A DNA stretch of 32,491 nucleotides, taken from positions 1 through 32,491 of the forward strand of contig QZIR01000060.1 in NCBI GenBank assembly GCA_003604975.1, written 5' to 3'. The notes below the pieces were generated by a model. That model ran no database searches. It saw nothing but the letters and a program-made list of their open reading frames with translations, and was not told the DNA's origin. Of the stretch, positions 1-32,491 are shown piece by piece (position 1 is the first letter of the stretch; each line of letters opens with the position of its first letter). Source of the DNA: Desulforudis sp. GTDB lineage: Bacteria; Bacillota; Desulfotomaculia; Desulfotomaculales; Desulforudaceae. A program made the position numbers and the translations under genes.

Positions 1-355
1 TGGTATAAAATTCGTCGTCAGATTGTTCTATGATGAACTTTTTCATTCATTCACCTGTCGAGTGAGTTTTAGCGACAGGAGGATATTGTAATATTTTTTG
101 ATAAAAATCAAAATGTTAATTTGATATACCGGTAAAATTTACTGCTATTCTCTCACGGATTAAGGAAACATGAAAAAATATCAGGCATTTTCTGCATAGC
201 GGGATAAGTATGAAAATGTGTGATTACAAGACTTAGCCCATGCTGCAACTGATAGTGGATTGAGCGCTATAAGAGGAAAAGTATCGTGTCCCCAGATTTA
301 GATTTTCCCGGTTGTTATCTATTTCACCAGGTGATATTTCTTATGAAGGTACGCG
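1..355. other. Intergenic region, no gene recognised
   Basis: This is an AT-rich stretch before the first gene. I see no open frame with family features on either strand. A weak inverted repeat (CCTGTCG at 54-60 and CGACAGG at 73-79) is followed by a T-rich run near 102-109, which could be the remains of a terminator reading in from the left. A 'GTGTCCCC' motif at 286-293 resembles the short motif often found beside REP-associated transposases. HigBA-type antitoxins usually have a toxin gene just upstream, but no toxin-length frame is present here. Confidence 0.5.
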
Positions 356-679
356 ATGCTAACAAAGCGTGAGAGCCGAATTCTGCAGGAAGTCCACGAA
401 ATGGCTTCCGATCTGCACAAGATTGGACTGATCGATACGCGCCGGATACGTGAGTTCGAGGCGCTCTGCGGCCTCGATGTTCAAGATATGCTGATATGCC
501 GCCGCGAGATTAAGCAGCTCCGTGAAAACGCCCATCTCAGCCAGGCAGTCTTCGCGGCTGTACTGAACACAAGTGTCTCCACCGTGCAGAAGTGGGAGAT
601 CGGCAACAAGAAACCGAGCGGCCCGTCTCTGAAACTGCTCAACCTGATTGACCGGAAAGGATTGGATGCTGTTCTTTGA
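356..679 (+). CDS. XRE-family HTH regulator, HigA/YiaG-like antitoxin (orphan)
   Basis: The protein has 107 residues. Its C-terminal half is a lambda-repressor-type helix-turn-helix: the stretch LRENAHLSQAVFAAVLNTS (about residues 55-73) followed by STVQKWEIGNKKPSG is the classic XRE recognition helix and 'W-E-G-x-x-x-P' signature. The N-terminal 50 residues are helical and resemble the extension of HigA- and YiaG-like antitoxins. These proteins normally bind their own promoter and neutralise a RelE/HigB toxin. No toxin gene is visible on either side within 170 bases, so it is either an orphan or a regulator of the neighbouring defence genes. A Shine-Dalgarno-like GAAGG lies at 345-349, six bases before the ATG. 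The HTH call is firm; the antitoxin role is inferred. Confidence 0.8.
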   Translation: MLTKRESRILQEVHEMASDLHKIGLIDTRRIREFEALCGLDVQDMLICRREIKQLRENAHLSQAVFAAVLNTSVSTVQKWEIGNKKPSGPSLKLLNLIDRKGLDAVL

Positions 680-850
680 GCGGCCACGCAGGCGCCGCGA
701 TCACTGCCCAGAAGACTTTGAACTGGTATTATACCTTACTGCTGCTCTGGCTATACCAGCAAAAGCGCCAGCCAGAATAGCCACTTTTGGGAGTATTAGC
801 TGGACGGTTCCGTTCATAGATAATTTGTTAAGTGTCAATAAAACAAACAG

Positions 851-1780
851 ATGGCCAAGAGAAAGAAAAAAAATAATAGCTTAACAATTGGGTACTATGT
901 TGTTGCTTTTTTCGATTTACTTGGCCAGCAAGAATATCTTAGGAATCTCAGATCCCTTCCAGAGGAAAAAAATCCTCAAGGGCTAGAAAAATTAAAGGAA
1001 GATTTAAAAAACACTTATGGTGTAGTTACAAATATGCGAAAATTCTTTAGTGATTCTTTTGAAGCTTTTTCGCACAGGCCAACCAAAGACTTAAGCAAAT
1101 TTACTGCACAGCAAAAGAGAGAATATAGCGCCCTGACGAACAATCCTATAAAATATCAGACCTTTTCAGATTCAATTTTAATATTTATGCCCCTCAAAAC
1201 TGATACGGCAAAATTACCAATACGTGGAATTTATGGTATTCTTGGTGCTGCGGCGACAACTTTCATTTGTTCCTTAGCAGCCGGCCATCCAATCAGGGGA
1301 GGTATTGATGTGGGTATTGGTATGGATATAACAAAAACCGAGATTTATGGGCCTGCACTTTCAAGGGCATATTCTCTAGAGTCAAAAATTGCTAATTATC
1401 CACGTATAGTGGTAGGTAAAGAGCTTGTAAACTATATCCACCAGTTAATCAACCAAACTCCTCATGACATTGCATCTAATGCATCAAAAGAACTGGCAAA
1501 TTTATGTTTAGACTACTTGGCGGTAGACGATGATGGTTATCCCATAGTCGATTATTTAGGGGAACATTATAAGCAGTTACTCAGAGGAGTCATCGATTCA
1601 ACGATTGTCAAAAAAGCTTATGATCAAGTCATTAAGTCTTGTGGAATATTTCAAAGCTCAAATAATAGCAAACTTGCTTTCAGGTATACCTTACTAAGGA
1701 ATTATTTTGAAAACCGTCTACACTTGTGGGAAAATCAGGAGCCTGAAAACATTAAAAATGCAAAGATAACCGACACTTAA
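851..1780 (+). CDS. Class III nucleotidyl cyclase-like protein (Pycsar-type cyclase candidate), copy 1
   Basis: This 309-residue protein shows the order of motifs of class III nucleotidyl cyclases: a strand ending in FFDLLG with a candidate metal-binding Asp22, a second strand with FSDSILIF carrying Asp107, the core IRGGIDVGIG (148-157), then EIYGPALSRAYSLES (164-178), which aligns with the usual 'G-x-x-V-N-x-A-x-R-L' segment. Single-domain proteins of this look include the cytidylate/uridylate cyclases of Pycsar anti-phage systems. The N-terminus is very lysine-rich and no transmembrane segment is seen. The gene is visibly AT-rich compared with the next one. It precedes a second cyclase-like gene by 105 bases and a SIR2 gene on the same strand. 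The positions of the canonical transition-state Asn and Arg are not conserved, so catalysis is not assured. Confidence 0.72.
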   Translation: MAKRKKKNNSLTIGYYVVAFFDLLGQQEYLRNLRSLPEEKNPQGLEKLKEDLKNTYGVVTNMRKFFSDSFEAFSHRPTKDLSKFTAQQKREYSALTNNPIKYQTFSDSILIFMPLKTDTAKLPIRGIYGILGAAATTFICSLAAGHPIRGGIDVGIGMDITKTEIYGPALSRAYSLESKIANYPRIVVGKELVNYIHQLINQTPHDIASNASKELANLCLDYLAVDDDGYPIVDYLGEHYKQLLRGVIDSTIVKKAYDQVIKSCGIFQSSNNSKLAFRYTLLRNYFENRLHLWENQEPENIKNAKITDT

Positions 1781-1885
1781 CCGGTCAACATTTATGTCAC
1801 TCAGCATGCTTGTCTATATTGGCGTTTCACTGCATTATGCAAACTGCTATATCCGGGCAGGTTAGCTCTACATAAGGTTCCAAAA

Positions 1886-2596
1886 ATGCTCAAAGACCAA
1901 CACTTTGTGGCCCACATCGACATTCTCGGAATGTCTAAGCTCGTGGAAAAGGATCCTGCGCTCGCATGGGACCTACTTTCTTTGTTGGTTCAGGCGAGGA
2001 ACGATGCGCACAGAACTGAAATTACTTTCCTGGATACGGCAGAAAGGATAACAACGCCAAACCAGATTTGGGCAGTAACGTTCTCCGACACAATCGTCCT
2101 GTTTACGAAGTTTGCGTCGCTTACTGACCTTCGTGCGATCGTCATCATGACGACCGAGCTGCTGAACAAAGCGCTGCACTTGTGCGTTCCTGTGAGGGCA
2201 GGCATCGCTGTTGGTACGTTTTTTTTCAATCTTCAGGAGTCAATGTATGCCGGCCCAGCGCTTATTGAGGCCTACCACTTGGGTGAAGAGGCTCAGTGGA
2301 TTGGAATCACAACCTCCGAGGAGGTCTATCGCCGAGCCAGCGAAGCAAACTTTCAGTCCGGTAAAGCAGACGTTGTTGTCAGAGCGTATATCCCAATCAA
2401 GGGCGGTACTCGCGATGGCTACGCAGTGAATTGGCCTGCGATCTTGAGAAACAGCATTGGCGCAAAACTTCCTGTCTGTGCCGAACAGGTTTACGAAGGT
2501 TTTGCTCAGTACTTTGGGCCGTTCGAGGCTCTGCCGCCAAACGAGCGCGCAAAGTATGAGCACACAGCTTGGTTTATCAACCAAATGGGAACCTAA
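1886..2596 (+). CDS. Class III nucleotidyl cyclase-like protein (Pycsar-type cyclase candidate), copy 2
   Basis: This 236-residue protein has the same motif order as the gene before it but is clearly diverged: AHIDILGM with Asp12, VTFSDTIVLF with Asp69, VPVRAGIAVGTFF (101-113) and MYAGPALIEAYHLGEE (120-135). These match the metal-binding strands and the central hairpin of the class III cyclase fold. It is shorter than copy 1 because the spacer between the first two motifs and the C-terminal tail are smaller. An ATAAGG box sits nine bases before the ATG. The SIR2 gene starts about 75 bases downstream, consistent with co-transcription. Known Pycsar cyclases make cCMP or cUMP on phage infection; the product here is unknown. 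Homology to the fold is well supported; the immune role is inferred from the context. Confidence 0.74.
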   Translation: MLKDQHFVAHIDILGMSKLVEKDPALAWDLLSLLVQARNDAHRTEITFLDTAERITTPNQIWAVTFSDTIVLFTKFASLTDLRAIVIMTTELLNKALHLCVPVRAGIAVGTFFFNLQESMYAGPALIEAYHLGEEAQWIGITTSEEVYRRASEANFQSGKADVVVRAYIPIKGGTRDGYAVNWPAILRNSIGAKLPVCAEQVYEGFAQYFGPFEALPPNERAKYEHTAWFINQMGT

Positions 2597-2671
2597 CCCT
2601 TCCATACCGGACATCCAAAAGGCGCTTTTGTCTGCCGGGATGTCAAACGTTAATTGAGAGAGAGTAACATC

Positions 2672-4153
2672 GTGAGTGAAATGCTCTTGCTTGGAGCCGG
2701 TGCGTCAATAGAGGCTGAAGTTCCAGGCGCATATGCTATGACAGAGAGGATACTCACAAACTTGAGAGCTAACGCACGCTTCGAGAAGCAAGCACATGCC
2801 CTATCTTATGTTGTAGGTGGTTTGTTACTTGAGGCTGGCAAAAACAATATAAATCCCCTTGCACCCGCTATCAATGTTGAGGACCTCTTTAACGCGGTCC
2901 AATTATTGGCAGAGCGAAATTCTCTTGAAGCTGCCCCTTTCATAGGCTCTTGGCATTCTTTTATTGACGAACTTGACAAAATCTACCCAACCCAGTCCTC
3001 TGGGAATCTGCAGCGACTTATTTACGAAGCTGTTTCAAAAGAAATTCTATCCGCATTCTCCCAAAGTCCTCCTTCCTTTGGCGCAAACAAAATTGATACC
3101 GCCCTTGCCGTAACCATTAAAAAGACAATTGAAGCTGCCGTCAAGAACCGATCAGTTTCCCTAAGTCCATCCGAAAAAGTTGGTGGGGCGATTGAGCGCT
3201 ATGTAAAAGAATTGACCGAAAAGTGGTCGCGAAAGCTTAAATCACCTTCTCTTTCAGGGAGTGACAAGATCGGACGCCACATAGAAGGGCAGATTCGTGC
3301 TTCTCAAGCTCGTTCTGGTCAAGGAAGAATCTTCCACCAAACAAACGAGTTAATGGTTGCAGCACTGAAAGACTTAGCATGGATTCAGAATCCGAATCTT
3401 GTTCTATACTTAGCACCACTACTGAATCTTGTTGAAGAGCAAGGGCGATTAGTAATTGCAACACTCAATTACGACAACAGTATAGAACTGTTATCAGGTT
3501 CTCAGAAAATTCCCTGCCATACTGGCATCGCTGACTGGTCTGCACGTGGCAGCTTCGAAGTTTCGGGTTCAGGACTTCATTTGCTCAAGTTACATGGGTC
3601 GATAGATTGGCATCGCCAGGATATTCCAGCGAGCGAAAACCGAATGCCAGCTGTCGCAATCCGTCAACTTGCACCAGAGGAAGTCAAGCAGCTTGACCTG
3701 CGCCCCGCCGTTATTTTCGGCAATCGCAATAAATTGACGGCGGAAGGTCCCTTTCTGGATCTCCTGAAAGTTTTTCAGAATGAGCTTGCGAATTCTCACA
3801 TACTGACGATCGTTGGTTATTCTTTCCGTGATCCACATGTAAATGTTTATATATCCCAGTGGCTCAATGGCGACTCAACGCGTGTCCTGCGTGTCGTTAA
3901 CGGACCGGATTTTGGGAAAAATGATTTATCTATATCAAGTTATTCGCCATTTGTGGCCAATCTATTGCGGCTCAGAAGGACTAACCCATCGCGGGTGGAA
4001 ATAGTCGATGCATATGCTGGGGAGGGGCTACGGATACTCTATGGTGATCGTCAGGCTGTCATAATGGAATCTGCCGAAATAGCTACGCAACCAGCCTTGG
4101 AGCGGATTGCACAAGAATTGGAGATAGAAGATGTCGGGAGCTCTCAAATTTAA
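2672..4153 (+). CDS. SIR2-family NAD-hydrolase-type protein, probable abortive-infection effector
   Basis: From the GTG start the protein has 493 residues. It carries the SIR2-like signature: MLLLGAGASIEAEVPG at the N-terminus (nucleotide-binding GAGAS at 8-12), IATLNYDNSIE (262-272), KLHGSIDWH with the expected catalytic His308 (306-314), and VGYSFRDPHVN (381-391). SIR2-like domains of this class act in Thoeris, DSR and related systems by depleting NAD+ after phage sensing. Residues about 75-240 form a long helical insertion without a recognised domain, and the last 100 residues are also unassigned. No cyclic-nucleotide-binding domain is recognisable. The frame opens at a TTG at 2654, but I prefer GTG 2672 because a GAGAGAGAG purine box precedes it at the right distance. 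The two cyclase-like genes upstream are its likely partners. Confidence 0.88.
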   Translation: MSEMLLLGAGASIEAEVPGAYAMTERILTNLRANARFEKQAHALSYVVGGLLLEAGKNNINPLAPAINVEDLFNAVQLLAERNSLEAAPFIGSWHSFIDELDKIYPTQSSGNLQRLIYEAVSKEILSAFSQSPPSFGANKIDTALAVTIKKTIEAAVKNRSVSLSPSEKVGGAIERYVKELTEKWSRKLKSPSLSGSDKIGRHIEGQIRASQARSGQGRIFHQTNELMVAALKDLAWIQNPNLVLYLAPLLNLVEEQGRLVIATLNYDNSIELLSGSQKIPCHTGIADWSARGSFEVSGSGLHLLKLHGSIDWHRQDIPASENRMPAVAIRQLAPEEVKQLDLRPAVIFGNRNKLTAEGPFLDLLKVFQNELANSHILTIVGYSFRDPHVNVYISQWLNGDSTRVLRVVNGPDFGKNDLSISSYSPFVANLLRLRRTNPSRVEIVDAYAGEGLRILYGDRQAVIMESAEIATQPALERIAQELEIEDVGSSQI

Positions 4154-4281
4154 GATGCTGAAAGTGACGGTGAGTCAATCCTCGACATCGGCCAAGACGA
4201 CTAATCTTAACCAGCGGCTCGAACGTCAGACCGCTCATCTTCGTGTTGGCCCGAAATTTCTACTTTAACGAATTGTCAGTA

Positions 4282-4950
4282 ATGAATCGGCCTATGAGTC
4301 TCATCAAGTCAAGAAAACGCGTCGCTGACCATGGGGAGGTATTCACCCCCGCTTGGTTGGTCGAGGCAATGCTTGACCTCGTCAAGGGGGAGACCGAGCG
4401 TATTGACTCCCGTTTCCTGGAGCCGGCGTGCGGGAGCGGGCACTTCCTCACCCAGGTACTGCGTCGCAAACTCGCCGCCGTCGAACTCAAGTACGGGAAG
4501 TCCGGCTTTGCAAAGCGGCACCACGCCCTTCTCGCGTTGATGTGCACCTACGGCATCGAGCTCCTGACGGATAACATTGACGAGTGCCGTGCCAACATGC
4601 TGGAGATCTTTGCCGACTATTTGAACATTGAGGAGGCGGTCGACCTCTATCGAGCCGCTTCCTACGTGCTTTCGCAGAATCTTGTTCACTGTGATGCCTT
4701 GAAGATGCGAACCTGGAATGACCAACCGATCATCTTTGCCGAGTGGGGCACCCTTGGCAAGGGGAAGTTCCAGCGGCGTGATTTCCGTTTGGACGTGCTC
4801 ACTAAGGTTTCGTCCTTCATGGAGCAAAACCCGCTTCTCGCATGCCTTGGCAAGCACGAGATTTTCAAACCGGTCAAAGACTACCCGCCGATGACGATGA
4901 GTGACCTTGCCGCCATGCAGGAAAGTACTGGAGAGGAGGGGCGGGCATGA
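4282..4950 (+). CDS. N-6 DNA methylase-like protein (restriction subunit M type)
   Basis: This SAM-dependent methyltransferase-like protein has 222 residues from ATG 4282; GTG 4243 or ATG 4294 are alternative starts. It begins with the HGEVFTPAWLVEAMLDL segment seen in type I and type IIG methylases (the 'x-x-F-T-P' region), then motif I EPACGSGHFL (47-56) for SAM binding, and an acidic loop GIELLTDNIDECR. The expected catalytic NPPY/DPPY motif IV is absent: the segment after VHCDAL reads IIFAEWGTLGKGKFQRRDF. Short proteins like this are usually annotated 'restriction endonuclease subunit M'. It may be a complete small member of that family, or unable to methylate by itself. The stop overlaps the ATG of the AlbA_2 gene (ATGA), implying translational coupling. 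A full restriction partner is not visible. Confidence 0.75.
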   Translation: MNRPMSLIKSRKRVADHGEVFTPAWLVEAMLDLVKGETERIDSRFLEPACGSGHFLTQVLRRKLAAVELKYGKSGFAKRHHALLALMCTYGIELLTDNIDECRANMLEIFADYLNIEEAVDLYRAASYVLSQNLVHCDALKMRTWNDQPIIFAEWGTLGKGKFQRRDFRLDVLTKVSSFMEQNPLLACLGKHEIFKPVKDYPPMTMSDLAAMQESTGEEGRA

Positions 4951-6344
4951 TCTTTCTTGCGGACATCGACTCCCTGGTGCGCGGTGGCGAATCCGAGACG
5001 CTGGAATTCAAACGGACAACAGGTGAGCGCCGGGAAGCGGCGCGGACCATTCGCGCCATGCTCAATCACCGTGGTGGGCGAGTGATTTTCGGCGTGGAGC
5101 CCGACGGGCGGATTGCGGGCCAGATGGTTTCGGACCGGACCGTAGAGGAGGTGGCGCAGGAGCTGAGCGAAATCGAGCCGCCTGTGTTCCCGAGCATCGA
5201 GCGGGTCAATCTCACGGACAATCGTCAGCTTCTGGTAGTGACGGCACAGCCGGGAAATGCCCAGCCTTACAGCTACCGGGGTCACGCCTACCGGCGCGTT
5301 GGCAATACGAGCCAGCAGCTCTCGCGGGCGGAATACAACCGAATCCTGTTCGAACGGCTGCATGGTGACCAGAGATGGGAGAATCAACCAGCAACCGGCT
5401 GGAGCGTGAGCGACCTGGATACGGCGGAGATTTCGAGAACGCTGGAAGAGTCCATCCGGCGCGGGCGGGCTGATGATCCCGGCACCCGCGACCCGGCGGA
5501 AATGCTGCGCGGCTTCGGATTAATCAAGGACGGCCAGATTCTCCGTGCCGCGGTCGTGTTGTTTGGCAGGGCAGAGCGGATCGAAGCGGAACTGCCGCAA
5601 GGTCTGTTGCGGGTGGCGCGTTTTCGAGGTACGGACAAGACAGACTTTCTCGACAATCGGCAGTTCCATGGCAACGCCTTCGATCTGCTGCTGAAAGCCG
5701 AGCGGTTTTTGCGCGAGAATCTGCCGGTTGCGGGGCGGATTCAGCCCAATATCTTCGAGCGGGTGGATGATCCACTCTACCCACCTGCGGAGCTGCGGGA
5801 GGCGCTGGCCAATGCGTTCTGTCACCGGGACTACAGCATCGGCGGCGGCTCCATCTCGATCGGCATTTACGATGACCGACTGGAAATCACGTCCACGGGT
5901 ACGCTGCACTTCGGCCTGACGCCAGAGGCGCTCTATCTCCCGCACGAATCGCTGCCGTGGAATCCGCTCATGGCGCGGGTGTTTTATCGAAGGGGCATCA
6001 TCGAGTCCTGGGGACGGGGCACCATCAAGATCGCCGAACTGGTCGCACGCGCAGGGTTGCCGCCGCCGGAAATCGAGGAAGCAAGCGGCTGCGTCGTGGT
6101 ACGGTTTCGCCCCAGCCGTTACCTCCCCCCGCAGCGCGTCGCGCAAAACGTGACTGACCGGCAACAGCGTGTGCTCGCAGTGTTGGCCGAGAAGCCGGAC
6201 GGCGCGGCCTTACGGGAAATCCTCACCGGACTTGACATGGTCGCCACCGAACGCCAAGTGCGCGAAGACCTCGCCATTTTGAAAGCTCTTGGACTGGCTA
6301 ATTCGAGCGGTCACGGAAGGGGAGCACGATGGAAACTGCTGTAA
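4947..6344 (+). CDS. AlbA_2 (Schlafen-type) domain protein with C-terminal GHKL ATPase and winged helix
   Basis: The protein has 465 residues. Its N-terminus, GGESETLEFKRTTGERRE... followed by RGGRVIFGVEPDGRIAGQ, is the AlbA_2/divergent AAA_4 domain (about residues 12-125) that binds nucleic acid in Schlafen-like proteins. Residues about 270-350 (ELREALANAFCHRDYS, GSISIGIYDDRLEITSTG) form the HATPase_c_4 module typical of these 'ATP-dependent DNA helicase RecG-related' proteins. The C-terminal 70 residues, with RVLAVLAEKPDGAALREIL, look like a winged helix-turn-helix. The family acts as transcriptional regulators or in defence islands; the exact role is not known. It overlaps the methylase-like gene by four bases, so they are probably one unit. 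The region is clearly more GC-rich than the SIR2 gene to the left. Confidence 0.85.
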   Translation: MIFLADIDSLVRGGESETLEFKRTTGERREAARTIRAMLNHRGGRVIFGVEPDGRIAGQMVSDRTVEEVAQELSEIEPPVFPSIERVNLTDNRQLLVVTAQPGNAQPYSYRGHAYRRVGNTSQQLSRAEYNRILFERLHGDQRWENQPATGWSVSDLDTAEISRTLEESIRRGRADDPGTRDPAEMLRGFGLIKDGQILRAAVVLFGRAERIEAELPQGLLRVARFRGTDKTDFLDNRQFHGNAFDLLLKAERFLRENLPVAGRIQPNIFERVDDPLYPPAELREALANAFCHRDYSIGGGSISIGIYDDRLEITSTGTLHFGLTPEALYLPHESLPWNPLMARVFYRRGIIESWGRGTIKIAELVARAGLPPPEIEEASGCVVVRFRPSRYLPPQRVAQNVTDRQQRVLAVLAEKPDGAALREILTGLDMVATERQVREDLAILKALGLANSSGHGRGARWKLL

Positions 6345-6481
6345 ATCAGAACTTTGGCTTATTCATGGCGTATTCCTGCTTAGGCTCGATCAGCGTTACG
6401 GGTGTCCGGCAACTGGGAGACGAGAAATCATGAACACCCAGGTCGCTTTTTCCTTGAGGTTCTCCTTGGGGGCGGACCGAG

Positions 6482-6509
6482 TTAACATTCTGGAATGGGA
6501 GCATAAAAT
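6482..6509 (+). promoter_or_regulatory. Sigma-70-like promoter for the biosynthetic cluster
   Basis: TTAACA at 6482-6487 (five of six bases of the -35 consensus) is followed after 16 bases by TAAAAT at 6504-6509 (five of six of the -10 consensus). It sits 32 bases before the first gene of the cluster at 6539, in the 194-base gap after the AlbA_2 gene. The sequence match is direct; activity is inferred. Confidence 0.55.
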
Positions 6510-6538
6510 CAATTTAAACGAGTGAGTAATTACTGCGG

Positions 6539-7510
6539 ATGGGTAAAGAATTGACTGACGCATTTTTTCAGCTTATTGAAAAAATTCCTAGAGAAAAAAT
6601 AGGTACATTCCCTACACCTGTGAACCAAATACATCTTGGCAAGAATAGACATTTCTGGGTCAAGAATGATGGCTTATGCGGCAGTGAATATGGCGGCAAT
6701 AAGGTTCGGAAGCTTGAGTATCTGCTTCCCGCTATAAAAATATCCGGCCAAAATAAACTAGTGGTCCAGGGCGATGAAATGTCGCATACCGTGGCAGCCT
6801 GTTCGATTTATGGAAGAAAGCACGGGTTTAAGGTTACCGCGGTGGTTTTCCCTCATGGCCGGATGGACGAAAATGAAAACCTTCTTCCGGACCTTGTCCG
6901 GTCGGGTGTCAAGATTAAAAAAACATCGAATATGCTGACAGCATTGATGGTGGCCAAATTCATTTCGATGGTGCCTGGAAGTTATCTGGTTCCTTTGGGC
7001 GCAACCACACCCATTTCGACAATTGGTTATGTCAATGCGGCCCATGAACTCACGAAACAGATCGAAAGAGGAGAACTCCCACCGATAAAATATATATTCA
7101 TACCTTTTGCCACTGGAGGAACTGTGGCGGGTCTGTTGGCCGGTCTTGCTTTGCTTGATTCACCTATCAGGATAATTGCCGTGCAGTCCGTGGACGGAAT
7201 AATCGCCAACATGCGTTCATTGAAAAGGCTTTTGTCCGATGTTCTGTCGCTTACCGATCAAAGAAAATATTTAGACGCTGCGCTGGCCCGGCTGAAGACT
7301 CTTGATGCAAAATATCTGGGAAAAGGTTACCGGGATGTCACCTTTGAAAGCGTAGAGGCAATCCAACAGCTTGAACCCGCCGGTTTGCGGCTTGAAACCG
7401 CTTTTACCGCCAAGGCCATGGCAGCTCTATTATCTTCTGCGCATAAGCTTCAAGGCGATGAAATTCTTTTTTGGAATACTCATGATCAGGAATATTGTAA
7501 GGCCGGGTAA
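6539..7510 (+). CDS. PLP-dependent enzyme, ACC deaminase/D-cysteine desulfhydrase family
   Basis: This 323-residue protein is of the tryptophan-synthase-beta fold (fold type II PLP enzymes). GSEYGGNKVRKLEYLLP contains the Schiff-base Lys55 in the diagnostic GGNKxRKLE context of ACC deaminases and D-cysteine desulfhydrases. The phosphate-binding glycine loop is FATGGTVAGLLAG (about 190-202). Length agrees with the family (about 325-340). The usual 'QSNHxR' substrate loop is replaced by QGDEMSHTVAAC (77-88), so the substrate is probably not simply ACC or D-cysteine. It is the first gene after a good promoter and opens an eleven-gene same-strand run, so it likely supplies or processes an amino-acid-derived building block. 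Family call firm, substrate unknown. Confidence 0.88.
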   Translation: MGKELTDAFFQLIEKIPREKIGTFPTPVNQIHLGKNRHFWVKNDGLCGSEYGGNKVRKLEYLLPAIKISGQNKLVVQGDEMSHTVAACSIYGRKHGFKVTAVVFPHGRMDENENLLPDLVRSGVKIKKTSNMLTALMVAKFISMVPGSYLVPLGATTPISTIGYVNAAHELTKQIERGELPPIKYIFIPFATGGTVAGLLAGLALLDSPIRIIAVQSVDGIIANMRSLKRLLSDVLSLTDQRKYLDAALARLKTLDAKYLGKGYRDVTFESVEAIQQLEPAGLRLETAFTAKAMAALLSSAHKLQGDEILFWNTHDQEYCKAG

Positions 7511-7547
7511 TTTTACCAACCCAACTCAAAACATCGGGAGGTGGCAA

Positions 7548-8165
7548 ATGCATTATTATGTCCTTCGAGTCATGCTGACCGTAATTCTTGTTTTGTGCGC
7601 CGTTACGGCCGAAACTCAGGATATGCGAGAAAAGGATCATGAAGAATTAAGAACTCTTCTAGTAGAAGTGACGGACGCATTCAATAAGCGTGATACCGCT
7701 GCTTTGGCTGCATGTTTGACCAAGGAGTTCGTCTTTACCACGCTGGACCAGCAGGTCCTTACGTCTGCCGGCGAGATAGACGATTACTACAGAAAAATAT
7801 TCGATTCGCCGGATGCGTTTATTACCGATGCGAAAATATCCCCCGAGGCTTCTATATTGACAAGATTCACCGGTGCGAATAGCGGATATTGTTACGGTAT
7901 CAACCACGAGATTTATACAATGAAGGACGGCCGAACAGTCCCGATGGAAACGCATTGGACAGCCACGGTCATCAAAGAGGATGGCAGCTGGAAGATTGCG
8001 GCCGTCCACGCTGGTGTTAATTTTTTAGACAATCCAGTCATTGAACGAAGCAAAAATGTTGCAAAGAAGTTATCTGTAATGGGTTTTATCGCCGGGTTGA
8101 TAACGATGCTGATCCTGGTTGCTTTGATAAAAAAGATTAAATGTAAAAACAACAAAAAGGTATAG
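7548..8165 (+). CDS. SnoaL/DUF4440-like NTF2-fold protein with membrane anchors
   Basis: The open frame begins at 7371 inside the preceding gene, but ATG 7548 has a strong GGGAGGTGG Shine-Dalgarno and starts with a typical signal-like hydrophobic segment (VLRVMLTVILVLCAVTA), giving 205 residues. Residues about 30-155 resemble the NTF2-like DUF4440/SnoaL fold: LLVEVTDAFNKRDTAALAAC, FVFTTLDQQV, and a late strand GSWKIAAVHAGVNF. A C-terminal transmembrane helix (VMGFIAGLITMLILVALI) followed by many lysines suggests that the domain faces the periplasm and the tail the cytoplasm. Such domains act as small-molecule isomerases/cyclases or as binding proteins; none can be assigned here. Position in the cluster suggests a role in product modification or handling. 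Confidence 0.7.
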   Translation: MHYYVLRVMLTVILVLCAVTAETQDMREKDHEELRTLLVEVTDAFNKRDTAALAACLTKEFVFTTLDQQVLTSAGEIDDYYRKIFDSPDAFITDAKISPEASILTRFTGANSGYCYGINHEIYTMKDGRTVPMETHWTATVIKEDGSWKIAAVHAGVNFLDNPVIERSKNVAKKLSVMGFIAGLITMLILVALIKKIKCKNNKKV

Positions 8166-8254
8166 CGGCCATGCCCTAATAATTTGAAGTCAATCTGACA
8201 AATATTGTCTTTGATAATCAAGCAGTGAGGGCGACAGATACCATCTGTATAACG

Positions 8255-8947
8255 ATGAACCAACAGTTTGCAAACAGAAAAGAGCCACTATCCAGATGGC
8301 AGCAATTGGCAATGTTATTAATTAATGCCATTTCTTTGCTGCACCTCCTTATTCTTTTCTGCCTCATCTTTTTTGAATATGCTCCATTTATCCACCGCCT
8401 GCTCTATGGCATGGTCTTCCTCTATCTATGGCCGCCCTGCGCTGCCTCAGTGGTCAGAATGCTGTTCCCGATAAGAGAAAAGAGGCTCACTGTTTATTCG
8501 AAAGAATATTTCGTCTGGTGGACCTTGTTTAATCTTCAGGTGCTATTCATCCGCATGCCTTTTTTTGAGGAGTTCTTAAGATTCATACCAGGGCTTTACA
8601 GTACCTGGTTACGCCTATGGGGGGCAAAAATAGGCCGGCTGGTGTACTGGGCGCCGGGGACGACGGTGTTGGACCGATCGTTTCTGGATATTGGCGACCA
8701 TGTCATCCTGGGGGCCGGCGTACGGATAAATCCCCATGTTCAGATTTTGAATGAGGCGGGTGAAAACGAATTGCTTCTTGCATCGATAACAATAGGGGGT
8801 AATTCTGTTATCGGCGGGTACTCCCTGCTTACCTCCGGCACCGTTGTGGCCCCGGGAGAGAACCTTCGTGCCTTCACCCTTTCGGCTCCTTTTTCCCATT
8901 GGCAAAAAGGCAGGAGGCTCAAGAAAAGCATGGACGAATCGGCATAG
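8255..8947 (+). CDS. Membrane-anchored hexapeptide-repeat (LbH) acyltransferase
   Basis: From ATG 8255 the protein has 230 residues (a GTG at 8225 in frame is less likely). The first half has two to three hydrophobic helices (LAMLLINAISLLHLLILFCLIFF, MVFLYLWPPCAASVV). The second half is a left-handed beta-helix: WGAKIGRLVYWAPGTTVLDRSFLDIGDHVILGAGVRIN, then ITIGGNSVIGGYSLLTSGTVVAPG, with the I-G-x-x-x-x-I hexapeptide rhythm of serine acetyltransferase and WcaF-type O-/N-acyltransferases. It probably transfers an acyl group from CoA at the membrane. It lies 89 bases after the NTF2-like gene and three bases before the amidohydrolase gene. Acyl donor and acceptor are unknown. Confidence 0.82.
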   Translation: MNQQFANRKEPLSRWQQLAMLLINAISLLHLLILFCLIFFEYAPFIHRLLYGMVFLYLWPPCAASVVRMLFPIREKRLTVYSKEYFVWWTLFNLQVLFIRMPFFEEFLRFIPGLYSTWLRLWGAKIGRLVYWAPGTTVLDRSFLDIGDHVILGAGVRINPHVQILNEAGENELLLASITIGGNSVIGGYSLLTSGTVVAPGENLRAFTLSAPFSHWQKGRRLKKSMDESA

Positions 8948-8950
8948 AGA

Positions 8951-9901
8951 ATGACCACCGGAATATATGATATTCATGTCCACCTGCCCGACCCTTTTGC
9001 CTTGATTCGATACTCGCAAACCGGAAAGAAACGTTTTTTCATGCGTATCCTGCTTCGCAGGCTGAAGAAAGGCTCAAGGGTACTTGGAACGGAAGTCGTT
9101 GAGAGACACAACCTGGAGGTCATCCGCAAAATAGAGTCGAGCATGCTGAGCCGTGCCGTGGTGCTTGCTTTTGACAAGGCTTGCGATGAATCCGGCAATC
9201 CGGTGGGAGAATTCACCTGCACGAATGAGTTTGTGTCTCGACTCTGCGGTCGGAGCAAAAAACTTCTGTTCGGCGCCAGTATCCATCCGTATCGTAAAGA
9301 TGCATTGCAAACACTGCAGCAGTGTGTCGAGGATGGCGCGTGTCTGGTGAAATGGCTGCCGTCGGCCCAGAATATTGATCCGGAAGACTCTCGCTGCCAC
9401 CCCTTTTACGAAATGCTTGCCTCCAGCAAAGTGCCCCTGTTATGCCATACAGGCAATGAGCACATCCTTGGAAATCGACACAGTGAATTCAATGATCCGC
9501 TAAAGCTGCGAACAGCCTTACGTAAAGGGGTGAAAGTAATTGCCGCCCACTGCGGGGCACGGCTGCTGCTGCATGAACGCTCTTATTTTGACACCTGGAA
9601 AAGATTGGCCTTGGAGTTCGAGAACTGTTATGGCGATGTCAGCGCCTTTATCCTGCCAACCAGAGTGCACCTGCTCAAACAACTGAGGAATGACCGCGAT
9701 TTGTGTTCCAAGGTTCTATTCGGCTCTGATTATCCGGTTGTTCCAAGTCTCAACAGCTGCCTTTTGCACTTGGGATACAAAAATGTCAGGAAATTGAGAA
9801 AAGAAATGAACGAATTCAACAGAGCAATAGGTGCATTGCGGGAGTTAGGTATGCCGGATTGTATATTTACAAAAGCGAGCGAGATTTTGAAGGTCTGCTG
9901 A
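8951..9901 (+). CDS. Amidohydrolase-related TIM-barrel metalloenzyme
   Basis: The 316-residue protein matches the amidohydrolase_2 family. Metal-binding positions are visible in order: YDIHVH (Asp7, His9, His11), LLCHTGN (His166), IAAHCGAR (His200) and FGSDYPVV (Asp260). A KWLPSAQNI segment near residue 134 is where ring-opening relatives keep a conserved lysine. The family includes decarboxylases of ACMSD type and lactone/amide hydrolases; the mono-metal DxHxH-H-H-D pattern fits either. It starts three bases after the preceding stop and its stop is two bases before the next ATG, so it is certainly co-transcribed with the rest of the cluster. The substrate cannot be inferred. Confidence 0.85.
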   Translation: MTTGIYDIHVHLPDPFALIRYSQTGKKRFFMRILLRRLKKGSRVLGTEVVERHNLEVIRKIESSMLSRAVVLAFDKACDESGNPVGEFTCTNEFVSRLCGRSKKLLFGASIHPYRKDALQTLQQCVEDGACLVKWLPSAQNIDPEDSRCHPFYEMLASSKVPLLCHTGNEHILGNRHSEFNDPLKLRTALRKGVKVIAAHCGARLLLHERSYFDTWKRLALEFENCYGDVSAFILPTRVHLLKQLRNDRDLCSKVLFGSDYPVVPSLNSCLLHLGYKNVRKLRKEMNEFNRAIGALRELGMPDCIFTKASEILKVC

Positions 9902-9903
9902 TA

Positions 9904-11064
9904 ATGCTGAATATTGCGAAGCAGGGATGGCATTTACCATGGAAAGGAAGGCTGGTGCCCCATGCGCTTATAGATATCACTCGGCAATGTAATGTCACAT
10001 GCCGTTCCTGCTACAACGACGGCAACTGGGAATCGAAATCTCTCAGCAGCATAAAAAATGAAATTGAAACGCTTATCTCCCTACGCAAACTCGATTCTGT
10101 ATCAATCATCGGCGGCGAGCCTACACTCCACAAGGATCTTTTTGCAATTATAGAATATCTCACAGCCAACGGACTCCACTCGGAACTGTTCACCAATGGG
10201 CTTCTCCTGGATGATGCATTGGCCCGGGAGCTCAAACAGGCCGGTCTTGGATGCGTATTTTTGCATGTCCAGGAAGATCAGGATCGACCCGACCTGGATA
10301 AACGGAATCCGCGGCAGTCCATGAAAAGACTGCTCGATGAAAAAACATCCCTGTTAAAAGGACACGGGCTGGAGGTAGGACTGTCTTATACATTTCATAA
10401 CGACAGAGAAAGCGAACTTCAGTGGATGTTGGACTACTGCCTTGAAAATGCATCGCTCGGGTATCTGTTGGTGACAATGGATACGGATGTGAAAAACATG
10501 ATTCCAGTAAAGGGCGACATCTTCCAAGGCATGCGAATAGTTGCTCGCCATGTACCGCAACGCAGCGGTGATTCCGCGCCCTCTATTCTCAATGCCGCGG
10601 AACGCATGATCGTGGGTAAGGATTTCGTGCCGTTCGGTTATCTGGGGTCGAATATGGATGTTTTATCGCCTAGATGGATGTCGTTTATGGTTCTCTGTGC
10701 TTATGACGCGGGAAATCTCATGGGCCAGGTTTCGTTAAAGGCAAGCTACCTGGAAAAGGGTTACCTGCAAATTGCCCGGCTGCTGAAGGGCAAATACCCC
10801 TTTTATGGCAACCAGAAAGAAAAGAACCTCAAACTTCAGCTTTTTCTGAACAGTTTTCTGGGCGGACGGCTCAACCGTAACCTGCGATTTCTTGGGGATT
10901 CTCTCAAGCGGAAATATGCCATAAAGGCGAAGAAGATTTTGCTGCAGGCACCGGCCTGCATTGATGATTCCGGCAAGGTGGTGCATTGTGCCAATTGTCC
11001 GGATGCCGTCTTGAAAAACGGCAAAATGGTCCCGGTCTGTATTTCGGACAAGGTCGGGGTATAA
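9904..11064 (+). CDS. Radical SAM enzyme with C-terminal cysteine cluster
   Basis: The protein has 386 residues from ATG 9904, two bases after the preceding stop. DITRQCNVTCRSCYND holds the CxxxCxxC cluster motif (Cys29, Cys33, Cys36) for the 4Fe-4S of radical SAM enzymes, and SIIGGEPTLHKD (about 68-79) is the SAM-binding GGEP motif. The C-terminus has four further cysteines (about 352, 362, 365, 379) in a PAC...HCANCP...VC pattern, which could bind an auxiliary iron-sulfur cluster as in SPASM-like enzymes. It generates a 5'-deoxyadenosyl radical; the substrate is unknown. It precedes two B12-type radical SAM genes; three such enzymes in a row are strong evidence for an unusual small-molecule pathway. 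Confidence 0.88.
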   Translation: MLNIAKQGWHLPWKGRLVPHALIDITRQCNVTCRSCYNDGNWESKSLSSIKNEIETLISLRKLDSVSIIGGEPTLHKDLFAIIEYLTANGLHSELFTNGLLLDDALARELKQAGLGCVFLHVQEDQDRPDLDKRNPRQSMKRLLDEKTSLLKGHGLEVGLSYTFHNDRESELQWMLDYCLENASLGYLLVTMDTDVKNMIPVKGDIFQGMRIVARHVPQRSGDSAPSILNAAERMIVGKDFVPFGYLGSNMDVLSPRWMSFMVLCAYDAGNLMGQVSLKASYLEKGYLQIARLLKGKYPFYGNQKEKNLKLQLFLNSFLGGRLNRNLRFLGDSLKRKYAIKAKKILLQAPACIDDSGKVVHCANCPDAVLKNGKMVPVCISDKVGV

Positions 11065-11065
11065 A

Positions 11066-12445
11066 ATGAAGATTCTCCTGGTCATGCCGGATGCCCAGAT
11101 GCACAAGATCAGACTGGGACCACTTGTCCGCTCCATGCGAGAGATGCCCCTGTCGATTTGTACCCTGGCCTCGCTCACTCCCATGTATCCGGACATCGAT
11201 CTCCGGCTTGTCGATGGAAGCGTGGAAAATGTACCCCTGGATTACGATGCCGACCTGGTTGGTATAAGCATTATTACAGGATGTGCGAACAGGGCGTACG
11301 CCATTGCCGATCATTTCAGAAAAAGAAAAATTCCGGTGGTTCTTGGCGGGGTTCATGTAACCCTGCTGCCCGGTGAGGCGATGCAACATGCCGATTCCAT
11401 CGTGATAGGCCGTGCGGAGCAGACATGGCCGCAACTCATAGAGGATTTCAGAGCAGGCAGCCTGAAAGATATCTATCTGGAGCACGAATTGACGGGGGAC
11501 ATGCTCTATAGCGTTCCACCGCCACGCCGGGATCTCCATAAAAGATCGCGCTACATGATTCCGGATTCCGTGCAGGCGACTAGAGGTTGCAAAAAGGCAT
11601 GCGATTTCTGCACGGTCCCGGCTGTTTGGCCAAAATTTCTCAAGCGTCCAGTAGAAGATGTCATTCAGGATGTACAACTGACAAAGGGGAAATATATCGC
11701 CTTTAACGATGTCAGCATTGCCGAAGACATCGATTATGCAAAAGAACTGTTCAGGGCCATGATCCCTCTCGGAAAACGGTGGGGAGGTCTGGCCACCATA
11801 AATATCATGAAGGATCCGGAGTTGCTTTCGTTGATGAAAGCCAGCGGCTGTGTGTATTTGCTTTTCGGATTCGAATCCAATGATCGCCCCACCCTCACCA
11901 GCATGGGCAAAGGTTTCAACCTGTCCATGGCGTATGATGAAATAATGCATGTCATGCGAGGGCTGCGCATCAGTGTTCAGGGATGCTTTGTCTTCGGTTT
12001 TGACCATGACACCAGGGAAGTATTTGCCAACACGGTGGAGCGGGTGAATGAACTGGGAATTGATATCCCGCGCTTTTCATTATACACGCCTTATCCCGGT
12101 TCCCTATTATTCAAGCGACTCTTAAAGGAAAACCGGATTCTGAGCTTTAACTGGGATGATTACGACACCATGCATGTGGTTATTCAGCCGTCGCAGATGA
12201 CACCTGAAGAGCTCTACCAAGGGTTCAAATGGGCCTATCGGGAAGCATTCAAAATTAGGCATATAAGGAAGCGCATGAAGGGACTCACCTGTAATTCTAT
12301 TATCAACTTTTTCGGAAATCTGACGTACAAGATTTTTGTGCGTAGACTATTTAACGAACAGAAATACGCCTTGCCCTATTCGACGCACGATCCCGGTGGC
12401 GCTCCGGATGATACCTTCTACCGAGACAGGTTTCTGGAGAATTGA
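11066..12445 (+). CDS. B12-binding-domain radical SAM protein, copy 1
   Basis: The protein has 459 residues. The N-terminal 130 form a Rossmann-like cobalamin-binding-type domain (KILLVMPD, DADLVGISIITG, IPVVLGGVHVTLLPGEAM, DSIVIGRAEQTWPQL). The radical SAM core follows with SVQATRGCKKACDFC (Cys175, Cys179, Cys182) and later LLFGFESN and CFVFGFDHDT. The DxHxxG cobalamin-ligand motif is not present, as in several class B radical SAM enzymes that bind B12 without a lower His ligand. Members methylate unactivated carbons or catalyse ring rearrangements. The start lies one base after the previous stop. The next gene is a diverged paralogue, pointing to two successive related steps. Confidence 0.9.
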   Translation: MKILLVMPDAQMHKIRLGPLVRSMREMPLSICTLASLTPMYPDIDLRLVDGSVENVPLDYDADLVGISIITGCANRAYAIADHFRKRKIPVVLGGVHVTLLPGEAMQHADSIVIGRAEQTWPQLIEDFRAGSLKDIYLEHELTGDMLYSVPPPRRDLHKRSRYMIPDSVQATRGCKKACDFCTVPAVWPKFLKRPVEDVIQDVQLTKGKYIAFNDVSIAEDIDYAKELFRAMIPLGKRWGGLATINIMKDPELLSLMKASGCVYLLFGFESNDRPTLTSMGKGFNLSMAYDEIMHVMRGLRISVQGCFVFGFDHDTREVFANTVERVNELGIDIPRFSLYTPYPGSLLFKRLLKENRILSFNWDDYDTMHVVIQPSQMTPEELYQGFKWAYREAFKIRHIRKRMKGLTCNSIINFFGNLTYKIFVRRLFNEQKYALPYSTHDPGGAPDDTFYRDRFLEN

Positions 12446-12446
12446 C

Positions 12447-13787
12447 ATGCCCCGACTGATTCTGATTTACGCCAGCATGGGTAGGGCACCGGGCCGGAAA
12501 TTTGTCCGAAGCTGGCAGCAGGAACCATTGGCCATGGGGGTGCTTGCCGCTTTAACCCCTGCGGAATGGGAGGTTGTTTTTTTCGATGACCGGGTTGAGG
12601 CGATAGATTACTCGCTGCAGGCAGACCTCGTTGGGATTTCGATTGAGACGTACAGCGCCAAACGCGGGTACCAGATTGCGGCAAAATTCAGAAAAAACGG
12701 CGTTCCGGTAATTTTCGGCGGTTACCATGCCACACTGTGCCCCGACGAGGCCATTGAACATGCCGACAGCGTCTGTGTCGGTGAGGCGGAGTCTCTCTGG
12801 CAAGGAATCCTTGATGATGCTCTGCACAGCCGACTCGCCAAGCGATACAAAGGTGTTACTGTCAACCCTTTGAAGGATATTCCCGTCGATCGCTCGTTAT
12901 TTGCCGGAAAAAGATACTTGAAGCTGTCACTGATAGAGACCGGCAGGGGATGTCCGTTCAAATGCAATTTCTGCTCCATCAATGCGTTTTACAAATCCAC
13001 CTACAGGCGGAGATCGATCGCCGATATCATTAAGGAAGTATCAGCAGTGGAGAATAAATACATTTTCTTTGTTGATGATAATTTCACCGGCGATATCGCT
13101 TCCGCCAGGGAGCTTTTCAGGGAAGTCAAACAGTATCGAAAGAGATGGATGACACAGCTCAGCGTAGCGGGGTTGACCGATAGAGATTTCGTTCAGGAAA
13201 TGGCCGCCAGTGGTTGTATAGCCGTGTTGATCGGTTTTGAGTCCCTGGATGGGCTGAACCTCAACAGTATGAACAAGTCGGTCAACAGATTGGATGAGTT
13301 CAGTAGAATATTGAGTAATCTCAGGGAAGTAGGAATATTTGTATACGGTACCTTTGTATTCGGCTATCCCCATGACACGGCAGACCTCTACGGGCGAACC
13401 GTTGCCTTCGCCCAGGAGGAAAAGATGTTTATTGCCGCTTTCAACCATCTTGTGCCATTCCCGGGAACCGCCCTCTACCGGGAACTGGAGGCGGCGGGGA
13501 AGATGCGATATGACAAATGGTGGCTGAGTGATGAGTATTATTTTGGTGAAGTGCCTTTCAAACCCGAGACCATGACCGCCAAAGAAGTTGAAGAACGGTG
13601 CCTTTTAGCCAGAAAACAATTTTATTCCATCCCGTCCATCATGAGACGAGCCCTGGACGGGAAATGCAATTGTGGTTCTGCCCGGAATATTCTCACCTAT
13701 GTCCAGATAAACCACATGCTCCGTAAAGAGGTGACTGAAAAAAGAGGGGTAAGGCTGGGTTTTCGCGAAGGGACCAATGCCACCTGA
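12447..13787 (+). CDS. B12-binding-domain radical SAM protein, copy 2
   Basis: From ATG 12447, one base after the preceding stop, the protein has 446 residues (the longer upstream frame runs inside the preceding gene and is unlikely). The N-terminal cobalamin-binding-type domain shows ADLVGISIETYSA, VPVIFGGYHATLCPDEA and SVCVGEAESLW. The SAM core has ETGRGCPFKCNFCS (Cys169, Cys173, Cys176), IFFVDDNFTGD, VLIGFESL and FVFGYPHDT. It is colinear with copy 1 along the whole length, so the pair is a tandem duplication that has diverged strongly. It again lacks DxHxxG. Its end overlaps the following GNAT-like gene by 11 bases. Function is likely C-methylation or radical rearrangement of the cluster's product. 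Confidence 0.9.
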   Translation: MPRLILIYASMGRAPGRKFVRSWQQEPLAMGVLAALTPAEWEVVFFDDRVEAIDYSLQADLVGISIETYSAKRGYQIAAKFRKNGVPVIFGGYHATLCPDEAIEHADSVCVGEAESLWQGILDDALHSRLAKRYKGVTVNPLKDIPVDRSLFAGKRYLKLSLIETGRGCPFKCNFCSINAFYKSTYRRRSIADIIKEVSAVENKYIFFVDDNFTGDIASARELFREVKQYRKRWMTQLSVAGLTDRDFVQEMAASGCIAVLIGFESLDGLNLNSMNKSVNRLDEFSRILSNLREVGIFVYGTFVFGYPHDTADLYGRTVAFAQEEKMFIAAFNHLVPFPGTALYRELEAAGKMRYDKWWLSDEYYFGEVPFKPETMTAKEVEERCLLARKQFYSIPSIMRRALDGKCNCGSARNILTYVQINHMLRKEVTEKRGVRLGFREGTNAT

Positions 13788-14877
13788 AATAACTGTAAGA
13801 TATGCCTCGCCGGAAGATGACGCCGGTATCGTTGCCCTCATGTCACGACTCACGATGCCCGGGAAGATAGGCCTTGGCTACCGGTATGAACCTTCTTTTC
13901 TTTCCGCCCTTTCGGTCGAGGGAGACAACCCGATAGTAGTGGTTGCCGAGCAGGGCGGGGAAATTCGCGGCGTGGGGTCAGTTCTGACTCGCGAGGTATT
14001 CCTTAATGGCGAGCCGGCACAGGTCGGGTATCTCTCATCCCTGCGGCTTGCTCCGGATATCCAGGGAACTTCGGCACTGGCTCGCGGGTTTCGATTATTC
14101 AGAGAAGCAGATGAAACGAAATTGCATGTTCCTTTTTACCTCACATCCATCCTGGCTGATAACCATGCAGCCATAAAAATTCTGACCAGACAGAGGGCGG
14201 GCTTGCCTCGCTACCGCCTTCTGGCTAACTATAGAACCATCATCATTCCCGTCATGCGGCGGAAAAGACTTCCTGCCGGAAAAAAGATATTGCATGGAGA
14301 GTGTATTGATGCCGACATTATCCTGCAATGCCTGGAGAGATATGGCAAAGAGAAAAACTTCTTCTCCCGTTTCAGACTTCGGGATCTGCTAGACAGTACC
14401 GGCATGATGCAAGGACTGCGAGCGGCGGATTTCCTGGTTGCCCTGGATGGTGACGAGCCAATCGGTGTCCTTGGACTGTGGAATCAATCAGCATTCAAAA
14501 AACTGATTATTAAACAATATTCGAGAGGACTGCGCTTGCTCAGCACCATGCTGGGCGCAATCGGCAAATCACCATTACTCCCCCCGGAAAATCGGCCGTT
14601 CTCTCCTGTATATCTGTCCTGTGTGGCGGTAAAAAATAATGATCAGGCAATATTTAGACAATTATTGCAGGCGGCTATTAATACGGTGTATGCGACTGAA
14701 ACAGATTCAAAAGTATTGATTGCCGGTTTTTTCGGGGATGATCGGTTGGCTCAAGTAGCCATGTCCTTTATTCATTTATCATTTCAAAGCAATATATACA
14801 CTGTAGGGTGGAATGATAATTTTGATTTGGATAACTTTAAGGCATCTCCCAAATATATTGATATAGGGAGTTTGTGA
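13777..14877 (+). CDS. GNAT-like acyltransferase (long form)
   Basis: This 366-residue protein begins with a recognisable GNAT half: ITVRYASPEDDAGIVALMSRL, then VVVAEQGGEIRGVGSVLTRE, then VGYLSSLRLAPDIQGTSALARGF, which is the 'V-x-x-L-x-V-x-P-x-x-R/Q-G' acetyl-CoA-binding strand-helix. The second half (FLVALDGDEPIGVLGLWNQ, VYLSCVAVKNND) looks like a further degenerate GNAT repeat, as in tandem-GNAT proteins. The usual glycine-rich P-loop is weak (DIQGTS). It overlaps the preceding radical SAM gene and lies 14 bases before another acyltransferase-like gene. It would acylate an amine on the pathway product, or confer self-protection. The family assignment is moderately sure. Confidence 0.68.
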   Translation: MPPEITVRYASPEDDAGIVALMSRLTMPGKIGLGYRYEPSFLSALSVEGDNPIVVVAEQGGEIRGVGSVLTREVFLNGEPAQVGYLSSLRLAPDIQGTSALARGFRLFREADETKLHVPFYLTSILADNHAAIKILTRQRAGLPRYRLLANYRTIIIPVMRRKRLPAGKKILHGECIDADIILQCLERYGKEKNFFSRFRLRDLLDSTGMMQGLRAADFLVALDGDEPIGVLGLWNQSAFKKLIIKQYSRGLRLLSTMLGAIGKSPLLPPENRPFSPVYLSCVAVKNNDQAIFRQLLQAAINTVYATETDSKVLIAGFFGDDRLAQVAMSFIHLSFQSNIYTVGWNDNFDLDNFKASPKYIDIGSL

Positions 14878-14891
14878 AATAAGGACGCCGG

Positions 14892-15617
14892 ATGGCAATT
14901 TTATCAGAAATAGTTCCTACATCACAGCTTTCCGAACCGGATGTCCGGGATATGTTTGCCTTGATGCGGATGTACTTCGATGGGGTTCGCGAAGATATTT
15001 TCCAGAGAGATCTTTTCGAAAAGGAATGGGTCGCGCTATTACGTGATGCCAGCACGACGGAAATTTGTGGATTCTCGACAATTGCCGTGTTGAAGGACGT
15101 TGTTGACGGACAAATAAATAAAGCGGTCTATTCGGGAGACACGATTGTCAGAAAGGAGCACCGGCAGGCCTTTTCGCTGGAAACGGTATGGATACCCTTT
15201 GTTTTTTCCCTGGTGCAAGCCGAGCCTGATATCGATTGGTATTGGTTTTTGGTTTGCAAAGGATACAGAACCTACAGATATCTCCCTGTTCATTTCAAAC
15301 GTTTCTGGCCTTCTCCCGATGACTCGGTGCCTCCCAGGGAAAAAAGAATCCTGGATAGGTTCGCCCTGAAAAAATTTGGTGATTTTTATTTTCCCGAGAG
15401 CTATACGATTAAGTGCCCTGAGGACTACCGGCTCAAAAAGGGAGTGAGCGACATTACGCCTGCAAAGCGAAAAAACAGATATGTCGATTTTTTTGTGCAA
15501 AGCAATCCCGGTTGGTATCGAGGGGATGAGTTGGCATGTATAGTGCCGCTTAGTCTCGGGAATATTAAGTCGACCCTGCGACGAATTCTGAGTTCCCACT
15601 CCACTTTCACCCCATGA
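14892..15617 (+). CDS. GNAT-like/hypothetical protein in biosynthetic cluster
   Basis: The protein has 241 residues. The N-terminal part (VRDMFALMRMYFDGVREDIFQRDLFEKEWVALL, then ICGFSTIAVLKDV, then AVYSGDTIVRKEHRQ) follows the order of helices and strands of GNAT acyltransferases, and the 'SGDTIVRKEHR' strand is placed where the CoA-binding strand would be. The middle segment YWFLVCKGYRTYRYLP recalls the 'gfk.y..l' end of GNAT domains. No catalytic residue can be assigned. It starts 14 bases after the long GNAT gene and its stop overlaps the ATG of the GH3 gene (ATGA), so it is translated together with both. I regard the GNAT call as tentative. Confidence 0.55.
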   Translation: MAILSEIVPTSQLSEPDVRDMFALMRMYFDGVREDIFQRDLFEKEWVALLRDASTTEICGFSTIAVLKDVVDGQINKAVYSGDTIVRKEHRQAFSLETVWIPFVFSLVQAEPDIDWYWFLVCKGYRTYRYLPVHFKRFWPSPDDSVPPREKRILDRFALKKFGDFYFPESYTIKCPEDYRLKKGVSDITPAKRKNRYVDFFVQSNPGWYRGDELACIVPLSLGNIKSTLRRILSSHSTFTP

Positions 15618-17284
15618 AACATATTGGTGCCAATCTACTCTCCGGGATATTTTCCGCAAATGAAGCTGTACATTTCAGAAATGCCACCCGGGATGTCAAA
15701 GCCGCCCAGACCGCGATTCTGCTAAAGACTCTATCCGAAAACAAACTTACCGCGTGCGGCAAGACATACAAATTCGAGACGATAGACTCTTATCGGGAGT
15801 ATAGACAGCGGGTGCCGCTGGTCGAGTATGATGATATCCGTCCCAGCATCGACAGGATACTGGCTGGAGAAGCAGACATACTTTTCGCAGGCCGTCCGCT
15901 TTGCCTACAACCTACTTCCGGGACAACCTCCGGCCGGAAATTCATCCCTTTCAACCACGCCCTGCGGAAGCAATTTCAACGCGGCGTCGCGACATGGATT
16001 TTTGATTTATTCGCCCACGAACATAGTCTGGTTGCAGGAAAATGGTTCTGGTCTTTGTCGCCAGTTGGAATGCAGGCGCAAAGCGGTCAAGCTAAAGTTC
16101 CCGTTGGTTTCCTGGACGACACCGGATACCTCGGTCCTGTTCTGGGGCCGCTGCTGAAAAAATCCTTTGCCGTGCCTTCCGAAGCGGCAACTATCCAGGA
16201 CAGTGAGATGTTTCGTTATGTCTCCATGGCCTTTCTGCTGAAAGAAGCGGACCTGGTTTTGATATCCATTTGGAATCCAAGTTATTTCACCCTCCTGCTG
16301 GAATCAATTGACAACAATATAACCGGCATAATCCGCGACATACATACCGGCCATCTATCGCTCGACACCCGAACCCCTGAGAAGCTGCGTGGTTATCTCC
16401 AAAGGCAATTTGGTGGTGCCAACCGTTCCAGGGCGATGGAGCTCGATACCCTCTTTCAAAAATATGCGGATCGAAAAGCACAACTCTACAAAGGTATCTG
16501 GCCGCGGCTACGGCTTCTCAGTTTGTGGGAAGATGCAGAGGCAAAGGGGCCTGCGGCAAGATTGGGCCGGCTTTTTCCCTCGGTCTTCATCCAGCCCAAA
16601 GGTCTTATTGCCACGGAGGGGATGGTGTCCATCCCGCTATTCCGCCCTATCCAGCGTCTGCTTTCAATCAGGTGCCATTTCTATGAATTCATTCCGGTGG
16701 AGAACGAGACGGAAGCGGTTCCCGCCTGGAAGCTGGATGCAGGGCGCTATTATAAAGTCGTCGTCACCACCGCAGGCGGACTTTATCGGTACAAGCTGAA
16801 TGATATCGTTAAGGTACGAGGCTTTTTCAACGAATGCCCGTGCCTTGAATTCCATGGAAGAGGAAACCTGACATCAGACTTTTATGGCGAAAAACTGCAC
16901 CAATTATTTGTAGCGAAAATCATAAACACCGTGCTGTCAGACATGGATGTTTCCGCCTATTTTATCCTACTGGCCCCCGACGGTGTGGGCCATGTTGATC
17001 ATTATACTTTGTACATCGCCTGCGACAGTCCGATTACGAGGGTAAAGCTTGATGAAATCCGGGAGCAGTTCGAAACGGAGCTCAAGAAAAATATCCATTA
17101 CGATTATTGCATAACATTGGGACAGCTCCGGGATATGGAAATCTGTTACATTCACCAAAGTGTCGATTGGGCTAACAGCATCTTCTTGTCGGTGATGAAA
17201 AACAGAGGGTTCAAGGATGGCGATATCAAGCCGGCGGTTCTTGACAACCAACCCGTATGGAAAAAGGAATTCTCAATTCAATGA
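15614..17284 (+). CDS. GH3-family acyl-adenylating amide synthetase
   Basis: The protein has 556 residues, normal for GH3 ('auxin-responsive promoter') enzymes. The first ATP-binding motif LQPTSGTTSGRKFIPF (98-113) is diagnostic. Later motifs are also present: PKGLIATEGMVSIPL, then TTAGGLYRYKLNDIVKVRGF, corresponding to the nucleotide-contacting 'GLYRYxxxDVV' segment. In plants GH3 enzymes activate a carboxylic acid as acyl-AMP and couple it to an amino acid; bacterial members are few and mostly uncharacterised. In this cluster it is the only clear ATP-dependent bond-forming enzyme and probably makes an amide between the modified acid and an amine. The start overlaps the preceding stop by four bases, and the stop overlaps the ATG of the membrane gene. 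Confidence 0.92.
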   Translation: MKHIGANLLSGIFSANEAVHFRNATRDVKAAQTAILLKTLSENKLTACGKTYKFETIDSYREYRQRVPLVEYDDIRPSIDRILAGEADILFAGRPLCLQPTSGTTSGRKFIPFNHALRKQFQRGVATWIFDLFAHEHSLVAGKWFWSLSPVGMQAQSGQAKVPVGFLDDTGYLGPVLGPLLKKSFAVPSEAATIQDSEMFRYVSMAFLLKEADLVLISIWNPSYFTLLLESIDNNITGIIRDIHTGHLSLDTRTPEKLRGYLQRQFGGANRSRAMELDTLFQKYADRKAQLYKGIWPRLRLLSLWEDAEAKGPAARLGRLFPSVFIQPKGLIATEGMVSIPLFRPIQRLLSIRCHFYEFIPVENETEAVPAWKLDAGRYYKVVVTTAGGLYRYKLNDIVKVRGFFNECPCLEFHGRGNLTSDFYGEKLHQLFVAKIINTVLSDMDVSAYFILLAPDGVGHVDHYTLYIACDSPITRVKLDEIREQFETELKKNIHYDYCITLGQLRDMEICYIHQSVDWANSIFLSVMKNRGFKDGDIKPAVLDNQPVWKKEFSIQ

Positions 17285-17943
17285 TCCATAAATTTCAGAG
17301 AATATTTTTAGATATATTGATTTTCTGGTTACCGGTACCGGTGACTCTGATAATGACCAACATCTGGTGGCGGGAGACGAAGAGTCTTATGATCACATCA
17401 ACGGCAGTCGGCTTACCGCTGCTTTATGGATACGTAATTCCGGGTATAGGGATAAATATCTTACAGAATTGGCGTTTCACCAACGGTGTTCGGATTGGCG
17501 GAATGTATCTGCATCACGGTTTTATGTATGCTTCGAAGATGAGTTTTTTTGGTTTTATACCATTGTTATTATCGATTGCCAGCGTGCATGATTCAGATGG
17601 CTATATATATTGGGTTATCATTTCGACAACTCTTTATGCCTCGACCGCATGGCTTCAGGATTATTTGAGTCATAAATTCGGATATGTTGTTTTCCACGAA
17701 AAGAGAGGTAAAGACAGTAAAGTGAAAGAGAATGCATCGCTTAGATATGCGCCCATATGTTTCCCAATTATCGGGTCTATATATTCCATCAGTCTAGTCG
17801 CCGCGTGCAAAATATACTTGTTTGATGTTTTTCCGCAGACAAGTTTTGTTGGATTTTTCGTGCTCTCTTTTCTTGCGATGGCAACAATTCCATCCATAGC
17901 ATATGGTTTGCTTACCAAAAATGAACTGCGGCGGACCAAATGA
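17281..17943 (+). CDS. Polytopic membrane protein, last gene of cluster
   Basis: ATG 17281 overlaps the GH3 stop (ATGA) and gives 220 residues; an in-frame ATG at 17257 is less likely. About six hydrophobic segments are visible (ILIFWLPVPVTLIMTNIWW; a long one around VGLPLLYGYVIPGIGINIL; SFFGFIPLLLSIASV; YWVIISTTLYASTAW; ICFPIIGSIYSISLVAACKIYL; VGFFVLSFLAMATIPSIAYGLL). A histidine pair MYLHHGF and a conserved-looking SHKFGYVVFHEKRGKDSK loop sit between helices. I do not recognise the family. Its position at the end of the cluster suggests export, or a membrane-bound modification step such as desaturation or hydroxylation. Confidence 0.65.
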   Translation: MIHKFQRIFLDILIFWLPVPVTLIMTNIWWRETKSLMITSTAVGLPLLYGYVIPGIGINILQNWRFTNGVRIGGMYLHHGFMYASKMSFFGFIPLLLSIASVHDSDGYIYWVIISTTLYASTAWLQDYLSHKFGYVVFHEKRGKDSKVKENASLRYAPICFPIIGSIYSISLVAACKIYLFDVFPQTSFVGFFVLSFLAMATIPSIAYGLLTKNELRRTK

Positions 17944-18060
17944 TCCAGAAATTTGTATATATGTTAATCGCCACAACACTCCTTGTGCTGCGCTACAAGG
18001 AGCTTGCTGCTGGCACCGGCAGAAGAAGACATCAAAGAGGGGCGGTTCACCGAAGCAAAG

Positions 18061-18117
18061 ATTTTTTTCGACTTGGCGAAAGGCCTTATTAAGGGGCCCG
18101 CGACAGCAAGCACCCAC
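18061..18117 (-). pseudogene. Remnant of the 3' end of the hypothetical gene at 20536-21078
   Basis: The plus-strand segment 18061-18115 closely matches 20584-20640 (shared blocks include TTTTTCGAC, GGCG and CCGCGACAGCAAGC), with point changes and a small indel. Read on the minus strand it encodes CRGPLNKAFRQVEK, against SRAALNKAYRQVEK in the intact gene. Nothing else of the gene is present; the frame is broken and runs into unrelated sequence. The stretch 17944-18120 between the cluster's end and the AAA ATPase holds no other gene. This fragment probably marks the end of an older, decayed relative of the integrated element to the right. Confidence 0.7.
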
Positions 18118-18120
18118 ACA

Positions 18121-19455
18121 TCACCCCGCTCCCGATGGTAAAAACTCCACCGCATCTTCCAGCCCCAGGGCGCGATACTCCACCTGGTACCCCTGATATT
18201 CCTGCAAAAGCCGTTCAGCCTTGTGCTGCAGGGCTGGCAAGCTGATCCTGGATTTGTTCCGTTTGATCTCGGCAATGACCAGTTCTTTGCGCAGGTCGTT
18301 CACTGCAACCAGGTCGATCTCGTTTTTGTTGCCGCGCTCCCAGTAGCTACCGATCCGGTTATACTTACCGCTGGCGGCATACAGGTCGTGAAAGAAGCAC
18401 TCCAGGATCTTGCCGGACCAGGTGGCGTAATCGCGCTCGATGATTTCACGAACATAACCGAAGTTGCCGGTCTCGACCGCTGACAGATTGCGGTAGATAA
18501 AGCGGAACCAGAAACTGAGAAAATTATCCCGCAGATAATATTTCTGCAGCCGGCCACCTGGCTTGGCGTTGATCGGGCGGTGCTTGGCAATCAGGGCATA
18601 TTCGTCTTCCAGCTTGGCCAGGTATGCCCCGCTGTGGATTTCCAGTACCGATTCGATTTCGCTGCGGGCTGTTTTGCCGACGGCTATCAGTTCGAGTATG
18701 GAGAAGTAGGTGCCGTATTCTCTTCCGAACTCTTCCACCAGCAGGTTTTTTCCTTCAGCAAGAAAAGGTGAATGCGGCTTGAGAATGAAGTCGAGCATCT
18801 TCTTGTGTGTCAGTGACTTGTTCTCGGCCAGCATCTCCAGGTATTTGGGGAGGCCGCCGGTAATGGCGTAGCTGTCGAACAGGGACCGGATATCACGGTG
18901 ACCATGATCAACCAGGACTTCATGAATAGCGGCAATGCTGAACGGCTTGAGGAAGATGATCCGGTCAGCCCGGCCGAAGAGCGGTTCCTTGGCATCCTGA
19001 AAGATGCGGTGCATGAGAGAGTGTACCGAACCGATGCAGATAAGGTTCAGTTTGCAGGTTGCCTTGTTACGGTCCCAGATTCCCTGAATCTCGGAATAGA
19101 CCGACGGATTGATGCTGAAGAACTCCTGAAACTCGTCAATGATCAGGGTAATGCGTTCGGTGCGGGAAAGCTCAATCAGCAGGGTAAAGATGTCACGGAA
19201 GTTACGGATATCGCCGATGACCGGCAGGGTGTCGATACGTCGGATCTCTTCAAGGTATTCCTGACAGAGAAGGGCTTCCGCCTTGCGGGAGACAAACAGG
19301 TAGAGTTGCCTGGCCGATTTTGCCGATTCGAGAGCCAGGATCGTTTTACCGACCCTGCGGCGACCGGTGATAACCGTCATCCTGCCTGATGATGCCGATT
19401 GGTCATGGAGGTTGGCCAGCTCTTCAAGTTCGCTGACACGATTGTAGAATTTCAT
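18121..19455 (-). CDS. AAA-type ATPase with C-terminal DUF234 nuclease-like domain
   Basis: From ATG 19455 the protein has 444 residues (a further six residues are possible from 19473). It is of the 'archaeal ATPase' class: FYNRVSELEEL at the start, Walker A GRRRVGKT (31-38), Walker B TLIIDEFQEF, a sensor-type CIGSVHSLMHRIFQDAKEPLFGRA, and the family's ITGGLPKYLEML. The C-terminus (GNKNEIDLVAVNDLRKELVIAEIK) is the DUF234 domain, whose E-x-D-x(n)-E-x-K core is shared with restriction-type nucleases. These proteins are common in archaea and in anaerobic bacteria and are thought to be mobile or toxin-antitoxin-like, but the function is unproven. It is on the opposite strand to the biosynthetic cluster. 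Its upstream region holds an inverted repeat that may be an operator. Confidence 0.88.
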   Translation of the reverse strand: MKFYNRVSELEELANLHDQSASSGRMTVITGRRRVGKTILALESAKSARQLYLFVSRKAEALLCQEYLEEIRRIDTLPVIGDIRNFRDIFTLLIELSRTERITLIIDEFQEFFSINPSVYSEIQGIWDRNKATCKLNLICIGSVHSLMHRIFQDAKEPLFGRADRIIFLKPFSIAAIHEVLVDHGHRDIRSLFDSYAITGGLPKYLEMLAENKSLTHKKMLDFILKPHSPFLAEGKNLLVEEFGREYGTYFSILELIAVGKTARSEIESVLEIHSGAYLAKLEDEYALIAKHRPINAKPGGRLQKYYLRDNFLSFWFRFIYRNLSAVETGNFGYVREIIERDYATWSGKILECFFHDLYAASGKYNRIGSYWERGNKNEIDLVAVNDLRKELVIAEIKRNKSRISLPALQHKAERLLQEYQGYQVEYRALGLEDAVEFLPSGAG

Positions 19456-19461
19456 CTGCTG

Positions 19462-19495
19462 AACCACCGTCAATATTTTGATAGTAATGGTGGTT
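19462..19495 (-). promoter_or_regulatory. Inverted repeat before the AAA/DUF234 gene
   Basis: AACCACC at 19462-19468 pairs with GGTGGTT at 19489-19495 around an AT-rich centre that itself contains the half-sites TCAA and TTGA. It starts seven bases before the ATG at 19455, so a protein bound here could block translation or transcription start. The repeat is seen directly; operator function is inferred. Confidence 0.35.
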
Positions 19496-19549
19496 ACAGT
19501 AATTTATTTGCTACGAGTGTGCAACAGCTTTCTTCGGCAAATTTATCTA

Positions 19550-20341
19550 TTACAGATCGATGACCAAGCTTTTATCGAACTGTGGATTGACTTCCACATC
19601 CTTGTAGCCGTAGGGGTTTACTACCACCCGGGTATTGCCGAGTGTGTAGTCGAATGAGTTGTGAGTATGGCCATGTACCCAGAGAACCGGTCCAAGATCG
19701 ATGATATCGTTGGAAATGTCGGTCATGAAGGCGCAGTTGAGGCTGTCTCCCCGGAAGCGCGGATGAATGGACAGGGGTGACACCCCATGGTGTGTCACCA
19801 CGACGGTCTTTCTACCGCTGGCGGTTGCCAATGTATCGAAGATGTACCGTTTCGATATCTGGAAAAGGTCGACCGTCTCCTCAGGCATGAGTCGTGTCCC
19901 GTCAGGCTTTTTGATCACGACAAAGTCGTTCATGTTTTTCCGGGCGTACTGCATCTTGAAGAAGTCTTTCCCCTGAAAATCCGTCCAGAGCATTGTCCCG
20001 ATAAAGATGACACCGTTGATTTCAACCGATTCGTTTTCAAGAAAGTGAACGTTCTTGGGGAGCGAGACTTTGATTTTCAGCTCCGGGATACGTCCAATGT
20101 AGTCGTTGTGATAGAAAAAGTGATTCCCCTCCACATAAATGACTGCCAGAAAACGCTTGGCTAGGAGGCTGACAACCTTGAGCCAGGTTTCCTGCCGGTG
20201 GGCCAACCCGATGTCGCCGGCAACCAGAGCAACGGTTTCCTGATCAGTCGGCAGCGGTGGGACCACCAGGCCGAGAATACGATCAATCTTGTTTGCTTGC
20301 CAGAACTCAGCATGAAGATCGGAAAAGGGGCGGACTAGCAT
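19550..20341 (-). CDS. Metallophosphoesterase (calcineurin-like)
   Basis: ATG 20341 is chosen because GGAG lies five bases upstream; it gives 263 residues. (A TTG at 20368 would add nine.) The full metallophosphoesterase motif set is present: FSDLHAEF (Asp8, His10), VAGDIGLA (Asp43), VEGNHFFY (Asn73, His74), VVTHHGVSPL, and WVHGHTHNS near the C-terminus. It would use two metal ions to hydrolyse phosphodiesters or phosphomonoesters; the substrate (nucleotide, nucleic acid or phosphoprotein) is not predictable. It lies between the AAA/DUF234 gene and the integrated element's hypothetical genes, all on the minus strand, and is probably cargo. Confidence 0.9.
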   Translation of the reverse strand: MLVRPFSDLHAEFWQANKIDRILGLVVPPLPTDQETVALVAGDIGLAHRQETWLKVVSLLAKRFLAVIYVEGNHFFYHNDYIGRIPELKIKVSLPKNVHFLENESVEINGVIFIGTMLWTDFQGKDFFKMQYARKNMNDFVVIKKPDGTRLMPEETVDLFQISKRYIFDTLATASGRKTVVVTHHGVSPLSIHPRFRGDSLNCAFMTDISNDIIDLGPVLWVHGHTHNSFDYTLGNTRVVVNPYGYKDVEVNPQFDKSLVIDL

Positions 20342-20383
20342 ACTCTCTCCATAAAGTGTTGCAGGCAACTATACTCAAGCCTG

Positions 20384-20539
20384 CTATACAAAATCCTCCG
20401 GGTTTATTTCAAGTACAACCGTAAGCTGCTTGGCAAACTCTGCCACTGCGCCCAGCAGAGCCTGCTTGCCTATTTTCGGGTAGTCCTGCGCAAGTCGCTG
20501 GGCATAGCCGGTTGCATTGTGGCAATCCGGTCCGGTCAC
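20384..20539 (-). CDS. Small hypothetical protein, translationally coupled (51 residues)
   Basis: A GTG start at 20539 overlaps the TGA of the upstream gene (GTGA), and the frame runs for 51 codons to a TAG at 20384-20386. The translation (MTGPDCHNATGYAQRLAQDY, then PKIGKQALLGAVAEFAKQLT and VVLEINPEDFV) has the balanced composition and amphipathic helix pattern of a real protein and no rare-codon clutter. I do not recognise a family. The overlap with the preceding hypothetical gene suggests that the two act together, perhaps as regulator and partner of the integrated element. Confidence 0.55.
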   Translation of the reverse strand: MTGPDCHNATGYAQRLAQDYPKIGKQALLGAVAEFAKQLTVVLEINPEDFV

Positions 20540-21078
20540 CAGTCCCGGATTTTGGCAGCGTCGACCTCCTCCCAGCCTTCCATATCTTTTTCGACCTGGC
20601 GATACGCCTTATTGAGGGCTGCCCGCGACAGCAAGCGCCCGCCGAAATGCTCTTTGATCAGATCAGGCATGTCCCACCAGGAGGCGCCAGCCTCACGCCA
20701 CTGCTTCAACACAGGGTAATTGGCCCGGACGAATTCCTGCGTTGTCGCTTGACGTCCCCGGCGTTTCATGCGCCGCCCGCTCCGACGATACTTGTCGAGC
20801 AGGACAAGGGAGGCCTCATCTACCCGGCGCTTGCGTCCCATGGACTCCCGGGCGTGTTGGAGGTGGCGTAGCGACAAAATAACCATAGCATAGGCCCACA
20901 CGTGGATGTCCATCCCATGCTGCAGTCTGAGCCTATCGCGTAAACGCATCAGCTTGGTCTGATGGGACTTGACCACAAGGCGCTGCTCGTCGGTCATCGA
21001 CGCATACCACTTGAGAAGCCGCCGCCGGGTGTCGGGGGTCGTCCCCGACAGCATGTCCACCAGTTGCACGTCATTCAT
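20536..21078 (-). CDS. Hypothetical protein of the integrated element
   Basis: ATG 21078 follows a strong AGGAGG box by eight bases, giving 180 residues (an in-frame ATG at 21132 is less likely). The protein is strongly basic and helical: LKWYASMTDEQRLVVKSHQTKL..., a central RKRRVDEASLVLLDKYRRSGRRMKRRGRQATTQEFVRANYPVLKQWREAGASWWDMPDLIKEHFGG segment, and a C-terminal LSRAALNKAYRQVEKDMEGW. The 'REAGASWWDMPDLIKEHFG...SRAALNKAYRQVE' part reads like a helix-turn-helix of the kind used by phage/plasmid small DNA-binding proteins. I do not recognise a named family. A decayed copy of its 3' end lies at 18061-18117. It is followed by an overlapping 51-residue gene. Confidence 0.7.
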   Translation of the reverse strand: MNDVQLVDMLSGTTPDTRRRLLKWYASMTDEQRLVVKSHQTKLMRLRDRLRLQHGMDIHVWAYAMVILSLRHLQHARESMGRKRRVDEASLVLLDKYRRSGRRMKRRGRQATTQEFVRANYPVLKQWREAGASWWDMPDLIKEHFGGRLLSRAALNKAYRQVEKDMEGWEEVDAAKIRDW

Positions 21079-21188
21079 TGTTCTACCCTCCTTCACTGAT
21101 CTGGGTAACGGAGATGTTTCGTCTTTTTTCATCTTTTATTTCGTCTTTGCGAGACAGAGGCCACTGGCCTGCAATCGAGGTGCGGCAA

Positions 21189-21229
21189 GCGTCCCCGTTT
21201 ATCGGGCAATGACCGATAAACGGGGACGC
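21189..21229. repeat. Perfect 17-bp inverted repeat (hairpin)
   Basis: GCGTCCCCGTTTATCGG at 21189-21205 is exactly complementary to 21213-21229, leaving a seven-base loop (GCAATGA). There is no T-run close by on the plus side within 10 bases, so it is not a standard terminator. The GTCCCC...GGGGAC ends resemble palindromes mobilised by REP-associated tyrosine transposases, one of which lies at the right end of this window. Confidence 0.75.
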
Positions 21230-21430
21230 GCACCCCACGGTCCCAAAAAAGTCTTGCGATTTCAGTCGGTCGGAAGAATAATCAGGTCATTCTTTTTTTT
21301 TATTTCACCTGCTCTCACACCATGAGGGCCCGATCCTGAGGGGGATCATCTCGACACCCTTGCGATCGGAATTCTGTAGCTGCAGCGGTTTGCACCGCCC
21401 GGATACAGATCAGACCATCCACCGGCTCAC

Positions 21431-21552
21431 GTTTAATCGCAGATGCGAACTTCTCGAACCGGCTGTTGAGACAGGATCGGGCGTCCTGACCCAAGCCCAC
21501 AGCGTCCAGCGCGCCAATCCCGGAGGCCAAGTTTAATCGCAGAAGCGAACTT
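21431..21552. repeat. Pair of 23-bp direct repeats 100 bp apart, possible recombinase sites
   Basis: The segments 21431-21453 and 21531-21553 agree at all but one base (GTTTAATCGCAG, then A/T, then GCGAACTTC with variation only at that position). Each contains a dyad centred on TCGCAGATGCGA or TCGCAGAAGCGA. They lie downstream of the integrase gene, whose stop is at 21669. Short dyads in direct orientation next to a tyrosine recombinase are what recombination (res/att-like) or arm-type sites look like. The repeat is seen; the role is inferred. Confidence 0.6.
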
Positions 21553-21668
21553 CCAGGCCAGGGCTACGCTGACCACATATCGAGGACAGCAACCTCGCTA
21601 AAAATGCTCTGTAACTCACCACTCCCGCCCGGCGCGGGGCACCGAATACGCGCCACCCCGCAACACCT

Positions 21669-22586
21669 TCAGCGCCGGCCCTGGTAGTGTTTCGTGATCT
21701 CCGCCCGCTCGTGGCCGATCTCCCGGCTGACCTCGGCGAGGGCCCGCTCCCAGGTTTTTCCCTCCAAGAGTTTTTCCTGAAGGCGATCCTGCGCCCACCG
21801 ATGCCGGAAGGAATGAGGACTCCCCTTGTCATTGGCAGCTTCGGAGGCACGAGCAACGGCGTGCCTGTACGCGTCGCGGCTCACCCGCAACTCCCCGGAT
21901 TGTTTCATGCGAGCGACAAGCTGCTGATAGGTATCGCGCGAGAGCTCGGCCACTCGGATTTTCCCGCCTTTGCCTCGAACCTCGATCTTTCCCTCGCCTT
22001 TGAGCTGGTCAGGTCGAACATGGGTCGCCTCTGACATTCTGAGGCCGGCATCGTGCTGAATGGCAGCTGCCAGTCGGAAGTCCGGATGGGGGAGGAGAGA
22101 GATGACCCGATCCGGATCTCGGAAGGCGCGGCCGGGAACCATCGAGGCAAGCCCCTTTGCTTCCGGGCTGACCTGCAGGATCGCGGAGCGGAAGTCGTAG
22201 CCCAACCCGGTGCCTTTAGCCTCGGCATAGGAACGCAGGGCGTCCTCAAGCTTCCCGAGAGCGCTCGCTGCCTGCCCATAAGTCTGGCGCCCCACGTCTT
22301 CGTCGATCCGTAAACGAAGAAACGAAGAAACGTGCTCACCGGCCAGCTTTTCGATGTCCGTGACCCGGAACGTGGATTTTGCGTGATCAAGACATTGCCG
22401 CCAGACCTTGAGATACGCCTCCTTGGTCCGGAAGGAGTGAATTCCGGTCTTCTGAGCCACCTCGGAGGAGGTCCGGGCGCCTGCGGCCCAGGCCTCCTCC
22501 TTGGCGGCGTGACGTGGTTGGCCGATCCGGTCGATACCGGAGACCTTATAGACTTCCTGGGCCTGCCATTTGCTGGAGCCTCGCAT
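21669..22586 (-). CDS. Tyrosine recombinase/integrase
   Basis: The protein has 305 residues with all catalytic positions visible: Arg183 in HDAGLRMSEATHV, Lys207 in RGKGGKIRV, His258 and Arg261 in PHSFRHRWA, His292 in EIGHERAEIT and the nucleophile Tyr301 in TKHYQGRR at the extreme C-terminus. The N-terminal half (about 45-150) is a SAM-like core-binding domain (FRTKEAYLKVWRQCLDHAKS). A GAGGAGGA box lies before the ATG. It belongs to the replication-recombination block of an integrated element next to tRNA-Arg, although it is not directly next to the tRNA: the replication genes lie between. It may integrate the element or resolve multimers of it. Confidence 0.93.
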   Translation of the reverse strand: MRGSSKWQAQEVYKVSGIDRIGQPRHAAKEEAWAAGARTSSEVAQKTGIHSFRTKEAYLKVWRQCLDHAKSTFRVTDIEKLAGEHVSSFLRLRIDEDVGRQTYGQAASALGKLEDALRSYAEAKGTGLGYDFRSAILQVSPEAKGLASMVPGRAFRDPDRVISLLPHPDFRLAAAIQHDAGLRMSEATHVRPDQLKGEGKIEVRGKGGKIRVAELSRDTYQQLVARMKQSGELRVSRDAYRHAVARASEAANDKGSPHSFRHRWAQDRLQEKLLEGKTWERALAEVSREIGHERAEITKHYQGRR

Positions 22587-22619
22587 GTGTCCTCCTCTTT
22601 GTAGCGTCTCTGATCCTTC

Positions 22620-22661
22620 GGGCGGTCCACCCGCGCCATCAGATGCGCGGGCGGACCGCCC
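22620..22661. repeat. Long GC-rich inverted repeat between rep and integrase genes
   Basis: GGGCGGTCCACCCGCG at 22620-22635 and CGCGGGCGGACCGCCC at 22646-22661 form a 16-bp stem with one mismatch and a ten-base loop. It lies in the 115-base gap between the replication-type gene and the integrase. No T-run follows on the minus strand, so it may attenuate or structurally separate the two genes rather than terminate, or it may be a single-strand origin type hairpin. Confidence 0.65.
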
Positions 22662-22689
22662 CTGATATATCTGAAATACCTGCTCTCAT

Positions 22690-22772
22690 CGGGCCGCTGT
22701 GCTACGCGCCGGGCCAGTGTGCCACGGCCCCGGGCCGGTATGCCACACCATCGGGCCGGTGTGCCACGCTCA
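22690..22772. repeat. Four 20-21-bp tandem repeats (iteron-like) across the 3' end of the rep gene
   Basis: Four consecutive copies of a unit beginning CGGGCC-(G/A)-(C/G)TGTGC(C/T)AC start at 22690, 22710, 22731 and 22752 (spacings 20, 21, 21). Three are inside the coding region and give the heptads VAHRPDG, VAYRPGA and VAHWPGA; the fourth runs past the stop codon, so the repeat is kept at the DNA level. About two helical turns between copies next to a replication gene is typical for initiator-binding iterons. Confidence 0.65.
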
Positions 22773-23499
22773 CCCGCTCCCCGTCGAGGATAACTCCTGC
22801 CGCTGACAGACCCTCTCCATCCTTCCGGATGCGCCGGCGGGCATCTCTTGTTGCCTGCGAACCCAAGGCACCACAGACAACTTTGATGAGCCCGTCAAGC
22901 TTCCAGCCTTTATCCGGAGGACGGCTGTGGGTCAGTACGTGTCTGGCCACCGCCTGGCTGATCCCATACTGGAGCCGGGCGAGGGGCGCTGGATCATACC
23001 AGAGGCGCAGATCGCGCTTCAGCAGCTCCACCAGGGGTTTACCCAGGCGCACCCGCCACAGGTGGCGCTCGCCGCCGGAAAGGGGATCGTGGCGCGTCAT
23101 CGACGACGGTTCGACGTGGTCGATCAGCCCGCCAAGGAGGCGCTCTTCCGCCGGCAGATGCGGAGACTCGATCTCGATGGTGGCCGAGCGCAGCTCGCGC
23201 AGCCACTCACGTATCCTCCCCAGCGAGTGCCGGTGGTCAGACAGGGTGCGACGTACCCGGGCCGGGTCTACCAGCAGTTCGATCGCTCCATCATCAGTCT
23301 CACGGCTCCGCTCGGCGACGAAGAGCATCGCCTCCAGCAGATCGGCGTGCCGCTGGCCCAACCGGCCCGCCACCCGGCATCGCCCCCAGGAGGTCTGGAT
23401 CCACTCGCCGGCCGTTATCCGGGGCCGTTGCGTCGGCTGGAACAGCCGAACTCGGGCCGGGGTCGCGGTAGTCGTCGGTGTCACGTGCTCACCAGTCAT
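22702..23499 (-). CDS. Probable plasmid-type replication initiator (winged-helix, RepC/TrfA-like)
   Basis: ATG 23499 follows a GGAGGAGACG ribosome site and overlaps the helicase gene's end by 11 bases, giving 265 residues. The central part (QRHADLLEAMLFVAERSRETDDGAIELLVDPARVRRTL, then GRIREWLRELRSATIEIESP, then QYGISQAVARHVLTHSRPP) has the helix-strand layout of winged-helix plasmid initiators, where 'LLEAxLF' and 'WLxELRxAxI' are typical. The partnership with a RepA-type helicase upstream mirrors the repA-repC order of IncQ replicons. The C-terminus consists of VAHRPDG-like heptads produced by tandem DNA repeats. I could not match it to a named Rep family, so the function is inferred from context and fold cues. 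Confidence 0.6.
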   Translation of the reverse strand: MTGEHVTPTTTATPARVRLFQPTQRPRITAGEWIQTSWGRCRVAGRLGQRHADLLEAMLFVAERSRETDDGAIELLVDPARVRRTLSDHRHSLGRIREWLRELRSATIEIESPHLPAEERLLGGLIDHVEPSSMTRHDPLSGGERHLWRVRLGKPLVELLKRDLRLWYDPAPLARLQYGISQAVARHVLTHSRPPDKGWKLDGLIKVVCGALGSQATRDARRRIRKDGEGLSAAGVILDGERVSVAHRPDGVAYRPGAVAHWPGA

Positions 23500-24823
23500 C
23501 GTCTCCTCCCGTCTTATTGCGTAAGGGAACCACCGACGCGCTGCGACCCGCCGCAAGCGGTGTCAAAACCACCGGCAGCAGAACACCACCCTCCTGGCGC
23601 TCATACCAGCGCTCAAGCGGCAGGATGCCGTAATTTTGCTTGCTCACGCCGAACCGCAAATAATAGCCCCGCCGCTCTGGGCCGATGGGCCGGCCGGCAT
23701 CGGCAAGCCGCGCTGACTCGGCCGCCGACATCCGGCAGAGATAGCCGCCCCATCTGGCGTTGTCCACCAGGGCTGAAGCCCCACGGGCCGCCTGCTGCTG
23801 GTCTGCCATGCCGTTACGGGACGACGACTTGTCCACGTGGTGGAGATAGAGCACCGCGGCTCCGGTAGCAGTAGCCAAATGCTCCATTTCCGCAACCAGC
23901 CTGGCCATATCGCCGTTGTCGTTTTCAGCGAGAGTATGGAACCGGCTGATGGTGTCCAGGATGACAAGCCGCGCCCCGGCGCATAAGGCTGCCAACCGGC
24001 CCTTGTCGGCCATGACGTCCAGCCGGTGGCCCGCCATTGGCACCAGCACAAGATGCTCGGCAATAGCATCCCGCGCTTGAGCCGGCAAAAATTGCGCTAG
24101 CGCCTGGACGCGTCCGACGAGCACCGGTTCCGGATCCTCGGCGGTCAAGTAGATCACCCGGCCTGCAGGTGAAGGAGCAAGCCCCAGCAGGTCGCTCTCT
24201 TTCCCGCCGTTGGCCACGGCCATGGCGGCCTGCAGCGCCCAGTAGCTCTTGCCCGTGCCACCGGCAGCCACCAGGACGCCCACGGTCCCTGCAAGAAACC
24301 CGGGCCAGACCCAGTCCAGCTCTGGCGGCGGGCCCGAAAAGGCCGCCACCAGATCGACTTTCTCCGGCAGGCTGGCGGGTGAGGCAACGACATCGCAGGC
24401 CCGGCGGGCATCCTCCACCAACTTCCCGATATCCTCATGTCCCTCGTAGCAGCGGGAGGTGATTTCGGTGGTGGTCCGGATAAGGCGGCGAAGGATCGCC
24501 TTCTCTTGAACGATGCGAGCGTAATGGATGATGCGGGAGGTGAACGGCACGATATCGGTGAGCCCCGCGAGATAAGCGGGCCCGCCCGCACGCTCCAGTT
24601 TGTTTCGCTCCCGGAGCAGATTGGTGGTGGTGATGAGGTCCTGAGGTTCGTTCTTCTCGAACAGGGCCAGCATGGCTGCATAGATCTCCTGGTGGGCGTC
24701 GCGGTAGAAATCGTCAGGCGAGAGCAGTTCGATGACCTTGACGAGCGTGCCCTCCCGCAGGAGGATGGTGCCCAGGACACATTGCTCGGCTTCCAGGTTG
24801 TGGGGTAGGAGTCGAGTCATCAT
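23489..24823 (-). CDS. RepA/DnaB-type replicative helicase with DnaB N-terminal domain
   Basis: The protein has 444 residues. Residues 1-125 (LPHNLEAEQCVLGTILLREG..., LIRTTTEITSRCYEG) are a DnaB N-terminal domain, the part that contacts primase/loader in replicative helicases. Residues about 165-400 form a RecA-like motor as in plasmid RepA (KaiC-like) helicases: Walker A VAAGGTGKSYWALQ (185-198), VIYLTAEDPE, Walker B RLVILDTISRFH (285-296) and VLYLHHVDKSS (325-334). The combination of DnaB-N with an IncQ-RepA-type motor is compact. It starts in the ATGA overlap with the upstream excisionase-like gene and ends overlapping the initiator gene, so the three are one operon dedicated to replication of the element. 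Confidence 0.85.
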   Translation of the reverse strand: MMTRLLPHNLEAEQCVLGTILLREGTLVKVIELLSPDDFYRDAHQEIYAAMLALFEKNEPQDLITTTNLLRERNKLERAGGPAYLAGLTDIVPFTSRIIHYARIVQEKAILRRLIRTTTEITSRCYEGHEDIGKLVEDARRACDVVASPASLPEKVDLVAAFSGPPPELDWVWPGFLAGTVGVLVAAGGTGKSYWALQAAMAVANGGKESDLLGLAPSPAGRVIYLTAEDPEPVLVGRVQALAQFLPAQARDAIAEHLVLVPMAGHRLDVMADKGRLAALCAGARLVILDTISRFHTLAENDNGDMARLVAEMEHLATATGAAVLYLHHVDKSSSRNGMADQQQAARGASALVDNARWGGYLCRMSAAESARLADAGRPIGPERRGYYLRFGVSKQNYGILPLERWYERQEGGVLLPVVLTPLAAGRSASVVPLRNKTGGDDDW

Positions 24824-25116
24824 AGCTTCTCCTCAACCGCATTGGACTGCCACGCTGCATCCCGTTTCCTGGCCATCTGTTCGGCCTTTGTCGGCCTGCC
24901 GGGGCGGCGGGTTGCGGGTGGTGCGGCAGCGCCACCATCAATCCAGGCTACCAAATCTCCATAATGCAGCCTCAAGACCCGGCCGATACGTATAACCCGG
25001 ACAGGCGGCATCGGCTTGCGGCCGGCGAGGGCACCGCGCCACCACCCGATCGACATCGATGTCATCTCTGCTGCTTCCTGCACCGTGACCAAATGTTTCA
25101 CTTGTTGCCTTTTCAT
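24820..25116 (-). CDS. AlpA/excisionase-like HTH DNA-binding protein
   Basis: The frame is open from 25344 but ATG 25116 follows a CGGAGGAAGAAC ribosome site, giving 98 residues. LVTVQEAAEMTSMSIGWWRGALAGRK... followed by VIRIGRVLRLHYGDLVAWI is the MerR-like winged helix of AlpA/Xis (excisionase family) proteins. The tail (RRPGRPTKAEQMARKRDAAW) is basic. Such proteins steer integrase direction or switch on element genes. Its stop overlaps the helicase start (CTATGATG), so it opens the replication operon and may autoregulate it. Confidence 0.82.
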   Translation of the reverse strand: MKRQQVKHLVTVQEAAEMTSMSIGWWRGALAGRKPMPPVRVIRIGRVLRLHYGDLVAWIDGGAAAPPATRRPGRPTKAEQMARKRDAAWQSNAVEEKL

Positions 25117-25253
25117 GTTCTTCCTCCGATAGGAGAAACCGGCTCTCCGAGGCGAGCCAGCAGCTAGGTCGCGGGGATGACAACGCGACCATCCTGTTCG
25201 GTAGCTCAAACAAGGGGAAACAAGCGAGTACGCTGTAACTCCTTCATTATGTA

Positions 25254-25328
25254 GTTGGGTTAGGCCGTTGTCTGGCCGTAACCCAACATTCTGGCACCAT
25301 TGTGTTGGGTTACGCTTCGCTAACCCAA
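25254..25328. repeat. Two REP-like palindromes sharing GTTGGGTTA/TAACCCAAC
   Basis: GTTGGGTTA at 25254-25262 pairs with TAACCCAAC at 25279-25287, and another GTTGGGTTA at 25304-25312 pairs with TAACCCAA at 25321-25328 around a CGCTTCG centre. Palindromes with the core 'TTGGGTTACGC...TAACCCAA' are widespread repetitive extragenic elements in many proteobacteria, as I recall. They lie 137 bases before the replication operon. Confidence 0.65.
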
Positions 25329-25978
25329 GCTTCGGGATGCTCAATAAACAGAAACAAACGAGTTCTGAATTGAGGCGAACGAGATGGCGGTGGATACGGT
25401 GGTTGGTATGGGTATCAAGGGCGGGAGGGGTTAAGGCAAAACTCCTGCCGAGAAGGTTTGTCGGTAAAGGGATCTTGATGCAGGTGATGGGCTGTGCTTC
25501 CCTGGAAAAGAAGCAGATTGGGATAACACGGAGGCTTTCACTTCGAAAGAGATGAAAGCGTTTAGACCTGTGGAAAATTGATCAAGATAGGGGCGGGCGC
25601 ACCTCTAGCGTGGGTGGCGCCTGATGAGGGTCGATGGCAATCCGGTGGACTGCCGTCGGTGAATAAAAGTGTGTCGCAATCGTTTGCTTGCCTACGGGCT
25701 ACCGGCGTCAGGCAAGGGGCCGTCAAAAATCGGCGGCCACTGGTTCCTAAAATTCAAGGACCGTAAAGGCCCAGCTAAGCCGCATCATCCCACGAGGCGG
25801 TTACTGCGCGGCAGTCTACTCTCGGGTACAACCGCGCAACGGAAAGTAATTGAATATACTCAATGGTTACGGAGAGTGCAACTTTTTTTGCGGAATTTTT
25901 TGGCGAAACCGCACGTCAACCGATATTGAGGCTCCTTGGGATACCTCACTGTTTATTGAACACAGGGTGACCCATGGA

Positions 25979-26152
25979 ACACTTGGGACAATGCCTTGGG
26001 ACACTTATTCAAGCACCAGGAACGTTCTGCAAATACCATTAGAAACATGGGACACTTGGGACAGCGCCTTGGGACACTTATGGGACAACCCGTTATTATT
26101 ACGTCATAACACGTGGTGACACTTGGGACACTCTTGGGACACTGGTGGGACA
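25979..26152. repeat. Iteron-like array of TTGGGACA repeats
   Basis: TTGGGACA occurs exactly at 25983, 25996, 26056, 26069, 26123 and 26134, and the shorter TGGGACA additionally at 26048, 26081 and 26146. Neighbouring copies are 11-13 bases apart, about one helical turn. A 30-base unit containing two copies is itself duplicated (25979-26008 and 26052-26081) with two mismatches. The array sits between the replication operon and tRNA-Arg. Confidence 0.7.
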
Positions 26153-26191
26153 ATAAGGGGCAAAAAAGGGGGTATTTTGGGAAAAAATAAA

Positions 26192-26222
26192 AAATCCGAG
26201 AAGCTTGTAACTCCTCGGATTT
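26192..26222 (-). terminator. Rho-independent terminator after tRNA-Arg
   Basis: AAATCCGAG at 26192-26200 pairs with CTCGGATTT at 26214-26222 around a 13-base loop. On the minus strand the hairpin follows the tRNA 3' end by 11 bases and is followed by a run of T residues (plus-strand A-run 26182-26191). The T-rich flank on the other side means that it could also work on the plus strand. Confidence 0.75.
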
Positions 26223-26233
26223 GTTTTATTTCT

Positions 26234-26310
26234 TGGTGGGCGAGGCGGGATTCGAACCCGCGACCTTTGGCTTCGGAGGCCAACACTCTATCCAGCTGAG
26301 CTACCCGCCC
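26234..26310 (-). tRNA. tRNA-Arg (anticodon CCG)
   Basis: The 77-base minus-strand sequence folds into a full cloverleaf: acceptor GGGCGGG with CTCGCCC (one G-U pair), D-arm AGCTCAGCTGGATAGAGT, anticodon stem TTGGC/GCCAA around the loop CTCCGAA (anticodon CCG), T-arm with GGTTCGAATCC, and an encoded CCA. It lies downstream of the glutamate synthase operon on the same strand with its own promoter. Its 3' end faces the replication-integrase block, a typical integration target. Confidence 0.97.
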
Positions 26311-26349
26311 GTACGGTGCCGGCTCCCTGTGATCAGGGAACTCAGGGCC

Positions 26350-26378
26350 TATATACCTTGTCCCGCCGCTTTAGGCAA
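26350..26378 (-). promoter_or_regulatory. Promoter of tRNA-Arg
   Basis: On the minus strand TTGCCT (plus 26373-26378) is followed after exactly 17 bases by TATATA (plus 26350-26355). A GC-rich discriminator (GGCCC) follows, as in stable-RNA promoters. The mature tRNA 5' end is 39 bases further on. Confidence 0.6.
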
Positions 26379-26415
26379 GCACTCTTTCCCGGTTGGGCAC
26401 CAGGCCGGGGACCGC

Positions 26416-28782
26416 TCAGAACGGCCGCAGGCTCCAGATACCGCAGGGGCAGGTGTCGGCGCAGAAGCCGCAGGCAATGCACTTGTCATCTTCCGCGTAG
26501 TATTCATAGTTGACCCCGTCCGAGCCCGCGACGATCTCACGGCGATGGATCGCATTGGTCGGGCAGATGGTCTCGCACAAGTGGCAGTCCCGGCAGGAGC
26601 CGCAGCTCAGGCAGCGGGCGGCCTGTTCTTCCTGGGTGGCGCCCTTGTCCGGGGTGGGGTCGTAGTGCTCGGTGGTCAGCGCTTCGTAGGTGATCACCTT
26701 CTTGGCGAAGGGCTGCCAGGACTCGCCCTTCAGGGCGGCCACGATATACTCGGCGGCCCTTTTGCCCGCGCCGAGGGCGTTGGTGGCCAGGCCCGGCCGC
26801 TCCACGTCGCCCACCGCCAGGATCTTGGCATCGCTGGTCCGGCCGGCCTCGTCGGTCTTGATCCAGGCGGCGCCGCCAACGGTGACACATTCCACCGTTT
26901 CGGGCAGGAAGTTCAGCCGGGGCACGTCGCCGATGGAGATAATGACCGTATCCGCCGGATAGAGGGTACCGTCGTCGCCGACCAGGCCTTGCTTGTTCAC
27001 CTCCCTGGTCATCACCGGCCATTTGAAAACCGCGCCCAGGGCCTCGGCCGCGTCCTTTTCCTTGCCGAAGGCCAGGGGCTTCTGGATGTCCACCAGAGTC
27101 ACCTGATCGGCGCCGAGCCGGTACGCTTCGGCGGCCACGTCGCAACCCACGTTGCCGGCGCCGATGATCACCACCTTCTTGCCGGTGGGCATGGGCTTCT
27201 CGCTCTTGGCCGCCTTAAGGTAATCCAGGGCCGGAATGACCCGATCATGGCCGGGGAAGGGGATGGTCCGCGGCTGATGGGTGCCGACCGCGATCACCAC
27301 ATAGTCGAAATCTTTCTTCAGTTTGAGGAGCTTATCCTTGCTCATGGTCACCCCGGTTTTGATCACGATGTTCGGGGTGTGCTTGAAGCGGTTGATCTCC
27401 CGTTCCCAGATTGCCCGGGACAGCCGTTCCCAGGGGATGGTCTGGCTGAGCTTGCCGCCGATTTCCTTGGCCTGCTCGAAGATATGGGCCTCGACCCCGT
27501 TCAGGGCCAGGTGCCAGGCCACGGCCATGCCGCCGGGGCCGCCGCCGATGATCGCCACCTTTTTGCCGGTCTTGGGCAGGGTGGTCGGGGGTTCGGCGGT
27601 GTTCACCGCGCGGCCGAGGATGGAGACATCGATGCTGAAGTCCACCTTCTTGCGCGAACAGTTCTGCATGCACAGGTTCGGGCAGATCGTGCCGCAGACC
27701 GATGCCGGCAGCGGCGTGTAGCGCAGGAGCATCTCGTAGGCCTCGTTGAGCTTGCCGTCGCGGATCAGGCGCAGCCGGTCGATGGTCGGAATGTGGATCG
27801 GGCAGTAGAAGGTACAGGGCGCCGCCGAGTCGCGGTTGATCCAGAAGGGCTTGCGCCGGCGAAGCTCGCCGGTCTCGATCACCCCGATCACGCTGCGGTC
27901 GAGTCCCGGCGCGAGGTCGCGCAGCGGGTCGCCGCCGCCGAAGCCCTGGTCCCAGATCCGCTTGCGGAATTCGGGCATGGGCATGGGGCCGGAAAACATC
28001 AGGGCCCGCTCCTGGGGGGAGATGGCCATCATGATCCGCCATTCCTTGCGCACCGTCAGCTTTTTCAGCAGTTTTTCCCGGCCGATGGCCTTGAGGAATT
28101 CCGGCATCCGGTCGGTCAACCACTGCCACTGGTCGTCGTCCGGCTCGATGATCTTGACGTTGGTGCGGGAATAGCTGTCGTCGGTCTGACCGCGGAAATA
28201 GACCCAGCCGCCGACCATGCCGACGCCGGGCCGATAGCCCAGGACGTTGTCCGGGTTTTTCGCCTCGAAGCCGCAGATCACACCGATGCCGCCGCAGTTG
28301 AACTCGGCGAAGGTGTCGCCCACCGAGCCGAGCACCCACATCTCCGGACGGGTATGGTCCGGGTTCCACTTGGTCATGGTCAGGCCGCGCGCGCCGATGG
28401 AGCCGCCGATCATCACCCGGCCGCCGGCCATGGCGTTGCAGACACCGTTGGTGGCGTTGCCCTTGACGATGACGTCCGCGCCGATGTTCAGGTAGCCGAC
28501 GTCATCTGAGGCCGGGCCTTCGCAGACGATGGTTGCGCCGGGCTGGCCCATACAGCCGAGCCGCTGGCCAACCGGCCCGGTGATCTGGATGTGGATGGGG
28601 TAGTCGGGAGTGCCCAACCGCATGCCGATATTGTGCTGACCATAGGATTCGAGGATCAACCCCTTGGCCATGGCGGCCGCCTCGCGCACTCGTTCCTCGA
28701 AGATCTTCGAGGTCAGCCGCATGCCGCCGGCATCCCTGCCGCTGACCGTCTTTATTTTCGCGCTTTTTTTGCTCATGTTCAC
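26416..28782 (-). CDS. Glutamate synthase: fused GXGXG domain and NAD(P)H-dependent small subunit with ferredoxin domains
   Basis: The 788-residue protein joins parts that are separate in most bacteria. Residues about 20-240 are the GXGXG beta-helix of the large subunit's C-terminal domain (GQHNIGMRLG, GATIVCEGPASDDVGYLNIGADVIVKGNATNGV, AGGRVMIGGSIG). From about 330 it is the GltD-like small subunit: a Cys-rich Fe-S domain (CTFYCPIHIP, CGTICPNLCMQNC), the FAD site KKVAIIGGGPGGMAVAWHL and the NAD(P) site KKVVIIGAGNVGCDVAAEAY. The C-terminus adds two ferredoxin motifs (CLSCGSCRDCHLCETICP and CIACGFCADTCP). It passes electrons to the FMN subunit encoded upstream. The start is GTG 28782 or ATG 28776; 30 bases separate it from the preceding gene. 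Confidence 0.92.
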   Translation of the reverse strand: MNMSKKSAKIKTVSGRDAGGMRLTSKIFEERVREAAAMAKGLILESYGQHNIGMRLGTPDYPIHIQITGPVGQRLGCMGQPGATIVCEGPASDDVGYLNIGADVIVKGNATNGVCNAMAGGRVMIGGSIGARGLTMTKWNPDHTRPEMWVLGSVGDTFAEFNCGGIGVICGFEAKNPDNVLGYRPGVGMVGGWVYFRGQTDDSYSRTNVKIIEPDDDQWQWLTDRMPEFLKAIGREKLLKKLTVRKEWRIMMAISPQERALMFSGPMPMPEFRKRIWDQGFGGGDPLRDLAPGLDRSVIGVIETGELRRRKPFWINRDSAAPCTFYCPIHIPTIDRLRLIRDGKLNEAYEMLLRYTPLPASVCGTICPNLCMQNCSRKKVDFSIDVSILGRAVNTAEPPTTLPKTGKKVAIIGGGPGGMAVAWHLALNGVEAHIFEQAKEIGGKLSQTIPWERLSRAIWEREINRFKHTPNIVIKTGVTMSKDKLLKLKKDFDYVVIAVGTHQPRTIPFPGHDRVIPALDYLKAAKSEKPMPTGKKVVIIGAGNVGCDVAAEAYRLGADQVTLVDIQKPLAFGKEKDAAEALGAVFKWPVMTREVNKQGLVGDDGTLYPADTVIISIGDVPRLNFLPETVECVTVGGAAWIKTDEAGRTSDAKILAVGDVERPGLATNALGAGKRAAEYIVAALKGESWQPFAKKVITYEALTTEHYDPTPDKGATQEEQAARCLSCGSCRDCHLCETICPTNAIHRREIVAGSDGVNYEYYAEDDKCIACGFCADTCPCGIWSLRPF

Positions 28783-28812
28783 AGTGCTGTGTTGAGGTTA
28801 GGATGGTCGCCG

Positions 28813-30453
28813 TTAACAGACATATCTGATTTTCAGCCGCTCGGCGGCGGCGGGATCGTCGATGCCGAGGGCGTCGGACATGCCGATGGGCAGGGACTGG
28901 GAGCGTCCCAGTGGGGCCATGACCTTCTTCATTTCAGTATTGATGGTCATGAACACGTCCACTACCCGCTGGGCCACCTCGTCCGGATCGAGTCGCCTGA
29001 ACAGCTTGGGGTTCTGGCTGGTGATCCCCTTGGGGCAGATGCCGAGGTTGCAGACGTTGCAGCGTCCCATCTCGTTGCCCAGGCAGCCGGAGGTGGCCTG
29101 CATGATGTACTTGCCGATGTGCACGCCGGAGGCGCCGAGCATGATCAGGGCCATGCCGTTCTGGGTGACATTGCCGTTCTTGCCGACGCCGCCCGCCGCA
29201 AAGAGCGGGATCTCATTCTGGCGGCCCTGGGCGACCAGGTCCAGGTAGCACTCCCGCAGGTTGGAGGCGATGGGATGGCCGGTGGCGTCCATGGAGATGT
29301 TGTAGGCCGCGCCGGTGCCGCCGTCCATGCCGTCGATGAGCAGCCCGGCGGCATAGGGGTTGCGCACCAGGTTGTTGAGGACCGCCTTGGCCGAGGTGGA
29401 ACCGGAGATTTTCGGATAGACCGGCACCCGGAAGCCGAAGGCCATGGACATGGTCTGGATCATCTTCATCACGCTCTCCTCGATGGAGTAGAGCGTTTGG
29501 TGGACGGGCGGCGAGGGAAGGTCCACGCCCTCGGGCACGCCGCGCAGGCGGGCGATCAGCTTGGAGACCTTGAACCACATCAGCAGCCCGCCGTCGCCGG
29601 GCTTCGCGCCCTGACCGTACTTGATCTCGATGGCTGCCGGGTCGCACTGCATCTCGGGAATGGCGCGAATGATCTCATCCCAGCCGAAGTAGCCGGAGGC
29701 GATCTGCAGGATGACGTACTTGAGGAAGGGGCTTTTCAGGACCCAGGGCGGGCAGCCGCCTTCGCCGGTGGCCATGACCACCGGAATGCCCAGGACCTCG
29801 TTGCAGTAGGCCACGCCCTGGAGCAGTCCCAGCCACATGTTGGGGGAGAGGGCGCCGAACGACATGGAGCCGATGACAAAGGGAAAGATTTCGCGGGTCG
29901 GCGGAATCCATTCGCCGGCCATCTTGCGCCGCAGGAATTCCTCCGGCGGCAGGATCCGCCCCAGGATGGTGTTGGTGTTGAACTCGTGGCGGCCGGCGTC
30001 CAGGGCCGGGTCGGTGAGCATGGAGATCCGGTCGAAGATGATCCGGTCCAGAATGGTCCGGCCGGAGACGTTGCGGCGGCCGCCGCGCTTCCAGGCCTCA
30101 CCCTTCTGGTTGATATGGAACAGCGAGCGGTCCTCGTTGCTGTTGGGCGTCGGGGTGATGGCCTCGTTGGGGCAGACCATGGAGCACATGCCGCAGCCGA
30201 TGCACTTGTTTTCAATGCTGGTCCGCTGCCGGATGCCGACGAAATGGCGGTAGTCGCTGCCCCGTTTTTTCTGGAGGATGTCCAGCTTGGGCATCCTCTG
30301 CCGCCGGTAGGTCAGGTAGATGGCCTGGACCGGGCAGACGGAGGTGCAGCGGCCGCACAGGGTGCAACGGTCTTCCCGGTGCTTGATGATCCAGGGAAGA
30401 TCGTGATAGGTTAGGCTGCTTGGGGAAGTGCAAACGGATTGAATTGAGACCAT
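28813..30453 (-). CDS. Glutamate synthase FMN/Fe-S synthase-domain subunit with N-terminal ferredoxin
   Basis: The 546-residue protein starts with two 4Fe-4S motifs (Cys30, 33, 36, 40 in CTLCGRCTSVCP and Cys84, 87, 90, 94 in CIGCGMCSMVCP). The rest is the FMN-binding TIM barrel of glutamate synthase (glu_synthase domain): PFVIGSMSFGALSPN, ATGEGGCPPW, IEIKYGQGAKPGDGGL, LPSPPVHQTLYSIEE, LIDGMDGGTGAA, FAAGGVGKNGNV and the Cys-rich CNVCNLGICPKGIT that ligates the 3Fe-4S cluster. It makes glutamate from 2-oxoglutarate and ammonia delivered by the amidotransferase subunit. A CAAGGAGATGG ribosome site precedes the ATG. The start lies 43 bases inside the preceding gene, so the two are coupled. Confidence 0.94.
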   Translation of the reverse strand: MVSIQSVCTSPSSLTYHDLPWIIKHREDRCTLCGRCTSVCPVQAIYLTYRRQRMPKLDILQKKRGSDYRHFVGIRQRTSIENKCIGCGMCSMVCPNEAITPTPNSNEDRSLFHINQKGEAWKRGGRRNVSGRTILDRIIFDRISMLTDPALDAGRHEFNTNTILGRILPPEEFLRRKMAGEWIPPTREIFPFVIGSMSFGALSPNMWLGLLQGVAYCNEVLGIPVVMATGEGGCPPWVLKSPFLKYVILQIASGYFGWDEIIRAIPEMQCDPAAIEIKYGQGAKPGDGGLLMWFKVSKLIARLRGVPEGVDLPSPPVHQTLYSIEESVMKMIQTMSMAFGFRVPVYPKISGSTSAKAVLNNLVRNPYAAGLLIDGMDGGTGAAYNISMDATGHPIASNLRECYLDLVAQGRQNEIPLFAAGGVGKNGNVTQNGMALIMLGASGVHIGKYIMQATSGCLGNEMGRCNVCNLGICPKGITSQNPKLFRRLDPDEVAQRVVDVFMTINTEMKKVMAPLGRSQSLPIGMSDALGIDDPAAAERLKIRYVC

Positions 30454-31550
30454 ATCACCATCTCCTTGCGGTGGGGTGGAATTATAACCGTGTGTTCGCG
30501 CATGGGCTGAAAATCAAGGGAACGGTCCCGGTCCGGGATCATGGCGTCCACGCCGCAGATCTCCGAGGCCATGGCCCAGACTCCGGGCCTGCCGCCCACG
30601 GAGGCCGGCCGCATCTTTTTGTGATCCATGACCAGCAGGCAGGTCTCGTCCGGCAGGGTGCCGATGACCGCGTTGGGCCCGTCGATGATCAGCCGCCGGC
30701 AGGCGGTGCGCAGTCCCTTGAGGAACTCGCCCTGGGGATGCGCGTCCAGTTCGTTGCTCTTCAGCGGGGTGATCACATGCTTGTAGACCTCCAGGGGCAA
30801 CTTTAATTTCTTAAGGGTGTAGTGGAGGATATGGGTGAACACCTCGGAGTCGCTCTGGTAGCCGAGATAGCCGGGGATCTGCTTGCCGATGAGCCATTCC
30901 TTGATCGGCACGAAGGCGGTGTTCTCGCCGTTGGTCATGGTGGCGATGCCCTGGATGAAGAAGGGGTGGCAGGCATAGAGGTTGATCCCGTAGTTGGTGT
31001 TCTGCCGGCCCTGGGCCATGACCACCCGGGCCTTGATCCGGCCGTCTTGCAGGCCCAGTGCGTCGCCGACCGCCAGGGGCCAGCCGACCTCCTTGATCAT
31101 CACCACCTGCGGCCAGAAGGAGAAAATGGTCAGGTCGCCGCCGTGCTCCTCGCCGTCACGGCGAAGGTCGAGACGGACCTCCATGTGGCGCTGCTCCACG
31201 GCCTCGGGGGAGGGATCGGCGGCCACCGGATCCTTATAGACCCGGATGATGTATTTCAGGCGGTCTTTTGCCTCGATGAGGCCGGGGGTGATATCGAATT
31301 CATGGTCGTATTTCATCTCGTAGCCGCGGCCGGTCATGAATTCGTCAAGCCGCTGGAGAGCGGCTTCGGAGTGCGCGATGCCGGAGAGGATGGGCAGGTC
31401 GCCCCGGTAATTGAAATCATCGAACTGGACCCCCCGCAGCAGCAGGCCGAGGCCGCTGCCGTCGTACCCCTCCTGCATGGCCTCCATGGCCGTGAGCACC
31501 TCATAGGGTGAAAAGGGCGTATCCGCGGTTTTCAAGGCAAGGCGACACAT
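30411..31550 (-). CDS. Glutamate synthase glutamine amidotransferase (class II) subunit
   Basis: The 379-residue protein starts MCRLALKTAD, so Cys2 becomes the N-terminal nucleophile of a class II (Ntn) glutaminase. Other family features are DGSGLGLLLRG, GIAHSEAALQR, NYGINLYACHPFFIQGIATMTNGENTAFVP and the region around YLGYQSDSEVFTH, which together form the glutamine-binding domain. It corresponds to the first domain of bacterial GltB as a separate subunit, as in archaea and Desulfobacterota. It is the first gene of the operon, with a TAGGAG ribosome site and a sigma-70-like promoter about 120 bases upstream. It hydrolyses glutamine and channels ammonia to the synthase subunit. Confidence 0.92.
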   Translation of the reverse strand: MCRLALKTADTPFSPYEVLTAMEAMQEGYDGSGLGLLLRGVQFDDFNYRGDLPILSGIAHSEAALQRLDEFMTGRGYEMKYDHEFDITPGLIEAKDRLKYIIRVYKDPVAADPSPEAVEQRHMEVRLDLRRDGEEHGGDLTIFSFWPQVVMIKEVGWPLAVGDALGLQDGRIKARVVMAQGRQNTNYGINLYACHPFFIQGIATMTNGENTAFVPIKEWLIGKQIPGYLGYQSDSEVFTHILHYTLKKLKLPLEVYKHVITPLKSNELDAHPQGEFLKGLRTACRRLIIDGPNAVIGTLPDETCLLVMDHKKMRPASVGGRPGVWAMASEICGVDAMIPDRDRSLDFQPMREHTVIIPPHRKEMVIWSQFNPFALPQAA

Positions 31551-31672
31551 GAAAAACTCCTACAAAGCATGCAAAATATAAATGGATGTGCGAATGTCTG
31601 GCTGGAAATCCCGAAGATCAGTCAGATGCCACATGTATTCGCCGGAGAGCCGGAAAAGGTGGCAAGAAAAAA

Positions 31673-31701
31673 CGAATACCTGGAAACGCTTAACCTGTCA
31701 A
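31673..31701 (-). promoter_or_regulatory. Promoter of glutamate synthase operon
   Basis: On the minus strand TTGACA (plus 31696-31701), a perfect -35 box, is followed after 17 bases by TATTCG (plus 31673-31678), a weak -10. It lies 123 bases before the first operon gene at 31550 and just beyond the transposase gene's end. The -10 mismatch suggests that an activator may be needed. Confidence 0.45.
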
Positions 31702-31720
31702 GAAAAAGGCGGGAATTTTG

Positions 31721-32479
31721 TTATTTTGAGGCCCAGGATGACTGCCGGCCAGGAGCAAAATGGGGACAGATCTTTTTTGCCGCCTTTTTCTCCTCCATCC
31801 TGGGGCGACCCGGACCGCGGGGATCAAGCCGGCGCCCGAGCTTGGTCGATATTTCATCCACGAACTTTCCGTTCCCGGCAAGCTGTCCCCGCTGCGTCGC
31901 CTCCCGGATCAGTTTCCATTCACCTTCAGGGACGGTTTGCCGCAACCATTCCCGGTACATTAGCGCACGTTCCTCCGGAGTCGCGGCCAGGCCCAAGTAG
32001 AAGGGGTCGAAATCCAGCCAGTTCCCTTGAACCCTGCCAGTCTTGGCAGGACAGCTCGACCAGCGATAGGACGCCGGATCGTCGGTCATCCTGGCACGAA
32101 GAGGATTCAGTTCCACATATCGGCAGCAGGCCAGCAGATATCTGTCTGCCTGGATCGGGCTCGATTTGTAGCGACCCTCCCACAAAGCGCCGGTTCTCCC
32201 TTCCAGGCGATTAACATGCCGGGCCTGGCGTCCGGCAAGCCGTTTCATGAGCAGGCTGATGTTTTCCGGCTGATCGCCGGGATCGAGCACCAGGTGGACA
32301 TGGTTGGTCATCAGGCAATAGGAGTAGAGCTTGCAGCCAAGCCTGGCCTTCCAGTCTTTGAGCGCGTCGAGGTAATACAGATAGTCGTCGTCGCCGGCAA
32401 AAATCACCTGCCGGTTATGGCCCCGCTGGATGATATGGTGCGGGCAATTGGCGAGAAGCAGTCGGGCTTGTCTGGGCAT
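31721..32479 (-). CDS. REP-associated tyrosine transposase (Y1/IS200-like)
   Basis: The 252-residue protein is a Y1_Tnp transposase of the RAYT type: PHHIIQRGHNRQVIF, CKLYSYCLMTNHVHLVLDP with the HUH metal-binding pair His-Val-His, GALWEGRYKSSPIQADRYLLACCRYVELNPLRARM (nucleophile Tyr in CCRYVELNP context) and YRWSS. RAYTs cut and join single-stranded REP hairpins and are not usually flanked by IS ends. A GGGGACAG motif at 31761-31768 lies inside its 3' part. The start is ATG 32479, close to the window edge, and the gene appears complete. Confidence 0.93.
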   Translation of the reverse strand: MPRQARLLLANCPHHIIQRGHNRQVIFAGDDDYLYYLDALKDWKARLGCKLYSYCLMTNHVHLVLDPGDQPENISLLMKRLAGRQARHVNRLEGRTGALWEGRYKSSPIQADRYLLACCRYVELNPLRARMTDDPASYRWSSCPAKTGRVQGNWLDFDPFYLGLAATPEERALMYREWLRQTVPEGEWKLIREATQRGQLAGNGKFVDEISTKLGRRLDPRGPGRPRMEEKKAAKKICPHFAPGRQSSWASK

Positions 32480-32491
32480 GCCGAAATATAC

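Follow-up and report, generated by a model that had tools for sequence, protein, structure and literature searches.

An apparently undescribed family of biosynthetic gene clusters combining a GH3 synthetase, two GNAT-fold proteins and B12-binding radical SAM enzymes

Closest described systems and layout of the locus

The bacterial GH3 enzyme OlsH of Singulisphaera acidiphila joins a fatty acid to an amine with ATP, yielding N-acyl ornithine, and is encoded beside an N-methyltransferase and an alpha/beta-hydrolase acyltransferase, OlsI (PMC12493201). In eukaryotic N-myristoyltransferase (NMT), the enzyme's own C-terminal carboxylate acts as the base (PMC7048800). Other points of comparison for the locus described here are LasI, a GNAT-fold acyl-homoserine lactone synthase, and the HpnJ/BchE/PhpK group. 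The window analyzed (the whole 32,491-nucleotide stretch of contig QZIR01000060.1, from Desulforudis sp.) carries eleven co-directional open reading frames on the plus strand between positions 6539 and 17943, with the following coordinates, which were confirmed.

Gene 1, 6539..7510, +, PLP-dependent enzyme of the PALP fold (PF00291, E 4.6e-22)
Gene 2, 7548..8165, +, SnoaL/NTF2-like protein (DUF4440; PF14534, E 4.1e-10)
Gene 3, 8255..8947, +, left-handed beta-helix (hexapeptide) protein, membrane-associated (PF00132, E 4.2e-6, just below the cut-off)
Gene 4, 8951..9901, +, metal-dependent hydrolase of the Amidohydro_2 family (PF04909, E 1.3e-8)
Gene 5, 9904..11064, +, radical SAM enzyme without a B12 domain (PF04055, E 5.2e-16)
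Gene 6, 11066..12445, +, core; B12-binding radical SAM enzyme (PF02310 and PF04055; CKKACDFC)
Gene 7, 12447..13787, +, core; B12-binding radical SAM enzyme (PF02310 and PF04055; CPFKCNFC)
Gene 8, 13777..14877, +, core; tandem-GNAT acyltransferase of NMT-like architecture, weak GNAT family match
Gene 9, 14892..15617, +, core and best marker; single-domain GNAT fold with no Pfam family
Gene 10, 15614..17284, +, core; GH3 acyl-acid amido synthetase (PF03321, E 2.2e-46; PF23571, E 6.5e-22)
Gene 11, 17257..17943, +, membrane protein with no Pfam or NCBIfam match

Three of the eleven frames encode radical SAM proteins (two with a B12-binding domain), all with an intact CxxxCxxC motif, two encode GNAT-fold proteins and one a GH3. 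The run that the first-pass annotation had described is thus present at the positions given, and its family assignments were upheld by Pfam and NCBIfam, with gene 9 a GNAT by fold only. The spacing from gene 3 to gene 11 is, in order, 3, 2, 1, 1, -11, 14, -4, and -28 bases, in agreement with the tight packing claimed for the run; upstream of gene 3, however, the genes are separated by 37 and 89 bases, and genes 1 to 3 are thus packed less tightly than had been stated. Using Pfam and NCBIfam domains, no NRPS, PKS or terpene genes were seen among the eleven proteins, nor any assembly-line or RiPP precursor domain, very short frames lying outside the scope of the search. To our knowledge, the pathway lacks the signature genes on which cluster finders rely. 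Searches of the openly licensed literature in PubMed Central found no description of a cluster joining GH3 with radical SAM or acyltransferase genes, and the family is apparently undescribed, although an earlier account may exist elsewhere.

The core enzymes and their nearest relatives

All three GH3 domains, N-terminal, central and C-terminal, were matched in gene 10, the last of them (PF23572) at E 1.2e-4 and just under its cut-off (23.2 bits versus 23.6). The nucleotide-binding motifs are intact (TSGTTSGRK at 101, ATEG at 333, and LYRYKLND at 390), and the GH3 proteins from the clusters form one clade, separate from the ten general bacterial GH3s included in the tree. Gene 10 belongs to the same broad GH3 family as OlsH, whose product is an N-acyl amino lipid, and OlsH is its sole NCBIfam match (E 8.5e-16). 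The locus might therefore be a variant of GH3-dependent ornithine-lipid synthesis by OlsH and OlsI, but the match reaches 57.5 bits against a cut-off of 620, the cluster has no OlsI-type alpha/beta hydrolase, and the radical SAM and GNAT partners that it does possess are not mentioned for the OlsH pathway (PMC12493201). We consider such a variant very unlikely.

The two genes that the first-pass annotation had called GNAT-like, genes 8 and 9, are the most diagnostic parts of the cluster. In the AlphaFold2 model of gene 8 (pLDDT 93.8), two adjacent GNAT domains span the whole protein, as in eukaryotic NMT; the VIA-align alignment with NMT (4uwi; Z 22.9, rmsd 3.6, 301 residues) reaches the last residue of gene 8, whereas sequence identity is only about 10%, and no protein substrate is implied. 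In all 69 gene 8 homologues examined, the final residue coincides with the last conserved column of the C-terminal motif (tail length 0), a fixed end like that of NMT, while the tail lengths of homologues of genes 9, 10, 6 and 7 vary (SD 7 to 12). The invariant C-terminus suggests that the C-terminal carboxylate of gene 8 may be catalytic. Eis also uses catalysis by a C-terminal carboxylate. Given this, and since the bacterial tandem GNAT 7q3a matches gene 8 at Z 21.8, tied with the NMT match, these features do not single out NMT.

A Pfam search of 75 gene 9 members yielded nothing convincing (best match Acetyltransf_9, E 0.0072, in three members only), the gene 9 protein of the window had no Pfam match, and searching the PDB with sequence profiles of gene 9 gave no meaningful relative. 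Its AlphaFold2 model (pLDDT 96) gave a best Foldseek E of 5.7e-6 and aligned with 4ua3 over 155 residues (Z 12.3, rmsd 3.0); as modeled, and by structure only, gene 9 is a GNAT fold. LasI shares this fold (1ro5, Z 11.1), as one among many GNATs. Unlike LasI-type synthases, gene 9 has a ligase gene of the GH3 or AMP-binding type beside it at most loci and is without a Pfam family in the 75 members.

In genes 6 and 7 a B12-binding domain is followed by a Radical_SAM domain with CxxxCxxC, both Pfam families scoring above their cut-offs. Domain order and best NCBIfam matches recall the HpnJ/BchE/PhpK group (85 and 101 bits, respectively, against the HpnJ model), but both proteins fall far below all curated cut-offs and lie in clades of their own, two separate ones, together with copies from other clusters of the family. 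Gene 6 shares 64% identity with the copy in an Armatimonadetes locus (L031). C-methylation would be what one first assumes of B12-binding radical SAM enzymes, these two included; BchE-type and HpnJ-type members of the group do other chemistry.

Recurrence of the core and of the flanking genes

When 84,980 species genomes were scanned with an alignment profile of gene 9, 376 relatives were recovered, and the neighborhoods of the best 80 of these were inspected. Of those 80, 67 have a GH3 gene within 6 kb of gene 9, 66 have gene 8 there and 59 have B12 radical SAM genes, the last in up to five copies per locus. The Azospirillum locus (L120), which is without annotation, was left out of the analysis. 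The GH3 protein used alone as a query against the same 84,980-genome contig collection found nothing. The core occurs in about a dozen bacterial phyla. Among 398 sampled genomes of the window's own phylum, the cluster-type GH3 and gene 9 were found in an identical set of five, a co-occurrence with a chance probability of about 1e-11 if the two were independent, and gene 8 in those five plus two more. One genome is common to both surveys: locus L032 of the gene 9 scan is G208 of the 398-genome sample, Clostridiales bacterium PH28_bin88. Recurrence in many phyla and the identical five genomes indicate that the gene arrangement is not due to chance. Homologues are thus clustered well beyond this locus rather than scattered, and the noncanonical biosynthetic cluster claimed by the first-pass annotation is real and conserved far outside the genome of the window.

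The gene content around this core varies. In Acinetobacter baumannii and Burkholderia arboris, gene 9, GH3 and gene 8 occur without radical SAM genes and represent the minimal unit; the A. baumannii version lies with a HlyD, MFS and outer-membrane efflux set. For Acinetobacter, the openly licensed PubMed Central literature yielded only a drug-target survey. In four loci an AMP-binding ligase gene adjoins gene 9 and no GH3 was found there. Aerobic relatives add FA_desaturase (14 loci), PAP2 (13 loci), FA_hydroxylase, Mpo1-like and Rieske genes, and AurF-like, P450 and BagE/FevW-related ligase genes also occur among the relatives. AurF-like, Rieske and P450 genes are found in small-molecule pathways as well. 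Most Bacillota versions, in the part seen, apparently consist of radical SAM genes, gene 9, GH3 and gene 8 only, without a lipid gene. E. coli genomes were found to lack a close copy of the Citrobacter cluster. Among the relatives is the culturable Peptoclostridium litorale DSM 5388 (L042).

Upstream of the core, genes 3 to 5 recur together in two other loci (L087 and L045), where the copies of gene 3 share 50 to 55% identity with it and gene 4, 41 to 42% identical, adjoins genes 3 and 5. Gene 3, a putative acyltransferase, shows similarity to the terminal domain of Pls/PosA (E 1.9e-7). Relatives of gene 5, which has CNVTCRSC at residue 29, occur in nine loci and those of gene 2 in 21, the L087 copy being 43% identical; the gene 2 product likely has a signal peptide and a C-terminal membrane anchor, a topology read by eye from the sequence. 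Gene 1 falls in the D-cysteine desulfhydrase/ACC deaminase/D-cysteate sulfo-lyase group, its best NCBIfam model being CuyA at 102 bits, far under the 450-bit cut-off, and L084 is the sole other locus where a relative of it adjoins the core. A weak relative of gene 11 (27%) lies beside the cluster in L030 and another beside that in L061. The conserved unit is therefore genes 6 to 10 as core plus genes 2 to 5 as a second module, and the proposal that all eleven genes form one cluster holds for these two parts, genes 1 and 11 being weakly linked and uncertain members.

Proposed pathway and genomic setting

Our preferred reading, to which we assign a probability of roughly 55%, is that genes 6 to 10 belong to a widespread, apparently undescribed family of biosynthetic clusters, that genes 2 to 5 are an optional tailoring module, and that the product is a modified fatty-acyl amide. 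The GH3 would convert a carboxylic acid to an acyl-adenylate and join it to an amine, gene 8 would acylate an amine from acyl-CoA, with its own C-terminal carboxylate serving as the base in the manner of NMT, and gene 9 would perform a second acyl transfer. Genes 6 and 7 may alter unactivated carbons, and tailoring of the product by genes 2 to 5 may take place at the membrane or close to it. The enzymes fit the radically modified amide that the first-pass annotation had suggested. A modified fatty-acyl amide, that is, an aminolipid, is the most likely product, given the FA_desaturase, PAP2, FA_hydroxylase and Mpo1-like genes of relatives and the N-acyl ornithine made by the GH3 enzyme OlsH (PMC12493201). 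These lipid hints stem from relatives and have no counterpart in the window. For the Bacillota versions without a lipid gene, a hydrophilic acyl-amide would fit equally well.

The efflux genes beside the three core genes in A. baumannii, the similarity of the AurF-like, P450 and BagE/FevW-related ligase genes to those of small-molecule pathways, and the GNAT fold common to gene 9 and LasI would instead suit a soluble, exported amide (a signal, a siderophore-like compound or an antibiotic) with acyls that are short or derived from amino acids. We regard this as somewhat unlikely, as many aerobic relatives carry the lipid genes listed above and the products of genes 2 and 3 look membrane-associated.

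Building on the acyl-amide reading, we tentatively propose, at rather less than even odds, a new class of natural product in which the GH3, the new GNAT-fold family and an NMT-like acyltransferase with a C-terminal carboxylate base build an acyl-amide whose unactivated carbons are then remodeled, in anaerobes by two to five B12 radical SAM enzymes and in aerobes by oxygen-dependent iron enzymes. If the preferred reading is right, hundreds of bacterial species, including gut Clostridia, planctomycetes, cyanobacteria and some A. baumannii, would share one pathway to an apparently undescribed molecule, in which as many as five paralogous B12 radical SAM enzymes would act. It would also provide a bacterial enzyme of NMT-like architecture and a defined three-gene minimal system for the division of labor between GH3 and GNAT proteins in amide formation.

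The cluster looks like cargo of an integrated tRNA-Arg island, marked by two further features.

Tyrosine recombinase, 21669..22586, -, PF00589, E 5.4e-7
tRNA-Arg(CCG), 26234..26310, -, predicted by ARAGORN, with core genes beyond

The tRNA gene is the probable integration site; no tRNA-derived attachment repeat was found that would define where the island ends on the other side. SIR2-like, restriction-methylase-like and integrase genes on the same island, together with the little conserved linkage of genes 1 and 11, would suit a loose accretion of mobile cargo rather than one pathway, but genes 4 to 11 are almost without gaps, genes 3 to 5 stay together in L087 and L045, and genes 6 to 10 do so in many phyla, which leaves this explanation scarcely credible. 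For genes 6 to 10, a random island assemblage was ruled out by their joint recurrence. GC content is 0.48 in the cluster and 0.63 beyond the tRNA gene.

Cluster layout and genomic setting

Eleven ORFs follow in succession on the + strand at 6539-17943 of the window, with intergenic gaps, from gene 1 to gene 11, of 37, 89, 3, 2, 1, 1, -11, 14, -4, and -28 bases. The starts, stops, gaps, and motifs of all eleven were verified by script, and the CxxxCxxC motifs of the radical SAM proteins and the GH3 motifs were intact.

Cluster genes and their Pfam/NCBIfam assignments
Gene 1, +, PALP enzyme
Gene 2, +, DUF4440/SnoaL protein
Gene 3, +, hexapeptide-repeat protein
Gene 4, +, Amidohydro_2 protein
Gene 5, +, radical SAM protein
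Genes 6 and 7, +, radical SAM proteins with B12-binding domains
Gene 8, +, weak GNAT match
Gene 9, +, no family match
Gene 10, +, GH3 enzyme with all three domains
Gene 11, +, membrane protein without a family

Features to the right of the cluster
21669-22586, tyrosine recombinase, between the cluster and tRNA-Arg
26234-26310, tRNA-Arg

The GC content of the cluster is 0.48, versus 0.63 past tRNA-Arg. Other mobile-element-like genes accompany the recombinase in this interval, and SIR2-like and DNA-methylase-like genes lie left of the cluster. The region was read as an integrated island, the far end of which was looked for and not found. A search of one genome from the same genus and six from the same family gave no GH3 match, which fits a recent gain.

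The SIR2-like protein (2654-4153) matched PADLOC Aga_SIR2 (E value, 5.5e-34) and is followed by a short DNA-methylase-like ORF (4243-4950), possibly a remnant, that matches type II/IIG methylases in part only. Two genes on the - strand lie immediately right of the cluster: the first (18121-19473) encodes an ATPase_2/DUF234 protein with a match (5.9e-45) to PDC-S27, a PADLOC candidate, and the second (19550-20368) a calcineurin-like phosphoesterase.

Conservation and probable transfer of the core

Relatives of the GH3 gene from the same phylum and from plasmids were flanked by relatives of genes 6 to 9. Gene 9, which lacks a Pfam family, was the best marker of the cluster; when 84,980 species genomes were scanned with it, 376 relatives emerged, and the best 80 of them were inspected. 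Eleven protein profiles were mapped onto these 80 loci and nine others, with ORFs in related loci called mechanically, and recurring orders included B6-B7-N8-N9-GH3 (genes 6 to 10) and, in Clostridia, B6-B7-B7-N9-GH3-B6-B7-N8. Among the best 80 loci, GH3 lay <6 kb away in 67, gene 8 was present in 66, both in 63, and a B12 radical SAM gene in 59; these counts are underestimates, as many contigs stop close to the cluster. The GH3-bearing loci among these 80 spanned twelve phylum-level labels, mainly Bacillota, Planctomycetota, and Pseudomonadota.

In one even sample of 398 genomes from the window's phylum, searched at E <= 1e-40 for this GH3 type and at E <= 1e-20 for gene 9, both genes occurred in the identical five genomes, from five families. 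The chance of this coincidence is ~1e-11 (1 over the number of ways to pick 5 of 398), with the caveat that four of the five had contributed members to the gene 9 profile, although its 75 rows are diverse. Gene 8 occurred in the same five genomes and two more.

Outside the core, genes 3, 4, and 5 were found together again in L087 (Lentisphaerae), where a gene 2 relative adjoins them, and L045 (Planctomycetota), at 39 to 55% identity to the window. Linked relatives across the mapped loci numbered one for gene 1 and two for gene 11.

The cluster GH3s formed a single clade (SH-aLRT, 99), separate from ten general GH3s and one Streptomyces GH3. The window copy grouped with those from Armatimonadetes and Cyanobacteria UBA8530, in a tree with long branches flagged by the program; this grouping points to movement between phyla. 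Gene 6 shares 64% identity with its Armatimonadetes counterpart. In the radical SAM tree, B6 and B7 formed two clades on either side of a branch, both containing further paralogue clades; the window has one copy of each.

Two Mucispirillum MAGs (L077 and L079) have the Clostridia-type order, which suggests transfer between gut phyla. Gene 9 relatives were also seen in Azospirillum, at NZ_CP012915.1 20613-21251 and on seven other records.

Predicted folds of genes 8 and 9

The AlphaFold2 model of gene 8 (pLDDT, 93.8) aligned over its full length to N-myristoyltransferase (NMT) 4uwi (Z, 22.9; rmsd, 3.6; 301 residues) and almost as well to the bacterial tandem GNAT 7q3a (Z, 21.8); at the level of fold, the two matches are close to a tie. 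Nearly all gene 8 homologues terminate right at [ED]-x-[AG]-x-[LVI], with 0 residues past the last 90%-conserved column in 69/69 sequences, versus a tail spread (SD) of 7.1 to 11.9 for genes 9, 10, 6, and 7. In human NMT1, the C-terminal carboxylate of Gln496 has been described as the catalytic base (PMC7048800). By analogy, we infer that the C-terminal carboxylate of gene 8 may serve as the base. Because Eis acetyltransferases likewise use a C-terminal carboxylate, this proposal concerns mechanism and does not imply NMT membership.

The gene 9 model (pLDDT, 96) has a GNAT fold, with Z scores of about 12 to NatD, GCN5, and AAC(2'). None of 75 members had a convincing Pfam match; invariant residues include S81-G82-D83-T84 and C216.

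Likely product

GH3 enzymes couple acids with amines via acyl-adenylates, and the characterized bacterial GH3 OlsH makes N-acyl ornithine, its authors suggesting different N-acyl amino acids as the products of other bacterial GH3s (PMC12493201). The window GH3 scores far under the OlsH model cutoff. Related loci carried FA_desaturase (14 loci), Rieske oxygenase (14), PAP2 (13), and AurF-like proteins, and the L068 group combined FA_hydroxylase with an amidohydrolase bearing an Mpo1-like (2-hydroxy-palmitate dioxygenase) domain. Among the profile-mapped loci, L050, L054, L082, and L099 had an AMP-binding ligase adjoining gene 9, and GH3 was not found in them; the L099 ligase is kin to FlxY and BagE/FevW. 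In A. baumannii, radical SAM genes are absent, and the neighbors of GH3 and genes 8 and 9 are HlyD, MFS, and outer-membrane efflux genes.

Taken together, these clues from relatives favor an acyl-amide as the product. This would more probably be a lipid than not, with a soluble product a serious rival. For the favored acyl-amide, the minimal machinery would comprise GH3 and genes 8 and 9, with tailoring by radical or oxygen-dependent enzymes.

The L068 amidohydrolase (6430-8535) lies close to gene 9, has its Mpo1-like domain at the C terminus, and has relatives in L053, L100, and L102. An A. baumannii locus (L028, 6548-13912) has HlyD and MFS genes ahead of gene 9, GH3, an outer-membrane efflux gene, and gene 8; both records of this kind are labeled plasmids yet are about 4 Mb. 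An IncFIB/IncFII mobilizable plasmid of Citrobacter portucalensis of gull origin (L019; NZ_CP134684.1, 51417-62583) carries gene 9, GH3, gene 8, five radical SAM genes, PAP2, and a desaturase gene. L073 (5315-8071) encodes an unusual protein in which an RnfD/NqrB-like membrane domain is fused to FG-GAP repeats and an UnbV/ASPIC domain; this protein has relatives in eight gene 9 loci.
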